Of a stretch of DNA of 64,000 nt, positions 1-64,000 are shown one piece after another. The notes beneath the pieces were generated by a model. It had not been told where the DNA came from. It saw only the letters and a list, made by a program, of their open reading frames with translations, and made no database searches. The position numbers and the translations under genes are program-made. This DNA is from Streptomyces sp. NBC_00376 (GTDB taxonomy: Bacteria > Actinomycetota > Actinomycetes > Streptomycetales > Streptomycetaceae). Location: contig NZ_CP107960.1 of NCBI RefSeq assembly GCF_036077095.1, forward strand, positions 6,820,001 to 6,884,000, given 5' to 3'. Every line of letters starts with the position of its first letter. Positions within the stretch are counted from its first letter, which is position 1.

Positions 1-29
1 GTCACTACGCCAAGGGGGCCACGCGATGA
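1..29 (+). CDS. ABC transporter permease, C-terminal end only (partial)
   Basis: The first bases read in frame as HYAKGATR followed by TGA. That stop overlaps the ATG of the next gene in an ATGA junction. The neighbours are the ATPase and solute-binding protein of a polar amino-acid importer, so the gene running in from the left is most likely its membrane permease. Only eight residues are visible, so the identification rests on position and on the translational coupling. Confidence 0.45.
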
Positions 30-808
30 GCACCACCACCGGATCCACCGACGCCATGGTCGAGATCCGCTCCGTCCACAAGAGCTTCGGCGACCTCGAA
101 GTGCTGCGCGGCATCGACCTGTCCGTACGGGCGGGAGAGGTCACCGTCGTCCTCGGCCCGTCCGGCTCCGGCAAGTCCACACTGCTGCGAACCATCAACC
201 ACCTGGAGAAGGTCGACCACGGCTGGATCAGCGTCGACGGCACCCTGGTCGGCTACCGCAGGGCCGGCGACAAGCTGTACGAGCTCCGCGAGCGCGAGGT
301 GCTGCGCCGGCGCACCCGGATCGGCTTCGTCTTCCAGAACTTCAATCTCTTCCCGCACCTGACCGTGCTGGAGAACATCACCGAGGCCCCGGTCGCCGCC
401 CTCGGCCGCCCGAAGAAGGAGGCCGTGGCCGCCGCGGAGAAGCTGCTCGCCCGGGTCGGGCTCGCCGAGAAGGCGGACGCCTACCCCAAGCAGCTCTCCG
501 GGGGACAGCAGCAGCGGGTCGCCATCGCCCGCGCGCTGGCCCTCGAACCGAAACTGCTGCTCTTCGACGAGCCGACCTCGGCGCTCGACCCCGAGCTGGT
601 AGGCGAAGTCCTCGACGTCATCAAGGACCTGGCGCTCCAGGGCACCACCATGATCGTCGTCACGCACGAGATCGGCTTCGCCCGCGAGGTCGCCGACACC
701 GTCGTCTTCATGGACGAGGGCCGGATCGTCGAGCAGGGCGCCCCCGGCGACGTACTCGACCGTCCGAAGCACGAGCGCACCCGCGCCTTCCTGTCCAAGG
801 TCCTGTGA
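26..808 (+). CDS. Polar amino-acid-type ABC transporter ATP-binding protein
   Basis: 260 residues; cytoplasmic ATPase that powers an importer. Visible motifs are Walker [10 protein letters not shown] (about 44-52), the signature LSGGQQQ (about 157-163) and Walker [13 protein letters not shown] just after it. The whole protein has the compact length of the GlnQ/TcyN/HisP group for polar amino acids and cystine. The start at 26 is preceded by AAGGGGG with seven bases between, and it overlaps the stop of the presumed permease. The solute-binding protein follows, then two flavin monooxygenases, so substrate uptake and oxidation look co-expressed. GlnQ-like and cystine-type ATPases cannot be told apart from motifs alone; substrate is inferred only from the neighbours. 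Confidence 0.9.
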
Positions 809-840
809 TCCCACCCATGTCCGCACCGAGGAGCACCGCC

Positions 841-1815
841 GTGTCCGTCCGCCGCACCCTGTCCGCCGCACTCGCCACCCTCACCACCGCCGGGCTGCTC
901 ACCGGCTGCGGCACCGGTGACGCCGCGACCGACGAGGTGAAGCCGAAGGGTCAACGGGGCACCGGCATCAACATCGGCCCCGACCAGCACCGGATCAGGG
1001 GCAAGAAGGACGAAGCCGTCGCGGCGAAGGTGCCCGGGGCCATCCGCGAGCGGGGCACCCTGCGGCTGGGCGCGAGCGCCGAAGCCTCGCCACCGCTCGG
1101 CTTCTACGCGACCGACGACAGGACCCGGATCGGCTCCGAGATCGACATCGCGACCCTGATCGCCGACACGCTCGGCCTGGAGCCGCGGTTCGAACAGGTC
1201 TCCTGGGAGAACCTCTTCGTCGGCCTGGACAGCTCCAAGTTCGACGGCGTGCTCTCCAACGTCACGGTCACCGAGGAGCGCAAGGAGAAGTACGACTTCG
1301 CGACCTACCGGCTCGACAACATCGCCTTCGAGGCCAAGAAGGGCTCCGGCTGGAAGGTGAAGGGGCCGAAGGACGTGGCGGGGCGGACCATCGCCGTCGC
1401 GTCCGGGACCAACCAGGAGAAGATCCTCGTCGACTGGAGCGAGGAGAACGTCAGGGCCGGGCGCGAGCCGGTCGACATCAAGTACTTCCAGAAGGACACC
1501 GACTACTACCTGGCGCTCCAGTCCGGCCGGATCGACGCCTATCTCGGCCCCAGCCCGTCCGCCAACTACCACGTCGCGTCGGCCGGCCAGTCCGAGATCG
1601 TCGGCACGCTGTCGGGTGCGGGCGACGGGCTCCAGGGCAAGATCGCCGCCACCACGAAGAAGGGCAGCGGCCTGGTCGGGGCGTACGCGGCGGCCATCGA
1701 CCACATCGTGCGGAACGGCTCGTACGCCAGGGTGCTGAAGCGCTGGGGGCTCACCGACGAGGCCGTCACCGAGTCGGAGATCAACCCGCCCGGCCTGCCC
1801 AAGTCCGGGAGCTGA
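841..1815 (+). CDS. Solute-binding lipoprotein, family 3 (amino-acid/cystine type)
   Basis: 324 residues from the GTG at 841, chosen because AGGAG lies seven bases upstream and the product then begins with a clean lipoprotein signal (VRR, hydrophobic core, LLTGC with lipid-anchored Cys23). An in-frame GTG at 805 and ATG at 817 would add residues before the signal. The body has the family 3 pattern: IRERGTLRLGAS, then FDGVLSNVTVTEERKEKYDF, then a second lobe with GRTIAVASGTNQEKIL and LQSGRIDAYLGPS. It is exported, tethered to the membrane, and captures substrate for the ATPase encoded just upstream and the permease. Family 3 proteins bind amino acids, cystine or related zwitterions; the exact ligand is not visible. 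Two flavin monooxygenases downstream suggest an S-alkylated amino acid. Confidence 0.87.
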   Translation: MSVRRTLSAALATLTTAGLLTGCGTGDAATDEVKPKGQRGTGINIGPDQHRIRGKKDEAVAAKVPGAIRERGTLRLGASAEASPPLGFYATDDRTRIGSEIDIATLIADTLGLEPRFEQVSWENLFVGLDSSKFDGVLSNVTVTEERKEKYDFATYRLDNIAFEAKKGSGWKVKGPKDVAGRTIAVASGTNQEKILVDWSEENVRAGREPVDIKYFQKDTDYYLALQSGRIDAYLGPSPSANYHVASAGQSEIVGTLSGAGDGLQGKIAATTKKGSGLVGAYAAAIDHIVRNGSYARVLKRWGLTDEAVTESEINPPGLPKSGS

Positions 1816-1886
1816 GCCCGGGAGCCGAGCCCGGAGCCGAGAGCCCGGGAGCCGAGCCCGGAGCCGAGCCCGGAGCCGAGCCCGGC
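1814..1886 (+). repeat. GC-rich tandem repeat, about 12-bp unit
   Basis: Six imperfect copies of GAGCCCGGAGCC (copies 1 and 3 carry extra bases, the last is cut short) begin at the stop codon of the solute-binding protein and fill most of the gap before the first monooxygenase. GAGC and GCTC-type self-complementarity could allow RNA structure. Looks like a slippage-prone spacer; whether it attenuates downstream translation is unknown. Confidence 0.85.
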
Positions 1887-1933
1887 GGGATCCCCGAGAG
1901 AACACCTGAGAGAGCTCTGGAGAGGTACCACCC

Positions 1934-3001
1934 ATGTCTTCGACCGCCCCCCTTCATCTGGCCGCCGAGATCGGCGGTCCGCCACGCTACGACCCCGGGC
2001 ACTACACCGGCCTCGCCCGGCTCGCCGAGCACGGCGCCCTTGACTTCGTCACGCTCGGCGACTCCTTCGCCCGACCCGGCCCCGACGCGCTCGCCGTGCT
2101 CTCCCGGGTCGCGCCCGCCACCGGCCGGATCGGCCTGGTGCCCACCGTCACCACCACCCACACCGAGCCGTTCCACGTGTCGTCCGCCGTGGCCACCCTG
2201 GACTGGGTGAGCCGCGGCCGGGCGGGCTGGCAGGCCGATGTGTCGACGACCGGGGCCGAGGCCCGGCTGTTCGGCCGGCGCCCGGCGGCGCCCGCCGACG
2301 AGCTGTGGCGCGAGGCCGGTGACAGCGCCGAGGCGGGCGCCCGGCTGTGGGACAGCTGGGAGGACGACGCCGAGATCAGGGACGTCGCCACCGGCCGCTT
2401 CATCGACCGGGACAAGCTGCACTACATCGACTTCGAGGGCGCCTCCTTCACCGTCCGGGGCCCGGCGATCGTGCCCCGGCCCCCGCAGGGCCGCCCGGTC
2501 ATCGTCGTCGACGGGACGAGCGGCCCGGCCCGGGAGACCGCCGCCCGCCACGCGGATGTCGTCCTGGTCCGGGCCACCACCCCCGAGCAGGCCGCCGGCG
2601 CCCGTACCGATCTGCGCCGGCGAGCGGCGGCGTACGGACGCGGCCCCGGCGCGCTCCGGGTCCTGGTCGCGCTCACCGTCGACCTCGGCGACGCCGAGAC
2701 CGCCCCGGAACCGGGGCTGGAGAGCGGACCACCGCTCGCCGCGGGCGGCTCGTACTACCGGGGCGGCCCGGTCGACCTCGCCGAACTGATCACCCGGTGG
2801 CACCGCGGCGGCGCGGCGGACGGTTTCCACCTCACACCCATCACCCCCGGGCGCGATCTCGAACGGATCGTCAACGGCACCGTGGCGCTGCTCCAGCACC
2901 GCAGCCTGTTCCGCACCTTCTACCCCGGCGGCACCCTGCGCGAGCACCTGGGGCTGGCCCGCCCCGCCAACCGGTACGCCTTCGAAGGAGGACGGGCATG
3001 A
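1934..3001 (+). CDS. LLM-class flavin-dependent monooxygenase (YtmO/CmoO-like)
   Basis: 355 residues, bacterial luciferase-like TIM-barrel oxidoreductase using reduced FMN and O2. Typical family stretches are LDFVTLGDSFARPGPD, the VPTVTTTHTEPFHVSSAVAT region, LDWVSRGRAGWQADVS and a WDSWEDDA helix. RBS GGAGAGG precedes the ATG. The gene ends in ATGA, shared with the next monooxygenase, so the two are translationally coupled. A YtmO-like plus a YtnJ-like monooxygenase next to an amino-acid importer mirrors the Bacillus ytm/cmo operon for S-alkylcysteine salvage; that is established for Bacillus and only inferred here. A dedicated flavin reductase is not in the window and may lie to the left or be shared. 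Alternatives: another organosulfur or xenobiotic oxidation. Confidence 0.85.
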   Translation: MSSTAPLHLAAEIGGPPRYDPGHYTGLARLAEHGALDFVTLGDSFARPGPDALAVLSRVAPATGRIGLVPTVTTTHTEPFHVSSAVATLDWVSRGRAGWQADVSTTGAEARLFGRRPAAPADELWREAGDSAEAGARLWDSWEDDAEIRDVATGRFIDRDKLHYIDFEGASFTVRGPAIVPRPPQGRPVIVVDGTSGPARETAARHADVVLVRATTPEQAAGARTDLRRRAAAYGRGPGALRVLVALTVDLGDAETAPEPGLESGPPLAAGGSYYRGGPVDLAELITRWHRGGAADGFHLTPITPGRDLERIVNGTVALLQHRSLFRTFYPGGTLREHLGLARPANRYAFEGGRA

Positions 3002-4299
3002 GCACCGCGACGAGGCAGATGCATCTCGCCGCCCACTTCCCGGGCGTCAACAACACCACCGTCTGGGCGGACCCCCGCTCGAAGAGCCAGATCGACTTCT
3101 CCTCCTTCGAGCACCTCGCCCGCACCGCGGAGCGCGGCAGGTTCGACTTCTTCTTCCTCGCCGAAGGGCTGCGGCTGCGCGAGCACAACGGCCGCATCCA
3201 CGACCTGGACGTGGTCGGCCGCCCCGAATCCCTCACCGTGCTGGCCGCGCTGGCCGCCGTCACCGACCGGCTGGGCCTCGCCGCCACCGTCAACGCCACC
3301 TTCAACGAGCCGTACGAACTGGCCCGCCGCCTGGCCACCCTCGACCACCTCAGCGAGGGCCGGGCCGCCTGGAACGTCGTCACCTCCTTCGACGCCTTCA
3401 CCGGGGAGAACTTCCGGCGCGGCGGCTACCTCGACCGGGCCGACCGGTACACCAGGGCCGCCGAGTTCGTCGCCACCGCCCGCGAACTGTGGGACAGCTG
3501 GACGCCCGACGGCACCCCGCGCTCCTTCACGCACCGGGGGCAGCACTTCGCCATCGAGGGCGAGTTCACCGTCCCGCGTTCCCCGCAGGGCCATCCAGTT
3601 GTGATCCAGGCCGGTGACTCCCCGGACGGCCGTGAGTTCGCCGCGTCCACCGCCGACATCGTCTTCACCCGGCACGGCACCCTGGAGTCGGGGCGCGAGT
3701 TCTACGCCGACGTCAAGGCGCGGCTGGCGAAGTACGGCCGGGAACCCGGCGAGCTGAAGATCATGCCCGGGGTCACCTTCGTACTCGGTGACAGTGACGC
3801 GGAGGCCCAGGAGCTGGCGGCGGAGATCCGCCTCCAGCAGGTCTCCCCGCAGAACGCGCTGCTGGCCCTGGAGCAGATCTGGGGCCGCGACCTCTCCGCG
3901 TACGACCCCGACGGGCCGCTGCCCGACATCGACCCGGGCCCCGGATCCTCGCTGGTCCAGGGCCGGGTCGGGCCCGGCGACGTGCTCGCCGTGGCGGCGC
4001 GCTGGCGGGCGCTGTCCAAGGAGAAGGGGCTGTCCATCCGGCAGACCGTCATCGAGACGACCGGCCGGCAGTCCTTCATCGGCAGCCCGCGAACGGTCGC
4101 GGAGCAGCTCACCGAGTTCGTCGCCGCCGACGCCGCCGACGGATTCATCCTCGTGCCGCACCTCACCCCCGGCGGCCTGGACGACTTCGTCGACCGGGTG
4201 GTCCCGCTCCTCCAGGAGCGCGGAGTGTTCCGCTCCGAATACACCGGTCCCACACTGCGTTCACACCTCGGGCTCGCGGAGCCGGTATGGAAGGGTTGA
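2998..4299 (+). CDS. NtaA/SnaA/DszA-family flavin monooxygenase (YtnJ/CmoJ-like)
   Basis: 433 residues. The start MSTATRQMHLAAHFPG and the stretches VNNTTVWADPRS, RFDFFFLAEGLRLREHN, ATFNEPYELARRLATLDHLS and AAWNVVTSFD are characteristic of the nitrilotriacetate/dibenzothiophene-sulfone/pristinamycin IIA monooxygenase group, two-component FMNH2-dependent enzymes. Start fixed by the ATGA overlap with the preceding monooxygenase and AAGGAGGA just before it. In Bacillus the homologous enzyme YtnJ (CmoJ) cleaves the C-S bond of modified S-alkylcysteines, which fits the importer upstream. The natural substrate here cannot be read from sequence. The DUF1684 gene follows four bases after the stop. 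Confidence 0.87.
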   Translation: MSTATRQMHLAAHFPGVNNTTVWADPRSKSQIDFSSFEHLARTAERGRFDFFFLAEGLRLREHNGRIHDLDVVGRPESLTVLAALAAVTDRLGLAATVNATFNEPYELARRLATLDHLSEGRAAWNVVTSFDAFTGENFRRGGYLDRADRYTRAAEFVATARELWDSWTPDGTPRSFTHRGQHFAIEGEFTVPRSPQGHPVVIQAGDSPDGREFAASTADIVFTRHGTLESGREFYADVKARLAKYGREPGELKIMPGVTFVLGDSDAEAQELAAEIRLQQVSPQNALLALEQIWGRDLSAYDPDGPLPDIDPGPGSSLVQGRVGPGDVLAVAARWRALSKEKGLSIRQTVIETTGRQSFIGSPRTVAEQLTEFVAADAADGFILVPHLTPGGLDDFVDRVVPLLQERGVFRSEYTGPTLRSHLGLAEPVWKG

Positions 4300-4303
4300 C
4301 CGC

Positions 4304-5119
4304 ATGAGCACGGACGCACAGCAGCCGCACGGATCCGAGCAGGCGGCACAGGACTGGAAGCACTGGCACGAGGAGCGCACCGCCACGGTGGCCGGCCCCT
4401 ACGGACCACTCTCCCTCACCGGCACCCACTGGCTCTCCGACCACCCGGAGGGCCGCATCCCCGAGGTACCCGGGCAGTGGCGGGAGGAGGGCGACGAGCT
4501 GGTGCTCAGCGCCTCCGTAGCGGACGGGCTGACCGTGGACGGCGAGCCCTTCACCGGCCAGGTCCGCCTCACCGCCGACCGCGGCCCGATCGGCGAGTCC
4601 CGCGTCGCGCACGGCGAGCGGCGGCTGGTCGTGCTGAGCCGCGAAGGGCTATGGGCGGTACGGGACTTCGACCCGGACTCCCGGGCCCGGCGCGCCTTCA
4701 GGGCCATCGAGGCCACCCCGTACGACCCCCGCTGGGTGCTCCCGGGCACCTTCCGCCCGTACGACAGCGCCCGCACCGTCCGGGTCGAGAACGCCGACGG
4801 GGTCGAGCGCGGTCTCGGGCTCGCCGGTGAGATCGCCTTCGAGCTCGACGGTACGGAGCACACGCTGCACGTCGCGGTCGAGCCGGACGGCTCGCTCTGG
4901 GCGGTGTTCGCCGACGCCACCAGCGGGAACAGCAGCTACCGCTTCCGGTTCCTGCGGCCCGCGGCACCCACCGAGGACGGCAGCGTGACGGTCGACCTCA
5001 ACCGCGCGCTGCTGCCGCCGTGCGCCTTCGCGGACCACTTCATCTGCCCCTTCCCGCCCCCGGGCAACACCCTGTCCGTCGCCGTCGAGGCGGGGGAGCG
5101 CAACCGCGTCGACAGCTGA
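4304..5119 (+). CDS. DUF1684 family protein
   Basis: 271 residues, no signal peptide or membrane segment. The N-terminal WKHWHEERTATVAGPYGPLSLTGTHWL and the later WAVRDFDPDSRARRAFRAI, YDPRWVLPGTF and C-terminal LNRALLPPCAFADHFICPFPPP blocks are those of the DUF1684 family. That family is often found beside flavin monooxygenases, but I know of no established reaction. Placed four bases after the second monooxygenase, it is the last gene of the operon and is followed by a strong hairpin terminator. Conserved Cys/His in PCAFADHFICPFPPPGN may form a site. Role is inferred only as a step in, or auxiliary to, the oxidative salvage pathway. Confidence 0.8.
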   Translation: MSTDAQQPHGSEQAAQDWKHWHEERTATVAGPYGPLSLTGTHWLSDHPEGRIPEVPGQWREEGDELVLSASVADGLTVDGEPFTGQVRLTADRGPIGESRVAHGERRLVVLSREGLWAVRDFDPDSRARRAFRAIEATPYDPRWVLPGTFRPYDSARTVRVENADGVERGLGLAGEIAFELDGTEHTLHVAVEPDGSLWAVFADATSGNSSYRFRFLRPAAPTEDGSVTVDLNRALLPPCAFADHFICPFPPPGNTLSVAVEAGERNRVDS

Positions 5120-5146
5120 CGTGCAGTCACACTTCTCCGGGACGGT

Positions 5147-5176
5147 GGCCCCGGCAGCCCGTGCGCTGCCGGGGCC
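5147..5176 (+). terminator. Hairpin terminator after the monooxygenase operon
   Basis: Perfect 12-bp stem GGCCCCGGCAGC / GCTGCCGGGGCC with a six-base loop, 27 bases after the DUF1684 stop. No U-tract, as is common for Streptomyces terminators. Confidence 0.8.
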
Positions 5177-5373
5177 GCTCCGGTGCGGCGCGACAAGTTC
5201 AGGCCAGAGGGCCCTCTTGCGCCACAAGTTGACGCCTTGAATACTCCCGAGCAGCGCTTGTCAGGAACACGGCATGCCCGTATCGCGGGCGCACGGCCGT
5301 GCGCCCGACTGCGCCTCACGGGTCCGACCACCCCACAGGCGGACCCCCGACTTCCCCTCGGGAGGAATGAAAA

Positions 5374-6273
5374 GTGAGGATCAAGCGCACCACCCCCCTC
5401 AGCGGCACAGCGAGACGTACCAGGGTCGTCGCCATCGCCGCGGGCCTCGTCGCCGTCGCCGCCCTCGCCGTCCCCAGCGCCCAGGCAGACACCAACACCA
5501 CTTTCAGCGCCGCGCAGCTCTCCGCCGCGAGCGACGCCGTGCTCGGCGCCGACGTGGCGGGCACGGCGTGGAACGTCGACCCGGTGAGCAAGAAGCTCGT
5601 GGTCACCGTCGACCGCACGGTTTCGAAAGCCGAGATCGAACAGATCAAGCAGTCCGCCGGGGTCAACGCCGGCGCCCTGAAGATCGAGCGCACCACCGGA
5701 AAGTTCAGCAAACTGCTCTCGGGCGGCGACGCGATCTACGCCCCCGGCTGGCGCTGCTCCCTCGGCTTCAACGTCCGCAGCGGCAGCACCTACTACTTCC
5801 TGACCGCCGGTCACTGCACCGACGGCAACCCGCCCTGGTACACCAACTCGTCGAACTCGACCAGCATCGGCCCGACGGTCGGCTCCAGCTTCCCGACCAA
5901 CGACTACGGCCTGGTCCGGTACGACAACGCCGCGGTCGACCACGCGGGCACCGTCGGGAGCGTCGACATCACCGGCGCGGCCAACGCCACGGTCGGCATG
6001 TCCGTCACTCGCCGCGGCTCCACCACCGGCATCCACAGCGGTTCCGTCACGGGCCTCAACGCCACCGTCAACTACGGCGGCGGCGACATCGTCTACGGCA
6101 TGATCAAGACCAACGTCTGTGCGGAGCCCGGCGATTCCGGCGGTCCGCTCTACTCCGGTTCCAAGGCGATCGGTCTCACCTCCGGCGGCAGCGGCAACTG
6201 CACCTCCGGCGGCACCACGTACTTCCAGCCGGTCACCGAGGCGCTCAGCGCGTACGGGGTCAGCGTCTACTGA
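5374..6273 (+). CDS. sprB: Secreted serine protease, streptogrisin B-like
   Basis: 299 residues, the same length as the SGPB precursor. Residues 1-38 are a signal peptide (hydrophobic core then SAQA), about 39-114 a propeptide ([20 protein letters not shown]), and the mature chymotrypsin-fold enzyme starts near LSGGDAIY (115-122). Catalytic triad His147 (TAGHC), Asp177 (NDYG) and Ser255 (GDSGGP); cysteine pairs at 128/148 and 249/276 as in the family. Secreted, auto-activating general protease. GTG start with GGAGG eight bases upstream. Monocistronic: terminators precede and follow it. Similarity to SGPB is very high from memory; the symbol is assigned on that basis. Confidence 0.92.
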
Positions 6274-6323
6274 CACCCCGGCACACCCCCGGACCGGCCC
6301 TCGAACAAACGGCCGACCGTGAA

Positions 6324-6356
6324 GGAGCCCCTGCCCGAATCCCGGGCGGGGGCTCC
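6324..6356 (+). terminator. Hairpin terminator after the protease gene
   Basis: Arms GGAGCCCCTGCCCG and CGGGCGGGGGCTCC pair with a single G-T wobble around a five-base loop, about 50 bases after the protease stop. Confidence 0.75.
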
Positions 6357-6486
6357 CGCGCACCCCGCGGCTTTTGAGAGGATGTGGGGCAGGTCGGTCA
6401 CGCAGGAGCAACGGGGGCGGTGCTGCGCCAGCCGGAGGGGATGACCTCCGGGGCCCCCGGCAGACACCTCAGGGGGTTCCAGGTCC

Positions 6487-6966
6487 GTGAAACGCATCGG
6501 AGTGACCGGTCATCGCACCATTCCGCAGGAGGCCCACGCCCATGTGCTCGCGGGGTTACGGGCGGCGCTCTGCGGCCACGAAGGCGCCCTGGAGGCCCTC
6601 TCCAGTCTGGCGGTGGGGGCGGACCAGCTCTTCGCCGACCTCGCCCTGGCCCGCGGCGCCGACCTGACGGTGGTGATCCCGAGCGGCGACTACGAGTCCT
6701 GCTTCGAGGACGCGGCCGAACTCGCCCGCTACCGGGCCCTCAAGGACCGGGCGGTGCGGGAGGTCCGGCTCGACTACCCGCACTCCACCGACGAGGCGTA
6801 CTACGCGGCAGGCGCGTACATCGCCGACCACTGCGACCGGCTGCTCGCGGTGTGGGACGGCAGGCCGGCCCGTGGCCTCGGCGGCACCGGCGACATCGTG
6901 ACGTACGCCCGCAGCCTGGGCCGCCCGGTCACGGTGATCTGGCGCGAGGGCGTGGAGCGGAGCTGA
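6487..6966 (+). CDS. SLOG-like Rossmann nucleotide-binding protein
   Basis: 159 residues. Begins MKRIGVTGHRTI, the glycine-rich TGHR loop typical of SLOG/DUF1273-type Rossmann proteins. It continues with SLAVGADQLFADLALARGADLTVVIP, a conserved acidic Glu/Asp stretch (SCFEDAAELARYRAL), and the terminal CDRLLAVWDG and GGTGDIVTYARSLGRPVTVIWR. Such proteins are thought to bind nucleotides or nucleotide-derived ligands; enzymatic activity is not established for this branch. GTG start at 6487; the upstream AGGGGG is a weak ribosome site. The leucine codon at 6556-6558 is TTA, rare in Streptomyces and dependent on the bldA tRNA. It converges with a SLATT membrane protein, a known partner class of SLOG domains in nucleotide-signalled conflict systems. 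Confidence 0.7.
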   Translation: MKRIGVTGHRTIPQEAHAHVLAGLRAALCGHEGALEALSSLAVGADQLFADLALARGADLTVVIPSGDYESCFEDAAELARYRALKDRAVREVRLDYPHSTDEAYYAAGAYIADHCDRLLAVWDGRPARGLGGTGDIVTYARSLGRPVTVIWREGVERS

Positions 6967-7044
6967 CGGCCGGTCCGGCCGCCCGGCATCCGCGTCGCGC
7001 GGGGTCGGCCGCCGATGCGGCCGTCCTGCATCACTGACGTTACG

Positions 7045-7971
7045 TCACATCTGGTGCCGGGCAAGCCAGTCGGTGTGCTGCGGGGAGACGATGCGCTCGG
7101 TCTCGAAGACCGCGCCCGGCCACTGGCGCTCGGTCAGTGTGGTCTCCATCGCCACCTGCATCGCCTCGAGGTCCTGCTCCACCAGGGAGTGGGCCGAGAT
7201 CAGCGGGTGGTGACGGCGCATCTCGCTCCACGCCAGGCAGGCGGCCGCCGCCGCCGACAGCACCCCCGTCAGGGCGAAGGACTGGGTGACGGAGAACGTC
7301 CGCAGCAGGGCGAACACCAGGGCGAGCGCGGTCAGCGCGGCGATGGTGGTCGACCAGGCCAGAGTGGCCCGCCGGGACACCTCCTGGCGCCTGCGATACC
7401 AACTTCTCTGCTCGATAAGGCGGTCACGCACGTACGTCTCCTTGCGTACGGTGAACGCTTTGTCCCGTAACTCGCGCATCGATTCGGTGATCAGCCCGCC
7501 CGAATCGGCCGTCAGGTCGCGAGGATCGGCCCACCCCACTTTGCGCAGCTCCTGAAGGCCCTCTTCGAGACGGTTCGCGAACACCGCCTCCGGGTGCTGG
7601 GTACCGGTGTCGAAAGGCGATCCATGAACCGAGTAACGCCAGCACATCGACTTGATGAACTCTGCCGCCGAGCGGTTGAGTTGCCAATGCGACTTTGCTT
7701 TGCGCCGGGCGGAGAGGTACGTCGTGATCAGGACACCCAGGTAGGCCAACACGCCTGCGGCATCGGTGAGTTGAAACGTGTCACCCAGCTCGGCGTGCCA
7801 GGGGACGGCGGCGGGCAGTGCCCCTGCGACCAGGAGTATCAGTTGGATGCGGGTGGTGTTCACGGCCTCCCGCTGCCTTGCGATGGCGATCTCGTCCGTG
7901 TGGTGAAAGAGCGCCGGCAGATCGGCGTTCCTGAAGACCATGCTCTGGAGCGGCCCGGGAAGCGCCGTCAT
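7045..7971 (-). CDS. SLATT-domain (DUF4231) membrane protein
   Basis: 308 residues from the ATG at 7971 (GGGAG five bases upstream; an in-frame GTG at 7977 sits inside that site). Two two-helix membrane units are visible. The first is IQLILLVAGALPAAVPW plus AGVLAYLGVLITTYL (about 42-86), followed by the diagnostic AEFIKSMCWRY motif. The second, after RLIEQRSWYRRR, is LAWSTTIAALTALALVFALL plus ALTGVLSAAAAACLAW (about 205-248). DUF4231/SLATT proteins are proposed pore-forming effectors in systems with SMODS, SLOG or TIR sensors. It contains a TTA leucine codon at 7468-7470 (RELRDK). Transcribed divergently from the fxs genes and convergently with the SLOG-like gene. Function in this host is inferred only from domain class and context. 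Confidence 0.78.
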   Translation of the reverse strand: MTALPGPLQSMVFRNADLPALFHHTDEIAIARQREAVNTTRIQLILLVAGALPAAVPWHAELGDTFQLTDAAGVLAYLGVLITTYLSARRKAKSHWQLNRSAAEFIKSMCWRYSVHGSPFDTGTQHPEAVFANRLEEGLQELRKVGWADPRDLTADSGGLITESMRELRDKAFTVRKETYVRDRLIEQRSWYRRRQEVSRRATLAWSTTIAALTALALVFALLRTFSVTQSFALTGVLSAAAAACLAWSEMRRHHPLISAHSLVEQDLEAMQVAMETTLTERQWPGAVFETERIVSPQHTDWLARHQM

Positions 7972-8196
7972 GTTCACTCCCGTCTGCGGTTATGTCGTCA
8001 CCTGAATGGCGGAATCAGGGGTTCCGTTCGATTCGGGACGGCCTTGTGTGACGCTCTCGTTCCAAGTGGCCGTCCTCAGTTGCCAACCGAGGCCATGAGA
8101 GTAAAGTCGTGCCGCCGGACCTGCAATGGTGCAGATACTGTTGCTGCATTCCTGTCCGGAACCATTCCATCGGAACAAATCCCCTCAAGGACGGCC
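7972..8196. promoter_or_regulatory. Divergent intergenic region between SLATT gene and fxsA
   Basis: 225 bases of visibly lower GC content separating two outward-facing genes, so promoters for both must lie here. It contains CAATGGTGCAG and a nearby GCTGCATTCC, and two GGAAC words near 8159 and 8172. I could not define convincing -35/-10 pairs. AAGGA at 8187-8191 is the ribosome site for fxsA. Confidence 0.5.
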
Positions 8197-8364
8197 GTGA
8201 ACACCTCAGAATCCACCCTCTCCTTCGCCGTTGCGAAGAGGAACCGTGTGCCGCTCGCCCAGATCGATGTCCGCGGCACTGCTGCTGCCCGGAAGCTCGG
8301 CCGCGTGCACGCCGTGTCAGCCGGTCGCCCCACCCAGGCATCGACCTTCAACTCGGCACTCTGA
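8197..8364 (+). CDS. fxsA: FxSxx-COOH RiPP precursor peptide
   Basis: 55 residues from the GTG at 8197 (AAGGA five bases upstream). It ends in STFNSAL, so the last five residues FNSAL match the defining FxSxx-COOH terminus: Phe51, Ser53, two free residues. Leader-like part: VPLAQIDVRGTAAARKLGRV. In this family the radical SAM enzyme FxsB joins Phe to the residue two positions on (Ser53), making a three-residue cyclophane; that chemistry is established for characterised relatives, not shown here. Encoded immediately before fxsB (67-base gap). Short and easily missed by gene callers. The mature product and any leader peptidase are unknown. Confidence 0.85.
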   Translation: MNTSESTLSFAVAKRNRVPLAQIDVRGTAAARKLGRVHAVSAGRPTQASTFNSAL

Positions 8365-8431
8365 AATCAACCCGCCCAACACCTCGTGAACCGCGCTCCG
8401 AGCACCCCTTCGGGCTGGCTAGACTGGTGGA

Positions 8432-10678
8432 ATGACAGGACCCCTGGTCCCTTTCCGTGAAGTCGTTCTCAAGGTTCACAGCAGGTGCGATCTTGCTTGT
8501 GACCATTGCTATGTCTATGAACATGCAGATCAGAGCTGGCGAACCCGGCCCAGGACAATCTCTGATGATGTCATTTTCCGGACTGCTCAACGCTTGGCCG
8601 AGCATGCCAAGGCACATGCACTGCCCTCCGTGTCAGTGATCCTGCACGGAGGGGAGCCTCTACTGGCGGGGCCCGCCCGATTGCGGCGAGTCTGCGAAGT
8701 GCTCACCTCCGCCTTCGACGGCGTCGCGGAACTCGACCTCCGCATCCACACCAACGGACTCCAGCTCAGTCCGCGGTATCTCGACCTCTTCGACGAGTTC
8801 AACGTCAGGGTCGGCATCTCCCTCGACGGCGACCGGGCCGCCAACGACCGGCACCGCCGCTACGCGGACGGGCGCAGCAGTCATCCCCTGGTCCTCAAGG
8901 CCGTGGAACTGCTCCGGCAGGAGCGCTACCGCCACCTCGATCTCGGGCTCCTGTGCACCGTCGACATCGAGAACGACCCGATCGCGGTCCTCGACGCGCT
9001 CACCGAGCTCGATCCGCCGCTCATCGACTTCCTGCTCCCGCACGCCACCTGGGACGATCCGCCGCCACGTCCGGACGGTTCGCCCACCGCCTACGCCGAA
9101 TGGCTCCTCGCGGTCTTCGACCGCTGGCAGGAGCAGGGGCGTCCGGTGCCGGTGCGGCTCTTCTCCTCGGTGCTGTCCACGCTGAGCGGCGGCCCCAGCC
9201 TCACCGAGTCCCTGGGGCTCGCCCCGACCGATCTGGTCGTCGTCGAGACCGACGGCCAGCTGGAGCAGGTCGACTCGCTCAAGAGCGCCTACGAGGGCGC
9301 CGCGGCCACCGGCTTCGACGTCTTCACCCACACCTTGGACGAGGTGGCGGCCCACCCCGGGGTGCGGGCCCGTCAGCTCGGGCTGGCCGGTGTCAGCGAG
9401 ACCTGCCGCAGCTGTCCCGTCGTGCGCTCGTGCGGCGGCGGGCTCTACACCCACCGGTACCGCTCCACCGGGCCGTCCGGCGAGTTCGACAACCCGTCCG
9501 TGTACTGCGAGGACCTGGCCGCCCTGGTGCGCGGCATCGAGGCGCGCACGGCGGCCTCCCTCGTCGCGCCCGAGATTGCCGACCCGGTCGAGCTGGCCGC
9601 CTCCCAGCGAGAGCTCACCCGCATGCTGCTGGCCCGGCTGAACGCCGACGTCGAGGAGCACGGCGACGAGCGGTGGGTCCGGGCCTGGGAGCTGGCCGCC
9701 GCCATCGAGGCCGACGAGGAGGGGGCCCGCGGCCTGGACGAGGTGCTGGCCCACCCGTACACCCGCACCTGGCTGCTCCGTGCCCTGGAAGCGCTCCACG
9801 ACGAACGGCCGGGGGCGGTTGAGCACGCGCTGCGACTGCCGGCTCATCTCGCGGCCGCCGCCGTACGGGCCGGCCTCGACATCCCCGTGGGGGTGGGCTA
9901 CGCGGACGGCAGGCTGGTCCTTCCGGGGCTCGGCGAGTTGCGGATCGGGGGAGCGGGGGGGCGCGGCACGGCGCTGGTGCGCGCCGTCGAGGACGGCTTC
10001 CTGGTCCGGCGGGACGAGGGCGACCCGGCCGAGTGGCGGGTGGCGCCGACGGCGGCCGGTCCCGGCTGGCGGCCGGTGCGCCGGCTCTCGGTTCCCGGCG
10101 CCGCTTCCGGCCCGGTGCTCGACCTGGCGATCGACGACCTCGACCCGTACCGAGACTGCTTCGCCGCGCCGGCTTCGGCCGCGCTCGACGACCGGGCCGC
10201 CGCGGAGCTGGTGGCCAGGATCGGCGACGCCTGGACGCTGATCGTGGCGAAGGCGCCGCTGCGGGCCGCGGAGATGGCGGGGCGCCTCACCACCCTCACG
10301 CCGCTCATCGGTCCCGCCGCGGCCGAACCCGCCGTGGGGCGGCACGGCTACGGCGCGCTGGGCATCGTCGCGGACGGCAGTGCCGAGGAGTTGGCGCTCG
10401 CGCTGCTGCGCGGATCGCGGCGGGCCGAATTGCAGGCGCTGGCCGATGTCACGGATCTTTACGCGGCGGACGGCGCCTGGGAACATCGAATTCCCTGGCA
10501 GGAAGAACCAGTTCCGTTTTCCCGTTTGCTGGCCGAGACCTATGAACGGATGGCGTTGAGCGCATTCGAGCCACGCTGTCTGGAGGGCGTACCACAGGCC
10601 CTCGATACGCTGGAGGGTGCCGCCGAGCTCACCGTCAGCGGAAAGCGGCTGCTGGATCTGATGCGAAAAGAGATCTGA
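8432..10678 (+). CDS. fxsB: Radical SAM/SPASM maturase with inactive metallohydrolase-like extension
   Basis: 748 residues. Radical SAM cluster Cys19-x3-Cys23-x2-Cys26 (RCDLACDHC), SAM-binding HGGEPLL at 72-78, SPASM domain with Cys325, Cys328, Cys334 and Cys359 (CRSCPVVRSCGGG). The remaining half, about 375-748, resembles the HExxH peptide-modification family but I find no HExxH, matching the 'inactivated metallohydrolase extension' form described for FxsB. Expected reaction: SAM-dependent Phe-to-Ser cyclophane formation on FxsA. Start ATG 8432 has GGTGG immediately before. Both ends of the gene are less GC-biased than the middle (for example 8450-8600 and 10450-10560), a possible trace of an accessory origin. 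Next gene fxsC lies downstream on the same strand. Confidence 0.92.
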   Translation: MTGPLVPFREVVLKVHSRCDLACDHCYVYEHADQSWRTRPRTISDDVIFRTAQRLAEHAKAHALPSVSVILHGGEPLLAGPARLRRVCEVLTSAFDGVAELDLRIHTNGLQLSPRYLDLFDEFNVRVGISLDGDRAANDRHRRYADGRSSHPLVLKAVELLRQERYRHLDLGLLCTVDIENDPIAVLDALTELDPPLIDFLLPHATWDDPPPRPDGSPTAYAEWLLAVFDRWQEQGRPVPVRLFSSVLSTLSGGPSLTESLGLAPTDLVVVETDGQLEQVDSLKSAYEGAAATGFDVFTHTLDEVAAHPGVRARQLGLAGVSETCRSCPVVRSCGGGLYTHRYRSTGPSGEFDNPSVYCEDLAALVRGIEARTAASLVAPEIADPVELAASQRELTRMLLARLNADVEEHGDERWVRAWELAAAIEADEEGARGLDEVLAHPYTRTWLLRALEALHDERPGAVEHALRLPAHLAAAAVRAGLDIPVGVGYADGRLVLPGLGELRIGGAGGRGTALVRAVEDGFLVRRDEGDPAEWRVAPTAAGPGWRPVRRLSVPGAASGPVLDLAIDDLDPYRDCFAAPASAALDDRAAAELVARIGDAWTLIVAKAPLRAAEMAGRLTTLTPLIGPAAAEPAVGRHGYGALGIVADGSAEELALALLRGSRRAELQALADVTDLYAADGAWEHRIPWQEEPVPFSRLLAETYERMALSAFEPRCLEGVPQALDTLEGAAELTVSGKRLLDLMRKEI

Positions 10679-10912
10679 GGGTCGAATTCCGGTTCGGCCG
10701 AAGGGTCGGAACACACGGGACAACTGGGAGGAACAGCCGCAGACCGAATTCGATCAAGGAAATGTTCGGCGGAACCTGGGAACGTATGACTGAAAACCGG
10801 CGTTGAATGACCGAACGCCATGGGGGTGGAGCAAGGTCCGCTCCGGAATGATGAATTCGCTCGCATTCACTTCAGTCCCCGGATGCGGGTGCTCACACAG
10901 GACGGGGGTCGT

Positions 10913-12244
10913 GTGCACGCAACAACGCAGCAGCGAGCGGCGGACCATCGGCCGTACTTCTTCTTGAGTTATGCCCATACACCGGGCTACGGCCGTGGAA
11001 CCGACCCGGATATGTGGGTCGAACGCCTCTTCAAGGATCTCTGTGACCATGTACTGGCCATGACGGATCTGCCCGCGGGCGCGCCCGCGGGGTTCATCGA
11101 CCGCGAGATACGCTCCGGCGAGGGCTGGTCGGAACGGCTCGGTGAGGTGCTCGCCACCTGCCGGGTGTTCGTTCCGCTGTTCTCGCCGCGCTATTTCGCG
11201 AGCGAGATGTGCGGCAAGGAGTGGTACGCATTCGCCCAGCGCGCCATCCATCACCGCGCCCGCTCCAACCAGCGGGCCGAGGCGATCGTCCCGGCCCTCT
11301 GGGTCCCGGTACCCCCGAGCCAACTCCCCGGCCCCGCCGAGCGATTACAGTTCAACCACCGTGATTTCGGGGACCGTTACGTCAGTGACGGACTCTACGG
11401 GCTGATCAAACTCCGGCTCTTCGCCGAGGAGTACGAGCGCGCGGTGTACGAACTCGCCAAGCGCATCGTCAACGTCGCCGACACCATAAGGATCGGCACC
11501 GGCCGCCCCGTCGACTACCGGCTGGCGCCCAGTGCCTTCGGCCCGCCCAACAGCTCGATGGGCGGCCCCCGTCCGATGCAGGTCACCATCGCCGCCGCCA
11601 CCCGGCACGACCTGCCCGCCGGACGCAGTGCCGACTACTACGGAGACAGTCCGCAGGACTGGAACCCCTACCACCCGGCCGCCGCCCGGCCGCTGGCCTA
11701 TGTCGCCGAGGACCTGGTGCGCTCCCTCAACTACCAGGCGACCATCTCCTCCTTCGACGAGGAGACCGGGCACGGAGAAGGCAAGCAGCCGCCCAGCAGA
11801 CCGGAGATCCTGCTCGTCGACCGCTGGGCCCTGCAGGACGAGGACCGGTGCCGGCGGCTCGCCGCCTTCGACGCCGAGAACCGCCCCTGGGTGACGATGA
11901 TCGTGCCGTGGAACCGGGAGGACCACGAGAGCATGGCGGCCGAGGCCGAACTGACCGAGAAGCTCGAACAGACCATGCCGACCAAGATGCGCCAGGGACG
12001 GGCCTACTGCCGGGCCGCCGCCAAGGGCGTCCCCAGCATGGAGGCCTTCGGGCAGATCCTGCCGCAGGTGGTCGAGGTGGCGGCCCAGCAGTACCTGAGA
12101 CACGCGGCGGTGTACCCACCCGCCACCGGAGGCGGTCACACCGAACGGACACGGCTGATGGGGCCGATGGCGCAGACGAACTACATCCCCGAGACACACG
12201 ACCCTGCGACGGATGCGGAGGACACGGATGACGGCCAGTCGTGA
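10913..12244 (+). CDS. fxsC: TIR-domain protein FxsC
   Basis: About 443 residues from the GTG at 10913, preferred because AGGA and GGGGG lie just upstream and the product starts right before the TIR fold. In-frame starts at 10820 (ATG) and 10883 (ATG) lack clear ribosome sites. The TIR domain opens with PYFFLSYAHTPG and includes EGWSERLGEVLATCRVFVPLFSPRYF and SEMCGKEWYAF. The Glu in CGKEW (about residue 103) occupies the position of the catalytic Glu of NAD-cleaving TIRs, so enzymatic activity is possible. The C-terminal part (from about 220) carries PMQVTIAAATRHDLPAG and WVTMIVPWN, the FxsC-type tail. Contains a TTA codon at 11345-11347 (bldA-dependent). Overlaps fxsT by 17 bases. Confidence 0.85.
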   Translation: MHATTQQRAADHRPYFFLSYAHTPGYGRGTDPDMWVERLFKDLCDHVLAMTDLPAGAPAGFIDREIRSGEGWSERLGEVLATCRVFVPLFSPRYFASEMCGKEWYAFAQRAIHHRARSNQRAEAIVPALWVPVPPSQLPGPAERLQFNHRDFGDRYVSDGLYGLIKLRLFAEEYERAVYELAKRIVNVADTIRIGTGRPVDYRLAPSAFGPPNSSMGGPRPMQVTIAAATRHDLPAGRSADYYGDSPQDWNPYHPAAARPLAYVAEDLVRSLNYQATISSFDEETGHGEGKQPPSRPEILLVDRWALQDEDRCRRLAAFDAENRPWVTMIVPWNREDHESMAAEAELTEKLEQTMPTKMRQGRAYCRAAAKGVPSMEAFGQILPQVVEVAAQQYLRHAAVYPPATGGGHTERTRLMGPMAQTNYIPETHDPATDAEDTDDGQS

Positions 12245-15200
12245 CGGGCGCATCGTCACCTTCTACTCGTACAAGGGCGGCACCGGCCGCACCATGGCCC
12301 TGGCCAACACCGCCTGGATACTCGCCGCCAACGGGAAACGGGTACTGGCCGTCGACTGGGACCTGGAGGCACCCGGGCTCCACCGGTTCTTCCACCCGTT
12401 CCTCGACCCGTCGACACTCGGTGCCACCACCGGCGTCATCGATCTGATCACCGAATACGCGTGGGCCGCGACCAGCCCCGTCCAGCGCGCCGACGACTGG
12501 CACCGCGACTACGCCCGGATCCAGCCGCACGCCGTCTCCCTGACCCCCGAGGCGCTCGGCTGGGAGTTCCCGCAGGGCGGCACGCTCGACTTCGTCTCCG
12601 CGGGACGGCAGAACCGCGAGTACTCCGCGACCGTCTCCACCTTCGACTGGGACAACTTCTACGACCGGCTCGGCGGCGGCCACTTCTTCGACGCCCTGCG
12701 CGACGACATGAAGGCCAACTACGACTACGTCCTCATCGACAGCCGGACCGGCCTCAGCGACATCGCCGACATCTGCACCGTCCACCTCCCCGACGTCCTC
12801 GTCGACTGCTTCACGCTCAGCGACCAGTCCATCGACGGCGCCGCCTCCGTCGCCCGGCAGATCTCCGAGCGCTACACCGGCCGCCCCATCTCCATCTTCC
12901 CCGTCCCGATGCGCATCGACGAGGGCGAGAAGGAGAAGGCGGATGCCGGACGGGCGCTGGCCCGGCTGAAGTTCGACCGGCTGCCGCGCGACCTGTCCGG
13001 GGACGAACTCACCGCCTACTGGGGCGCGGTGGAGATCCCGTACCGCCCCTACTACGCCTACGAGGAGACCCTCGCCACCTTCGGCGACGAGGCCGGTCTC
13101 ACCAACTCCCTGCTCTCCGCCTTCGAGCGGCTCACCTCCGTCATCACCAACCAGCAGATCACCTCGATGCCACCGGTCGGCGAAGAGGTGCGGCTGCGCA
13201 TCCGGGACGCGTTCACCCGGCGCAGGCCGGCGCTGCCGGCCGATCTCTTCCTCAGCTATGTGGCGGAGAACCGGATGTGGGCCGACTGGATCGAGTCCGT
13301 GCTCACCCGGGCCGGGTTCCGCGTCGTGCCGCGCGACGTGTCCGCCCAGCGGGAGAACGTGGAACAGGCGCCCGCCGAGAGCGCCGCCCGTACCGTGGTG
13401 CTGCTCTCCAGCGCCTACCTCAAGTCCCAGCGCGCGGTGAACCTCTGGGACCGGGCCGTGGCGGAGGACCCCGGCGGCGGCCGGCGCCATCTGCTGCCAC
13501 TCAGGGTCGGTGACGTACGGCTCTCCGCGCCCTACATCGACCGCAACCCCGTCGACCTCTTCCGGCTCGACGAGGTGCACGCCGCCGCCGCCCTGCTGCG
13601 CGCCCTGGACCGGCCCGTACAGCTCACCGACGCGGTGTCGCCCGGACCGCGCTTCCCGGGCACCGTCCCCAGGATCTGGAACGCCCCGCCGCGCAACCCC
13701 GGCTTCACCGGCCGCTCCCTGGTCCTGGAACGGATGCGCGACCAGCTCGGCGGCGGCATGGCCGTGGTGCTGCCGCAGCCGCAGACCCTGTACGGGCTCG
13801 GCGGCGTCGGCAAGACCCAGGTCGCCCTGGAGTACGTGCACCGCTTCATGGCCGACTACGACCTGGTCTGGTGGATATCTTCCGAGCAGACCGACGACGT
13901 GGTGGCCGCGCTCGCCGAGCTCGCGGTCCGGCTCGGCGCCCAGGGCGGCGACGACATGGCGGCCGCCTCCCAGGAGGCCGTGGACCTGCTGCGCCGGGGT
14001 GTTCCCTCGGACCGCTGGCTGCTGGTCTTCGACAACGCCGACGACCCCGAACGGCTCCGCCGCTACTTCCCGCAGGGCGGCTCGGGCCACATCCTGGTCA
14101 CCTCGCGCAACCAGGCATGGTCCCAGCACGGCGACGCGCTGCCGGTCGACGTCTTCCTGCGCGAGGAGTCCATCGAGCACCTCCAGCGCCGGGCCCCGGG
14201 GCTGAGCGACGAGGACGCCGCCCAGGTGGCCACCGCCGTCGGTGACCTGCCGCTGGCCGTGGAGCAGGCGGCGGCCTGGATCGCGGAGACCGCCACCCCG
14301 ATCGACACCTATCTCGAACAGCTGGCCCAGCAGGCGCCCGAGGTCCTGGCGCTCAACCAGCCGGCCGGATACCCGGAGCCGGTCGCCGCGACCTGGAACA
14401 TCTCCATCCAGCGGCTCAAGGAGCGCTCGCCCGCCGCGGTCCGGCTGCTCCAGCTCTGCGCCTTCTTCGCACCCGAGCCCATCTCGGGGAACCTCCTGTA
14501 CAGCAAGGAGATGATCGAGGCGCTGAAGCCGTACGACGCCTCGCTCCAGGAGAAGCTGGTGCTGGGCCGGGTCATCCGGGAGATCGGCCGGTTCGCCCTC
14601 GCCAAGGTCGACCAGGTCTCCAACTCCATCCAGGTGCACCGGCTCGTCCAGGCCGTCATCCGGGCGCAGCTCACCGAGGAGGAGCAGCAGGACGCCCGGC
14701 ATGCCGTCCACCGCATCCTGGCGGGCGCCCGGCCCGACGACGACGAGCCGATCGACAACCCCTCGACCTGGCCGCAGTTCGCCACCATCTGGCCGCACCT
14801 CGGCCCGTCCGACGCGCGCAACTGCAAGGAGCCCGAGGCCCGCAGGCTGCTGATCGACCGGGTCCGCTACCTCTGGAAGCGCGGTGACTTCCGGACCGCG
14901 ACGACGGTCTGCGAGGAGCTGCGCGAGATCTGGCGTCAGACGCTGGGGGAGCGGGACATCCAGTACCTCTACCTCTGCTTCCACCTCTCCAACATCTACC
15001 GCTCGCGCGGCCGTTACGTGGAGGCCAGGGAGCTCGACGAGATCACCCTGGCGACACAGCGGGAGGTCCTGGGCCCGGAGCATCCGCACACGTACATGAG
15101 CACCAGCAGCCTGGCGACCGATCTCGGCACGCTCGGGGAGTACACCAGGGCGATCGAGCTGGCGACGGAGGCCACCGACGGGTTCAACCAGATCTTCCAC

Positions 15201-16157
15201 GAGTCGCACCCGAGGACGCTGGCCGCGGCCAACAACCTGGCTTTCACCCTGCGGTCCATCGGCCAGTACGCCAAGGCCCGCGAGATCGACCAGGACGTCT
15301 TCGACCGGCGCGTCGAGGTGCTCGGCGCGGAGCATCCCTACAGTCTCTCCTCGGCCATGAACCTGGCCCGTGACCTGCGGGACGTCGGACGGTACGAGGA
15401 CTCGGTCGGCATCCTCAGCCGTACGTACGACAGCTACAAGGCCACGCTCGGCAGGGCCTTCCCGGGCACGCTGAGCGCGGCGAAGAGCCTCGCGGTGTCG
15501 CTGCGCCGAGCGGGCAGACTGGAGGACGCCCGCAGGCTCACGGTGGCCACCCGGTCCAGGTACCGGGCCAAGTACACCTCCGCCAACCCGGAGTCGCTGG
15601 CCTGCGATCTCAATATGGCGGCCGACCTGTTCGCGGCCGGTGAGGCGACTGAGGCCAGGGACACCGCACAGGAGGTCGTCGACCAGTACATGAAGGTGCC
15701 GGGGGAGAAACACCCGTACACCCTGGCCGCGCTGAACAACCTCGGCGTCTACCAGTCGGGGGCCGGCGCTTCCGAGGAGTCGGTGCGGGTGCTGACCAGG
15801 GTGGTCGCCTCGATGCGGGAGGTGTACGGGCCGGAGCACCCCAACACCCTGTTCTGCGTGATGAACCTGGCGAACGCGACGGCGGAGCGGGGCGATCTCG
15901 ATCTGGTGCTGGAGACCGAGGAGAAGGTGTCCGGGCAGCTCAGGAGGGTACTGGGGGCGCATCACCCGGAGACCCTGGCCATGACGTCGAACATGGCGGT
16001 CACGCTCGACGCGATGGGGCGCAAGGACGAGGCGCTGCGGCTGAGGACCGAGACGGTCGAGGAACTGGCCCGTCAGCTCGGTGACGACCATCCGATGACC
16101 CGGATCGCCCGGGACGACGACCGGTTCGAGCGCGAACTGGAACCGACGGCGGTGTGA
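12228..16157 (+). CDS. fxsT: FxSxx system ParA-like/TIR/NB-ARC/TPR protein
   Basis: 1309 residues from the ATG at 12228, chosen over 12213 because GGAGG sits six bases upstream. Domains in order are as follows. First is a ParA/MinD-like ATPase with deviant Walker A YKGGTGRT (about 15-22, Arg where Lys is usual) and VLAVDWDLEAPG. Second is a TIR-like domain, about 340-455 (ADLFLSYVAENRMWADWIE), whose expected catalytic Glu region reads AVNLWDRAV, apparently without the acidic residue. Third is an NB-ARC NTPase with P-loop YGLGGVGKTQVALEY (about 521-535), LLVFDNADD, ILVTSRN and GDLPLAVEQAAAW. Last are many TPR units, about 885-1290, each with NLA and ALG/HP repeats. It is a STAND-type signalling ATPase that probably senses or scaffolds the RiPP system. 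Confidence 0.88.
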   Translation: MTASRDGRIVTFYSYKGGTGRTMALANTAWILAANGKRVLAVDWDLEAPGLHRFFHPFLDPSTLGATTGVIDLITEYAWAATSPVQRADDWHRDYARIQPHAVSLTPEALGWEFPQGGTLDFVSAGRQNREYSATVSTFDWDNFYDRLGGGHFFDALRDDMKANYDYVLIDSRTGLSDIADICTVHLPDVLVDCFTLSDQSIDGAASVARQISERYTGRPISIFPVPMRIDEGEKEKADAGRALARLKFDRLPRDLSGDELTAYWGAVEIPYRPYYAYEETLATFGDEAGLTNSLLSAFERLTSVITNQQITSMPPVGEEVRLRIRDAFTRRRPALPADLFLSYVAENRMWADWIESVLTRAGFRVVPRDVSAQRENVEQAPAESAARTVVLLSSAYLKSQRAVNLWDRAVAEDPGGGRRHLLPLRVGDVRLSAPYIDRNPVDLFRLDEVHAAAALLRALDRPVQLTDAVSPGPRFPGTVPRIWNAPPRNPGFTGRSLVLERMRDQLGGGMAVVLPQPQTLYGLGGVGKTQVALEYVHRFMADYDLVWWISSEQTDDVVAALAELAVRLGAQGGDDMAAASQEAVDLLRRGVPSDRWLLVFDNADDPERLRRYFPQGGSGHILVTSRNQAWSQHGDALPVDVFLREESIEHLQRRAPGLSDEDAAQVATAVGDLPLAVEQAAAWIAETATPIDTYLEQLAQQAPEVLALNQPAGYPEPVAATWNISIQRLKERSPAAVRLLQLCAFFAPEPISGNLLYSKEMIEALKPYDASLQEKLVLGRVIREIGRFALAKVDQVSNSIQVHRLVQAVIRAQLTEEEQQDARHAVHRILAGARPDDDEPIDNPSTWPQFATIWPHLGPSDARNCKEPEARRLLIDRVRYLWKRGDFRTATTVCEELREIWRQTLGERDIQYLYLCFHLSNIYRSRGRYVEARELDEITLATQREVLGPEHPHTYMSTSSLATDLGTLGEYTRAIELATEATDGFNQIFHESHPRTLAAANNLAFTLRSIGQYAKAREIDQDVFDRRVEVLGAEHPYSLSSAMNLARDLRDVGRYEDSVGILSRTYDSYKATLGRAFPGTLSAAKSLAVSLRRAGRLEDARRLTVATRSRYRAKYTSANPESLACDLNMAADLFAAGEATEARDTAQEVVDQYMKVPGEKHPYTLAALNNLGVYQSGAGASEESVRVLTRVVASMREVYGPEHPNTLFCVMNLANATAERGDLDLVLETEEKVSGQLRRVLGAHHPETLAMTSNMAVTLDAMGRKDEALRLRTETVEELARQLGDDHPMTRIARDDDRFERELEPTAV

Positions 16158-16160
16158 GCC

Positions 16161-16194
16161 CCGGGAGCGTCCGGCCGTCGCCGGACGCTCCCGG
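16161..16194 (+). terminator. Strong hairpin terminator ending the fxs operon
   Basis: Perfect 14-bp stem CCGGGAGCGTCCGG / CCGGACGCTCCCGG, six-base loop, three bases after the fxsT stop. It also serves the convergent hydrolase gene that ends at 16212. Confidence 0.88.
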
Positions 16195-16211
16195 AACACC
16201 GGCCCTGCCCG

Positions 16212-17087
16212 TCATTCGGCGGGCGGTTCCAGCAGCCAGTTCAGGATCCTGGGCAGCGCGTGCAGCGCGTCGAAGTGCGCTGCCGCCGGTTCCACCACGA
16301 CGGTGGAGTTCGGGATGCGTTCGGCCAGCCAGCGCGAGTGGCCCACCGGGGAGAACACGTCCTTCTCGCCGTGCCACAGCAGTACGGGGCTCGTGATGTC
16401 CGCAGGGTCGAACCCCCACGGATTGCTGAACGCGAGCGCGTCGTCGATCCAGCCCCAGGCCGAAGTGCGCAGCCCCTCACGGTAGTTGCGCAGCAGCATG
16501 GTGCGGACCCCGGCGTCGTTGACCACCATCCGGTCGGAGTCGGTCAGCTCCCGGCGCAGATCGTCGATGAGCTGGACCGGGTTCCTCCTGATCACCGCGG
16601 ACCGGGAGATGAACGACTCCGCGAGCCCGTCCGGATCGGCCGTCGCCGTGGAGTACGCCAGCACGTTGGAGGCGGCCATCCCGTCGAACCAGTCGAGACC
16701 GTCGGCCCCCCGGGGGGCCAACGCGACCAGTGCGGCGGTGCGGGTCACCCGCTCGGGCATCAGCGCCGCGCAGGCCAGGGCATGCGGGGCACCACCGGAG
16801 CGGCCCACCACGGCGAACCGTTCGAGCCCGAGGTGGTCGGCGATGGCCCGTACGTCCTGAACGGCATCGGCGACACAGCGGCCCGGCAGCCGGTCGGACT
16901 CGCCGTAGCCCGGCCGGTCGTAGGTGATGAGCTGGGTCTTGCGCTGGTACAGGACCATGCCGCGCGGAGCCGGACCGAGCCTGCTGCCGGGCATCCCGTG
17001 CAGCAGGAAGACCGGTCTGCCGCGAGGATCCCCCCGTCGCTCCACCACCAGATGCCGCCCGTCCACCGCGCGCACCCGACTACGCAC
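16212..17087 (-). CDS. Alpha/beta-fold hydrolase
   Basis: 291 residues. Oxyanion-loop FLLHGMPGSR, nucleophile elbow GRSGGA with Ser97, acid in HGEKDVFSP, and the histidine in AAAHFDAL near the C-terminus: a complete triad. No signal peptide, so cytoplasmic. The long DGLAESFISRSAVIRRNPVQLIDDL region is the cap domain. GTG start with a textbook AAGGAGG site eight bases upstream. Single gene, convergent with fxsT. It resembles proline-iminopeptidase-like and epoxide-hydrolase-like Streptomyces proteins, but the substrate cannot be told. Confidence 0.85.
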   Translation of the reverse strand: MRSRVRAVDGRHLVVERRGDPRGRPVFLLHGMPGSRLGPAPRGMVLYQRKTQLITYDRPGYGESDRLPGRCVADAVQDVRAIADHLGLERFAVVGRSGGAPHALACAALMPERVTRTAALVALAPRGADGLDWFDGMAASNVLAYSTATADPDGLAESFISRSAVIRRNPVQLIDDLRRELTDSDRMVVNDAGVRTMLLRNYREGLRTSAWGWIDDALAFSNPWGFDPADITSPVLLWHGEKDVFSPVGHSRWLAERIPNSTVVVEPAAAHFDALHALPRILNWLLEPPAE

Positions 17088-17324
17088 TTGGCGCCTCCTT
17101 GGAATGGTGCGGGCACCGCGTGCCCGTCTTTTCCCGCCCGATTCGATGATGACTCATCAGAGCTCTTACCGGGTATGGGAGTTGGAAACCCATTGGAGGG
17201 CTGCGGATGCTGCGGGAGGGGTCGGACCCAGCTGTTGCGGGCGGAGCCGAGTCCGCCGGCGGCGATGCGGTCCGGGCTTCGGTGAGGGCATCGAGGGCGC
17301 CCTGTTCCGGTCCTGCCGCACGGC
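17088..17324. other. Non-coding stretch upstream of the hydrolase gene
   Basis: Holds the hydrolase promoter region. TGATGACTCATCA near 17145-17160 is an 11-base near-palindrome that could bind a regulator. I see no supported gene here; the reading frames present have atypical codon use. Confidence 0.45.
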
Positions 17325-17369
17325 GACGGGCTCGTCCGCATCGATCGAGGCGATGCGGACGAGCCCGTC
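17325..17369 (-). terminator. Long hairpin terminator after the phospholipase gene
   Basis: Perfect 19-bp stem, arms GACGGGCTCGTCCGCATCG and CGATGCGGACGAGCCCGTC, with a seven-base loop, 17 bases beyond the phospholipase stop. Confidence 0.85.
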
Positions 17370-17386
17370 GTCACGTTCAGAAGGAG

Positions 17387-17884
17387 TCAGGCGGCTCGGG
17401 TCAGTCCTTCGGCGCCCGCCTTCGCCGGTGCCACGCCGAAGATGTCCACGGCGTGGTAGTACGTCCATGCCGTGCTGTTGCACGCGGTGAGCTTCGCTCC
17501 GGAGTAGGCGGCGCATACGCGCTTGAGGTCCGAGTAGAACGCGGAGTCGATGCGCGACTTGTTGGCGTCGAAGGTGCCCGCCGCCTTGTAGTTGCGGTAG
17601 CCGAAGTCGTGGCGGGCGCAGGCGGTCTGGAAGGGGAAGCCGAACGGGTTGTCGGGCGAGCTGCTGCAGTAGTCCGTCGACCAGTCGAAGCCGTACGCGG
17701 ACCAGGCGCCCTGGTTGTTGCGGGCGGAGTTCCAGGCGTTGTAGCTGGAGAGGCTCGTCTGGGTCCAGGAGCTGAGGACCTGGGGTTTGTCGGCAGGGGC
17801 TGCCGAGGCGGACGCGGCAGGGAGCAGGACGAGGGGGAGCGACAGAGCGGCCGTGGCGAGCGGGACGGTGAATCGGCGACGCAT
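17387..17884 (-). CDS. Secreted prokaryotic phospholipase A2
   Basis: 165 residues from the ATG at 17884 (GGAGG six bases upstream; the open frame extends further but without that site). Signal peptide 1-28 (RRR, hydrophobic core, ASASA). The mature part matches the Streptomyces PLA2 fold: catalytic His92-Asp93 in ACARHDFGYRNY and a second Asp113 in RIDSAFYSDL, the same 21-residue His-to-Asp spacing as in the S. violaceoruber enzyme. Four cysteines at 73, 89, 124 and 135 can form two disulfides. Releases sn-2 fatty acid from phospholipids outside the cell. Calcium dependence is expected from the family. Monocistronic, ended by a strong hairpin. Confidence 0.9.
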   Translation of the reverse strand: MRRRFTVPLATAALSLPLVLLPAASASAAPADKPQVLSSWTQTSLSSYNAWNSARNNQGAWSAYGFDWSTDYCSSSPDNPFGFPFQTACARHDFGYRNYKAAGTFDANKSRIDSAFYSDLKRVCAAYSGAKLTACNSTAWTYYHAVDIFGVAPAKAGAEGLTRAA

Positions 17885-17996
17885 GAGCAACCTCCGCAAT
17901 AAGAAAGGGAGTTGTGCTGAACGTGCTCCTCGTGGTCTCACGAGATCGTTCAGCATGATGCCATGCGTCCCCGACGCGTAGGGGCTGTCCGGTGGA

Positions 17997-18509
17997 TCAG
18001 GGCGCCTTCGACTCCAGGTGGTAGGTCGTGTCGACCCAGAAGCCGTTCGTGGCGGCGGCCTTGATCTCCAGCACGTACTGACCGGGGGTCAGTGGTTCGA
18101 AGCCGCCCCAGATGCCCCAGGCGTAACGCTGGGTCAGCCCGGTCCGGAACGGTGCGGTGAACTCCTGCAAGGACAGCGGCACGCTGTTGAGCGAGGCCGT
18201 GGCCTCCGTGGCCGTCATGCGCTGGGGAATCCTCGAGTACGACCGGGGGTGCTGCATGTTGAGGACGGGGAAGAAGACCGGCCGGTCCGAGGGGATCGCG
18301 CAGCGCCGCACCACCCGCCCGCCGTAGGTGCCGGCCAGGAACCAGAGGTCGTCCGGCTGGTTCCAGGCGGCGTGCTCACCCGTCGTGTCCCTGACCGGGC
18401 TCCGGTCGTCGGGCGCGGACAGGGCCCACTGCCACCACCGGCCCGCGAGCGCCCCGCCCTCCTCGTTGTTCGGCTTCCACATACGCTCCGCCGGTCCTGC
18501 TCCGCTCAT
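17997..18509 (-). CDS. Conserved hypothetical protein
   Basis: 170 residues, not assigned to a family by me. No signal peptide or membrane helix. Tryptophan-rich: RWWQWALS near the start, WNQPDDLWFLAGTYGG, then VRRCAIPSDRPVFFPVLNM and a C-terminal beta-rich part (YAWGIWGGFEPLTPGQYVLEIKAAATNGFWVDTTYHL). The final segment looks like an immunoglobulin-like or jelly-roll beta domain. Start ATG 18509 has GGAGA nearby. It stands alone between the phospholipase gene and the VWA/MoxR cluster. Confidence 0.65.
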   Translation of the reverse strand: MSGAGPAERMWKPNNEEGGALAGRWWQWALSAPDDRSPVRDTTGEHAAWNQPDDLWFLAGTYGGRVVRRCAIPSDRPVFFPVLNMQHPRSYSRIPQRMTATEATASLNSVPLSLQEFTAPFRTGLTQRYAWGIWGGFEPLTPGQYVLEIKAAATNGFWVDTTYHLESKAP

Positions 18510-18621
18510 GACGACTCTCCCACGTGCAGCCCCGGGCTACGGGGCCTGATTCGAACAAGCGGACAGTACCCGGGGTGGTGCACCGGGCCGGACGAAGGGG
18601 TGACGGCGAACGCCCGGAGCC

Positions 18622-19866
18622 CTACCGGGCCGTGGGAACCGCCCCGATGAGCACCGTGCGTGCCCACTCGGGCGGGGAGTCCGGGACGTAGTACGGATCG
18701 TCCTCGTCCCGCAACCGGGGGAACAGGCCCACCACCGTCCGGCACGCCGGCTGTGCACTCGGCCAGGGGGTCTGGCCGTCCGTCAGGACCACGACGACAT
18801 CGGGCCTCGGCTGCGTCCGCAGGGCCCTGGCGAAGCCCGAGCGCAGATCCGTGCCCCCGCCGCCCACCAGCGGGATTCCCTCGGCACGGCACAACGGGTG
18901 CGCGACCCTGGCCGCCGCGTCGCACGGGAGGACGGTGATCAGGTCGCGACGGCCGCCGACCGCGCGGGAGATCGCGGCGACCTCCAGGAGCGCGCTGCCC
19001 AGTTCGGTGTCGCTGACCGAAGCGGACGTGTCGATGACCACGCTGACCCGGGGCGGCCTGCGCCGCAGGCTCGGCAGAACGGCACCGGGCACACCGGCCG
19101 AGCGCCGCGAGGGGCGGCCGTACGTGTAGTCCTCGCCCGCGCCGGACCCGGAGGCGGCCGAACGGACCGCCGCACCCAGCAGCTCCCGCCACGGCTGCGG
19201 CGGGTGGAACGCCTCCTCGGCCCACCGCCGCCACCCCTTCGAGGCGCTCCCCGGACGGCCGGTGATGCCCTGCGCCACCCGGAACCGGACCGCGTCCCGT
19301 TCCTGCTCGCTCAGGCCGTGCGCGCCGTCCGGCCCCAGGTCCCACTCCCGATCCAGCCCGTCGGCGCCACTGCCACAGTCCAGCCAGGCCAGGTGCTCCG
19401 TATGCGGCCCGAGCCTGAACTGGCGCAGGTAGTCCTCCATGAGCTGCCCCTCGGGGAGCCCCAGGAAGGCCGGACCGACGGCACCCTCCGGCCGGACCAG
19501 CCCCTCGCCGAACACGTCGTCGTTGATCTCGCAGTCGGCGGCGATGTTCATCCGCAGCCGTTCGGCGGGACCGGTCAGCCCCTGCTGCCGCGCGACCCGG
19601 TCGCTGCGCCCGTGGTGGTCGCGCAGCAGGTGCGACACCTCGTGCACCCACACCCCGGCCAGTTCCTCCTCCGGGGTCCGGTCCACGAAGCCGGGCGAGA
19701 CGTAGCACCGCCAGTGCCGGTCGACGGCCATCGTCGGTACCCGCCGCGACTCCACGACGCGCAGGGCGAACAACGCCGTCGCCAGGTAGGGGCGGGCCCG
19801 GACGGCCTGCAGCCGGGCGGCGAAGAGCTTGTCGAGGTCCAGCGCCCCCGGCGCGTCGGGTGTCAT
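18622..19866 (-). CDS. Zincin-like/VWA protein (DUF2201 type)
   Basis: 414 residues. The N-terminal putative metallopeptidase has zinc motif HEVSH (75-79, in WVHEVSHLLRDHH) and the helper stretch NIAADCEIND. The C-terminal von Willebrand A-like domain has a MIDAS motif DTSAS (279-283, in VVIDTSASVSD), a second part GGGGTDLRSGF and VVVLTDGQTPW. DUF2201-type proteins pair with MoxR ATPases, and here the start codon overlaps the MoxR stop (ATGA). Cytoplasmic. Likely a metal-dependent adaptor or protease remodelled by the ATPase; substrate unknown. The third gene upstream is part of the same operon. Family assignment is confident, activity inferred. Confidence 0.85.
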   Translation of the reverse strand: MTPDAPGALDLDKLFAARLQAVRARPYLATALFALRVVESRRVPTMAVDRHWRCYVSPGFVDRTPEEELAGVWVHEVSHLLRDHHGRSDRVARQQGLTGPAERLRMNIAADCEINDDVFGEGLVRPEGAVGPAFLGLPEGQLMEDYLRQFRLGPHTEHLAWLDCGSGADGLDREWDLGPDGAHGLSEQERDAVRFRVAQGITGRPGSASKGWRRWAEEAFHPPQPWRELLGAAVRSAASGSGAGEDYTYGRPSRRSAGVPGAVLPSLRRRPPRVSVVIDTSASVSDTELGSALLEVAAISRAVGGRRDLITVLPCDAAARVAHPLCRAEGIPLVGGGGTDLRSGFARALRTQPRPDVVVVLTDGQTPWPSAQPACRTVVGLFPRLRDEDDPYYVPDSPPEWARTVLIGAVPTAR

Positions 19867-21137
19867 CGGCCGGCCTTCGCCGCCGCGGCTGCCCGGTCCG
19901 CGGCCCGGGTCGCCGCCCGGTCCGCCCGCCGGGACAGGGACACCGCCCCGGCGAGCTGCTCGATCGATGCCGGAACGTCCCAGTCCGCCCGGCGCAGCGA
20001 GGCGAGCGTGGTCGCCGGGACGACCACCACGTCCGGGGCACCGGTCTCCAGCGCCCGGACCAGGAGCGCCCATGCCGCATCCCAGCGGGGCTTCTCCGGA
20101 CGATTGCGGACCGCCGCCACCACACCGTCGAGCACCGCCTGACGCAGATCCCCCCGCTCGGGCAGGACGGCGCCCGCCGGGTCGGCGAGCAGCGTCTCGG
20201 GGTCCGGCAGATCCATCCGGTCCAGGCTCGCCAGCAGCTCCAGCCCCGGACCGTCCCCCACGGTGCCCCGGACCAGCAGGGCGAGCACGTCCCTGGAGGA
20301 GCCGGCCGCGGTCGCGAACGCGATCAGACACAGGGTCATGTCCCAGCTCCGGGGCGACGGCCAGGGACCGCCCCGGCGCGTCTCACCGCTGGGCAGCCGG
20401 TGCACGAGTGCCGGGCGGGAGGCGAGGAGCCCGCACACCGCGCGACGGGCGAAGTCCACGGCCTCCGGCAGCCGTTCGGGGTCGAGCCGGGGCAGTGTGG
20501 CCCGGGGCCAGGTCCCGCCGAGGCCGCGCACCACCACCTCGTGGTCGTGGGTCCACTGCAGATGCACGAACCGGTTGGCCAGCGGCGGGCTCAGCTCCCA
20601 GCCGTCGGCCGCCGAGGAACGCGGATTGGCCGCGGCCACGATCCGTACCCCGGGCGGCAGTTGCAGGGCGCCGATCCGCCGCTCCAGCACGAGACGGAGC
20701 AGGGCGGCCTGAACGGCCGGCGGCGCGGTGGACAGCTCGTCCAGGAACAGCAGCCCCCGGCCCGCCCGCACCAGCCGCACCGCCCAGTCCGGCGGCGCCA
20801 TCGGCACGCCCTGCCCAGCGGGGTCGTCCCCCACGATGGGCAGCCCCGAGAAGTCGGACGGCTCATGGACGCTGGCGATGACCGTGGTCAGCGGAAGATC
20901 CAGGGACACGGCGAGCTGGGTGAGCGCGGCGGTCTTGCCGATGCCGGGCTCGCCCCACAGGAGTACGGGCAGATCGGCGGCCACGGCCAGGGTCAGGGCC
21001 TCCAGCTGGATGTCGGGACGGGGTTCGGTGGTGGTGTCGCGCAGCAGGGCCGTCAGCTCACCGGCGATGTCGAGCTGGGAGGCGCGGTCCTGGCCGGAGG
21101 AAGGGGCGGACGTGACGAAAGGGGTGCGTGTGAGCAT
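19863..21137 (-). CDS. MoxR-type AAA+ ATPase
   Basis: 424 residues from the ATG at 21137. Walker A GEPGIGKT (62-69), Walker B GLLFLDELS, sensor-1 region RIVAAANP and the SPPLANRFVHLQW arginine-finger region define the MoxR class. The substrate loop VHEPSDFSGLPIV is typical. MoxR ATPases act as chaperones that insert cofactors or remodel VWA-domain partners, matching the zincin-VWA gene overlapping it. The C-terminal 150 residues (DVLALLVRGTVGDGPGLELLASLDRMDLPD and a Lys/Arg/Ala-rich end) are an extension. An upstream in-frame ATG at 21170 would add eleven residues; ribosome sites are weak for both. Confidence 0.85.
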   Translation of the reverse strand: MLTRTPFVTSAPSSGQDRASQLDIAGELTALLRDTTTEPRPDIQLEALTLAVAADLPVLLWGEPGIGKTAALTQLAVSLDLPLTTVIASVHEPSDFSGLPIVGDDPAGQGVPMAPPDWAVRLVRAGRGLLFLDELSTAPPAVQAALLRLVLERRIGALQLPPGVRIVAAANPRSSAADGWELSPPLANRFVHLQWTHDHEVVVRGLGGTWPRATLPRLDPERLPEAVDFARRAVCGLLASRPALVHRLPSGETRRGGPWPSPRSWDMTLCLIAFATAAGSSRDVLALLVRGTVGDGPGLELLASLDRMDLPDPETLLADPAGAVLPERGDLRQAVLDGVVAAVRNRPEKPRWDAAWALLVRALETGAPDVVVVPATTLASLRRADWDVPASIEQLAGAVSLSRRADRAATRAADRAAAAAKAGR

Positions 21138-21258
21138 GTCTGAATCACCTGTGGGTTCGTGGTGGGGCATACGCGAGAAGTGAGGAATTCCGGTCGGTGC
21201 CGGACTGCGCACCGACTGCGGACGGCATGCGAGCTGCGGGCCGGTGACGGACCGTGTG

Positions 21259-22662
21259 TCAGCGACGGACCGCGTGGCGCGGGTGCGAGCGGCGGTCACG
21301 GGGCCGGCGGCGGTACGGGTGGAGGCGGTCGGGCCCTTCGACCAGGCCCGCCCGGAACAGCCCGTACGTGATCCGCTGCCGCGCGGCCTCCTCCAGCTCG
21401 TCCCGCAGTTCGCCGCTGCGCAGCAGCGCACCGGGGCCCAGCAGACCCTCGACGACGGCCAGCGCACCGGTGATGTCGCCGTGGTCCAGGCGTTCGCGCA
21501 CACCGGTGAGGCAGTCCGGACGGCGGTGCGCCTCGTCGATGGCCTGGAGGCAGGGCAGCGGAGTGCCGCTCAGCGCGACCAGCAGCTCCTCCCGGCGGAT
21601 CTCGGCCGGGTCGTGGTCCAGCGGGGCCAGCACCCCGTCGACCAGGCCGATCCGGTGCAGGGCTCCCCGGCATTCCACGAGGCGTGGCTGTCCCGCCCGG
21701 TCCTGGGCCGGTGCCGGACCGGGCGGGACGTCCGATGCCAGCGCCGCGACGACCAGCGGATGGAGCCGCCCGGCCTCGATCGACCCGGTACGGATCAGAT
21801 CGAGGTCGGGCAGCACCCAGGTCGCCGCGTCGGGCAGCACCGGCAGCGCACAGGCGCCACCGCCCGTGGCCGTGGTGGCGGCCGCGATCCGCAACGCGGG
21901 CGGCCCGGGGCCGTCCCCCTCGGGCACCAGGTCCAGCAGCAGCCGGTGCCGGGCCCCGAACCGCACGGCGACGGTCCCGGCGGACCGCCCCTCGGCCCGG
22001 AGCAGGATCTCCGCCTCGTCCGCCCACCGGTCGACGGCGCAGCGACGGGCGGGCGGCACCAGCTCCAGCACTTCGGGAGGCACCGCGACTCGGCGGCCGG
22101 CGGGCGGCCCGTCGGCCCCGGACCGGGACCGCAGCTCGTCGGCCCTGCGCGCATCCCAGAGATGGCGGTGCAGGTCGAGGCGGAACCGGGGGTTCGGGCG
22201 GTGGTGCGGATGGCGGCGGGCCTCGGTGCCGGACTCCGGTCCGTCCCACAGCGCGAGCCCGATCCGCTGACCGGCATCCGCCCAGGCGGGCGGGGTCCGG
22301 ACCACCAGACGCACCGGGCGCACACCGCCGGGCCCCTCGGTGTCGTACCGGGCCAGGGTGACCGTCAGCCCCGGGCGCAGCAGCCCGTGCGGAGAGATCC
22401 TCGGCAGGTGCCAGCGCAACAGGTCAGGGGCCAGATGGCGCAGATCGTCCCGGATCCGGGACGCGAGTTCTCGCCCGTGGGTACGTGCCACGGACCGTGG
22501 GCTGAGATCGACGTCGACACCCGCGGCGGCGCATGCCCCCGCCCAGTCGCCGACATGACGGCGGGCGGTCGCGGTCTCGATCATGGAGGGCGGCACGGCG
22601 AACTCTCGCACGCGCAGCCAGAAGGACAGGCGGGAATCCCTGTTCGCGTCTTGAGTGAGCAT
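21259..22662 (-). CDS. Large conserved hypothetical linked to MoxR/VWA pair
   Basis: 467 residues from the ATG at 22662; the GTG two codons earlier lies against the AAGGTGA ribosome site. No recognised domain, signal or membrane segment. Arg/Asp/His-rich middle (RRHPHHRPNPRFRLDLHRHLWDARR) and several helical stretches rich in Leu and Asp; C-terminal tail strongly basic. Ends 121 bases before the MoxR start on the same strand, so the three probably form one operon. By analogy with other MoxR clusters it may be the client or an adaptor protein. This is inference only. Confidence 0.65.
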   Translation of the reverse strand: MLTQDANRDSRLSFWLRVREFAVPPSMIETATARRHVGDWAGACAAAGVDVDLSPRSVARTHGRELASRIRDDLRHLAPDLLRWHLPRISPHGLLRPGLTVTLARYDTEGPGGVRPVRLVVRTPPAWADAGQRIGLALWDGPESGTEARRHPHHRPNPRFRLDLHRHLWDARRADELRSRSGADGPPAGRRVAVPPEVLELVPPARRCAVDRWADEAEILLRAEGRSAGTVAVRFGARHRLLLDLVPEGDGPGPPALRIAAATTATGGGACALPVLPDAATWVLPDLDLIRTGSIEAGRLHPLVVAALASDVPPGPAPAQDRAGQPRLVECRGALHRIGLVDGVLAPLDHDPAEIRREELLVALSGTPLPCLQAIDEAHRRPDCLTGVRERLDHGDITGALAVVEGLLGPGALLRSGELRDELEEAARQRITYGLFRAGLVEGPDRLHPYRRRPRDRRSHPRHAVRR

Positions 22663-22821
22663 CAGCACTCACCTTGCGCGGACGGGGCCCCCAATCTGTT
22701 GGCAGAGTGAGTTGTCATCGCGGGGCAGCGTAGCTCCCCGTCTCCCCGAATGCCAGGTGTATTCGGGCCGCCCTTCCCCCCCTGTGCGACTGGGCGGGGG
22801 CCACGGCCCTTCGTGCGGAGG

Positions 22822-23862
22822 TCAGGCGGCGGGATTCGAACCGAACGGCGGGCGCTCGCCGCTGAGTTCCTCCGGGCTGCGGCGCGCGGCGACCAGGAGC
22901 GTGACGGCCGTGCCCACCGCCGCCCACGCGGACAGCACCAGCAGGGAGCCGGTGACCGCGTTGCCCCTGAAGTAGGCGATCGAGCGGGCCACCCAGGTGC
23001 CCGCCCCGGGCGGCAGCGCGGGGCCGATCGCCCGCCAGAAGTCCGGGAGCATCGGCAGCGGGTAGGCGCCGCCGGCGCTCGGGTTGCCCGCGATCACCAC
23101 GATCAGGACGGCCAGGCCGATGCCGACGATGCCGGTGACGGCCTGGAGGGCGAGGGTGATCATGCCGACCGCGAAGACGGTCAGCGCGCCCAGGCCCGAC
23201 AGGCCCCAGAAGCTTCCGGGCAGGGCGCCGAGGATCGGGCCGATGATGATCGCGCCGCCGATCCCGCCCACGATCGAGTACAGCGCCATGACACCGGTCC
23301 GGATCACCGCGCGCTGTCGGTTGGCGGGTTTGGCGCCCGCGCTGATCGCCAGGATCGAGGCGCAGAGGTAGCCGCCGACGCACCAGCCGACGACCAGGTA
23401 GAACGACGAGATCCCGTTGAAGTCCTGGTCGGAGGCGGGGGCCAGGTCCACGGTCCGTACCGTGCGCTGCTGGGTCCGGTCGACCTCCGTGATGATCTTC
23501 GTCAGGGTGGTGGCCAGCGAGGTGCCGCCGCCGGAGGCGACCAGCACGGTGTCGGTCGTGCCCTCGGGGCTGACGATCAGGGCGCCGTCGATCCTGCGGT
23601 CGAGGATCTGCTCGCGGGCGGTGGCCGCGTCGGCGAGCGTGCGGGGGTCCAGCGGGCCGCCGGGGAGATTCTTCAGCTCGGTGAGGAGCTGTGCGGAGAT
23701 CTGCCGGGGTGCGACGAGGCCGAAGGGCACGTCCGTCGGCCTCGGCTTGTGCAGCGCCCCGACGTAGGACGCGATGAACAGCAACTGCAGTCCGAGCACA
23801 CCGATGACGAGCAGTGCGGCCCGTGGAGTGACGGCGTTCTTCACCTCGTCGACGAAAGTCAT
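22822..23862 (-). CDS. Polytopic membrane protein, DUF3533/YhgE-like ABC-2 type
   Basis: 346 residues. First helix LLVIGVLGLQLLFIASYVGAL (about 17-37), then a soluble extracytoplasmic domain (40-140) with VPFGLVAPRQISAQLL and DGALIVSPEG. About six helices follow: LVVGWCVGGYLCASILAISA, VMALYSIVGGIGGAIIIGPIL, ALTVFAVGMITLALQAVTG, IVGIGLAVLIVVIAG and LLVLSAWAAVGTAVTLLVAA. This one-helix, periplasmic domain, helix-bundle layout resembles YhgE/Pip and ABC-2 permeases. No ATPase neighbour. Transcribed divergently from dnaE2, with a 188-base shared gap. Function unknown; export or envelope role inferred from topology. Confidence 0.7.
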   Translation of the reverse strand: MTFVDEVKNAVTPRAALLVIGVLGLQLLFIASYVGALHKPRPTDVPFGLVAPRQISAQLLTELKNLPGGPLDPRTLADAATAREQILDRRIDGALIVSPEGTTDTVLVASGGGTSLATTLTKIITEVDRTQQRTVRTVDLAPASDQDFNGISSFYLVVGWCVGGYLCASILAISAGAKPANRQRAVIRTGVMALYSIVGGIGGAIIIGPILGALPGSFWGLSGLGALTVFAVGMITLALQAVTGIVGIGLAVLIVVIAGNPSAGGAYPLPMLPDFWRAIGPALPPGAGTWVARSIAYFRGNAVTGSLLVLSAWAAVGTAVTLLVAARRSPEELSGERPPFGSNPAA

Positions 23863-23975
23863 GCCCCCACGCTCCGGGGCGCCGGTTGTTCGTGCAGGCG
23901 GGGCAGGGCCGAATGGCTGATCGGATCCCTCGCGGGCCGCCGGTCCGGGGCGAGGGAGGTCCCGCGTTCCTGCTA

Positions 23976-23991
23976 TCGCACGAATGTTCGA
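23976..23991 (+). promoter_or_regulatory. LexA/SOS box upstream of dnaE2
   Basis: TCGCACGAATGTTCGA differs at one position from the actinobacterial LexA palindrome TCGAACnnnnGTTCGA. It lies 60 bases before the dnaE2 start, just ahead of a possible -10 (TATGGT, 24001-24006), where a bound repressor would block transcription. Confidence 0.8.
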
Positions 23992-24050
23992 AACTTGGTC
24001 TATGGTGGAGACAAGGGGGTGGTGAGTACGGATCGGTCCAGGAGGTGCAG

Positions 24051-27000
24051 ATGCCCGGGTTCACGCATCTGCATACCGTTTCCGGGTTCTCCCTGCGGTA
24101 CGGGGCATCGCACCCGGAGCGGCTGGCGGAGCGCGCCGCCCAGCGGGGGATGGACGCGCTGGCGCTGACCGACCGCGACACCCTCGCGGGCACGGTCCGC
24201 TTCGCCAGGGCCTGCGAGAAGGCCGGGATACGGCCGCTCTTCGGGGTGGAGCTCGCGGTGGGATCCGCGACGGCGGAGCGAACGGGCGGGCCCGCGCAGC
24301 GGCTGCGGACCCCGGTCCGCGGCGGCGCCTTCATCGACGAATCCGCACCCCGGGTCACCTTCCTCGCCCGGGACGGCGCCCGGGGCTGGGCGGAGCTGTG
24401 CCGCCTCGTCACCGCCGCCCACGCCCCCGCGCCCGACGGCGCCGGACAGCCCCTGGTCGGCCGGGCCGAACTGCCCGCCGAAGGGCTCACCGTGCTGCTC
24501 GGCCCCGCCTCCGACGTCGGCAGGGCGCTGGCCGCCGGCCGCCCGGACCGGGCCGCCGCGCTGCTCGCCGGCTGGCGCGAGATCTACGGTGACGACCTGC
24601 GCCTCGAAGCCGTCCACCACGGGCGGGAAGGCGCCGGCCCCGGTTCGCTGCGGCTCGCCGCCCGTACCGTCGGCCTCGCCGCCGAGCAGGGGGTGCGGGC
24701 CGTGCTGACCAACGCGGTCCGGTACGCCGACGCCGGGCAGGGCCCGGTCGCCGATGTGCTCGACGCGGCCCGTCGGCTGGTCCCCGTCGACCCCCGCCGG
24801 GCCCCGCTCGACAGTGGGGAGCGCTGGCTGAAGGACGCCCGCGCGATGGCGGACACCGCGGAGCGGATCGCCACGGCTGCCGGTCTCGGCAAGGGCGCCG
24901 GGGCGCGGCTGCTCGCGGAGACCCGGCGCACCGCCGACGCCTGCGTCGTCGACCCCGAGGGTGACCTCGGTCTCGGCGCCGTCCACTTCCCCGAAGCGGA
25001 GCTCGTCGGCGCCGGGCGGCGCACCGCCCAGCGGGTACTGGCCTCCCGCGCCGCCGCCGGCATGGTGCTGCGCGGCTACGACCGCAGGCGCGACTACTGG
25101 GAGCGGATGCACCAGGAACTGGACATCATCGCCCACCACGGCTTCGCCTCCTATTTCCTGACAGTCGCTCAAGTGGTGGACGACGTACGGGAGATGAAGG
25201 TACGGGTCGCCGCCCGGGGCTCCGGGGCGGGATCCCTGATCAACCATCTCCTCGGGATCGCGCACGCCGACCCGGTCGAGCACGGGCTGCTGATGGAGCG
25301 CTTCCTGTCCAGGCGCCGCTTCGTGCTGCCCGACATCGACATCGACGTGGAGTCCGCCCGCAGGCTCGACGTCTACCGCGCGATCATCGGACGCTTCGGC
25401 ACCGAGCGGGTCGCGACCGTCGCCATGCCCGAGACCTACCGGGTGCGCCACGCCATCCGTGACGTGGGTGCCGCGCTCTCCATGGACCCGGCCGAGACCG
25501 ACCGGCTCGCCAAGGCATTCCCGCACATCCGGGCCCGCGACGCCCGCGCGGCCATGGAGGAACTGCCCGAACTGCGCGAAGTGGCACGGGAGAAGGACCG
25601 GTACGGACGGCTCTGGGAGCTGGTGGAGGCGCTGGACGCACTGCCGCGCGGCATCGCCATGCACCCGTGCGGGGTGCTCCTGTCGGACGCCACGCTGCTG
25701 CGCCGGGTGCCCACCGTGCCCACCAGCGGCGACGGCTTCCCGATGGTGCAGTTCGACAAGGAGGACGTGGAGGAGCTGGGGCTGCTCAAGCTCGATGTGC
25801 TGGGTGTGCGGATGCAGTCGGCGATGGCGCACGCGGTCGCGGAGATCGGGCGGGCCTCGGGGCGGGCCGTGGACCTGGACGCGGTGGAGCCGGACGACCC
25901 GGAGACGTACCGGTTGATCAGGAGCGCCGAGACGCTGGGCTGCTTCCAGATCGAGTCGCCGGGCCAGCGCGACCTGGTCGGCAGGCTCCAGCCGGCCGGC
26001 TTCCACGACCTGGTGGTCGACATCTCGCTGTTCCGCCCCGGGCCGGTCGCCGCCGACATGGTGCGGCCGTTCATCGAGGCCCGGCACGGCCGGGCCCCCG
26101 TGCGCTACCCGCACCCCGATCTGGAAGGACCGCTGCGCGAGACGTACGGAGTGGTCGTCTTCCACGAGCAGATCATCGAGATGGTCGACATCATGACCGG
26201 CTGCGGCCGGGACGAGGCCGACCGGGTGCGGCGCGGACTCTCCGACCCCGGATCGCAGGACCGGATCAAGGTGTGGTTCGCGCAGCGGGCGGCGGAGAGG
26301 AAGTACGGCGCCGAAGCGATCGCCCGGACCTGGGAGATCATCGAGGCGTTCGGCAGCTACGGCTTCTGCAAGGCGCACGCGGTCGCCTTCGCCGTGCCGA
26401 CGTACCAGTCGGCCTGGCTCAAGGCTCACCACCCGGCCGCCTTCTACGCCGGGCTGCTCACCCATGACCCGGGGATGTACCCGAAGCGGCTGCTGCTCGC
26501 GGACGCGCGGCGGCGCGGGGTGCCGGTGCTGGGACTGGACGTCAACAGGTCGGCGGCCATTCATAGAATCGAACTGGTGTCCGATGGTGAGGGTGGAAAG
26601 GGTGTCTGGGGGGTGCGGCTCGCGCTCTCGGACGTCCACGGCATCGGCGCGGCCGAGGTCGCCCGGATCGAGGCCGGACAGCCCTACACCTCGCTGCTCG
26701 ACTTCTGGCAGCGCGCCAGGCCGGGCAGGCCGGCCGCCGAACGGCTGGCCCGGGTAGGCGCGTTGGACGCGTTCGGCGCCAACCGGCGCGATCTGCTGCT
26801 GCACCTGTCCGAACTGCACCGCGCCCAGCGGGGCACGGGCTCCAGCGGCGGACCGGGCGGGCAGCTGCCGCTCGGCGGCGGACACCGGACCGGCTCCATC
26901 GGCCTGCCCGACCTCGACGAGACGGAACGGCTCAGCGCCGAGCTGGGCGTCCTGAGCATGGACGTCTCCCGCCACCTGATGGACGATCACCACGTCTTCC

Positions 27001-27527
27001 TGAAGGAGCTCGGTGTGGTCCTCGCCAACCGGCTGCGCGAGGCACGGCACGGGGACACCGTGCTGGTCGCGGGCGCCAAGGCGGCCACCCAGACCCCGCC
27101 GGTCCGCTCCGGCCGCCGGGTCGTCTTCACCACCCTGGACGACGGCACGGGCCTGGTCGACCTGGCCTTCTTCGACGACAGCCACGCCGCCTGCGCGCAC
27201 ACCGTCTTCCACTCCTGGCTGCTGCTGGTGCGCGGAGTGGTGCAGCGCCGCGGACCGCGGAGCCTGAGCGTGGTCGGCGCGGCCGCCTGGAACCTGGCGG
27301 AGCTGGCCGAGCTGCGGCGTACCGGCGGACTCGACGCGGTCGCGGACCGGCTGGCGGAGGAACCCCGGGCCGAGGAGGCCGGGAAGGCCGGCCCCGCCGG
27401 CAACGGCCGCCGCATCCAGCTGCCCACCGGATACGAGATGAACCCCTGGTCCGACCTCCAGCCGCCCGGCGAAGGCATCGCAACCGGCAGGAAGTTGTAC
27501 CACCAGAGCCCGGGGAGCGCGGGATGA
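24051..27527 (+). CDS. dnaE2: Error-prone DNA polymerase III alpha subunit DnaE2
   Basis: 1158 residues from the ATG at 24051 with GGAGGTG four bases upstream. PHP domain at the N-terminus (THLHTVSGFS, ALTDRDTLAG), polymerase palm motif LPDIDIDVES carrying the catalytic aspartates, fingers with HPCGVLLSD and SPGQRDLVGRLQP, helix-hairpin-helix region, and a C-terminal OB fold (VLVAGAKAATQT, VVFTTLDDGTGLVDLAFFD). No C-terminal tau-binding tail as in DnaE1. It overlaps by ATGA a Y-family partner, the classic DnaE2/ImuB mutasome pairing for translesion synthesis. A LexA-like box upstream suggests DNA-damage induction. imuA'-type recombinase partner is not in the window. Confidence 0.92.
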   Translation: MPGFTHLHTVSGFSLRYGASHPERLAERAAQRGMDALALTDRDTLAGTVRFARACEKAGIRPLFGVELAVGSATAERTGGPAQRLRTPVRGGAFIDESAPRVTFLARDGARGWAELCRLVTAAHAPAPDGAGQPLVGRAELPAEGLTVLLGPASDVGRALAAGRPDRAAALLAGWREIYGDDLRLEAVHHGREGAGPGSLRLAARTVGLAAEQGVRAVLTNAVRYADAGQGPVADVLDAARRLVPVDPRRAPLDSGERWLKDARAMADTAERIATAAGLGKGAGARLLAETRRTADACVVDPEGDLGLGAVHFPEAELVGAGRRTAQRVLASRAAAGMVLRGYDRRRDYWERMHQELDIIAHHGFASYFLTVAQVVDDVREMKVRVAARGSGAGSLINHLLGIAHADPVEHGLLMERFLSRRRFVLPDIDIDVESARRLDVYRAIIGRFGTERVATVAMPETYRVRHAIRDVGAALSMDPAETDRLAKAFPHIRARDARAAMEELPELREVAREKDRYGRLWELVEALDALPRGIAMHPCGVLLSDATLLRRVPTVPTSGDGFPMVQFDKEDVEELGLLKLDVLGVRMQSAMAHAVAEIGRASGRAVDLDAVEPDDPETYRLIRSAETLGCFQIESPGQRDLVGRLQPAGFHDLVVDISLFRPGPVAADMVRPFIEARHGRAPVRYPHPDLEGPLRETYGVVVFHEQIIEMVDIMTGCGRDEADRVRRGLSDPGSQDRIKVWFAQRAAERKYGAEAIARTWEIIEAFGSYGFCKAHAVAFAVPTYQSAWLKAHHPAAFYAGLLTHDPGMYPKRLLLADARRRGVPVLGLDVNRSAAIHRIELVSDGEGGKGVWGVRLALSDVHGIGAAEVARIEAGQPYTSLLDFWQRARPGRPAAERLARVGALDAFGANRRDLLLHLSELHRAQRGTGSSGGPGGQLPLGGGHRTGSIGLPDLDETERLSAELGVLSMDVSRHLMDDHHVFLKELGVVLANRLREARHGDTVLVAGAKAATQTPPVRSGRRVVFTTLDDGTGLVDLAFFDDSHAACAHTVFHSWLLLVRGVVQRRGPRSLSVVGAAAWNLAELAELRRTGGLDAVADRLAEEPRAEEAGKAGPAGNGRRIQLPTGYEMNPWSDLQPPGEGIATGRKLYHQSPGSAG

Positions 27528-28531
27528 GCGCCGCACCCGAGGTCCCGGGCATCCTGTACCTGCGGTTCCGCAAGGTCGGCGGCGGCCTCCCGGACAGCGC
27601 CGGTTACGAAGGGCTGCTCGCCCTGCTCGGCGCGTTCACCCCGGTGGTCGAGGCGGCCCCGCCCGACGGGGCGCTCGTCGATGTGCGCGGCGCGCTGCGC
27701 TACTTCGGGCTGGACGTGCGGGGGCTGGCATCGGTGATCCGGATCCGCGCGCTCGCCCTGCACGGCGTGGACTGCGCCGTCGGGGCGGCGGAGAACCCGA
27801 TGCTGGCCAGGGCGGCGGCCCGGCGGGCCGCGCCCGGGACGACCTTCGTGGTGCCCGGGGGCGGGGGAGCGGAGTTCCTCGCGGACCGGCCGGCCGCGGC
27901 ACTGGACGGCGTCGGCGCGGCGACGGCCCGCACCCTGTGCGAGTACGGGCTCGACTCCGTCGGCCGGATCGCGGCGGCCCCGCTCGGCACCCTCCAGCGG
28001 ATCACCGGCGTACGGACCGGACGCGAACTGTGGGAGCGGGCGCGCGGTATCGACCGCACGGCGGTCGTGCCGGGCGCCGCGGCCCGGTCGATCGCCGCCG
28101 AACGGTCCTTCCCCCGCGACGAACTGGACCGGGAACGGCAGCGCCGCGCACTCATGTCGCTCACCGAGGAGCTGGGGGCCAGGATGCGCGGGGACGGGCA
28201 GGTCTGCCGCGGCCTCGCGGTCTCCGTGCGCTACGCCGACCGGACCGGATACTCGACGCTGACCCGCAGCCGTACGCTCCAGGAACCCACCGCCCACTCC
28301 GCGGCGCTCACCGCACTCGCGTACCGGATCCATGACTCGTTCGCCCTGCAGCGGGCCCGGGTACGGGGGATCGCGCTGCGCGCGGAGGGGCTGATGGAGA
28401 GCGAGCGGGCCGCGCACCAGCTGTCGTTCGACCCGGTGGACGAGAGGGCCCGCCGGATCGAGGCGGTGGCGGACCGGCTGCGGGCCAGGTTCGGCCCGCA
28501 GGCCGTGATGCCGGGAAGGCTCGCGGCCTGA
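27524..28531 (+). CDS. Y-family polymerase-like protein, catalytically degenerate (ImuB-like)
   Basis: 335 residues. Helix-hairpin-helix LDGVGAATARTLCEYGL (127-143), little-finger entry RSIAAERSF (188-196) and a beta-clamp motif QLSFD (299-303) show the Y-family scaffold. The catalytic carboxylates are missing. Where active enzymes have DMDAFFASVE, this has LRFRKVGGGL. Where they have SIDEAFLDV, this has PPDGALVDV, with Gly49 replacing the Glu. It is shorter than active DinB proteins. As in ImuB, it probably tethers DnaE2 to the sliding clamp rather than synthesising DNA. Translationally coupled to dnaE2 and sharing its SOS promoter. Confidence 0.82.
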   Translation: MSAAPEVPGILYLRFRKVGGGLPDSAGYEGLLALLGAFTPVVEAAPPDGALVDVRGALRYFGLDVRGLASVIRIRALALHGVDCAVGAAENPMLARAAARRAAPGTTFVVPGGGGAEFLADRPAAALDGVGAATARTLCEYGLDSVGRIAAAPLGTLQRITGVRTGRELWERARGIDRTAVVPGAAARSIAAERSFPRDELDRERQRRALMSLTEELGARMRGDGQVCRGLAVSVRYADRTGYSTLTRSRTLQEPTAHSAALTALAYRIHDSFALQRARVRGIALRAEGLMESERAAHQLSFDPVDERARRIEAVADRLRARFGPQAVMPGRLAA

Positions 28532-28572
28532 TCACTCCTTCGGGCCCGCCCGACTGATGGATCATCACTTTT

Positions 28573-28616
28573 TACCGACGCGTAACTTCCCAGGCCACCC
28601 TACTCACGCGTAATTT
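28573..28616 (+). promoter_or_regulatory. Direct-repeat regulatory element upstream of lipase gene
   Basis: TACCGACGCGTAACTT (28573-28588) and TACTCACGCGTAATTT (28601-28616) match at 12 of 16 positions and start 28 bases apart. Both sit in the 180-base gap before the lipase gene and upstream of its likely promoter; they look like paired regulator sites. Confidence 0.55.
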
Positions 28617-28713
28617 GGCCCGGGAACACGGATGAATCAGCAGTCAGACCCGTGGTCCGGGCCGCAGGGTGCACAGACATCGCAACTCCCTTGATCCGCA
28701 AGGAGACCACACG

Positions 28714-29607
28714 ATGCTGCCCTGGACACGTGCGTCGCGCACCCCACGCGCGCGAAGAGCTCTTGCCGCACTGCTCCTCGCCGTCGCCGCAGCCGCCACC
28801 CCCACCGCCGCTGCCGCCGCGGCCACCCCCACCGCCGCCGCAGCCACCTCCCGCGGCTGGAACGACTATTCCTGCAAGCCGTCCGCGGCCCACCCCCGCC
28901 CCGTCGTCCTGGTCCACGGAACCTTCGGGAACTCGATCGACAACTGGCTGGTCCTCGCCCCCTACCTGGTCAACCGGGGCTACTGCGTCTACTCGCTCGA
29001 CTACGGGCAACTGCCCGGCGTGCCGCTCTTCAACGGACTCGGCCCGGTCGACAGGTCGGCCGGCCAGCTCTCCTCGTTCGTCGACAAGGTGCTCGCCGCC
29101 ACCGGCGCGGACAAGGCCGACCTGGTGGGCCACTCGCAGGGCGGCATGATGCCGAACTACTACCTGAAGTTCCTCGGCGGGGCCGCCAAGGTGAACGCCA
29201 TGATCGGGATCGCGCCCGACAACCACGGCACCACCCTGCTCGGTCTGACGAAGCTGCTGCCGTACTTCCCGGGAGCCGAGGACCTGCTGAACGCCAACAC
29301 CCCCGGCCTCGCCGACCAGGTGGCGGGCTCCCCGTTCATCACCAAGCTCAACTCGCTCCCCGACACCGTGCCCGGAGTGCACTACACCGTCATCGCGACC
29401 AGGTACGACGAGGTCGTGACCCCGTACCGCACACAGTTCCTGGACGGGCCGGACGTGCGCAACGTCCTGCTCCAGGACCTGTGCCCGGTCGACCTCTCCG
29501 AGCACGTGGCGATCGGCACCGTCGACCGGGTCGCCTACCACGAGGTGGCGAACGCCCTGGACCCGGCGCACGCCACCCGCACCACCTGCGCCTCGGCCGT
29601 CGGGTAG
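28714..29607 (+). CDS. Secreted lipase, class 2-like alpha/beta hydrolase
   Basis: 297 residues from the ATG at 28714 (AAGGAGA upstream). Signal peptide about 1-46 with an Ala-rich core built from a repeated ATPTAAAA block. The mature enzyme has oxyanion HGTFGNS, then LVGHSQGG with nucleophile Ser about 142, Asp in TRYDEVV and His in LSEHVAIG: a complete triad. Two cysteines near each end (YSC, GYC, LQDLC, TTC) suggest disulfides. Hydrolyses extracellular acyl esters; resembles Streptomyces LipA-type triacylglycerol lipases. Monocistronic with its own terminator. Confidence 0.87.
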   Translation: MLPWTRASRTPRARRALAALLLAVAAAATPTAAAAAATPTAAAATSRGWNDYSCKPSAAHPRPVVLVHGTFGNSIDNWLVLAPYLVNRGYCVYSLDYGQLPGVPLFNGLGPVDRSAGQLSSFVDKVLAATGADKADLVGHSQGGMMPNYYLKFLGGAAKVNAMIGIAPDNHGTTLLGLTKLLPYFPGAEDLLNANTPGLADQVAGSPFITKLNSLPDTVPGVHYTVIATRYDEVVTPYRTQFLDGPDVRNVLLQDLCPVDLSEHVAIGTVDRVAYHEVANALDPAHATRTTCASAVG

Positions 29608-29624
29608 CCGTCGGGCCGCGCTAG

Positions 29625-29670
29625 CCGCGGTAGGAGGGGTCCGGGGCCGCCCGGACCCCTCGTACCGCGG
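29625..29670 (+). terminator. Long imperfect hairpin terminator after the lipase gene
   Basis: CCGCGGTA ... AGGGGTCCGGG pairs with CCCGGACCCCT ... TACCGCGG, nineteen base pairs interrupted by a two-base internal loop, around GCCG. Confidence 0.87.
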
Positions 29671-29737
29671 AGTCCGGGCGGGTCCCGGTCGGTGCATCCT
29701 TCGTACCGCTGTCGGCGGCGACTGGCACGATCTACTC

Positions 29738-31285
29738 ATGACGACGATCGACTGGGACTCCGCAGCCGACTCCTTCGACGAGGAACCCGACCACGGGCTG
29801 CTCGACCCGGTGGTCCGGCACGCCTGGGCGCAGCGGTTGGAGAGCTGGCTGCCCGACGGGCGCTCCGAGGTGCTCGACCTGGGGTGCGGCACCGGAAGCC
29901 TGGCGCTGCTCGTCGCCGGGCAGGGCCATCGGGTCACCGCCGTCGACCGCTCCCCGCGCATGGTGGAGCAGGCCCGGACCAAGCTCGCCGGGACGGGCAC
30001 CGCGGTCCTGCTCGGGGACGCGGCCCGGCCACCGGTCGGCAATCAGCGGTTCGACGTGATCATGGTCAGACATGTGGTGTGGCTGCTGCCCGACCCGGCG
30101 GCGGCCCTGCGCCACTGGTTCACCCTGCTGCAGCCCGGTGGCCGGCTGATCCTGATCGAGGGCGTCTGGAACGGTGTCGGCCTCTCCGCCGGGCAACTGA
30201 CCGTCCTGCTCTCGGAGTTCACCGAACGCGTCCACCACGAGCGGCTCTCCGGCGATCCCGATCTGTGGGGCAGGCGGGTCGACGACGAGCGCTACGCCCT
30301 GGTGGCCCGCGCCGAACCGCCGCACCGGCACACCGAGGTCGTCGACGTCCACCTGATCCTCCGCCGCGGCCCCGAGGTCCTGCTCGCCCGCCGGGCCGGC
30401 ACGGGATACGCGGACGGGCTGTTCAACGCCCCGTCCGGACACGTCGAGGACGGTGAGGACGTCCGCGAGGCGATGATCCGCGAGGCGGCCGAGGAGATCG
30501 GTGTCGAACTGGACCCGGACGAGCTGCGGGTCGCCCTGGTCATGCAGCACCGGGGCCCCGGCGGCGCTCCCAGGACGGGGTGGTTCTTCGAGGCGGAGTA
30601 CGACCCCGACCGCCCGCCGTACAACCGCGAACCGGACAAGTGCTCCGAGCTGGCCTGGTTCCCGCTGGACGCCCTCCCGGACGATGCCGTCGCCTACTGC
30701 CGGGCCGGGATCGAGGGCTACCGGGCGGGGGAGCGCTTCCTGATCCACTGGCACGAGGACGGCGACACCGTGGCGTACGAGCCGGACGGCGTCCGCCGCG
30801 CCGTTCCGCTGCCCGCCGCCCGGACCGGCACCGGCGGGGTGCACCACATCGAGCTGTGGGTGCCCGATCTGGCGGTGGCCGAGCGGGGGTGGGGCTGGCT
30901 CCTGGGCGAGCTGGGCCATGTCCCGTACCAGCGCTGGGAACACGGCCGCAGCTGGCGGCGCGGCGACAGCTATGTCGTGGTCGAGCAGTCACCCGATCTG
31001 AGCCCGGGCCCGCACGACCGGCGCCGCCCCGGGCTCAACCACCTCGCGTTCCACGTCCGCGACCGCGCCACCCTCGACGCCCTGGTGGAAAGAGCCCCGG
31101 AGCACGGCTGGCGGCCGCTCTTCCCGGACCGCTACCCGCACGCGGGCGGCGAGGCGCACATCGCCGCCTACCTGGAGGACGCCGCCGGGTACGAGGTGGA
31201 GCTGGTCGCCGGAGTCCAGGAGCCCCGCCCGGTACCGGAGGAACCGGCGCCGTACACCGATGTGTGGGCACGGCGCCGGGACTGA
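29738..31285 (+). CDS. Methyltransferase-NUDIX-VOC three-domain fusion protein
   Basis: 515 residues with three recognisable enzymes in one chain. Residues 1-195: class I SAM methyltransferase, motif I VLDLGCGTG (45-53), VTAVDRS, LQPGGRLIL. Residues 198-340: NUDIX hydrolase with a complete Nudix box, Gly234 to Gly255 (GHVEDGEDVREAMIREAAEE), the REAAEE metal-binding core intact. Residues 365-492: vicinal-oxygen-chelate (glyoxalase/bleomycin-resistance) domain, VHHIELWVPDL, NHLAFHV, YEVEL, giving plausible metal ligands His370, His435 and Glu488. Hydrophilic, cytoplasmic. Each domain alone is common; the order in one protein suggests a detoxification or metabolite-repair role, but no substrate can be assigned. 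No frameshift or stop between the domains. Confidence 0.9.
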   Translation: MTTIDWDSAADSFDEEPDHGLLDPVVRHAWAQRLESWLPDGRSEVLDLGCGTGSLALLVAGQGHRVTAVDRSPRMVEQARTKLAGTGTAVLLGDAARPPVGNQRFDVIMVRHVVWLLPDPAAALRHWFTLLQPGGRLILIEGVWNGVGLSAGQLTVLLSEFTERVHHERLSGDPDLWGRRVDDERYALVARAEPPHRHTEVVDVHLILRRGPEVLLARRAGTGYADGLFNAPSGHVEDGEDVREAMIREAAEEIGVELDPDELRVALVMQHRGPGGAPRTGWFFEAEYDPDRPPYNREPDKCSELAWFPLDALPDDAVAYCRAGIEGYRAGERFLIHWHEDGDTVAYEPDGVRRAVPLPAARTGTGGVHHIELWVPDLAVAERGWGWLLGELGHVPYQRWEHGRSWRRGDSYVVVEQSPDLSPGPHDRRRPGLNHLAFHVRDRATLDALVERAPEHGWRPLFPDRYPHAGGEAHIAAYLEDAAGYEVELVAGVQEPRPVPEEPAPYTDVWARRRD

Positions 31286-31295
31286 CCGGCGGTTC

Positions 31296-31317
31296 GGGCG
31301 CCGGTCGGCCGGCGCCC
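31296..31317. terminator. Bidirectional hairpin between convergent genes
   Basis: Perfect 9-bp stem GGGCGCCGG / CCGGCGCCC with a TCGG tetraloop, filling the 34-base gap between the fusion gene and the convergent amidase gene. Confidence 0.8.
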
Positions 31318-31319
31318 CG

Positions 31320-32747
31320 TCAGAGGACCGGGATGCGGTTCCAGGGCCGGGCGGACTCGATGGCCTGCGCGACACGGAACACCGTGCTGTCGTCATAGGT
31401 GCGTCCGACTACCTGCACCCCCGTCGGTACGCCGTTCGAGGCGAAGCCGGACGGCACGCTCAGCACCGGGCACCGGCTGGCTATGTTGAACGGTGCGGTC
31501 ATCGCGGATTCCAGATAGAAGTCCAGTTCGACGCCGTTGATCACGACCTTGGTCGAGAGGTGGTCGTCGTCCGCCGCGAGCGCCGGGACGGCGGTCGTCG
31601 GGCACAGCAGGACGTCGTAGCGGTCCAGCAGCACACCGAGCGTCGTCTGCACCCCGGCTTCGAGCTCGAGGCCCCGGAGGAAACTGCCGGGCTCGCGGAC
31701 AGCCTCGTTGGCCTGCCGGGCGAAGTCGAGCGCGTACGTGGTGAGCAGGTCACCGTGGTCGGCGGCGACCGAAGCGATGTACGGGCCGAAGATGGAGCCG
31801 AAATGGATCATCGCGGCCCGCATCACGTCCGCCCGCATGATGGGGACCTCCACCTCCTCGACGACGGCACCGGCCGCGCGCAACGCCTCCGCGACCGCAC
31901 GGGTGTTGGCCTCGACCTCGGGATCGACCGGCCAGTCCCCGAGGGTGACCGAGAGCGCCACCCGCAGGCCCTCGACGCTCTCGAACCGCTCGGGCAGGAC
32001 GATCTTGGGCCGCAGCGAGACGGCGTCCAGCGGATGGGGCCCCGCGATGACGTTCTCCAGCAAGGCGCAGTCGGCGACGGTACGCGCCATCGGGCCGTCG
32101 TGGCAGTACGTGTCGAGGTTGAAGGGCGGCATCGACGGCACGCGCCCGTAGGGCGGCTTGAAGCCGACCGTGCCCGTGTTCGAAGCGGGGATGCGGATCG
32201 AGCCGCCGATGTCGGAGCCGGTCGCCAGCGTCGTCTCGCCCGCCGCGAGCGCGGCGCCCGCACCGCCCGAGGAGCCGCCCGGCGTGAACTCCGTGTTCCA
32301 CGGGTTCCGAGTGACGCCCCACAGCCGTGACTGGGTGTAACCCGCGCAGCTGAACTCCGGGGTCGTGGTCCGGGCGTGCACGATGCCGCCGGCGGCCTGG
32401 ACCCGCTCGATCACCGGGTGGGTCTGCTCGGCGATCTCCTCCCGGAACGCCAGCGAGCCGTCCGTGCTGAGACGTCCCGCGATGGGCTGCTCCTCCTTCG
32501 TCGCGACGGCCAGGCCCTCCAGCGCGCGGGGCGCCTCGCCCTTGCCCCCGTAGCGGGCCTCGGCCTCGCGGGCGGCGGCGAGCGCCTCCTCGAAGGTCTG
32601 CTCGGCCAGGGCGTTGATCTTCGGCTCGACGGCTTCCGCACGCGCGATGACCGCGGACATCAGCTCGACCGGTGAGAGAGAGCGGTCACGGAAGCGGCGC
32701 AGGGCCTCGGTGGCGGACAGATGGGCGAGGTCGGTGAGGTCGGTCAT
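31320..32747 (-). CDS. Amidase, amidase-signature family
   Basis: 475 residues. Ser-cisSer-Lys triad: Lys84 (ATKEEQP), cis-Ser159 (GGSSGGAG) and nucleophile Ser183 (DIGGSIRIP), the 24-residue spacing typical of the family. Full length, no signal peptide. Hydrolyses a small amide to acid plus ammonia. ATG 32747 with AAAGGACC upstream. It is the most distal gene of a set that starts at the APC permease, followed by an amidohydrolase, all on the minus strand. Probably part of catabolism of an amide- or amine-containing compound imported by the permease. Confidence 0.88.
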   Translation of the reverse strand: MTDLTDLAHLSATEALRRFRDRSLSPVELMSAVIARAEAVEPKINALAEQTFEEALAAAREAEARYGGKGEAPRALEGLAVATKEEQPIAGRLSTDGSLAFREEIAEQTHPVIERVQAAGGIVHARTTTPEFSCAGYTQSRLWGVTRNPWNTEFTPGGSSGGAGAALAAGETTLATGSDIGGSIRIPASNTGTVGFKPPYGRVPSMPPFNLDTYCHDGPMARTVADCALLENVIAGPHPLDAVSLRPKIVLPERFESVEGLRVALSVTLGDWPVDPEVEANTRAVAEALRAAGAVVEEVEVPIMRADVMRAAMIHFGSIFGPYIASVAADHGDLLTTYALDFARQANEAVREPGSFLRGLELEAGVQTTLGVLLDRYDVLLCPTTAVPALAADDDHLSTKVVINGVELDFYLESAMTAPFNIASRCPVLSVPSGFASNGVPTGVQVVGRTYDDSTVFRVAQAIESARPWNRIPVL

Positions 32748-32822
32748 ACGAGGGTCCTTTGCGCTGAGGCGGAGAGGTGTGGGAGTCGCCCACGGGGTGC
32801 TCGGTGGCCGGCTGCACGGCCG

Positions 32823-34460
32823 TCAGGAGGCGGAGTACACCCGCGATCCCCCCACGTAGGTCTGCAGGACCCGGGCGGTGTGGATCTCCTCGGCCGGCTC
32901 GGTGAAGATGTCCCGGTCGAGGACCACCAGGTCGGCCAGGTGGCCCGGCTGCAGCGTTCCGGCGTCGTCCGTGCCGTTGACGTGGGCCGAGCCCGCGGTG
33001 TACGAGGCGACGGCGGTGGCGAGGTCGAGCCGCTGTTCGGGCAGGAAGACCCGGCCGTCGGTCGCGCCGGGCTGCATCCGGTTGACGGCGACATGGATTC
33101 CGGCGAGCGGGTCGGGGCTGCTCACGGACCAGTCGCTGCCCGCCGCGAGCGTGGCACCGGCCCTCAGCAGGGAACCGAAGGGGTACTGCCAGGCGGCGCG
33201 CTCGGGGCCCAGGTAGGGGATGGTCAGCTCGTCCATCTGAGGCTCGTGCGAAGCCCAGAGCGGCTGGATGTTGGCTATCGCCCCGAGCCTGGCGAAACGC
33301 GGGATGTCGTCGGGGTGGACCACCTGCAGGTGAGCGAGGTGGTGTCGGGTGGCACGGCGGCCGTTGGCGGTGCGGGCCGCCTCGACCGCGTCCAGCGCCT
33401 CGCGCACCGCGCGGTCGCCGAGAGCGTGGAAGTGGACCTGGAAGTCGAGCGCGTCGAGCTCGGTGACGTACCCGCGCAGCGCGACCGGGTCGACGAAGCT
33501 CAGGCCGCTGTTGGCGGTGGCGCAGCCGCAGCCGTCCAGGTAGGGGGTGGTCATCGCGGCGGTGAAGTTCTCCGCGATGCCGTCCTGCATGATCTTCACC
33601 GAGCCTGCCCGGAACCTGCCGTGAGCCAGCTCCTCGCGGCGGGAGACCAGCTCCGGGATCTGGTCGGAGCCCCGGGCGCGGTCCCACCAGAGCGCACCGT
33701 TGACCCGGGCGGTGAGAGTTCCCGCGCGGGCGGCGGTGAGATATGCGTCGGAGGGGTCGGGCTGGCCGTTGAACACGCCGAGCAGGGCGTCCTGCCAGCC
33801 GGTGATCCCGAGCGAGTGGAGCAGCCGCTGCGCGCGCAGCAGGCCGTCGAGGCGGTCGGCGGCGGTCTTCCTGGGCACCAGCCGGGCCACCAGAGCGGTG
33901 GCGCCTTCCTGGAGGACGCCGCTCGGCGTGCCGTCGCCCTCCCGTTCGATCCGGCCGTCGACGGGGTCCGGGGTGTCCCGGTCGATGCCCGCGAGTTCGA
34001 GCGCGCGTGTGTTGGCCCAGGCGCCGTGGTGGTCGCGGTTGACCAAGTACACCGGCCGGTCCGGCACCACCGAGTCGAGCAGCTGCCGGGTCGGAAGGCC
34101 GCCCTCGAAGCTCTCCAGGGACCAGCCGCCGCCGGTGATCCAGGTGCTGTCGGGGTGGGACCGGGCGAACTCGCGGAGGAGACGCAGGTATTCGTCGACG
34201 CCCACGGTGCCGCTGAGGTCGCACTCGGCGAGCTCCAGGCCGCCGTAGACGGCGTGGATGTGGGAATCCTGGAAGCCGGGGAGCAGCAGCTTGCCCCTGA
34301 GATCGACCACCTCGGTCCCCGGGCCGATCAGTTCCCGTACCTCGTCATGGCCGACGGCCGAGATCCGTTCCCCGGTGACGGCGAGGCTGCTCGCCCGGGT
34401 GCGGGCGGGGTCGCCGGTGTGCACGGGGCCTTGGGTGAAGACCAGATCGGCCTTGGTCAT
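32823..34460 (-). CDS. YtcJ-like metal-dependent amidohydrolase
   Basis: 545 residues from the ATG at 34460 (AGGAG eight bases upstream); a longer frame adds 23 unlikely residues. The N-terminal beta domain LRGKLLLPGFQDSHIHAVYGG gives the HxH metal pair (DSHIH). Later VKIMQDG supplies the bridging Lys position, then HFHALGDRAVREALD, RHHLAHLQ and the final aspartate in AAGSDWSVSSPDP. This is the amidohydrolase_3 (YtcJ) group, exo-enzymes on N-acyl or cyclic amide substrates. Cytoplasmic. Sits between the permease and the amidase genes. Confidence 0.87.
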   Translation of the reverse strand: MTKADLVFTQGPVHTGDPARTRASSLAVTGERISAVGHDEVRELIGPGTEVVDLRGKLLLPGFQDSHIHAVYGGLELAECDLSGTVGVDEYLRLLREFARSHPDSTWITGGGWSLESFEGGLPTRQLLDSVVPDRPVYLVNRDHHGAWANTRALELAGIDRDTPDPVDGRIEREGDGTPSGVLQEGATALVARLVPRKTAADRLDGLLRAQRLLHSLGITGWQDALLGVFNGQPDPSDAYLTAARAGTLTARVNGALWWDRARGSDQIPELVSRREELAHGRFRAGSVKIMQDGIAENFTAAMTTPYLDGCGCATANSGLSFVDPVALRGYVTELDALDFQVHFHALGDRAVREALDAVEAARTANGRRATRHHLAHLQVVHPDDIPRFARLGAIANIQPLWASHEPQMDELTIPYLGPERAAWQYPFGSLLRAGATLAAGSDWSVSSPDPLAGIHVAVNRMQPGATDGRVFLPEQRLDLATAVASYTAGSAHVNGTDDAGTLQPGHLADLVVLDRDIFTEPAEEIHTARVLQTYVGGSRVYSAS

Positions 34461-34550
34461 GGGAGGTACTCCTGGTGGTTCGGCGGCCCGAGCGGGACCG
34501 CTGGGGGAACGAGGTGTCACGGTCCGCACCGCGGGTGAGCGGTGCGGACG

Positions 34551-36056
34551 TCACACTGCGGCACCGGCCTCGTCGGTGACGGAGGGGACGCGGGCGGCGA
34601 CGAAGTAGGGCGACCGACGGCGCCAGCGGGCCCACGCGGCGGCCAGCAGTCCGGAGCCGATCATCAGGACCGGGACGAGCAGCGCGAACCATCCGTTGTC
34701 GGCGGAAACCTCGAAGTGATCGGTGGAGCGGTAGAAGGTCCAGGCGAGGTAGCCGCCGGTGGCGAGCAGCGCGAGCGCGCCCAGCACCGGACCGACCACG
34801 GCGCGCAGGGCCTCCAGCGGTGAGGTGCGCAGCAGGTGGCGGAAGCGCACCGCGGCGGCCGCGGCGGTGAGGGCGTAGTAGAGGGCGACGACGATGCCGA
34901 TCGCGTTGACGGAGGCGAAGATCAGATCGTTGACGGTGGGGATGACCAGGGCCAGCGTGGCGAGGGCCAGGGCGATCGCGGTGATCAGCAGGGTGCCGGC
35001 GGCGGGGGTTTTGTGCTTGGGGTGCAGCCGCGTCCAGACGGGGCCGAGAACGCCGTCGCGGCCCATCGCGTACAGCCCGCGGGCGGTGGGGATGACGGAT
35101 GCCTGGAGCGATGCCACCGCGGAGAACGTGAGGGCGATGAGCGGCAGGGCGGCCAGTGGCTGCTCGGCGAGCTTGGTGCCGAAGTAGGCGAGTCCCTGCG
35201 CGCCGTTGTCGGCCAGTTCGTCCAGCGGCAGGACCCGCTGGAAGGCGGTGCCGGCGAGCAGGAAGAGGAGCAGCATGACGGTGAGCGCGATGAACCCGCC
35301 GCGGGAGGCGTCCCGCGGGTCGCCGACCTCTTCGCCGACGCTGAAGACCGATTCGAAGCCCCAGTAGCAGAAGACCGCGAGCACCATGCCCTGGGCGAGG
35401 GCGGCGGCCGAGGGGATGTCGAACGGGTTGAACCACTGGAGCGAGAAGGGCTGGTCACCGGCGAACAGGCCGTAGCCGCAGAACGCGAGCAGCACGCCGT
35501 ACTCGAAGATCAGCAGGTACTTCTGCAGACGCGCCGCGAGGTCGAGCCCGCGCACCGCGACCAGCGCGGCAGCGACCAGGACGGCCATGCCGAGCAGGGT
35601 GGACTGGAAGGTGGAGTTCGGATCGAGGGTCAGGCCCCCGATGCTGTGGAGAGTGGCCTGGCCCAGCAGCTGGATGATCGCCGAGCCCGTGATCGTGGTG
35701 GTGTAGGCCATGAACACGATGGTGCCCACGACGTTGACCCAGCCGGTCAGGAAGCCCAGCCAGGGACTGAAGATGCGGCCGACCCACTGGTAACTGCTGC
35801 CCGCGTTCGGTTCGACGCGGTTGAGCCGGCCGTATCCGCCGGCTATGCCGAGCACGGGCAGGAAGGCCAGCAGCATGATCGCCGGCAGGTGCAGGCCGAC
35901 GATGGTCGCCATCAGTCCGAGCCCGATGCCGATACTGCTGGTGGCCGCAGTGCTCGACGCGGCGAGGACCATGCCGTCGACGACGCCTATGGACTTGCGC
36001 ATCGTGACCTGTGGGGTCTGGTCGCCGCTGGCCGGCGTGGTGCATGTGTTTTTCAC
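34551..36056 (-). CDS. APC-family amino-acid/amine permease
   Basis: 501 residues from the GTG at 36056 (GGTGG upstream; an internal ATG at residue 19 is the alternative). About twelve membrane helices. The N-terminal SIGVVDGMVLAASSTAATSSIGIG and the following VEPNAGSSYQWVGRIFSPWLGFLTGW are APC consensus segments for helices 1-3, and WGFESVFSVGEEVGDP is helix 6. Imports an amino acid, amine or related zwitterion. Divergent from a TetR gene with a 117-base gap. Upstream of amidohydrolase and amidase genes on the same strand, so likely one catabolic transcription unit. Confidence 0.87.
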   Translation of the reverse strand: MKNTCTTPASGDQTPQVTMRKSIGVVDGMVLAASSTAATSSIGIGLGLMATIVGLHLPAIMLLAFLPVLGIAGGYGRLNRVEPNAGSSYQWVGRIFSPWLGFLTGWVNVVGTIVFMAYTTTITGSAIIQLLGQATLHSIGGLTLDPNSTFQSTLLGMAVLVAAALVAVRGLDLAARLQKYLLIFEYGVLLAFCGYGLFAGDQPFSLQWFNPFDIPSAAALAQGMVLAVFCYWGFESVFSVGEEVGDPRDASRGGFIALTVMLLLFLLAGTAFQRVLPLDELADNGAQGLAYFGTKLAEQPLAALPLIALTFSAVASLQASVIPTARGLYAMGRDGVLGPVWTRLHPKHKTPAAGTLLITAIALALATLALVIPTVNDLIFASVNAIGIVVALYYALTAAAAAVRFRHLLRTSPLEALRAVVGPVLGALALLATGGYLAWTFYRSTDHFEVSADNGWFALLVPVLMIGSGLLAAAWARWRRRSPYFVAARVPSVTDEAGAAV

Positions 36057-36173
36057 TGGTACCACCAACGGTCATCGCCTGTTCAAGGGGGAGGTGGCCG
36101 GACAAGCCGGATGGCAGGCCATGAAACCGTTGCCCTCTTCACACGTCAATGGTGTTGTCGTAAGCTCCGCGCC

Positions 36174-36890
36174 ATGAATGAGCGTGTGGTTCCGGAGTCG
36201 CAGCGGCGGCGCAGAAGGCCGACGAAACAGGGCACGGTGCTGTCCGAACAGGTCATCGTGGAGACGGCTCTGAGGCTGGTGGGCCAGCATGGTGCGGATG
36301 CCCTGACGGTCCGGCGGCTGGGCGCCGCGCTGGGCGCCGACCCCAGTGCGCTCTACCGGTACTTCCACAACACCGACGATCTGCTGCTGGCGGTCGCCGA
36401 CGAACTCATCGGCCGTGCCCATCGGGGCTGGCGGCCCACCGGCGCATGGCGCAGCGACCTGTGCGAACTGGGCCTGCGCGTCCATGCCTCGTACCAGGCG
36501 CACCCGCAGGCCGCCCTGCTGGCGGCGCACCGGACGACGGGGCGGAACAACGAGATGCGGGCCGTGGAGGCGATCCTCGGCATACTCCGGTCGGCGGGCT
36601 TCCCCGACTCCGAGGTGGTACGGATCTATCACGCCTTCGTGGACCAGGCGCTCGCCTTCGCGGCCCTGGACGCGGCCGCGCTCGCTCTGCCGGCTGCCGC
36701 TCAGGCGGCCGATCTTCAGGTGTGGCAGCACCGCTACGGCCGCCTGGACGCGGACGCCTACCCCCATATCGCGGCCACCGTGCGGCTGCTGGCCGACGAC
36801 ATGGTCCTCAGCGGCTATCCGTTCGCGCTGGAACTGCTCCTCGACGCCGCGGAGGCGAGGCTTCCCGGGGCGGCAGCGGCGGGCGACTGA
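36174..36890 (+). CDS. TetR-family regulator, probable repressor of the divergent permease genes
   Basis: 238 residues. HTH in residues about 24-70: VIVETALRLVGQHGADALTVRRLGAALGADPSALYRYFHNTDDLLLAVADEL, the AcrR-like pattern ending in YRYF. The C-terminal ligand domain is Ala/Leu-rich and resembles the TetR_C_1 group. Start ATG 36174, without a strong ribosome site. Divergent arrangement with the APC permease, amidohydrolase and amidase makes it their likely regulator, with the imported compound as inducer. I found no clear palindrome in the 117-base gap. Confidence 0.82.
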   Translation: MNERVVPESQRRRRRPTKQGTVLSEQVIVETALRLVGQHGADALTVRRLGAALGADPSALYRYFHNTDDLLLAVADELIGRAHRGWRPTGAWRSDLCELGLRVHASYQAHPQAALLAAHRTTGRNNEMRAVEAILGILRSAGFPDSEVVRIYHAFVDQALAFAALDAAALALPAAAQAADLQVWQHRYGRLDADAYPHIAATVRLLADDMVLSGYPFALELLLDAAEARLPGAAAAGD

Positions 36891-36905
36891 ATCCGGACCG
36901 GACAC

Positions 36906-36938
36906 GGGCGGAGCGGACCGGGGCGGTCCGCTCCGCCC
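36906..36938. terminator. Hairpin between convergent TetR and DUF402 genes
   Basis: Perfect 14-bp stem GGGCGGAGCGGACC / GGTCCGCTCCGCCC with a five-base loop, 15 bases after the TetR stop. Confidence 0.85.
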
Positions 36939-36987
36939 CGCTCCTCGCGACATCCCAGCCCCGGCGGACGGAAGGCGGCTGCGGGCA

Positions 36988-37482
36988 TCAGCCCAGCAAC
37001 GGCGCGAGACCCTCCGTGCGGGCCAGGTGCTCCAGCTCGTCCAGCGCCCGGAGCGCCGCGTCGGCCGCCGCCGGATCGCGTCCGGCGAGACCGCTCTCCT
37101 CGAACTCGTCCTCGTCCAGCCGCAGTACGGACGAGCCGTCCGCCGACACCCACAGGTCCAGGTCCAGGTCCTCGACCAGCAGCTCCCCGTCCCGCAGCAC
37201 CGCGGGGCGGGTGATGTCGCAGTACCAGCCCTTGAGCCCGCCCGCGCCGCTGCGGACCTCCTTCACGGCGAACCAGCGGTCGCGCCAGTAGTGCTCGGTG
37301 AAGACATCGCCGGGCTCGAACCGCACGAAGCCGAAGTCACGGACCCCCGGCGCCGCCCACGGCGCACGCACCGTGACGCGTACTCCGTCGTCGTGGACCA
37401 CGTCCGCCGGGTAGCGGATCTTGGTCCGCCCGGCCTTCACCAGGGCGACCACCAGAGCGGATTCAGCCGAGCTCGCGGACAT
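36988..37482 (-). CDS. DUF402 (FomD-like) protein
   Basis: 164 residues from the ATG at 37482 with GGAGGTG four bases upstream. Contains DVFTEHYWRDRWFAVKEV, GWYCDITRPAVL and the acidic run VEDLDLDLWVSADGSSVLRLDEDEFE, the DUF402 pattern. In this family the Asp/Glu residues bind Mg2+ or Mn2+ for nucleotide or phosphate-ester hydrolysis (as in FomD and nucleoside-phosphate phosphatases). Overlaps the stop of the GNAT gene by 20 bases, so co-translated. Physiological substrate unknown. Confidence 0.75.
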   Translation of the reverse strand: MSASSAESALVVALVKAGRTKIRYPADVVHDDGVRVTVRAPWAAPGVRDFGFVRFEPGDVFTEHYWRDRWFAVKEVRSGAGGLKGWYCDITRPAVLRDGELLVEDLDLDLWVSADGSSVLRLDEDEFEESGLAGRDPAAADAALRALDELEHLARTEGLAPLLG

Positions 37483-38383
37483 GGCGCACCTCCGTGGCAC
37501 AGATCTCGTAGCCGAACCATCGATTGATCGCCAGCATCGGGCCGTTGTCCGCGTCGTTGCCGGTGTACGCGTCCGTGTATCCGGCGGCGCGCGCCCGGTG
37601 CAGCGAGTCGTTCTTGGCGAGCTTGGCCAGGCCCCGGCCGCGGTACGCCCGGCGGGTGCCGGTCATCCCGGACATGTACCGGGTCAGGCCGTCGGTCTGC
37701 GCGGCGCTGAACGCCGCCGGTTCCCCGTCCACCAGCGCGACCGAGGTGAGTTCGCGGTCGAGCGCGGGGGCGCGCCAGATGTTGTTCAGCCAGTCCTCGT
37801 AGTCGGACAGCTGGGCCGGGGTGTCGCTCGGCTCGTCGGCGGTGGTCTCGGCGTCCAGCTCGAAGAGCGGGCGCGGGTCGTCCGCGAAGTCCGCGGCGGT
37901 ACGCAGCTCGACGCCCGGCGGGAGCTCCTGACGGGGCGGCAGCGGTCCGCCCGCCAGATCGAGATGGAGGAAGTGCGCCGGACGGCTCGGCGCGTAGCCG
38001 CGCTTCTCGGCGAAGGCCCGGTTCGACGGAGTGTCGAGCACCCAGGTGTAGACGGCCCTCGCGCCCTCCCGGGCCAGGTGCTCCTCGGCCGTGCGCACCA
38101 GCAGCGCACCGGCCCCGCGCCCGGTGCGGTCCGGACGCGTGTACGTGTTGCAGAACCCCTGGCCGGGTTCGGGGCTGTCGTGGACGATGCCGACCTGCGC
38201 GGTGCCGATGAGCTCCCCGTCGGCCTCGGCGACCAGCAGCCGGGAGCGCTTGTCGGGGTGGGCGGAGGCCAGCTCGAAGATGACGGATTCGGGTGTCGTC
38301 ACCATGTAGGGCAGAGCGGCGCGCCGGACCCGTACCCAGCCTTCGGCGTCGGCCGGGAGGAAGTCGCGAACGATGACAGTCAT
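37463..38383 (-). CDS. Tandem GNAT acetyltransferase
   Basis: 306 residues with two GNAT folds. The first (1-150) has the acetyl-CoA loop RPDRTGRGAGALL; the second (155-306) has TRRAYRGRGLAKLAKNDSLH and ends GNDADNGPMLAINRWFGYE, the family-typical N..M..IN..LGF-like block. Both R/Q-x-x-G-x-G/A loops are intact, so one or both may be active. Such double proteins include mycothiol synthase-like enzymes, but the residues seen do not single out MshD. Upstream partner of the DUF402 gene on one transcript. Confidence 0.82.
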   Translation of the reverse strand: MTVIVRDFLPADAEGWVRVRRAALPYMVTTPESVIFELASAHPDKRSRLLVAEADGELIGTAQVGIVHDSPEPGQGFCNTYTRPDRTGRGAGALLVRTAEEHLAREGARAVYTWVLDTPSNRAFAEKRGYAPSRPAHFLHLDLAGGPLPPRQELPPGVELRTAADFADDPRPLFELDAETTADEPSDTPAQLSDYEDWLNNIWRAPALDRELTSVALVDGEPAAFSAAQTDGLTRYMSGMTGTRRAYRGRGLAKLAKNDSLHRARAAGYTDAYTGNDADNGPMLAINRWFGYEICATEVRHVRELG

Positions 38384-38463
38384 GGGCCGGACGTTACGCG
38401 TGGGCCGCCACCGGCCGCCCCTGAATTTCCGGCGGCGCGGCGGACGTGGGGGAGAATCGGGGC

Positions 38464-38841
38464 GTGACCCTGAAGATCGCTCTTGATCCGGACGCCGGTA
38501 CCGCCCCGTACGAGCAACTGCGCACGCAGATCTCCGAACTGGCCCGCTCCGGCGCGCTGCCCGTCGGTTTCAGACTGCCGACCGTACGCGGCTTCGCCGA
38601 GGAACTCGGCCTCGCCGCCAACACCGTCGCGAAGGCGTACCGAGCGCTGGAGGCCGACGGGGTGATCGAGACCCGTGGCCGCAACGGCACGTTCATCGCT
38701 GCCGCCGGTGATGCGGCGGACCGTCATGCGGCCGCCGCGGCACAGGAGTACGCGGAGCAGGCCCGGCGGCTCGGCCTGTCCCGGGCCGAGGCGCTGTCCC
38801 TGGCGCGGGACGCGGTCCGGGCGGCGTACGGGACGGAGTGA
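38464..38841 (+). CDS. GntR/YtrA-type small regulator
   Basis: 125 residues from the GTG at 38464 (GGGAG upstream; a GTG six codons earlier is possible). Winged HTH: APYEQLRTQISELARSGALPVGFRLPTVRGFAEELGLAANTVAKAYRALEADGVIETRGRNGTFI, then a short helical tail rather than a ligand domain. This is the YtrA-like branch that usually controls ABC transporters or its own gene. Divergent from the GNAT gene. Target unknown; no ABC genes are adjacent. Confidence 0.85.
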   Translation: MTLKIALDPDAGTAPYEQLRTQISELARSGALPVGFRLPTVRGFAEELGLAANTVAKAYRALEADGVIETRGRNGTFIAAAGDAADRHAAAAAQEYAEQARRLGLSRAEALSLARDAVRAAYGTE

Positions 38842-38851
38842 ACCGGCGGGC

Positions 38852-39946
<1,095 letters not shown>

Positions 39947-40175
39947 GGCGCCCATGATCCGGCAAGGGGGTACCCGGCGCACCCGGGTTTCACTGTCTTC
40001 CTCCCCTTTTTCCGGCAGTGGCACCGGACATGACGGGGGCTCAAGGGGGCGCATAGAGGAGCTCAAGGCATGTGGGGAAAGTTGGCATGCACACTTCCGG
40101 TGGGGGTGCCGGTGCTGCTACCACGGTCTCGGCAGACCGTGCGGAGATCCCACCGGTCGGTCCTAGGGAGGTTCC

Positions 40176-40976
40176 ATGAAACTGTCCAGACTCGCGGCAC
40201 TCTCGTCCTCGCTCCTGCTCGGTGCCGTACTCGCCCTGACCGGGGCGGCCACCGCCAACGCCGCCACGGCCGTCGACTACGTCGCCCTCGGCGACTCGTA
40301 CTCCTCGGGTGTCGGATCCGGCAGTTACGACAGCGCCAGTGGCGACTGCAAGCGCAGCACCAAGGCGTATCCCGCGCTCTGGGCCGCCGCCAACTCGCCC
40401 GCCTCGTTCTCCTTCGCCGCCTGCTCGGGCGCTCGTACGGGTGATGTGAAGGCCAATCAGCTCGGCCCCCTGAACTCCTCGACCGACCTCATCTCGATCT
40501 CCATCGGCGGCAACGACGCGGGCTTCGCCGATGTCATGACGACCTGTGTCCTCAATTCGGAGGCCACCTGCCTCAGCCGGATCGCCACGGCCCGCAGCTA
40601 TGTCGAGTCCACCCTGCCCGGCAACCTCGACTCGGTGTACACGGCGATCCATGCCAAGGCGCCGTCCGCTCGTGTCGTCGTCCTCGGATACCCGCGCTTC
40701 TACAAGATCGGCGGCAGCTGCGCCGTCGGCCTGAGCGACAAGGTGCGCACCGCGATCAACAGCGCGGCCGACCTCCTCAACTCGACGACCGCCAAGCGCG
40801 CGGCCGACCACGGATTCGCCTTCGCCGATGTCGCGGGGAAGTTCACCGGTCACGAGATCTGCTCCGGCAGCGCATGGCTGCACAGTGTCAACTGGCTCAA
40901 CATCGGTGAGTCCTACCACCCCACCGTCGCCGGACAGTCGAGCGGCTACCTGCCCGCCTTCAACACAGCGGCCTGA
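40176..40976 (+). CDS. Secreted SGNH/GDSL lipase-esterase
   Basis: 266 residues. Signal peptide 1-29 (ending ANA-A). Catalytic serine Ser41 in GDSYSSG, Gly in block II, GGND with Asn113 (block III) and His248 in SYHPT (block V). Cysteines at 58/83, 124/132 and 182/229 match the three disulfides of the Streptomyces rimosus/coelicolor GDSL lipase. Broad-specificity extracellular lipase and esterase activity is known for that group. GGGAGG five bases before the ATG. Confidence 0.9.
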   Translation: MKLSRLAALSSSLLLGAVLALTGAATANAATAVDYVALGDSYSSGVGSGSYDSASGDCKRSTKAYPALWAAANSPASFSFAACSGARTGDVKANQLGPLNSSTDLISISIGGNDAGFADVMTTCVLNSEATCLSRIATARSYVESTLPGNLDSVYTAIHAKAPSARVVVLGYPRFYKIGGSCAVGLSDKVRTAINSAADLLNSTTAKRAADHGFAFADVAGKFTGHEICSGSAWLHSVNWLNIGESYHPTVAGQSSGYLPAFNTAA

Positions 40977-41276
40977 TACCACCAGTGCGTGTGCCGGGCC
41001 CGTTCGGCCGTCCGACGGGCAGGAGGCCTCTGTTCGCAGGGGTCTCCGTCCGGCGTGGTGCGGGGCGGTCCGCAGGCCATGGGCGGGGTCGCGGCCGGAG
41101 CGTCTCCGTCCGTATCCGTTCTGTCCAACTCGCCCTGAAATCGGGCGGATTCATGAGCGGGGCGTCAACCTCCGTATGTGTGTGCGCAATCCTGCGACCG
41201 GGATACACGAGTGTCACCGCGGGGCGATAGGGTTAACCTGCCCGGGCCGGGTGCCCTCGTACGGGTGGGGAGTGAC
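40977..41276. other. Non-coding interval between lipase and small-protein genes
   Basis: Contains a weak hairpin CGCCC/GGGCG at 41131-41147. TAGGGT at 41228-41233 would suit a -10 for the small gene beginning at 41277. Nothing else recognised. Confidence 0.4.
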
Positions 41277-41540
41277 ATGGAACAGATAGCGATGCGGAGC
41301 AGGCCGCGTGTGCCTGCCATCACATGCGGGAGCAGTGCGACGAGTTCGCGCCTCGACCGCCATCTCGCGGTGCTCGGCGGTCCTGCCGTGCCACAGCGCG
41401 AGGCTGCGGAGGCGACCCTGCTGATGCGCGAGCTCACCTCGCGCGATGCCGCCCACCGCCGTCGGAGCAAGAGTGCGCGGGTCTCGCTCTTCGCGCCGCT
41501 GCGACGGCTGAGGCGTTCGCTCTTCGGCAGCCGCCGCTGA
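41277..41540 (+). CDS. Small basic hypothetical protein (87 residues)
   Basis: 87 residues from the ATG at 41277 with GGGGAG five bases upstream; in-frame starts further up are less likely. Middle part SSRLDRHLAVLGGPAVPQREAAEATLLMRELTSRDAAHRRR, C-terminal amphipathic and very basic (SLFAPLRRLRRSLFGSRR). No signal, membrane helix or known domain. Codon use is normal for Streptomyces, and the protein looks like a conserved small actinobacterial unknown, possibly RNA- or membrane-binding through its basic tail (inference). Confidence 0.6.
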   Translation: MEQIAMRSRPRVPAITCGSSATSSRLDRHLAVLGGPAVPQREAAEATLLMRELTSRDAAHRRRSKSARVSLFAPLRRLRRSLFGSRR

Positions 41541-41750
41541 CCCGACGGCCCGTCACGACCGCTCGACCGGTCCTCCGCCCCGGGCTCCCCGGCCAGGGTC
41601 TGTCGCCCGCCCCCCGCTCGGGGCCGCGAGTGACCACACCGTCCCGGCGCTGCGCTGCTGTCCGCCCTCCCGTCATCCCCAGGGCCCACGGCAGCGCTTC
41701 GGTGTGTTCGCGGGGCATCGGAGGGTGACGACCGGGAGTTCCGAAAAATA

Positions 41751-41764
41751 CTTCGGCGTCGAAG
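41751..41764 (+). promoter_or_regulatory. Short inverted repeat upstream of TetR gene
   Basis: CTTCGGCGTCGAAG, arms CTTCG and CGAAG with a GCGT centre, 18 bases before the TetR start. It could be an autoregulatory operator. Confidence 0.45.
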
Positions 41765-41782
41765 CACTTCTAGACTGTATGT

Positions 41783-42391
41783 ATGTCCGGAAAGCGAGCC
41801 GCGCGCCTGAGCCCCGACGAACGACGGGCCCAGCTGGTCGCCATCGGCCTGGACATGCTCACCGACCGGTCACTGGACGAACTCTCCACGGACGACGTGG
41901 CGCGACGGGCCGGTATCTCGCGGGGGCTGCTCTTCCACTATTTCGACTCCAAGCGCGACTTCTACCGCGCCGTGGTGCAGCAGGAGTGCGACGACTTCGT
42001 CGCAGCCACGGAACCGGACCCCTCGCTGGGGCCCGTTCCCTGGCTGCGATCGTTCATCGCCGGTTTCGTGCGGTACGTACTGGAGCACCGCAGGGTCTAT
42101 CTCGCCCTGGTCCGCGGTGCCGCGGGCAGTCACCCCGCGGTGGAGGACATCGTCGACGGCACCAGGGCCACCCTTGCCCGGCGGGTGGCGGAGGGGCAGC
42201 GGCGGCTCGGGATGCCGGACTCGCCGAGGCTGGCCGTCGCCGCCCGCGCCTGGACGGCGTTCGCGGAGGAGGCCGTGACCAGCTGGCCGCACGGTGGACC
42301 CGATGCGCCGACGGAGCTCGGGGCCTTCCTGGAGTCGAGCTTCATCAGCCTGCTCGGCGCCCTGGACCGGCCCTGCGCGCTGCCCCGGTGA
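41783..42391 (+). CDS. TetR-family transcriptional regulator
   Basis: 202 residues. HTH about 14-58: RRAQLVAIGLDMLTDRSLDELSTDDVARRAGISRGLLFHYFDSKRDFYRAVVQQ, a textbook TetR HTH with FHYF. The C-terminal part has FVRYVLEHRRVYLALVRGAAG, seen in the AcrR-like group with TetR_C_13-type domains. ATG start. Faces the convergent ABC-2 permease gene 16 bases from its end, which does not indicate a target. Targets unknown. Confidence 0.85.
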   Translation: MSGKRAARLSPDERRAQLVAIGLDMLTDRSLDELSTDDVARRAGISRGLLFHYFDSKRDFYRAVVQQECDDFVAATEPDPSLGPVPWLRSFIAGFVRYVLEHRRVYLALVRGAAGSHPAVEDIVDGTRATLARRVAEGQRRLGMPDSPRLAVAARAWTAFAEEAVTSWPHGGPDAPTELGAFLESSFISLLGALDRPCALPR

Positions 42392-42407
42392 ACGGGGCGG
42401 GCCAGGG

Positions 42408-43235
42408 TCACTCGCCGCCGCGGGCGTGACGCCGTACGGACAGCGGCACGAACACCGCGAGGAGCACCGCCGACCAGGCGAGCGTTCCGGCCACCGGGTG
42501 GGCGACCGGCCAGGCCGCGTCGGCGGCCGGGGACGCGTTGCCGAACAGTTCGCGGGTGGCCGAGGCCATGGCGCTGATCGGGTTCCACTCCGCGATCGTC
42601 CGCAGCCAGCCCGGCAGATTGTCGGTCGGGATGTACGCACTCGACAGCAGCGGCAGGATGAAGGTGGCGCTGCCCAACTGGCCGGCGATCTCCTCGTTGC
42701 GGATCAGCAGGCCCAGCCAGCAGCCCAGCCACGACGTGGCGAACCGCAGGAGCAGCAGCAGCCCGAAGGCACCCAGGGCGGCGAGCGGACCGCCCTCGAT
42801 CCGCCAGCCGACCGCGAGTCCGACCAGGATCAGCGGAATCATGCCGATGGCCGTGGTCAGCAGATCGGCGGCGGTCTGGCCGAACGGTACGGCGGCCCGG
42901 CTCATCGGCAGCGTACGGAGCCGGTCCATCACCCCGCGGTGGCAGTCCTGCGAGGCCTGGAACATCCCGACCATGATGCCGTTGGCCGCCGTCGCCGCCA
43001 GCAGGCCCGGCACCAGGAACGCGCGGTACTCCTGGCCGGGCATGGCCAGGGCGCTGCCGAACACGTACCCGAAGAACAGCAGCATCGTGATCGGCATGGT
43101 CTGGGTCAGGATCATTACGCCCGGCGCCGCTTTGATCCGCTGCAGATGGCGGCCCAGCATGGCCAGGGCATCGGCGATCGGGGCGCTTGTGGCGGGCGCG
43201 ACAGACTGCTCGTGGGCCAGTGCGGCGCTGCTCAT
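42408..43235 (-). CDS. ABC-2 type exporter permease, DrrB-like
   Basis: 275 residues, about six helices. N-terminal cytoplasmic segment, then GVMILTQTMPITMLLFFGYVFGSAL, LVPGLLAATAANGIMVGMFQAS, a GVMDRLRTLPMSRAAVPFGQ coupling loop typical of DrrB, and the ABC-2 signature region LGCWLGLLIRNEEIAGQLGSATFILPLLSSAYIP. Partners with the ATPase encoded upstream; start overlaps the ATPase stop (ATGA). Expected to export a hydrophobic drug or lipid-like compound. Regulated with its partner by the divergent TetR gene. Confidence 0.88.
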   Translation of the reverse strand: MSSAALAHEQSVAPATSAPIADALAMLGRHLQRIKAAPGVMILTQTMPITMLLFFGYVFGSALAMPGQEYRAFLVPGLLAATAANGIMVGMFQASQDCHRGVMDRLRTLPMSRAAVPFGQTAADLLTTAIGMIPLILVGLAVGWRIEGGPLAALGAFGLLLLLRFATSWLGCWLGLLIRNEEIAGQLGSATFILPLLSSAYIPTDNLPGWLRTIAEWNPISAMASATRELFGNASPAADAAWPVAHPVAGTLAWSAVLLAVFVPLSVRRHARGGE

Positions 43236-44209
43236 GCTGCCGTCTCCTTCAGGGGCGGGGAGGTGCGGCCGTCGCCGCGGTCGGTCAGGCGGAGGAAGAC
43301 CTCGTCGAGCGTCGGCGGGCGCAGGCTCGCGTCGATCACCGGTACTCCCGCTGCGTCGAGTTCGCGGACGATACGGGGGAGGGTGAGCGTGGTGTCGGTC
43401 GCGACGGCGCCCACGGTGCGGCGCTCGTGGTCGAGTACCGGTTCGGTGCCGGTGAGCTGATCGAGGACGCCTGCCGCCGGGACCAGCGCCGATGCATGGG
43501 GGACGACCACTTCGGCGTAGCTGCCGATGCGGGCCTTCAGCTCCGTGGGGGTGCCGCGATGGGCGGCCCGGCCCTGATCGATCAGCACGATGTCGTCGGC
43601 CAGCTGATCGGCCTCCTCCAGATACTGCGTGGTGAGCAGGACGGTCGTGCCCCGGCCGGCCAGCTCCCGTACCGCCGCCCAGATCTGGTTGCGGCTGTGC
43701 GGGTCGAGGCCGGTGGTCGGCTCGTCCAGGAAGAGCACCCGCGGGCGGGTCAGCAGGCTGGCGGCGAGGTCGAGGCGGCGGCGCATGCCGCCCGAGTAGG
43801 TGCGGGCCGGGCGGTCGGCGGCCTCCATCAGCTCGAAGCGCTCCAGGAGTTCGTCGGCGCGGGTGCGCGCGGCCTCGCCGCGGAACCGGAGCAGCTTGGC
43901 GAAGAGCCGCAGGTTCTGCCGGCCGGACAGTTCGCTGTCGACCGAGGCGCTCTGTCCGGTGACGCCGATCGCCTCGCGCACCGCGCCCGCCTCGCGCACC
44001 ACGTCGTGGCCCGCCACCCGGGCGCTTCCGCCGTCCGGGACCGTCAGCGTGGTGAGCACCCGGACGGCGGTGGTCTTGCCCGCGCCGTTCGGCCCCAGTA
44101 CTCCGCAGACGGTGCCCTCGGCGACCGCGAGATCGAGCCCGCGCAGCGCGTGGACATCGCCGTATCGCTTCTCCAGACCTTCACTAAGTACAGCGTACGT
44201 AGTCGTCAT
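43232..44209 (-). CDS. DrrA-type drug-exporter ATP-binding protein
   Basis: 325 residues from the ATG at 44209. Walker A GPNGAGKTTAVR, TYSGGMRRRLDLAASL signature, Walker B RVLFLDEPTTGLDP, and the C-terminal extension DAAGVPVIDASLRPPTLDEVFLRLT characteristic of the daunorubicin-resistance DrrA group. Energises the ABC-2 permease encoded next. Codons 2-9 lie inside one of two operator-like sequences shared with the divergent TetR gene, so a repressor there would block transcription elongation or initiation. Confidence 0.9.
   Translation of the reverse strand: MTTTYAVLSEGLEKRYGDVHALRGLDLAVAEGTVCGVLGPNGAGKTTAVRVLTTLTVPDGGSARVAGHDVVREAGAVREAIGVTGQSASVDSELSGRQNLRLFAKLLRFRGEAARTRADELLERFELMEAADRPARTYSGGMRRRLDLAASLLTRPRVLFLDEPTTGLDPHSRNQIWAAVRELAGRGTTVLLTTQYLEEADQLADDIVLIDQGRAAHRGTPTELKARIGSYAEVVVPHASALVPAAGVLDQLTGTEPVLDHERRTVGAVATDTTLTLPRIVRELDAAGVPVIDASLRPPTLDEVFLRLTDRGDGRTSPPLKETAA
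44183..44203 (-). promoter_or_regulatory. Putative TetR operator copy 2, inside the ATPase start
   Basis: On the minus strand it reads ACTACGTACGCTGTACTTAG plus T, a close copy of the palindrome at 44226-44247 (differs by a few bases). It overlaps codons 3 to 9 of the ATPase gene. Confidence 0.6.
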
Positions 44210-44227
44210 GCGCCCACCGTATCGCAC

Positions 44228-44244
44228 TACGTACGGTGTACGTA
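44228..44244 (+). promoter_or_regulatory. Putative TetR operator copy 1 in divergent gap
   Basis: TACGTACGGTGTACGTA, near-perfect inverted repeat TACGTAC/TGTACGTA centred in the 63-base gap between the exporter and the TetR gene. Flanking ACT words extend the symmetry slightly. Confidence 0.72.
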
Positions 44245-44272
44245 ACTACGATGGTGGGCGAGGTGATGATCG

Positions 44273-44980
44273 ATGGTGGGGCGACCCGCTGTACCCGAAG
44301 TGATCTGGGCGCGCCCCGAGCGTGCGGGCCGGGGCCCCAAGCCCGCGTTCAGCCGTGCGGACATCGCGGCGGCCGCCGTCCGTATCGCCGATGCGGAGGG
44401 CTTCGACGCGGTGTCGATGCGCAAGGTCGCGGCGGAGCTCGGCTGCGGCACGATGTCGCTCTACAACTACGTGCCGCGCAAGGAGGACCTGTACGAGCTG
44501 ATGCTCGACGCGGTCAGCGGGGGGTACGAATATCCCGAGCCGTCCGGCGACTGGCGCGCCGACCTCGTCGCGCTCGCCCACCAGGCCCGCGCGATGATGC
44601 ACCGCCACACCTGGGCGCCCCGGCTGATGTCACCCGTGTACGGATTCAGTCCGAACGCCCTGCGGTACCTGGAGTACGCGCTCAGCTGCCTGGACGGGGT
44701 CGACGCGCGGTTCGGCGAGAAGATGGAACTCATCGCCATGGTCAACGGCGTGGTCACCATCTATGTGGCCAACGAGATCGCCACGGCGGAACGCAGCCGG
44801 TCGCTGCCCTGGTCCGAGGAGCAGGAGCACGCCGCGCGCACCGGCTATCTGATCAGCCAGATCGCGACCGGGAAGTATCCCCGGATGGCGGCGGGGTTCG
44901 CCGAGGACCCCGGGCCGATCGACCTGGAAGGGGTCTTCGACCGGGCGCTCCACCGGGTGCTGGATTCCTTCGGCCGGTAG
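44273..44980 (+). CDS. TetR-family repressor, likely controlling the divergent DrrAB exporter
   Basis: 235 residues. N-terminal extension, then HTH about 26-70: FSRADIAAAAVRIADAEGFDAVSMRKVAAELGCGTMSLYNYVPRKEDLYELMLDAV. The SLYNYV plus the C-terminal GYLISQIATGKYPRMA-type region is the TetR_C_1 group (drug-sensing TetR/TetR-like). GAGGTGA precedes the ATG. Two matching operator-like palindromes flank the divergent exporter start. Likely an inducible resistance switch; inducer unknown. Confidence 0.88.
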   Translation: MVGRPAVPEVIWARPERAGRGPKPAFSRADIAAAAVRIADAEGFDAVSMRKVAAELGCGTMSLYNYVPRKEDLYELMLDAVSGGYEYPEPSGDWRADLVALAHQARAMMHRHTWAPRLMSPVYGFSPNALRYLEYALSCLDGVDARFGEKMELIAMVNGVVTIYVANEIATAERSRSLPWSEEQEHAARTGYLISQIATGKYPRMAAGFAEDPGPIDLEGVFDRALHRVLDSFGR

Positions 44981-44999
44981 TGGCCGGGGCCGGGCCCCC

Positions 45000-46274
45000 T
45001 CACAGCAGTGCGAACTGCCCGTCCGGGCCCTCCTCCTGATGACCGAGCACCGAAGCGGGCCGCCGGGCCGTGGCCGCGACGGGCAGGACGCCCGCCGCCC
45101 TGAGCTCGGCGACCGTGATCGACGGGCCGTCGGCGAGGCCCTCCTGGCGGGGGCGGAGCCCGTCGAGCAGGGCGAGCAGGGTGATCAGCTCCAGCAGCTG
45201 GGAGGTCCACTCCTGGGGCCAGGCGTGCGGCCGGACCGCCTCCAGGCCGTCCGCGCTCTGCGCACCGGCCGCCGACCGCCGCTCGAACCAGAGCTCCAGC
45301 ATCCGGATCCCGCCCACCCGGAACTCCCAGGCCCCGGGCGGTACGGGCGAGATGCGGCCCGTCCCCACCGTGAGCGTCTCGCTGTCCGCGTCGTACGCCA
45401 GCCCGGCCGGTGCGGGCGGAACCGCGGCCCGCACATAGGGCCGCCGCCCGCCCGGCAGCCGTGGCCGCTCCGTGCCGCGGGCCCCTCGCAGGTGCAGCCG
45501 CAGCAGCTCCTGGCCCAGCTCAACTCCGGCGGACCAGCGCGCGGGGTCGGCAGGCAGCGGCACCACGCATCCGGCGGGGGAGTGGCGGGCCGCCGAGAGC
45601 ACCCAGGCAAGCACCGAACGGGCCGTCACCGAGTCCCCGTGGCGGGCGCGCAGCAGGTTCAGCAGCCCGGGGGCCAGATTGGGCTCGTGACCCTCGGGGC
45701 GCCGGAACAGCGGCCGGATCCGGCCGGCCCGGCCCGCGGGGGAGTGGCCGTCCGGCAGCAGCGCCGTCACCGACAGGGCGGGGCCGGTGTCCCGGGGCAC
45801 GTACCCGTGCTCCACGGCGAAGAGCTGGTGCCCGTCGGCGACCCGCCACAACTCGGGGCGGGCGGCATCGATCAGCCGGTGGTCGGGGAGCAGCCACTGC
45901 TCGTCGAACGGGCCGTGCGCGATCCGTACCGGCTCCGGGCACGGCCCCTCCTCGCGGGCGAACCGGCCGGTTCCGGTGGCCTGTCCGGGCAGTGCCGCCA
46001 CCGGGGTCAGCGGGGTACGGGAGCGGGTCGCCCGGAACAGCCGCTCGCGTTCGCCGGCCGGGGCCCGCACCAGCCGTTCCCAGCGAGCCCTGAGCGAGGC
46101 GGCGTCGGGGGCGATCACCCAGGGGCGGCCGGTGCGCAGCGGCCGCACGGACCAGGGCATCAGGTCGTCGAGGAGCGGGGCGTCCGTGTCCCGGGCATCA
46201 CCGGAGCCGCCCGCCGCCCGTGCCGCCACCGTGTCGTCCTCCCCGTCGCCACGTCCGCCCGCCTTCCCGGGCAT
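45000..46274 (-). CDS. Stand-alone protein resembling type ISP restriction enzyme specificity domain
   Basis: 424 residues. After a Gly/Asp-rich start the stretches PFDEQWLLPDHRLIDAARPELWRV, then HQLFAVEHGYVPRDTGPALSVTALLPDGHS and PLFRRPEGHEPNLAPGLL parallel the C-terminal specificity domain of type ISP enzymes (RPFD.RWLYYD, LIDRPR, FPLYLY, PNL). The later AWEFRVGGIRMLELWFERR parallels FRIGGYQVLRKWLK. No helicase, nuclease or methyltransferase motif (no DPPY/NPPF) is present, so by itself it cannot restrict or methylate DNA. It may be a domesticated DNA-binding module or a decayed relic. Coding bias is normal. Confidence 0.6.
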   Translation of the reverse strand: MPGKAGGRGDGEDDTVAARAAGGSGDARDTDAPLLDDLMPWSVRPLRTGRPWVIAPDAASLRARWERLVRAPAGERERLFRATRSRTPLTPVAALPGQATGTGRFAREEGPCPEPVRIAHGPFDEQWLLPDHRLIDAARPELWRVADGHQLFAVEHGYVPRDTGPALSVTALLPDGHSPAGRAGRIRPLFRRPEGHEPNLAPGLLNLLRARHGDSVTARSVLAWVLSAARHSPAGCVVPLPADPARWSAGVELGQELLRLHLRGARGTERPRLPGGRRPYVRAAVPPAPAGLAYDADSETLTVGTGRISPVPPGAWEFRVGGIRMLELWFERRSAAGAQSADGLEAVRPHAWPQEWTSQLLELITLLALLDGLRPRQEGLADGPSITVAELRAAGVLPVAATARRPASVLGHQEEGPDGQFALL

Positions 46275-46319
46275 CGTAACCGCGCCCGTGCGGCAGGTCT
46301 CAGGGACCGCTCGGCCGGT

Positions 46320-47096
46320 TCAGTGCGCCTCCACGGTGACCGAGAAGGAGAACCGGTCGCCCCGGTAGCGGATCTGCGCCACGTCGACCACCTGGCCGCT
46401 CTCGTCGTACGTCACGCCCGTGTAGAACAGGATCGGGCTCAGCAGCGGGACCCGGAGGAGTTCGGCGGTGGCCGGGTCGGCCAGGCGTGCCTCGACGGTG
46501 TCGGTGATGCGCGCGATACGGACGCCGACGCGGTCGCGCAGCACCTTGGTCATCGGCCAGCGTTCGAGATCGGCGACGTCCAGACGGTCCGCGACCTCCG
46601 GACGCACCACGTTCTCCGCCCAGTTGGTGGGTTCGTCGCTGTCCCCGTCGCGGCGCAGCCGGCGGTAGCTGACCAGCTCGGCGCAGTCGGGGAAGTACTC
46701 GGTGAGCTCCCCCGGCACGGGGACCGGGCCGTGGCCGAGCACCGAGGTCCGCTCGCCCGACTGCTGGGCCACGATCGCGTCGATCGAACCCAGCAGCCGG
46801 ACCGGCGACACCCGGCGGGCACGCGGCTCGATGAAGGTGCCGCGCCGCCGGTGCCTGCTGATCAGCCCTTCCGTCTCCAGCTCCTTGAGCGCCTGGCGCA
46901 TCGTCAGGACGCTGACGCCGTAGTGCGCGGCGAGCTGTTCCTCGGTCGGCAGCCGCGCCGATGCGTCCTTGGCGCGACCCAGTATCGAGGCGCGCAGGGA
47001 CTGCGAGACCTGGTACCACAGCGGCAGCTTGCGGTTGAGCACCAGCGAGTCGGGGGCGAAGGCCGGCCCCGGGGAGATCTTGGGCGTCTGAGGCAC
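46320..47096 (-). CDS. GntR/HutC-type regulator
   Basis: 258 residues, GTG start. Winged HTH about 24-90: PLWYQVSQSLRASI, TEEQLAAHYGVSVLTMRQALKELETEGLISRHRRRGTFI. C-terminal UTRA-like effector domain with LGHGPVPVPGELTEYFP, NWAENVVRPEVADRL and FYTGVTYDESGQVVDVAQIRYRGDRFSFSV. Lies 49 bases downstream of hmgA on the same strand, so it is probably co-transcribed and regulates the hmgA promoter, with a homogentisate or tyrosine metabolite as effector (inferred). Confidence 0.85.
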   Translation of the reverse strand: MPQTPKISPGPAFAPDSLVLNRKLPLWYQVSQSLRASILGRAKDASARLPTEEQLAAHYGVSVLTMRQALKELETEGLISRHRRRGTFIEPRARRVSPVRLLGSIDAIVAQQSGERTSVLGHGPVPVPGELTEYFPDCAELVSYRRLRRDGDSDEPTNWAENVVRPEVADRLDVADLERWPMTKVLRDRVGVRIARITDTVEARLADPATAELLRVPLLSPILFYTGVTYDESGQVVDVAQIRYRGDRFSFSVTVEAH

Positions 47097-47145
47097 CTGG
47101 GGCCTTTCGTTCGGACCGGGCCGGGTCGGGGAGCGGTGGTGTCGC

Positions 47146-48474
47146 CTACGGCCTGAAGTTGCGGCTCAGACCCTGCCACACGTCGTCGTAACCGTGCTGA
47201 AGGTGTCCGGCGGTCGCCGCCTGCTCCGTCGCCGTCACCGGCCAGCGGGTCTCGAACATGAAGGCGAGGCCGTCTTCGATCTTCTGCGGCTTCAGCTCCG
47301 CCTCGCTGGCGCGGTCGAAGGTCTCCCGGTCCGGGCCGTGCGCCGACATCATGTTGTGGAGCGAGCCGCCGCCCGGGACGAAGCCGCCCTTGCCTGCCGT
47401 CTTCGCGTCGTACGCGCCCTCGATCAGGCCCATGTACTCGCTCATCACATTGCGGTGGAAGTACGGCGGCCGGAAGGTGTCCTCGCCGACCAGCCAGCGC
47501 GGCGCGAAGACGACGAAGTCGACCCCGGCCAGGCCGGGGGTGTCGGACGGCGACGTCAGCACCGTGAAGATCGACGGGTCGGGGTGGTCGTAGCTGATCG
47601 AGCCGATCACATTGAACCGGCGCAGGTCGTAGACGTACGGGGTGTGGTTGCCGTGCCAGGCGACCACATCGAGGGGCGAGTGGTCGTAGGTCGCCGACCA
47701 GAGGTTCCCGCAGAACTTGTTGATCACCTCCACCGGGCGGTCGTCGTCCTCGTACGCGGCGACCGGGGCGAGGAAGTCCCGGGCGTTCGCCAGGCCGTTG
47801 GCGCCGATCGGGCCGAGGTCGGGGAGGGTGAACGGCTGGCCGTAGTTCTCGCAGACATAGCCGCGGGCGGTGGCGTCGAGCAGCTCCACGCGGAAGCGGA
47901 CGCCGCGCGGGATCAGCGCGACGTGCCCCGGTTCGGCGCGCAGCAGGCCGAGTTCGGTACGGAGCAGCAGGCCGCCGCGCTCGGGGACGATCAGCAGTTC
48001 GCCGTCCGAGTCGCTGAACACCCGGTCCGTCATCGACGAATCGGCGTGGTAGAGATGCACGGCCATGCCGGTGCGCTGAGCCGCGTCGCCGTTTCCGCCC
48101 AGGGTCCACAGGCCCGCCAGGAAGTCCGTCCCGGCCGCGGGCTCGGGGAGCGGGTCCCAGCGCAGCCGGTTGGGGTCGGGCACGGATTCGGTGAACGGGG
48201 CGGTCCGGATCGTTCCGTTGCCGATGCGGACGAACGGGGGATGCGCGGCCGACGGGCGGATCCGGTAGAGCCAGGAACGGCGGTTGTGGGCGCGGGGTTC
48301 GGTGAAGGCCGAGCCGCTCAGCTGCTCCGCGTAGAGCCCGAGGGGCGCCCGCTGGGGGGAGTTGCGGCCGTGTGGCAGTGCCCCCGCCACCGCCTCCGAG
48401 CTGTGCTGATTGCCGAAACCGGCGGAATGCTCCAGTGCCTCCGCCGTCTTCCTCGCCTGCTCGATGCCGCTCAT
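47146..48474 (-). CDS. hmgA: Homogentisate 1,2-dioxygenase
   Basis: 442 residues from the ATG at 48474 with GGGAG upstream. Nearly the full family sequence is recognisable: [45 protein letters not shown]-like [30 protein letters not shown] [18 protein letters not shown]. Fe(II) ligands: His340 and Glu346 in [18 protein letters not shown], third His379 in SAHGPD. Opens the homogentisate ring to maleylacetoacetate in Tyr/Phe degradation; maleylacetoacetate isomerase and fumarylacetoacetase genes are not in the window. Co-transcribed with a GntR gene, with a palindromic operator just upstream. Confidence 0.95.
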
Positions 48475-48494
48475 GTGCGCTCCCGGTGCCGAAG

Positions 48495-48520
48495 GAATCC
48501 TATGGGTAACCGTAGGAATC
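48495..48520 (-). promoter_or_regulatory. Palindromic operator upstream of hmgA
   Basis: Arms GAATCCTATGG and CCGTAGGAATC, 9 of 11 positions symmetric, around GTAA, 21 bases before the hmgA start. Suitable for the GntR-type regulator encoded downstream. Confidence 0.7.
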
Positions 48521-48629
48521 GAAACGGGGTGAGTCAACGGCATTCGTGAGGCACCCGGGTGCCCGGGGGTCCAAATGCGTGGTGCACAGGGGGGTTCCAA
48601 AAGTTGAACAATGCTCTACTCTCCCGCAC

Positions 48630-50783
48630 ATGTCGTGGACACGAAGACTTCTGGTGATCCTGGCGGCCCTCGCCGCCGCCCTCCTCGCGGCCCCGGCCGC
48701 CCAGGCGCACGAGGAACGTCCGGTCACCCTGCCCGACGGCACCGGAAGCGTCCCCGTGTACCGCACCGGCGAGCCCGATCTGCTGGTCTGCAAGACCGAC
48801 CGGGCGGACTTCGAGCGCCGGGTGTCCGGCTTCCCGGACGCGCTGCGGGAGCGGAACCTGAAGCTCTTCGAACGGTGCCGGAAGTCCGGCTACCGCCATC
48901 TGCAGCAGGCCGTCGACGCGGTGGACCGGCCCGGCATGAACATCGCCGTCCTGCCCGGCCTGTACGAGGAGGAGCCCTCGCTGCCCAAGCCGACCGGGGA
49001 GTGCGCCCGGCTGAAGGCGCGCAAGTCCCAGCTCGGCTACCAGATCCTGTCGTACGCCCAGCAGGCGCGGTGCCCGCACAACCAGAACCTGGTGGCCATC
49101 CTCGGCAAGAAGGACCTCCAGATCGAGGGCACCGGCGCCGAGCGCACGGACGTGGTCGTCGACGCCAAGTACCAGAAGCTCAACGCGATCCGCGCGGACG
49201 GCTCCGACGGCGTCTACTTCCGTAACTTCACCGCCCAGCGCACCACCTTCAACTCCCTGTACGTCCTGGCCCAGGACGGCTTCGTCATCGACTCCGTCCT
49301 CACCCGCTGGAACGACGAGTACGGCTTCCTGACCTTCGCCAGCGACCACGGGCTGTACAAGAACTGCGAGTCGTACGGCAACGGCGACTCCGGCATCTAC
49401 CCGGGCAGCGCGTCGAACATCAACGACGGCTACGGCTACGACGTGCCGCGCTACTCCATCGAGATCACCGGCTGCCGCAGCCACCACAACATGGTCGGCT
49501 ACTCCGGCACCGCGGGCGACTCCGTCTACGTCCACGACAACGAGTTCGACCACAACATGGGCGGCGCCTCGATGGACAGCGCCTTCCCCGGCCACCCCGG
49601 ACTGCCGCAGAACCACGCGCGCTTCGAACGCAACCTGATCCACGACAACAACGCCGACTACTACCGCTACGTCGCCGACGGCACCTGCGCCAAACCGCCC
49701 GTGGACCGCGGCTACGAGGAGGGCGTCGTCTGCCCGCAGATCTCCATGCCGCCGGGCTCCGGCATCATCACCGCGGGCGGCAACTGGAACCGGTACGAGA
49801 ACAACTGGATCTACGGGCAGCATCGCGCCGCCTTCGTCCTGACCGCCGTCCCCGCCTACATCCGGGGCGAGGAGGCGCTGTCCAAGCAGGCCGACACCTC
49901 GCACCACAACCGGTACGCGGGCAACCACCTCGGCGTGGACAAGGCGGGCAACTCCCGGCCCAACCGCACCGATGTGTGGTGGGACGGCCAGGGCGAGGGC
50001 AACTGCTGGCAGTCGGACACCGGACCCTCCTCCCCGCGGGCCCTGCCCGCCTGCGGCTCCGAACGCGGCGCCGTGTCCGGACACGCCGACCGGCTCGTCG
50101 GCGAACCGGTCAAGCTCGCCCAACTGCTCGTCTGCGCCGACTACAACGTGCAGGCGCGTCGGCTGCCGGCCGGCTGCGACTGGTACGGGGCGCGGGGCAT
50201 CGAGCGGATCGAGGTACAGATCGCGCTGACGGTCGCGGTGGTGCTCGCGCTGGTCGGCGGGGTGCTGTGGTGGCGCAGGCTGCGCGGCAGCCGGCTCGCC
50301 ACGGTGGCCACGGGGCTCGGTGCGATCGGCCTCGGGCTCGATGTGGCCGGTTCGACGATGGGGCTGTCCGCCTCCTACGTGCCCGCGCTGGCGCTGCTGC
50401 TGACCGGGGTGTGGTGGACCGGGATCGGTCTCGTGCTCCGCAGGGAGCGGCCCTGGCTGGGCTGGACCACGGTGGTGCTGGGTGCGCTCACGCTGCTGGA
50501 CGCCGTGGACAAGGCCGTGTTCATGATCCCGTGGATTCCGCTCAGCCCGGCCTGGGCGCGTGGACTGCTCGGCGTGGTCTGGGTGTTGTGGGCCGTGGTC
50601 GCCGCCGCCCGCCACGGCGAACGGGACACCACTGACGCCCCGGGTTCCCCGGATGCGCCCGATGCCCCGGGTTCCCCGGATGCGTCGGCCGAAGGCGCGG
50701 CCCCGCGTTCCGCGCAGGCATCTGCCCCTGCCCCTGCTCCCGCTCCTGGCCCTGCGCCCGCCCCGGAAGGAGACGCGTCGTGA
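48630..50783 (+). CDS. Right-handed beta-helix surface protein with C-terminal membrane anchor
   Basis: 717 residues from the ATG at 48630. Signal peptide 1-26 (ending AQA). Residues about 75-440 form parallel beta-helix repeats (LQQAVDAVDRPGMNIAVLPGLYEEE; IEGTGAERTDVVVDA; YSIEITGCRSHHNMVGYSG; FERNLIHDNNADYYRYVADG) of the NosD/pectate-lyase-like type. Four membrane helices follow from about residue 530 (VQIALTVAVVLALVGGVLWW, and later LALLLTGVWWTGIGLVL, LLGVVWVLWAVVAAA), then a Pro/Ala/Asp-rich tail with repeats. First gene of a coupled operon (stop overlaps the next start). Likely binds or modifies a polysaccharide or metal site at the surface; unproven. Confidence 0.8.
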   Translation: MSWTRRLLVILAALAAALLAAPAAQAHEERPVTLPDGTGSVPVYRTGEPDLLVCKTDRADFERRVSGFPDALRERNLKLFERCRKSGYRHLQQAVDAVDRPGMNIAVLPGLYEEEPSLPKPTGECARLKARKSQLGYQILSYAQQARCPHNQNLVAILGKKDLQIEGTGAERTDVVVDAKYQKLNAIRADGSDGVYFRNFTAQRTTFNSLYVLAQDGFVIDSVLTRWNDEYGFLTFASDHGLYKNCESYGNGDSGIYPGSASNINDGYGYDVPRYSIEITGCRSHHNMVGYSGTAGDSVYVHDNEFDHNMGGASMDSAFPGHPGLPQNHARFERNLIHDNNADYYRYVADGTCAKPPVDRGYEEGVVCPQISMPPGSGIITAGGNWNRYENNWIYGQHRAAFVLTAVPAYIRGEEALSKQADTSHHNRYAGNHLGVDKAGNSRPNRTDVWWDGQGEGNCWQSDTGPSSPRALPACGSERGAVSGHADRLVGEPVKLAQLLVCADYNVQARRLPAGCDWYGARGIERIEVQIALTVAVVLALVGGVLWWRRLRGSRLATVATGLGAIGLGLDVAGSTMGLSASYVPALALLLTGVWWTGIGLVLRRERPWLGWTTVVLGALTLLDAVDKAVFMIPWIPLSPAWARGLLGVVWVLWAVVAAARHGERDTTDAPGSPDAPDAPGSPDASAEGAAPRSAQASAPAPAPAPGPAPAPEGDAS

Positions 50784-51712
50784 AGCGTTCCCCCAGGCCC
50801 CTTCGGGCCACCCAGCCGGCCCCGGCGGCTCGGCCGACCCCGGCCGCTCGGCCGCGCCGGGCCGCCCGGCCGCGCCGGGCCGCCCGGCCGGTCGCAGCCG
50901 CCGTCACCCTGCTCACCGCGGGCGCACTCGTCCTCGGGGCGAGCGCCTGTGGCGGGCGGGCCACCACCCATCACAAACCCGGCACCAGCCATGAGCAGGC
51001 CGGCGGCAGCGTCGGCAAGCTGCTCGCCGCCGACGACGGCTCCGGCAGCCGGCTTCGCCAGGTCGACGCCGAGGGCGCCCCCTCGGTGGCGGTCGCCGTA
51101 CGGCCGGACTCCGAGGACGGATGGAACGTCCACCTCTCCGTACGGAACTTCAAGTTCACCCCGGACAGCGTGGGCGGCGCCGCACTCCTCGGGCGCGGCC
51201 ACGCCAGGCTGTTCCTCGACGGCCACCCCCTCGCCCGCCTGTACGGCTCCTGGTTCCACCTCCCCGCCTCCCTCGTCCGCGGCGCAGGGAAGGGCGGCAC
51301 CGAACTCACCGCACGGCTCTACGCCGACGACCACACCGCCTGGGCCGTGAACTCCGCCCCCGTCCAGGCCTCCACCCCCCTCTCCCCGGCCAGCGCCTCC
51401 AAAGCGGCCACCGCGCCCGAAGGGAGCGGCTCCGCGACACCCCGGCCCGACACGACACTTGTCGAGATCGTCGTCTCCGACGGAAAGGTCAGCCCCGCCC
51501 CCGGCCGGACCGAGATCAAGAAGGGCCGGACCGTCGAACTCCGGGTGCGCAGCGACCGCGCCGACCGCCTCCACGTCCACGGCTACGACAAGGAGGCCGC
51601 CCTGCCCGCGGGCAGGACCGTCACCCTGACCTTCACCGCCGACCGCAGCGGGCTCTTCGAGGTCGAGACGCATGAGTCCGACCTGCTCCTGACCCAACTC
51701 GTCGTACGGTGA
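50780..51712 (+). CDS. Lipoprotein with C-terminal cupredoxin-like domain
   Basis: 310 residues. N-terminal basic, repeat-bearing stretch then a lipoprotein signal with Cys57 (LGASAC). Middle domain about 95-190 is beta-rich, with VAVAVRPDSEDGWNVHLSVRNFKFTPDSVGG and ARLFLDGHPLARLYGSWFHLP. C-terminal domain about 220-310 looks like a cupredoxin or EfeO-type fold, TEIKKGRTVELRVRSDRADRLHVHGYD, then VTLTFTADRSGLFEVETHESDLLLTQLVV; the HVHGYD and ETHES histidines could bind copper. Overlaps the beta-helix gene and the next gene (ATGA and GTGA), so obligately co-expressed. Confidence 0.75.
   Translation: MKRSPRPLRATQPAPAARPTPAARPRRAARPRRAARPVAAAVTLLTAGALVLGASACGGRATTHHKPGTSHEQAGGSVGKLLAADDGSGSRLRQVDAEGAPSVAVAVRPDSEDGWNVHLSVRNFKFTPDSVGGAALLGRGHARLFLDGHPLARLYGSWFHLPASLVRGAGKGGTELTARLYADDHTAWAVNSAPVQASTPLSPASASKAATAPEGSGSATPRPDTTLVEIVVSDGKVSPAPGRTEIKKGRTVELRVRSDRADRLHVHGYDKEAALPAGRTVTLTFTADRSGLFEVETHESDLLLTQLVVR
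50850..50885 (+). repeat. Two 18-bp direct repeats inside the lipoprotein gene
   Basis: GGCCGCGCCGGGCCGCCC occurs twice in direct succession, encoding the repeated PRRAAR block ahead of the lipoprotein signal. Confidence 0.85.
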
Positions 51713-52992
51713 GCGTCCTCGCCCACGGCATCGGCGCCCAGCACGACCTTCCGCTGTCCCCCTTCTACGCCTTCGCGGGTGCCTTCGCCGCGCTCTTCGT
51801 CTCGTTCCTCGCGCTCGGCCTGCTCTGGTCCGCCTCCCGGTTCCGCGGCGACCGGGCGGGCCGGCCGCTCCCGTCCGCCTTCCAGCGCCTCGCCGACGCC
51901 CGCCCCACCCGTATCGCCCTGCGGGCACTCGGCCTCGCCGCCGCCCTGTACGTCACGCTCCAACTCCTCCTCGGCCCGGACGACCCGGACCGCAACCCGG
52001 GCCCCGGCGCCGTATACGTACTCCTCTGGGTCGGGCTGGTCCCGGCCTCGCTCCTCCTCGGTCCCGTCTGGCGGATGGTCAACCCGCTGCGCACCGTCCA
52101 CCTCCTCGTCTGCCGTGCTCTGGGCCGCGACCCCGCCGCGGGCCGCCCCCTTCCCGTACGGCTCGGTCTGTGGCCCGCCGCCGCCGGGCTCCTCGCCTTC
52201 ACCTGGCTCGAACTCGTCGCCCCCGATCCCGCGTCGGCCACCGCCCTCCTGCTCTTCCTCGCGCTCTACACCGCCGTCCACCTCGCGGGCGCCGCCCGCC
52301 ACGGCGCCGGATGGTTCGACCGGGGGGACGCCTTCGAGGTCTACTCGGGGCTGCTCGCCCGGCTCTCCCCGCTCGGCCGCCGCCCCGCCGACCGCCGCCT
52401 CGTGCTCCGCTCCCCTTTCAACGGGCTCGACGCCACCCCGCAGACCCCCGGGCTCGTAGTCACCGTCTGCGTCATGCTCGGCTCCACCGCCTACGACGGC
52501 TTCTCCGACGCCCCGTCCTGGATCAACACCGTCCAGACCTCACCCCTGGGCCGCACCACCGCCGCCACCCTGGGGCTCCTGGGCGCCGTCGCCCTCGTCG
52601 CCACCCTCTATGCCCTCTGTGCCGGTGCCGTACGGCTGATCTCCGGTCAACTGCCCCACCCCCTCACGGCCTTCGCCCACTCGCTCGTCCCGATCGCCCT
52701 CGGCTATCTGATCGCCCACTACTTCACACTCTTCGTCACCGAAGGTCCACGTACGGTCATGGTGGCATTCGGCACTGACAATCCGTCCCCGCCCGAGTCG
52801 CCCCTGGGCCCCGGCGGTGTCGCCACGCTCCAGGTCGCCGCGATCGTCCTCGGCCACGTACTCGGCGTCATCGCCGCCCACGACCGTTCCGTACGCCTCT
52901 TCCCGTCCGGCCGCGCCGTCGCGGGACAACTCCCGCTGCTGGTCCTGATGATCACGTACACCATCGGCGGGCTGTCACTGCTCATCGCGTGA
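51709..52992 (+). CDS. Polytopic membrane protein of the beta-helix operon
   Basis: 427 residues, GTG start overlapping the previous stop. About ten helices, for example FYAFAGAFAALFVSFLALGLLW, LALGLAAALYVTLQLLLG-like early helices, YVLLWVGLVPASLLLGPVWRMVNPLRT, TALLLFLALYTAVHLAGAA, TAATLGLLGAVALVATLYALCAGAVRLI, FAHSLVPIALGYLIAHYFTLFVTEG and LLVLMITYTIGGLSLLIA. His residues in helices (GYLIAHYFTLF, VLGHVLGVIAAHD) are striking and could bind heme or metal. No family recognised. Function probably tied to the cupredoxin-like lipoprotein and beta-helix protein. Confidence 0.72.
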   Translation: MSVLAHGIGAQHDLPLSPFYAFAGAFAALFVSFLALGLLWSASRFRGDRAGRPLPSAFQRLADARPTRIALRALGLAAALYVTLQLLLGPDDPDRNPGPGAVYVLLWVGLVPASLLLGPVWRMVNPLRTVHLLVCRALGRDPAAGRPLPVRLGLWPAAAGLLAFTWLELVAPDPASATALLLFLALYTAVHLAGAARHGAGWFDRGDAFEVYSGLLARLSPLGRRPADRRLVLRSPFNGLDATPQTPGLVVTVCVMLGSTAYDGFSDAPSWINTVQTSPLGRTTAATLGLLGAVALVATLYALCAGAVRLISGQLPHPLTAFAHSLVPIALGYLIAHYFTLFVTEGPRTVMVAFGTDNPSPPESPLGPGGVATLQVAAIVLGHVLGVIAAHDRSVRLFPSGRAVAGQLPLLVLMITYTIGGLSLLIA

Positions 52993-53074
52993 GGACCACG
53001 CTGCCCGGCGCATGAGGATCACGCCGCTCGTCGCGTGAGAACCAACGTCGCTCATCGTGTGAGAACCACGCCGG
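52986..53074 (+). repeat. Degenerate 23-24-bp tandem repeat
   Basis: Four imperfect units, each beginning CG(C/T)(G/A)TGAGxACCA or similar, at 52986, 53009, 53032 and 53056 (last one partial). The first unit contains the stop codon of the membrane-protein gene. Fills the gap before the TetR gene. Confidence 0.85.
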
Positions 53075-53113
53075 AAACAGGCGGCCACCGCCGCAGAGGA
53101 GACCCACGGCATC

Positions 53114-53734
53114 ATGGAGCCCGTGCCCCATACGAACACGAACCTCCGCTGCGCCCCCGTGCAGCAGCGCAGCGCCGAGCGCCTCGCCCGGATACTCGAC
53201 GCCTGCGCCGAACTCCTCGACGAGACCGGCTACGAGCAGTTGTCCACCAGGGCCGTGGCCATCCGTGCCGGGGTTCCCATCGGCTCCGTGTACCGGTTCT
53301 TCTCCAACAAGCGCGCACTGACCGACGCGCTGGCCCGGCGCAATCTGGACAGCTACGCCGAACGCGTCACCGCCCGCCTGGCCGTCATCCCGGCCGCGGA
53401 CTGGCGCAGCGCCATCGATGCCGTGCTGGACGAATACCTGGCGATGAAGCGCTCCGTGGCCGGATTCGCTCTCGTCGACTTCGGTGCGGCGGCACCCGAG
53501 GATGACCTCGCCAACGACGCCAACCAGCGGGTCGCGGGCCGGCTCGGCGAACTCCTCTCCGGGTACCTGGGCGCCACCTCCGACGAGGATCTGTCGCGTA
53601 CCGTCCTGGTCTGCGTCGAGGCCGCCGACGCCCTCCTCCAACTCGCCTTCCGCGCCGACCCGTCGGGCGACCAGGCCATCGTCGCCGAGACCCGCACCAT
53701 GCTGCGGGCCTACCTGGCGCGCGTACTGGAGTGA
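53114..53734 (+). CDS. TetR-family transcriptional regulator
   Basis: 206 residues. HTH about 20-65: RLARILDACAELLDETGYEQLSTRAVAIRAGVPIGSVYRFFSNKRALTDALARRN, of the AcrR-like type. Helical C-terminal domain with FALVDFGAAAPEDD and LVCVEAADALLQLAFRAD. GAGGAG precedes the ATG. Followed on the same strand, 98 bases later, by the molybdopterin oxidoreductase gene, a possible target. No palindrome identified. Confidence 0.82.
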   Translation: MEPVPHTNTNLRCAPVQQRSAERLARILDACAELLDETGYEQLSTRAVAIRAGVPIGSVYRFFSNKRALTDALARRNLDSYAERVTARLAVIPAADWRSAIDAVLDEYLAMKRSVAGFALVDFGAAAPEDDLANDANQRVAGRLGELLSGYLGATSDEDLSRTVLVCVEAADALLQLAFRADPSGDQAIVAETRTMLRAYLARVLE

Positions 53735-53832
53735 CGGGAACGGCGGCCTCCCCGCCGTGCGTACCGGTCGGTATGCTCGCCGTGCTTGCCCACGTACGCG
53801 CGCCACCGCTGTCGCCGCCCCGGGGAGGGCCC

Positions 53833-56085
53833 ATGTCGCACGACCCCAGCAGCTCCCGTACCGCCCTGCGCATCTGCCCTCTCTGCGAGGCCACCTGCGG
53901 GCTCAGCCTCACCATCGAGGGGAGCAGGGTCACCGGCGCCCGGGGCGACCGGGAGGACGTGCTCAGCCACGGCTTCATCTGCCCCAAGGGTGCGTCCATC
54001 GGCGGGCTGGACGCCGACCCCGACCGGCTGCGCACCCCCCTCGTCCGCCGGGACGGCGTCCTGACGGAGGCGACCTGGGGCGAGGCGTTCGACGTGATCG
54101 CCCGCGCTCTGCCCGCCCTGACCGAGGAGCACGGGCCGCAGGCGGTCGGCGTCGTCCTCGGCAACCCGAACGTGCACACCGTGGCCGGCGCGCTCTACCC
54201 GTCCGCGCTGCTCTCCGCCCTGCGTACTCGGGCCCTGTTCACCGCGAGCACCCTCGACCAGATGCCCAAGCACGTCTCCAGCGGACTGCTCTTCGGGGAT
54301 CCGAACGCCATCCCGGTGCCCGACCTCGACCGCACCGGCCATCTGCTGCTCCTCGGCGCCAACCCGCTCGAATCCAACGGCAGCCTCTGCACCGCCCCCG
54401 ACTTCCCAGGCCGGCTCAAGGCGCTGCGCCGCCGCGGCGGCACCCTCACCGTCGTCGACCCGCGCCGCACCCGCACCGCCCGCCTCGCCGACCGGCACGT
54501 CGCCATTCGCCCCGGCACCGACGCCCTCCTCCTCGCCGCCCTCGCCCACGTCCTGTTCGACGAGAAGCTCACCGACCCGGGCGCGCTCGCCGGCCATGTC
54601 GAAGGGCTCGGCGAAGTGGCGGACGCCATGGCGGAGTTCACGCCCGAGGCGGTCGCCCCGGCCTGCGGCGTGGACGCCGTCACCATCCGTACGATCGCCC
54701 GCGAACTGGCCGCTGCCCCCTCCGCCGCGGTCTACGGACGCATCGGCAGCTGCACCGTCGAGCACGGCACCCTCGCCAGCTGGCTCGTCGACGTACTCAA
54801 CATCATCACCGGCAACCTCGACCGCCCCGGCGGCGCGCTCTTCCCGCTCTCCGCCACCGCCCGCGCTCCCCGCCCCGCCACGCCCGGCAAGGGCTTCGCC
54901 CTCGGGCGCTGGACGAGCAGGGTCTCCGGCCACCCCGAGGCCAAGGGCGAACTGCCCGTCGCCGCGCTCGCCGAGGAGATCGAGACGCCGGGGGAGGGCA
55001 GGATCCGCGCCCTGATCGTGCTCGCCGCCAACCCGGTGCTCTCCGCACCCGACGGCGACCGGCTCGACCGGGCCCTCGGCGGGCTCGACTTCATGGTCAG
55101 CGTCGATCCGTATCTCAACGAGACCTCGCTCCACGCGGACGTGGTGCTGCCCCCGCCGCCGCCCTCGCGCAGCGCCCACTTCGACTTCGCGTTCAACGCC
55201 CTCGCCGTGCGCAACCAGGTCCGCTACACCCGGCCCGCCGTGCCCCTGGAGGACGGCCTGCTCGACGAGAGCGAGATCCTGGCCCGGCTCGTCCTCGCCG
55301 TCTCCGGGATGCACGGGGCCGACCCGTCCGCGGTGGACGACCTGGTCATCGACCGGATGCTGACCAGGGCCGTGGCCGACCCGCACTCGCCCGTGCACGG
55401 CCGGAGCCCCGCCCCGCTCGCCGCCGCCCTCACCGGCCGCACCGGACCCGAACGCCGCCTCGACCTGATGCTCCGCCTCGGCCCGTACGGCGACGGCTTC
55501 GGCGCCGACCCGGACGGCCTCACCCTGGAGCGCCTGCTCGATCATCCGCACGGCATCGACCTCGGACCGCTCCGGCCTCGGATCCCGGAGGTCCTGACCA
55601 CCCGCAGCGGGCGCATCGAACTCCTCCCCGGACCGATCGCCGCCGACCTGCCCAGGCTCCGCCACGCGCTGGCCGACCGGCAGGGACCGGACGCGCTCGT
55701 CCTCGTCGGCCGCCGCCATCTGCGCTCCAACAACAGCTGGCTGCACAACATCGCCGAACTGAGCGGCGGCTCCAACGTCTGCACCCTGCAGGTGCACCCC
55801 GCCGACGCGGCCCGGCTGGGGCTGGTGGACGGCGGCCCGGCCACCGTCGCATCGGACGGCGGCGCGGTCACCGCCCCGGTCGAGATCACCGACGGCGTAC
55901 GGCCGGGAGTGGTGAGCCTCCCGCACGGGTGGGGCCACCACCGCCCCGGCACCCGGCTCTCCGTCGCCGCCGCCCGCCCCGGTGTCAACGTCAACCAGCT
56001 GCTCGACGGCACCCGGCTCGACCCGCTCTCCGGCACCGCCGTGCTCAACGGGTTCCCGGTGACGGTGACCCCCGCCAAACCATGA
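53833..56085 (+). CDS. Molybdopterin oxidoreductase, [4Fe-4S] large-subunit type
   Basis: 750 residues from the ATG at 53833 (GGGGAGG upstream). [4Fe-4S] motif Cys15-x2-Cys18-x3-Cys22-x27-Cys50 (RICPLCEATCG ... FICPKG). Mo-bisPGD fold segments: ATWGEAFDVIARAL, VGVVLGNPNVH, LLLLGANPLESNG, TVVDPRRTRTA. The Mo-ligand region reads STLDQMPKH, without Cys or Sec, suggesting an aspartate ligand or none, not a formate-dehydrogenase type enzyme. C-terminal molydopterin-binding domain RRHLRSNNSWLHNI and VSLPHGWGHHRPGTRL. No twin-arginine signal, so cytoplasmic. No small subunits nearby; substrate unknown. Confidence 0.88.
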   Translation: MSHDPSSSRTALRICPLCEATCGLSLTIEGSRVTGARGDREDVLSHGFICPKGASIGGLDADPDRLRTPLVRRDGVLTEATWGEAFDVIARALPALTEEHGPQAVGVVLGNPNVHTVAGALYPSALLSALRTRALFTASTLDQMPKHVSSGLLFGDPNAIPVPDLDRTGHLLLLGANPLESNGSLCTAPDFPGRLKALRRRGGTLTVVDPRRTRTARLADRHVAIRPGTDALLLAALAHVLFDEKLTDPGALAGHVEGLGEVADAMAEFTPEAVAPACGVDAVTIRTIARELAAAPSAAVYGRIGSCTVEHGTLASWLVDVLNIITGNLDRPGGALFPLSATARAPRPATPGKGFALGRWTSRVSGHPEAKGELPVAALAEEIETPGEGRIRALIVLAANPVLSAPDGDRLDRALGGLDFMVSVDPYLNETSLHADVVLPPPPPSRSAHFDFAFNALAVRNQVRYTRPAVPLEDGLLDESEILARLVLAVSGMHGADPSAVDDLVIDRMLTRAVADPHSPVHGRSPAPLAAALTGRTGPERRLDLMLRLGPYGDGFGADPDGLTLERLLDHPHGIDLGPLRPRIPEVLTTRSGRIELLPGPIAADLPRLRHALADRQGPDALVLVGRRHLRSNNSWLHNIAELSGGSNVCTLQVHPADAARLGLVDGGPATVASDGGAVTAPVEITDGVRPGVVSLPHGWGHHRPGTRLSVAAARPGVNVNQLLDGTRLDPLSGTAVLNGFPVTVTPAKP

Positions 56086-56125
56086 CCCCCACGTTGACCT
56101 GGGGTTTTGCTCGTATTGCTCGCAT

Positions 56126-56142
56126 GTCAACATCTTGTTAAC
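56126..56142 (+). promoter_or_regulatory. Inverted repeat upstream of citrate transporter gene
   Basis: GTCAACATCTTGTTAAC, arms GTCAACA and TGTTAAC (6 of 7 symmetric), 75 bases before the transporter start. It lies in an unusually AT-rich patch, a plausible regulator site. Confidence 0.6.
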
Positions 56143-56217
56143 GCTTCGAGTCGCGCCCTAACGTCATCCGCACCGCCGAGTCCGGTGGGAGTTCAAGGGT
56201 GAGCGATAGGTATCCAC

Positions 56218-57675
56218 ATGCTGACAATCCTCGGCTTCGCCATGATTGCGACCTTCCTGGTCCTGATCATGCTGAAGAAGATGTCGCCGATCGCGGCGCT
56301 GGTCCTGATCCCCGCGCTGTTCTGCGTCGCGGTCGGGCAGGGCGCGAAGCTCGGTGACTACGTCATCGAAGGCGTCGGCAATCTGGCGCCGACCGCCGCG
56401 ATGCTGATGTTCGCCATCGTCTACTTCGGCGTGATGATCGACGTCGGCCTCTTCGACCCGATCGTGCGGGGCATCCTGCGCTTCTGCAAGGCAGACCCGA
56501 TGCGGATCGTCGTGGGTACGGCGGTGCTCGCCGCCATCGTCTCCCTCGACGGTGACGGCTCCACCACCTTCATGATCACCGTCTCGGCGATGTATCCGCT
56601 CTACAAGCGCCTCAAGATGAGCCTGGTCGTGATGACCGGTGTCGCCGCCACGGCGAACGGCGTCATGAACACCCTTCCCTGGGGCGGCCCCACCGCCCGC
56701 GCCGCCACCGCGCTCAAGCTCGACGCGGGGGACATCTTCGTCCCGATGATCCCGGCGCTCGGCGTCGGACTGGCCGCCGTCCTGCTGCTCGCCGTCGTGC
56801 TCGGCCGACGCGAGCGCAAGCGGCTCGGCATGCTCACCCTCGACGAGGCGCTGGCCACCGGGACGGCCATGGAGCCGGAGACCGTACTGGTCGGGGCTGG
56901 CGGCGGCAACGACCGCACCCGCAAGAACTCCGGCGGCGCCGGAACGCGCACGGGCGGCGACGCGGCGCAGAACGCGGGACCGGACGTGGACGGGGACATC
57001 GACGCCGACGGGGACGAGGACGGGGACGAGGGCTTCAAGGGGCTGGACCCGAACCGGGCCACCCTGCGCCCGAAGCTCTACTGGTTCAACGCGGGTCTCA
57101 CCATTGCTCTGCTCACCGCGATGATCATGGAACTGATGCCGATCCCGGTGCTCTTCCTGCTCGGCGCGGCCCTCGCCCTCACCGTCAACTTCCCCCACAT
57201 GCCCGACCAGCGGGCCCGGATCGCCGCCCACGCCGACAACGTCCTCAACGTCTCCGGCATGGTCTTCGCCGCCGCCGTCTTCACCGGCGTCCTCTCCGGC
57301 ACGGGCATGGTCGAGCACATGGCCGACTGGCTCGTCGGCGCGATCCCCTCCGGCATGGGCCCGCACATGGCGATCGTCACCGGCATCCTCAGCATCCCGC
57401 TGACGTACTTCATGTCCAACGACGGCTTCTACTTCGGTGTCGTCCCGGTGCTCGCCGAGGCGGGCGCCGCCCACGGTGTCTCCCCGCTGGAGATCGCCCG
57501 CGCCTCCCTGGTCGGTCAGCCCCTGCACATGTCGTCCCCGCTCGTCCCGGCCGTCTACGTGCTCGTCGGCATGGCGAAGGTCGAGTTCGGCGACCACACC
57601 AGGTTCACCGTCAAGTGGGCGGCGCTCACCTCGCTGGTGATCCTCTGCGCCGGTCTCCTGTTCGGCATCATCTGA
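56218..57675 (+). CDS. CitMHS-family metal-citrate transporter
   Basis: 485 residues, about twelve helices. Family blocks: APTAAMLMFAIVYFGVMIDVGLFDPIVR, VSLDGDGSTTFMITVSAMYPLYKRL, TANGVMNTLPWGGPTARAATAL, and in the second half MSNDGFYFGVVPVLAE and GQPLHMSSPLVPAVYVLVGM. CitMHS proteins take up citrate complexed with a divalent or ferric metal. A central cytoplasmic loop (about 225-285) contains the acidic run DVDGDIDADGDEDGDE (256-271), unlike typical family members. Upstream is a palindromic element. A decayed MFS gene starts three bases after the stop. Confidence 0.9.
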   Translation: MLTILGFAMIATFLVLIMLKKMSPIAALVLIPALFCVAVGQGAKLGDYVIEGVGNLAPTAAMLMFAIVYFGVMIDVGLFDPIVRGILRFCKADPMRIVVGTAVLAAIVSLDGDGSTTFMITVSAMYPLYKRLKMSLVVMTGVAATANGVMNTLPWGGPTARAATALKLDAGDIFVPMIPALGVGLAAVLLLAVVLGRRERKRLGMLTLDEALATGTAMEPETVLVGAGGGNDRTRKNSGGAGTRTGGDAAQNAGPDVDGDIDADGDEDGDEGFKGLDPNRATLRPKLYWFNAGLTIALLTAMIMELMPIPVLFLLGAALALTVNFPHMPDQRARIAAHADNVLNVSGMVFAAAVFTGVLSGTGMVEHMADWLVGAIPSGMGPHMAIVTGILSIPLTYFMSNDGFYFGVVPVLAEAGAAHGVSPLEIARASLVGQPLHMSSPLVPAVYVLVGMAKVEFGDHTRFTVKWAALTSLVILCAGLLFGII

Positions 57676-57677
57676 CC

Positions 57678-57985
57678 GTGCGCACCGTCCAAGAGCCCGG
57701 CAGGAGCTGGCTGCTGCGCCTCGTCATCGCCTTCGCCTTCGCGCAGGGGGCGGTGTCGATGGCGCGGCCCGCCGTCTCCTGATCGCCGGGGTGGCGGGCA
57801 CCGCGGCACCGTTCGTCATGCTCGGCGCCCTCCTGGTCGCGGCGGCGGGACTGGGCGTACGAGGCGGGCGGCGGGACGGGAAGGCCGGTGCCGCCCCGGC
57901 GCGGGACGGGGAGCCCGGTGCCGCCCCGGCGGCCGCACCGGCACCGCGGCCCCGGCGGCGCCCCACCGACCGGAACCGCGCCTGA
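57678..57985 (+). pseudogene. Remnant of an MFS transporter gene with internal deletion
   Basis: Starts with GTG encoding VRTVQEPGRSWLLRLVIAFAF and QGAVSMARPAVS, the N-terminal end of a Streptomyces MFS transporter, then hits a stop at 57780-57782. Shifting frame at 57776 gives LLIAGVAGTAAPFVMLGALL and VAAAGLGVRG, the last helix of such a transporter, and runs to a stop at 57983. About a dozen helices in between are absent. Best read as an out-of-frame internal deletion joining the first and last helices. Confidence 0.72.
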
Positions 57986-58062
57986 CCTCCCCCGCCGCCC
58001 CCCGCCTGACCCCAGCCCGGACGCCGCCGCCCCGGACGTCTCGCTGCGGGGGAACCCGTTCG

Positions 58063-58093
58063 TTGACCTCAAGTCCACTGGAGGTCGTACGTT
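58063..58093 (+). promoter_or_regulatory. MerR/SoxR-type promoter and operator of the ABC exporter
   Basis: -35 TTGACC (58063) and -10 TACGTT (58088-58093) are separated by a 19-bp spacer, the long spacer of MerR-controlled promoters. A palindrome fills the spacer: halves GACCTCAAGTC and CACTGGAGGTC, 9 of 11 symmetric, close to the SoxR consensus CCTCAAGT..ACTTGAGG. Expected transcription start falls at or just before the ATG at 58100. Confidence 0.75.
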
Positions 58094-58099
58094 CCTCCC

Positions 58100-59986
58100 A
58101 TGAGCATGGAAACCACGGCGTGGACACAGCTCCACAACGTCATGAACGCGCAAGCGGACCGACGCCCCTTCGACCGGAACACCCTGCGGCGCATCGCCGC
58201 GTTCGCCCGCCCGCACCGGCGCCGGGTCGCCCTCTTCCTGATCCTGAGCGTGGCGACGGCGCTGCTCGCGGTCGCCACCCCCGTCCTCGCCGGCCGCGTC
58301 GTCAACGCCATCGTGACCGGCAAGGAGTCGGGCACCGTCACCCGGCTGTCCCTCCTCATCGCCGTGATCGCCGTCGCGGAGGCCGCGCTCGGCCTGGTCA
58401 GCCGCTGGCTCTCGGCCAATCTCGGCGAGGGCCTGATCCTCGATCTGCGCACCGCCGTCTTCGACCATGTGCAGCGCATGCCGGTCGCGTTCTTCACCCG
58501 GACCCGCACCGGCGCGCTCGTCAGCCGACTCAACAACGACGTCATCGGCGCCCAGCGGGCCTTCAGCAACACCCTGTCCGGGGTCGTCAGCAATGTCGTG
58601 ACCCTGCTGCTCACGCTCGGCGTGATGCTCTCCATCTCCTGGCAGATCACCGTGCTCGCACTGGTGCTGCTGCCGGTCTTCGTCCTGCCGGCCCGCCGGA
58701 TGGGCTCCCGGATGGCGAGACTCCAACGGGAGGCCGCGGCCCACAACGCCGCGATGGGCACCCGGATGACCGAGCGCTTCTCCGCCCCCGGCGCCACCCT
58801 GATCAAGCTCTTCGGTCGCCCCGCCGACGAGTCCGCCGAATTCGCCGTCAGGGCGGGCCGGGTGCGTGACATCGGCGTACGCACGGCCATGGCCCAGTCC
58901 GCGTTCATCACCGCCCTCACCCTCGTCTCCGCGCTGGCCCTCGCCCTGGTCTACGGGCTCGGCGGGTTCTACGCGCTGCGCGGGCAGCTGGACGCGGGCG
59001 CGGTCGTGGCCCTGGCCCTCCTGCTGACCCGGCTCTACGCACCGCTCACCGCACTGGCCGGGGCGCGCGTCGAGGTGATGAGCGCGCTCGTCAGCTTCGA
59101 GCGGGTCTTCGAGGTCCTCGACCTCAAGCCGCTCATCGAGCAGAAGCCCGACGCCCGCGCGGTCCCGGACGGCCCGGTGTCCGTCGAGTTCGACCAGGTG
59201 CGGTTCGGCTACCCCTCCGCCGACAAGGTCTCGCTCGCCTCGCTGGAGGACGTCGCGAGCCTCGACACCCGCGGCGGCGACGAGGTGCTGCGCGGCATCT
59301 CCTTCCGCGCCGAACCCGGCCAGACCGTCGCACTCGTCGGCTCCTCCGGCGCCGGCAAGTCGACCATCGCCCAACTGCTGCCCCGCCTGTACGACACCGA
59401 CGAGGGTTCGGTACGCATCGGCGGCGTCGACGTACGCGACCTGACCTCCGACACCCTGCGCGACACCCTCGGCATGGTCACCCAGGACGGCCACCTCTTC
59501 CACGAGTCGGTCCGCGCCAACCTGCTGCTCGCCCGCCCCGGAGCCACCGAGGAGGACCTCTGGGACGCGCTGCGCCGCTCACGCCTGGACGGACTCGTCG
59601 CCTCGCTGCCCGACGGGCTCGACACCGTCGTCGGCGAACGCGGCTACCGACTCTCCGGCGGCGAACGCCAGCGCCTCACCATCGCCCGGCTGCTGCTGGC
59701 CCGCCAGCGCGTCGTCATCCTCGACGAGGCCACCGCCCACCTCGACAACACCTCCGAGGCGGCCGTCCAGGAAGCACTCACCGAGGCGCTCGCCGGCCGC
59801 ACCGCGGTCGTGATCGCCCACCGGCTCTCCACCGTACGGGCGGCCGACCTCATCCTGGTCGTGGAGAACGGGCGGATCGTGGAGCGGGGCACGCACGACG
59901 AACTCCTCGCGGCCGGCGGCCGGTACGAGGAGCTGTACCGCACCCAGTTCGAGAACCCCGGTGCGGAGCCCGCGGAAATCGGCTGA
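58100..59986 (+). CDS. Multidrug-type ABC exporter, fused membrane and ATPase domains
   Basis: 628 residues. Six helices about 35-330 (VALFLILSVATALLAVATPVLAG, LIAVIAVAEAALGLVSRW, and others) precede the ATPase: Walker A GSSGAGKSTIAQ, Q-loop, LSGGERQRLTIARLL, Walker B VVILDEATAHLD, H-loop AHRLST. Acts as a homodimer or heterodimer exporting drugs or lipids. An insert in the ATPase N-terminus (YPSADKVSLASLEDVASLDTRGGDEVLRGISF) is unusual. The gene has no room for a leader: the -10 ends seven bases before the ATG, so it is probably leaderless and switched by a MerR-family activator, consistent with oxidative or drug stress. Confidence 0.88.
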   Translation: MSMETTAWTQLHNVMNAQADRRPFDRNTLRRIAAFARPHRRRVALFLILSVATALLAVATPVLAGRVVNAIVTGKESGTVTRLSLLIAVIAVAEAALGLVSRWLSANLGEGLILDLRTAVFDHVQRMPVAFFTRTRTGALVSRLNNDVIGAQRAFSNTLSGVVSNVVTLLLTLGVMLSISWQITVLALVLLPVFVLPARRMGSRMARLQREAAAHNAAMGTRMTERFSAPGATLIKLFGRPADESAEFAVRAGRVRDIGVRTAMAQSAFITALTLVSALALALVYGLGGFYALRGQLDAGAVVALALLLTRLYAPLTALAGARVEVMSALVSFERVFEVLDLKPLIEQKPDARAVPDGPVSVEFDQVRFGYPSADKVSLASLEDVASLDTRGGDEVLRGISFRAEPGQTVALVGSSGAGKSTIAQLLPRLYDTDEGSVRIGGVDVRDLTSDTLRDTLGMVTQDGHLFHESVRANLLLARPGATEEDLWDALRRSRLDGLVASLPDGLDTVVGERGYRLSGGERQRLTIARLLLARQRVVILDEATAHLDNTSEAAVQEALTEALAGRTAVVIAHRLSTVRAADLILVVENGRIVERGTHDELLAAGGRYEELYRTQFENPGAEPAEIG

Positions 59987-60014
59987 CTTCTCGGCCGCCC
60001 GGCGACCGGCGGCC

Positions 60015-60038
60015 GGCGGGGACCCGGCGGGTCCCGCC
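60015..60038. terminator. Hairpin between the ABC exporter and a convergent pseudogene
   Basis: GGCGGGGACCC and GGGTCCCGCC pair over ten base pairs with one bulged G and a three-base loop, 29 bases after the exporter stop. Confidence 0.65.
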
Positions 60039-60049
60039 AGGACGACGGG

Positions 60050-60891
60050 TCAGCCGGGAAACCCGGTTCCGGCGGCGTCCCAGTTCGACGCGGCGGCCTC
60101 GGCCACCGCTGACGCCCCCGCCGGATACGGGAGTTCCGCTGCCAGGGCCGCGGCCCGGCCGAACTCCTCGTGCGCCGCCCGCTCCCGGCCCAGCGTCGCG
60201 AGCGCGGCCGCGCGCACTGTGTACGCCTCGGTCAACGACAGCCGCTCGCCCGCCTGTTCGGCGCGCACCGTCTCCGGCGACGCCAGCCGGACCGCGTGCT
60301 CCGCGCGCCCCGACAGCAGGTGCGCCCAGGCCGGCAGCGGGGCCGTGCCGGGCCCGCTGCCGCCGGCCAGCGCCACCAGCGCCTCCCGTGGCCGGTTCTC
60401 GCGCAGCAGGAGCTCCGCCCGTGCCGTGCGCACCTCGCGCACGGCCTGCTCGTCGCCCTGGGCCCCGGCCACCTCCCCGGCACGCGCCGGCAGCTCAGCA
60501 GCCCCCGGCCCGCCGGTCCTGATCAGGACCCGGGCCGGCGCGGCCAGGGCGTACGGGGCGCACCACTCGGCGCGCTCGCCCGTCTCCCGTACCGCTGTCC
60601 GGGCCTGCCCCTCGGCCTCCGTGAACTCCCGTAGCAGCAGGTGAAGTTCGGCAAGGTTGGCGCGTTCGAACGCGACCGCAGTCGGATCGCCGGTGCGTTC
60701 GGCCAGCCGCAGCGCCCACCGTCCCGTCGAGACCGCCTCGGCGAGCCGACCGGACCGGCGGGCATCTGCGCGGCGGCGCTCCGCACCTTCGCGCCGGACT
60801 GAGCGAAGGCGGGGGCCGGGCCGGTCAGCACGGCCGCCGCCGTGATCGCGGCCGCCCACGCGGCAGATCTGCGCCGTGGGGATCGGGGCAG
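60050..60891 (-). pseudogene. Frameshifted secreted TPR-like protein gene
   Basis: Two reading frames must be joined. Upstream frame: RRSAAWAAAITAAAVL and TGPAPAFAQSGAKVRSAA, a good signal peptide; its only start near the GGAGGAG site (60904-60910) is CTG at 60889-60891, where an ATG/GTG is expected. Downstream frame, offset by one base, from about 60780: ADARRSGRLAEAVSTGRWALRL, ERANLAELHLLLREF and AEEFTEAEGQARTA-like repeats of tetratricopeptide type to the stop at 60050. No single frame gives both. Either a real decay or a sequencing error near 60755-60795; the missing start argues for decay. Confidence 0.6.
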
Positions 60892-61004
60892 GTGATGGGA
60901 ATGCTCCTCCTGGAGGGGTGCGGGGGATCCCGTCCCGGTGGTCCCGGAACCGCGGGGAAGTCACGGAGCGGGGCGGGCTGGTCCCGGACGCTAGGAGGAG
61001 GGCG

Positions 61005-61023
61005 TTACTGGCGTATTACTGGC
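61005..61023 (+). promoter_or_regulatory. 11-bp-spaced direct repeat upstream of aldehyde dehydrogenase
   Basis: TTACTGGC at 61005-61012 and 61016-61023: two identical 8-mers one helical turn apart, the arrangement used by many response regulators. Confidence 0.4.
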
Positions 61024-61110
61024 CCGGCCGGACGGACATCCGGCGTACGGCGTGACACCGTGACGGGAGCCATGGCTAGCGGCCCTGGTGAAATGGCCCC
61101 TGGCGCCCAA

Positions 61111-61129
61111 AAACTAACAGCGCTAGTTT
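61111..61129 (+). promoter_or_regulatory. Palindromic operator upstream of aldehyde dehydrogenase
   Basis: AAACTAACAGCGCTAGTTT, arms AAACTA and TAGTTT around ACAGCGC; an outer GCGCCC/GGGCGC pair extends the symmetry. This resembles TetR operators of the AAACTAACANNGTTAGTTT type. It lies 48 bases before the start codon. Confidence 0.68.
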
Positions 61130-61176
61130 GGGGCGCGGACGACTACGCCGTGACCACGGCCCCCGGGAGGAACGCG

Positions 61177-62565
61177 ATGAAGGCCCACGACGGTATGTAC
61201 ATCGGCGGCGAGTGGCGCATCGCCGCGGGCACGGACACGATCGCGGTGATCGATCCGGCGGACGAGCAGATCATCGCCCATGTTCCGGCCGGCACCGCCG
61301 AGGACGTCGACGCCGCGGTACGGGCCGCCCGCGCCGCGCTCCCCGCCTGGGCGGCCACCGCGCCCGCCGAGCGGGCCGCGCGGATCGCCGCCCTGCGCGA
61401 CGTGCTCGTCGCCCGCAAGGACGAGATCGCCGCGACCGTCACCGCCGAGCTCGGCGCGCCGCTGCCGTTCTCGCAGGCGGTGCACGCGGGCGTGCCGGTC
61501 CTGGTGGCCGGTTCGTACGCCGAGCTCGCCGCCTCGTACGCCTTCGAGGAGAAGGTCGGCAACTCCACCGTGTATGCCGAGCCGGTCGGCGTCGTCGGCG
61601 CGATCACCCCGTGGAACTACCCGCTGCACCAGATCGTCGCCAAGGTCGCCCCCGCGCTCGCGGCGGGCTGCACGGTCGTCCTCAAGCCCGCCGAGGACAC
61701 CCCGCTGACCGCCCAGCTCTTCGCCGAGGCCGTCCACGAAGCGGGCGTCCCCGCAGGAGTGTTCAACCTGGTCACCGGCCTCGGCCCGGTCGCCGGACAG
61801 GCGCTGGCCGAGCACGACGGCGTCGACCTGGTCTCCTTCACCGGCTCCACCGCCGTCGGCAAGCAGATCGGCGCCACGGCGGGCGCGGCCGTCAAGCGCG
61901 TCGCCCTCGAACTCGGCGGCAAGTCCGCCAACGTCGTCCTGCCGAGCGCCGACCTCGCCAGGGCCGTCGCCGTGGGCGTCGCCAACGTCATGGGCAACTC
62001 CGGCCAGACGTGCAGCGCCTGGACCCGGATGCTGGTGCACACCTCCCGGTACGACGAGGCGGTCGCGCTCGCCGCGGAGGCGGCCGCCAAGTACGGCGAC
62101 CGCATCGGCCCCCTCGTCAACGCCAAGCAGCACGCACGGGTGCGCGGCTACATCGAGAAGGGGGTGGCGGAGGGCGCCCGCCTCGTCGCGGGCGGCCCCG
62201 AAGCCCCGCGCGAACAGGGCTACTTCGTCAGTCCGACCGTGTTCGCCGACGTCACCCCGGAGATGACCGTCGCCCAGGAGGAGATCTTCGGCCCAGTCGT
62301 CTCGCTCATCCGCTACGAGGACGAGGACGACGCCCTGCGCATCGCCAACGGCACCGTGTACGGCCTCGCGGGCGCGGTCTGGGCGGGAGACGAGGCCGAG
62401 GCGGTGGCGTTCGCCCGCCGGATGGACACCGGGCAGGTGGACATCAACGGCGGCCGGTTCAACCCGCTCGCCCCGTTCGGCGGCTACAAGCAGTCCGGCG
62501 TCGGCCGCGAACTCGGCTCCCACGGGCTCGCGGAGTACCTCCAGACCAAGTCCCTCCAGTTCTGA
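61177..62565 (+). CDS. NAD(P)-dependent aldehyde dehydrogenase
   Basis: 462 residues from the ATG at 61177 (GGGAGG upstream; the open frame extends 95 codons further but without a site). Catalytic Cys279 (GNSGQTCSAW) and general base Glu245 (LELGGKSAN), 34 residues apart as in active ALDHs; cofactor Lys in LKPAEDTPL; TPWNYPL and FGPVVSLIRYED are also present. Oxidises an aldehyde to the acid. Followed 60 bases later by an alcohol dehydrogenase, so together they can take an alcohol to a carboxylate. A palindromic operator lies just upstream. Confidence 0.92.
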   Translation: MKAHDGMYIGGEWRIAAGTDTIAVIDPADEQIIAHVPAGTAEDVDAAVRAARAALPAWAATAPAERAARIAALRDVLVARKDEIAATVTAELGAPLPFSQAVHAGVPVLVAGSYAELAASYAFEEKVGNSTVYAEPVGVVGAITPWNYPLHQIVAKVAPALAAGCTVVLKPAEDTPLTAQLFAEAVHEAGVPAGVFNLVTGLGPVAGQALAEHDGVDLVSFTGSTAVGKQIGATAGAAVKRVALELGGKSANVVLPSADLARAVAVGVANVMGNSGQTCSAWTRMLVHTSRYDEAVALAAEAAAKYGDRIGPLVNAKQHARVRGYIEKGVAEGARLVAGGPEAPREQGYFVSPTVFADVTPEMTVAQEEIFGPVVSLIRYEDEDDALRIANGTVYGLAGAVWAGDEAEAVAFARRMDTGQVDINGGRFNPLAPFGGYKQSGVGRELGSHGLAEYLQTKSLQF

Positions 62566-62625
62566 CCGCGCTGTTCGCCCCGCCCCACCCCGTTCCTCCG
62601 TCGTCCACCGTCAAGGAGCCTGTCC

Positions 62626-63708
62626 GTGGTCCGCGCCGCCGTACTGCCCGCCGTCTCAGCTCCCCTGGAGATCACCGGCATCGAACTCCCGGAGCCCGGC
62701 CCCGGTCAGGTGAGGGTCGCCCTCGCCGCCGCCGGGGTCTGTCACTCCGACCTCTCGCTGTCCGACGGCACCATGCGGGTGCCCGTCCCCGCCGTCCTCG
62801 GCCATGAGGGCGCGGGCACCGTCGTCGCGGTCGGCGAGGGCGTCGGCCATGTGGCACCCGGCGACGGCGTCGTCCTCAACTGGGCGCCTTCCTGCGGGAG
62901 CTGTCACGCCTGTGCGCTGGGCGAGGTCTGGCTCTGCGCGAACGCCCTGAACGGTGCGGGCGCCGTGCACGCCCGGCGCGCGGACGACGGCAGCGAACTG
63001 CACCCCGGACTCAACGTCGCCGCGTTCGCCGAGGAGACGGTCGTTTCCGCCGGCTGCGTCCTGCCCGTGCCGGACGGCATCCCGCTCACCGACGCGGCCC
63101 TCCTGGGCTGCGCGGTCCTCACCGGATACGGCGCCGTGCACCACTCGGCGAAGCTGCGCGAGGGCGAGACGGTCGCGGTGTTCGGCGCCGGGGGAGTGGG
63201 GCTGGCCGCGCTCCAGGCCGCCCGCATCGCCGGTGCCTCGCGCATCGTCGCGGTCGACGTCTCCCCGCAGAAGGAGGAGCTGGCCCGCCGGGCCGGTGCC
63301 ACCGACTACGTGGTGGCCTCGGAGAACACCGCGCGTGAGATCCGGGCCCTCACCGGCAAGCAGGGGGTGGACGCCGCCATCGAGTGCGTGGGCCGCGCCG
63401 CCACCATCCGTACCGCCTGGGAGTCGACCCGGCGCGGCGGCCGGACCACGGTCGTCGGCATCGGCGGCAAGGACCAGCAGGTCACCTTCAACGCCCTGGA
63501 GCTCTTCCACTGGGGCCGCACCCTCTCCGGCTGCGTCTACGGCAACTCCGACCCCGCACGGGACCTGCCCGTCCTGGCCGCCCACGTCCGGGAGGGCCGC
63601 CTCGACCTGAGCGCCCTGGTGACCGAGCGCATCACCCTCGACGGCATCCCGGCGGCGTTCGACAACATGATCGCGGGCAAGGGCGGCCGGGCCCTGGTGG
63701 TCTTCTGA
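62626..63708 (+). CDS. Zinc-dependent alcohol dehydrogenase, MDR superfamily
   Basis: 360 residues from the GTG at 62626 (AAGGAG seven bases upstream). Catalytic zinc ligands Cys39 (GVCHSD) and His60-Glu61 (GHEGAG); structural zinc Cys90, Cys93, Cys96, Cys104 (SCGSCHACALGEVWLC). Rossmann GAGGVG near 185-190 with an Asp (VAVDVSPQ) favouring NAD. The final block FDNMIAGKGGRALVVF is typical of the class III-like/mycothiol or Adh group. Interconverts an alcohol and the aldehyde substrate of the preceding enzyme. Confidence 0.9.
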   Translation: MVRAAVLPAVSAPLEITGIELPEPGPGQVRVALAAAGVCHSDLSLSDGTMRVPVPAVLGHEGAGTVVAVGEGVGHVAPGDGVVLNWAPSCGSCHACALGEVWLCANALNGAGAVHARRADDGSELHPGLNVAAFAEETVVSAGCVLPVPDGIPLTDAALLGCAVLTGYGAVHHSAKLREGETVAVFGAGGVGLAALQAARIAGASRIVAVDVSPQKEELARRAGATDYVVASENTAREIRALTGKQGVDAAIECVGRAATIRTAWESTRRGGRTTVVGIGGKDQQVTFNALELFHWGRTLSGCVYGNSDPARDLPVLAAHVREGRLDLSALVTERITLDGIPAAFDNMIAGKGGRALVVF

Positions 63709-63739
63709 CCGCCGCCCGCGATCCCCGCCGCACCAGGCC

Positions 63740-64000
63740 CTAAGGGCCGACCGCCCGGTGCGTGGTGAGCAGCCGGGCGTCCATCTCGCCCTGCTCGAAG
63801 AGCCGGGAGGCCGGGCCCACGATCAGCGGGTCCGGCTCGTGGGCCACCGCCGTGTCCTTGTCCGGGTAGTCGAAGCGGTGCAGCACATGCCGGATCGCCT
63901 CCAGCCTGGCCCGCTTCTTGTCGTTGCTCTTCACCACGGTCCAAGGCGCGTCCGCCGTGTCCGTGTGGAACAGCATCAGCTCCTTGGCCTCCGTGTACGC
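63740..64000 (-). CDS. Polyphosphate kinase 2 family protein, C-terminal part (partial)
   Basis: The frame runs from the window's right edge to a stop at 63740-63742, giving at least 86 residues. AYTEAKELMLFHTDTADAPWTVVKSNDKKRARLEAIRH VLHRFDYPDKD matches the PPK2 C-terminal stretch (MLFRTHTxxAPWTIVRSNDKKRARL). PPK2 transfers phosphate between polyphosphate and nucleotides. Start and nucleotide-binding Walker motifs lie beyond the window. The tail HEPDPLIVGPASRLFEQGE is poorly conserved. Confidence 0.8.
   Translation of the reverse strand, partial: AYTEAKELMLFHTDTADAPWTVVKSNDKKRARLEAIRHVLHRFDYPDKDTAVAHEPDPLIVGPASRLFEQGEMDARLLTTHRAVGP

Follow-up and report, generated by a model that had tools for sequence, protein, structure and literature searches.

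Linkage of a SLOG-SLATT gene pair to an fxs cyclophane peptide locus encoding TIR and NB-ARC proteins in Streptomyces

Introduction

Radical-SAM cyclophane peptides are known from enzymology, and a locus in Streptomyces sp. NBC_00376 raises the question of what those of the FxS type might do in the cell. The window analysed here, a stretch of 64,000 nucleotides (NZ_CP107960.1, positions 6,820,001 to 6,884,000), carries genes for a precursor peptide and a predicted cyclophane synthase next to genes for TIR, STAND, SLOG and SLATT proteins. Do these genes form one functional unit, and in what process might it act? The fxs/AP-ATPase core has been described as a standalone FxSxx peptide-processing system by Kaur et al. 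(2020, eLife, PMC7159879), and the relevant section of that paper predicts the processed peptide to be a toxin or a signal. Neither a coupling of SLOG-SLATT to fxs nor the combinations of SLATT with RiPP or of FxsB with cyclophane were found in the literature searched, mostly without subscription papers.

Results

Gene content and layout of the locus

All six genes of a preliminary description lie where it had placed them, with fxsA, fxsB, fxsC and fxsT on one strand, SLATT diverging from fxsA and SLOG converging on SLATT. The features are as follows.

5374..6273, forward strand: S1 protease with alpha-lytic prodomain (PF02983/PF00089), left border of the cassette at the window site
6487..6966, forward strand: predicted SLOG-fold protein of 159 aa; its gene converges on SLATT across a 78 bp gap
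7045..7977, reverse strand: predicted membrane effector with SLATT_3 and SLATT_1, 310 aa; translation may instead begin at an internal start near 7941
7978..8196, no strand: divergent intergenic region between SLATT and fxsA, 219 bp (computed spacing)
8197..8364, forward strand: fxsA, precursor peptide, 55 aa, GTG start, ending in STFNSAL (FxSxx-COOH; TIGR04268)
8432..10678, forward strand: fxsB, predicted radical SAM/SPASM cyclophane synthase with an inactivated beta-hydroxylase extension (FxsBH; TIGR04269, NF040587)
10820..12244, forward strand: fxsC, encoding a TIR domain whose Glu134 is putatively catalytic, followed by a C-terminal FxsC domain
12213..16157, forward strand: fxsT, 1314 aa, with KGGTGR ParA-like domain, degenerate TIR, NB-ARC STAND ATPase and TPR repeats (NF040586, NF047398)
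16212..17087, reverse strand: alpha/beta hydrolase, a constant neighbour of FxsBH (PF00561, 76.1 bits)

The fxsC and fxsT frames overlap by 32 bases, and two further NCBIfam profiles matched within the cassette, TIGR04276 with 242.4 bits (cut-off 55) and NF040588 with 235.5 bits (cut-off 130). The hydrolase gene lies outside the interval 6487..16157 of the preliminary description.

FxsA and a degenerate FxsB

The translated FxsA ends in FNSAL, as had been proposed, and scores 39.9 bits with TIGR04268 (cut-off 28), the profile of FxSxx-COOH precursors; an open reading frame ending in FxSxx lies close to fxsB in 163 of 177 loci. FxsB scores 591.9 bits with TIGR04269 over residues 8-370 (cut-off 370) and 437.6 bits with NF040587, the 'inactivated' form of the extension, over residues 378-748. 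The radical SAM cysteines (CxxxCxxC) are kept in every FxsB row that covers them and the SPASM cysteines in 168/168, where these rows, like all those counted below, include many close relatives and some genomes twice, from two collections. Compared with 104 relatives, median identity was 80% over residues 1-370 and 51% over residues 378-748. No intact HExxH was found in the fused domain of the window protein; by its sequence, FxsB is thus the FxsBH form, with a beta-hydroxylase extension that lacks HExxH. When this pattern was sought anywhere after residue 370, it was missing in 91 of 92 FxsB rows with window-type SLATT and kept in 34 of 35 with divergent SLATT.

We take MscB to be a member of the FxsB family. 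The triceptide review (PMC11002830), in its account of these enzymes, reports that MscB links Phe C4 to Ser C-beta, and triceptide enzymes share with FxsB the radical SAM/SPASM architecture and an aromatic-x-Ser motif. Unlike in the triceptide systems presented there, the gene for the window enzyme stands together with genes for NLR-like, TIR, SLOG and SLATT proteins, and its cyclophane product is a predicted one. Fused radical SAM/alphaKG-HExxH enzymes that beta-hydroxylate cyclophane peptides are described in part of PMC12636437; FxsB likewise has a radical SAM part fused to an HExxH-family domain, but has lost HExxH. The standalone system, as set out in the pertinent section of PMC7159879, agrees with the window in its FxSxx precursor, its radical SAM/SPASM enzyme and its AP-ATPase with TIR and TPRs. 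It includes a zincin-like metallopeptidase gene, whereas the window has only the HExxH-degenerate FxsB extension, and no other gene of that kind was seen among the cassette open reading frames called and scanned.

A cross-linked peptide could be a secreted antimicrobial or toxin, with SLOG/SLATT and the hydrolase conferring self-immunity or aiding release. Darobactin, a radical-SAM cross-linked RiPP, is antibacterial according to the portion of PMC9055067 that treats it, and a SLATT membrane protein could provide immunity. However, the scan of the cassette genes turned up neither an exporter nor a dedicated leader peptidase. ABC-type genes at 26-1815 are also present in several empty sites (see below), and secretion would leave FxsT and FxsC unexplained. 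We therefore regard a secreted product as very improbable.

A divided TIR pair

Catalytic TIR NADases carry a glutamate within a C-x-x-E motif. By its TIR fold and the glutamate of this motif, FxsC is a putative enzyme of this type, and the candidate residue, Glu134, is kept in 152/159 rows. It is missing in 5/37 rows without SLATT versus 2/122 with SLATT, two SLATT loci having Gln instead. We set this correlation aside as evidence because all five SLATT-less exceptions carry a second FxsC-like gene and two SLATT loci deviate.

FxsT scored 1036.8 bits with NF040586 (cut-off 300) and 150.2 bits with NF047398, and Pfam placed TIR_2 at residues 346-458, NB-ARC at 525-700 and TPR repeats in it. 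The NB-ARC P-loop is intact (K534 in 166/168 rows). Position 411 of the TIR domain, in contrast, is E in none of 168 rows and L, V, A, F, I, T or M in all; an E stands one column ahead of the expected position in 37 of them. Judged by sequence, the FxsT TIR lacks the catalytic glutamate of a catalytic TIR. The ParA-like part has a deviant Walker A motif, KGGTGR, at residues 21-26, R26 being present in each of the 164 rows that reach this position, and we infer that this change inactivates its ATPase. Inactivity of this domain, if so, would agree with the inactive MinD/ParA-like domain of the standalone AP-ATPase in the corresponding description of PMC7159879.

SLOG, SLATT and hydrolase proteins

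At E 0.1, the small protein beside SLATT matched nothing in Pfam, NCBIfam or PADLOC. Its AlphaFold model (mean pLDDT 95.3) has a SLOG Rossmann-like fold, its best PDB match in Foldseek being YpsA (2nx2, E 2.6e-8), followed by DprA, ShosA and LOG proteins; we predict that it binds nucleotides. Its TGHR motif occurs in 91 of 95 rows, the other four having gaps, and its GAD and WDGxPxRGxGGT positions are invariant or almost so across the 95.

SLATT proteins were reportedly named in a 2015 paper. The window protein matched PF18184 (127.8 bits) and PF18181 (120.8 bits) in Pfam, and SLATT_3 (NF033610; 183.1 bits, cut-off 45) and SLATT_1 (101.9 bits, cut-off 41) in NCBIfam. Its Kyte-Doolittle profile exceeds 1.5 only at residues 44-64 and 212-251, and four TM segments are not cleanly visible. 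PDB sequence searches with the FxsC, SLATT and SLOG profiles returned no match at E < 0.001, and one TIR at E 0.85. In the alpha/beta hydrolase, Ser97, Asp243 and His271 are kept in 151, 153 and 152 of 154 rows respectively; its gene adjoins FxsBH even at loci without SLATT.

The SLOG-SLATT pair accompanies fxs

The preliminary description had allowed that SLATT and SLOG stand beside fxs by chance, and had proposed co-occurrence beyond background as a test. In 150 Streptomyces genomes (the genus sample), a SLATT orthologue was present in 42, SLOG occurred in the same 42, and FxsB lay within 10 kb of SLATT in 40 of these. Full-length FxsBH, found in 48/150 genomes, was present in 41/42 genomes with SLATT as against 7/108 without (Fisher p 2.5e-28, shared descent ignored). 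The association thus passed this test. The sole SLATT genome without FxsBH (G156) has its SLOG-SLATT pair adjoining a short-FxsB fxs locus, and in another (G204) the pair is kept with the fxs copy 463 kb distant. Seven of the 150 genomes have FxsBH and no SLATT orthologue, and for 41/168 FxsB rows no SLATT lay within the retrieved stretch. Of 80 named fxsB loci from Streptomyces, the nearest among 344 relatives, 76 have SLATT; it lies upstream in 54 and at the other side of the operon in 22. All 98 loci with a window-type SLATT and SLOG in a single retrieved stretch show the two genes in convergent orientation, no more than 400 bp apart in 96.

In the family sample, at least 64 of 106 SLATT_3 genes lay within 13 kb of FxsB and at least 92 within 30 kb, where distances are upper bounds taken to FxsB among the matches listed, with lower rows partly left out. 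We did not treat all SLATT_3 genes within 30 kb as linked to fxs, since some at 17-25 kb (L241, L244) proved at gene level to stand alone; we relied on the 13-kb count and the genus sample for this reason. Beyond the family SLATT_3 is rare (10/296 genomes of the phylum sample).

SLATT_3 away from fxs was inspected at 13 unlinked loci. A Pfam TIR gene adjoined it or lay one gene off in four (L227, L229, L230, L235), and none was seen among the one or two neighbours scanned at each of the other nine; the notion that SLATT_3 always lies beside TIR was accordingly dropped. At L228 the adjoining protein had no Pfam match, and a NACHT protein is encoded two genes off.

Could SLOG-SLATT and fxs nevertheless be independent modules that share neighbourhoods through synteny or defence-island clustering? 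A gene for a protein of about 236 aa separates SLATT from fxsB in 17 other loci and, at two empty sites, occupies the space between the flanks; the pair and the operon may therefore have arrived separately at that site, and it is not safe to assume that the Streptomyces site arose by a strictly single insertion. At three loci (L120, L128, L132) SLOG, SLATT and fxsB are present and fxsC, fxsT and the hydrolase gene are absent from the 9-10 kb downstream, so that SLOG-SLATT can persist after the TIR and STAND genes have gone in cis. The TIR neighbours of two unlinked SLATT loci (L230, L235) weigh in the opposite direction. The divergent SLATT of other genera is kept without fxs at L237, and SLATT_3 genes lying 17-25 kb from fxsB stand alone in some cases, as noted above. 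Against independence stand the 40/42 genomes with both within 10 kb, and the same pair beside diverged fxs loci in about eight contexts, together with the following observations.

Empty sites, chromosomal contexts and trees

Eight loci without fxs were inspected. Seven keep the flanks and lack SLOG, SLATT and fxs, and the S1 protease flank is retained at L206-L212, which are empty. At the eighth locus a scar joins residue 71 of SLOG directly to residue 1273 of FxsT. SLOG-SLATT is found with fxs in about eight chromosomal positions, and also next to three fxs loci that have diverged strongly; in one locus (L234) the fxs gene order differs. In the SLATT tree, the short-FxsB loci L197, L233 and L234 group with SLATTs of FxsBH loci (L051, L149, L205, L217; support 100/100), while the FxsT tree splits short-FxsB from FxsBH loci (100/99). 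These sequence trees indicate module exchange between lineages. Mere synteny is made unlikely by the shared absences, the range of chromosomal sites and the disagreement between trees; with the co-occurrence, these led us to reject chance adjacency, a suspicion that was not borne out, and we consider independent modules improbable.

Discussion

Since the parts co-occur, vanish together at empty sites, and the pair follows fxs across sites and lineages, SLOG, SLATT, fxsABCT and the hydrolase gene very probably form one functional unit, as far as gene sequences can tell. Compared with the standalone system of PMC7159879, the window has the SLOG-SLATT pair and the alpha/beta hydrolase in addition; that paper has SLATT and SLOG only in other sections or in its references.

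Thoeris comprises the TIR protein ThsB and the SLOG-bearing ThsA, and here too TIR and SLOG modules come together, the window SLOG being a separate small protein; at E 0.1, PADLOC matched neither FxsC nor SLOG to any model, ThsA/ThsB homologues included. PADLOC has no model of the window system and gave only weak or partial matches: FxsB to viperin (32 bits), the ParA-like part of FxsT to PDC-M28B (81 bits), and two scores below 12 bits. TIR-SLATT gene pairs in phages are treated in a passage of PMC9503650, where SLATT beside TIR genes is predicted to be a membrane effector regulated by ADPr derivatives. The window shares the joint presence of a TIR and a SLATT gene; unlike it, that passage mentions neither a RiPP nor a STAND ATPase, nor SLOG as a gene of its own.

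The preliminary description had suggested one circuit of modified peptide, NAD or nucleotide signals and a membrane effector, which might act in phage defence or self-recognition. If the genes are one unit, an immune role is somewhat favoured. The unit might also serve physiological signalling (stress, development or kin recognition in the mycelium), SLATT tuning the membrane rather than killing. Consistent with this, the cassette occupies one chromosomal site in many Streptomyces, unlike fast-turnover defence islands; FxsB was above cut-off in 38/38 genomes of genus g14 (family sample); and no phage-like or mobile-looking gene was found among the 18 window proteins scanned. On the other hand, presence in the genus is patchy (FxsBH in 48/150 genomes), some sites are empty and one is a scar, the cassette sits at several sites and modules are exchanged. 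This pattern resembles that of conflict systems, of which the set of TIR, NB-ARC, SLOG and SLATT is typical. We thus regard a physiological role as unlikely, though a serious alternative.

We put the chances as even that the full explanation holds, namely one unit with NLR-like signalling, probably an immune cassette, acting by the following mechanism. FxsB would cross-link the Phe of the FxsA FNS motif to the Ser beta-carbon. The modified FxsA would remain intracellular, as the cassette showed no exporter gene, and would serve FxsT as ligand, lock or guarded bait. Upon a trigger, FxsT, as a STAND/NB-ARC ATPase with TPRs, would oligomerise. Its TIR, without the catalytic glutamate, is probably an adaptor that recruits or activates FxsC, in which that residue is kept. 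FxsC would then produce an NAD-derived signal, SLOG would bind or turn over the NAD-derived nucleotide, and SLATT would alter membrane permeability, leading to dormancy or death. This exact order of steps is rather doubtful. It is a speculative, minority possibility that FxsB-modified FxsA is an intracellular immune ligand that licenses or locks FxsT, and that a split TIR pair (dead in FxsT, live in FxsC) generates a nucleotide signal read by SLOG-SLATT.

If true, post-translational peptide chemistry would be wired into bacterial NLR signalling, and SLOG-SLATT would be an exchangeable output module accompanying loss of the beta-hydroxylase version. The combination of SLOG-SLATT with a glutamate-keeping TIR and an NB-ARC ATPase suggests a testable circuit, with peptide in, an NAD-derived signal, and a membrane effector out. 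Should this reading hold, bacterial innate immunity would include RiPP chemistry, and the predicted pore function of SLATT could be tested within a system defined by genetics.

Gene content of the locus

The locus lies on contig 1 of a 10.0 Mb genome. The preliminary description had read it as fxsA, fxsB, fxsC and fxsT accompanied by a SLATT and a SLOG-like gene, and this gene set was confirmed by the scores of FxsA/B/C/T and SLATT and by the model likeness of SLOG.

Genes of the locus (window positions, strand, assignment)
6487-6966, +, SLOG, no family match, assigned by predicted-structure likeness
7045-7977, -, SLATT, both SLATT domains above curated cut-offs
8197-8364, +, fxsA, above curated cut-off
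8432-10678, +, fxsB, above curated cut-off
10820-12244, +, fxsC, above curated cut-off
12213-16157, +, fxsT, above curated cut-off
16212-17087, -, alpha/beta hydrolase, intact catalytic triad

Pfam, NCBIfam and PADLOC gave no family match for the window SLOG protein; its confident structure model was closest to YpsA, DprA, ShosA and LOG proteins. The alpha/beta hydrolase (16212-17087) accompanies FxsBH, the FxsB form with a beta-hydroxylase extension, even at loci without SLATT, and possibly takes part in peptide processing. On the minus strand of the right flank (17387-21137), a prokaryotic phospholipase A2 gene is followed by genes for a DUF2201 metallopeptidase/VWA-like protein and an AAA ATPase, the latter two representing a possible second two-gene system. 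The same genome encodes a second, short FxsB at locus L191 (C1:2920100-2940001), followed by an FxsT-like protein of 31% identity; neither FxsC nor SLATT was found among the labelled genes of this stretch.

SLOG and SLATT accompany fxs above background

The proposed linkage of SLOG and SLATT to fxs was borne out in 150 sampled genomes of the genus. Of these, 44 had a match to the SLATT protein (E 1e-30), 42 matches being orthologue-like (45-100% identity) and the remaining two unlinked (29 and 32% identical). SLOG was matched in 50 genomes (E 1e-25), and matches of ≥ 51% identity occurred in exactly the 42 genomes with an orthologue-like SLATT. Full-length FxsBH was present in 48 genomes, resulting in a SLATT × FxsBH table of 41/1/7/101 (Fisher P = 2.5e-28, uncorrected for shared descent). 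SLATT and FxsB were ≤ 6.6 kb apart in 40 of the 42 SLATT genomes, including G156, the sole SLATT genome without FxsBH, where the pair resides beside a short-FxsB locus. The two exceptions were G176, where SLATT lies on a contig that terminates in an FxsB fragment while the main FxsB match begins at the end of another contig, and G204, with an fxs copy 463 kb from SLATT. A Pfam SLATT_3 search of the same genomes returned 46 matches at E < 1e-30, i.e. the 42 and four others; in a phylum sample, any SLATT_3 match was seen in 10 of 296 genomes.

Among the best 80 of 344 FxsB relatives in named genomes, SLATT was found at 76 loci, upstream as in the window in 54 and on the far side of an inverted operon in 22. 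The four loci without it were L111 (SLATT and SLOG fragments), L123, L129 (contig end) and L131. Window-type SLATT and SLOG were convergent in all 98 loci where one fetched stretch covers both (at L205, SLOG lies beyond the stretch), and ≤ 400 bp apart in 96 of these.

Joint absence of the cassette, and exceptions

Eleven hydrolase homologues had no fxs nearby. At seven of the eight such loci inspected (L206-L212), the protease flank and hydrolase are kept and SLOG, SLATT, FxsB, FxsC and FxsT are all missing from the site; one of these genomes (G281) carries the cassette elsewhere. At the eighth, L213 (G154, about 10140-10440), SLOG residues 13-71 are joined directly to FxsT residues 1273-1314; this looks like the scar of a natural one-step cassette deletion. 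L123 retains fxsB and fxsT and lacks fxsC, SLATT and SLOG. Locus L214 (G177, 7216-7722 and 8657-12583) has an orphan fxsT (89% identical) adjoining a shorter single-domain DUF4231/SLATT_1 protein; the latter differs from the cassette SLATT, occupies its side, and seems to have taken the place of the SLOG-SLATT-fxsABC part.

Other loci speak against a single unit. FxsBH occurs without a SLATT orthologue in seven genomes of the genus sample (n = 150), so SLATT is dispensable for some fxs systems. L120, L128 and L132 retain SLOG-SLATT-fxsB, but the 9-10 kb downstream contain neither fxsC nor fxsT nor the hydrolase gene, which is a further point against. In 17 loci (L065, L069, L071, L083 and 13 others) SLATT and fxsB are separated by a gene whose ∼236-aa product has a hydrophobic stretch at its N terminus. 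This gene is also found at L206, L211, L194 and L123, and at two empty sites it lies between the flanks; hence the pair and the fxs operon may have been acquired in two steps at the common Streptomyces site. PADLOC holds no model for an fxs/SLOG-SLATT system.

Probable exchange of the pair between fxs lineages

We compared up to six flanking genes on each side for 14 representatives, of which L217 had no comparable flanks. The window, L036, L079 and L140 have one site in common, and L149 and L234 another; the flanks of L038, L039, L041, L051, L197, L233 and L239 are unlike those of all other representatives. L233 has SLOG, SLATT and fxsA-B-C-T in window order with FxsB, FxsC and FxsT merely 49, 30 and 39% identical, and L234 carries the pair at the opposite end of an A-C-T-B operon. 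At L239/L248 the neighbours of the pair are an AAC(3)-like gene and MoxR-type genes; a complete fxs operon is also present, its short FxsB lying 18.7 kb away. This region (G071, C16) is a supercluster of ∼20 kb comprising fxsA-B-C-T, a TIR protein, MoxR-type AAA proteins, the AAC(3)-like protein and SLOG-SLATT.

In the SLATT tree, window-type SLATTs form one group (100/100), and SLATTs of short-FxsB loci group with those of FxsBH loci L051, L149, L205 and L217 (100/100). The FxsT tree, in contrast, splits FxsBH loci from short-FxsB loci (100/99); L233 is a long branch there and its exact position is therefore unsure. Given this discordance, the pair has probably passed from one fxs lineage to another, something that synteny alone would not bring about.

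Divergent SLATTs and fxs-unlinked SLATT genes

In other genera of the family, the SLATT behind the hydrolase is divergent at many FxsBH loci (26-31% identical), and SLOG is absent. We sought HExxH after residue 370 in 168 entries with FxsB ≥ 600 aa, some genomes appearing twice from two collections. The motif was present in 1 of 92 entries with window-type SLATT, versus 34 of 35 with divergent SLATT and 25 of 41 without SLATT in the fetched stretch; thus, loss of the hydroxylase motif accompanies the SLOG-SLATT version. A family sample yielded 106 strong SLATT_3 genes across 77 of 150 genomes, and for at least 64 of these genes a listed FxsB lies no more than 13 kb away. The divergent SLATT is a less faithful fxs partner; it occurs without fxs at L237, and with fxsC-fxsT-hydrolase but no nearby fxsB at L238. 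Many fxs operons include, between fxsB and fxsC, a gene for an AAC(3)-like acetyltransferase (PF02522 in both copies scanned), as at L036, L041, L051, L198, L205, L217 and many other loci; neither the window nor its nearest relatives have it. The peptide might be the substrate of this enzyme.

Of 13 loci with SLATT_3 away from fxs (L227-L232, L235, L236, L241, L244-L247), four (L227, L229, L230, L235) have a Pfam TIR domain over cut-off next door or one gene off; at the other nine, scans of one or two neighbours or a TIR-like query revealed no TIR. TIR therefore recurs beside fxs-unlinked SLATT_3 genes without being a constant partner. The neighbours of these four SLATT_3/SLATT_1 genes combine TIR with WD40 repeats, or PfkB with a CAP12-type TIR, and the four loci are possibly separate TIR-SLATT systems without fxs.

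Proposed mechanism and relation to known systems

What the sequences show directly is which genes are present, which motifs are conserved, that the parts occur and are missing together, and that the trees disagree; a mechanism is suggested by family membership and related enzymes. FxsB would cross-link FxsA by analogy to related enzymes such as MscB, which joins Phe C4 to Ser C-beta (excerpts of PMC11002830). TIR would make NAD-derived signals, SLOG would read the signal, and SLATT would be the membrane effector regulated by ADPr derivatives, as which it is described in a passage of PMC9503650. The STAND protein FxsT carries a degenerate TIR and the FxsC TIR keeps its glutamate; judged from sequence, this split is the most specific mechanistic hint. 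A point against the proposed mechanism is that L119 and L121 have SLATT while their FxsC glutamate is replaced by Gln.

Kaur et al. (2020; PMC7159879) reported FxSxx peptide systems that are linked to AP-ATPases. Standalone systems whose MinD/ParA-like domain is inactive are among them, and the peptide is predicted there to be a toxin or signal. Those systems cover fxsA, fxsB and fxsT of the window; SLATT and SLOG are mentioned in that paper solely outside the FxSxx section or among the references. No link of SLOG-SLATT to fxs was found in the literature searched, which covered few subscription papers. Because the FxSxx/AP-ATPase core is already described and no such link was found, we take as new the recurrence of SLOG-SLATT as an exchangeable partner alongside fxs.
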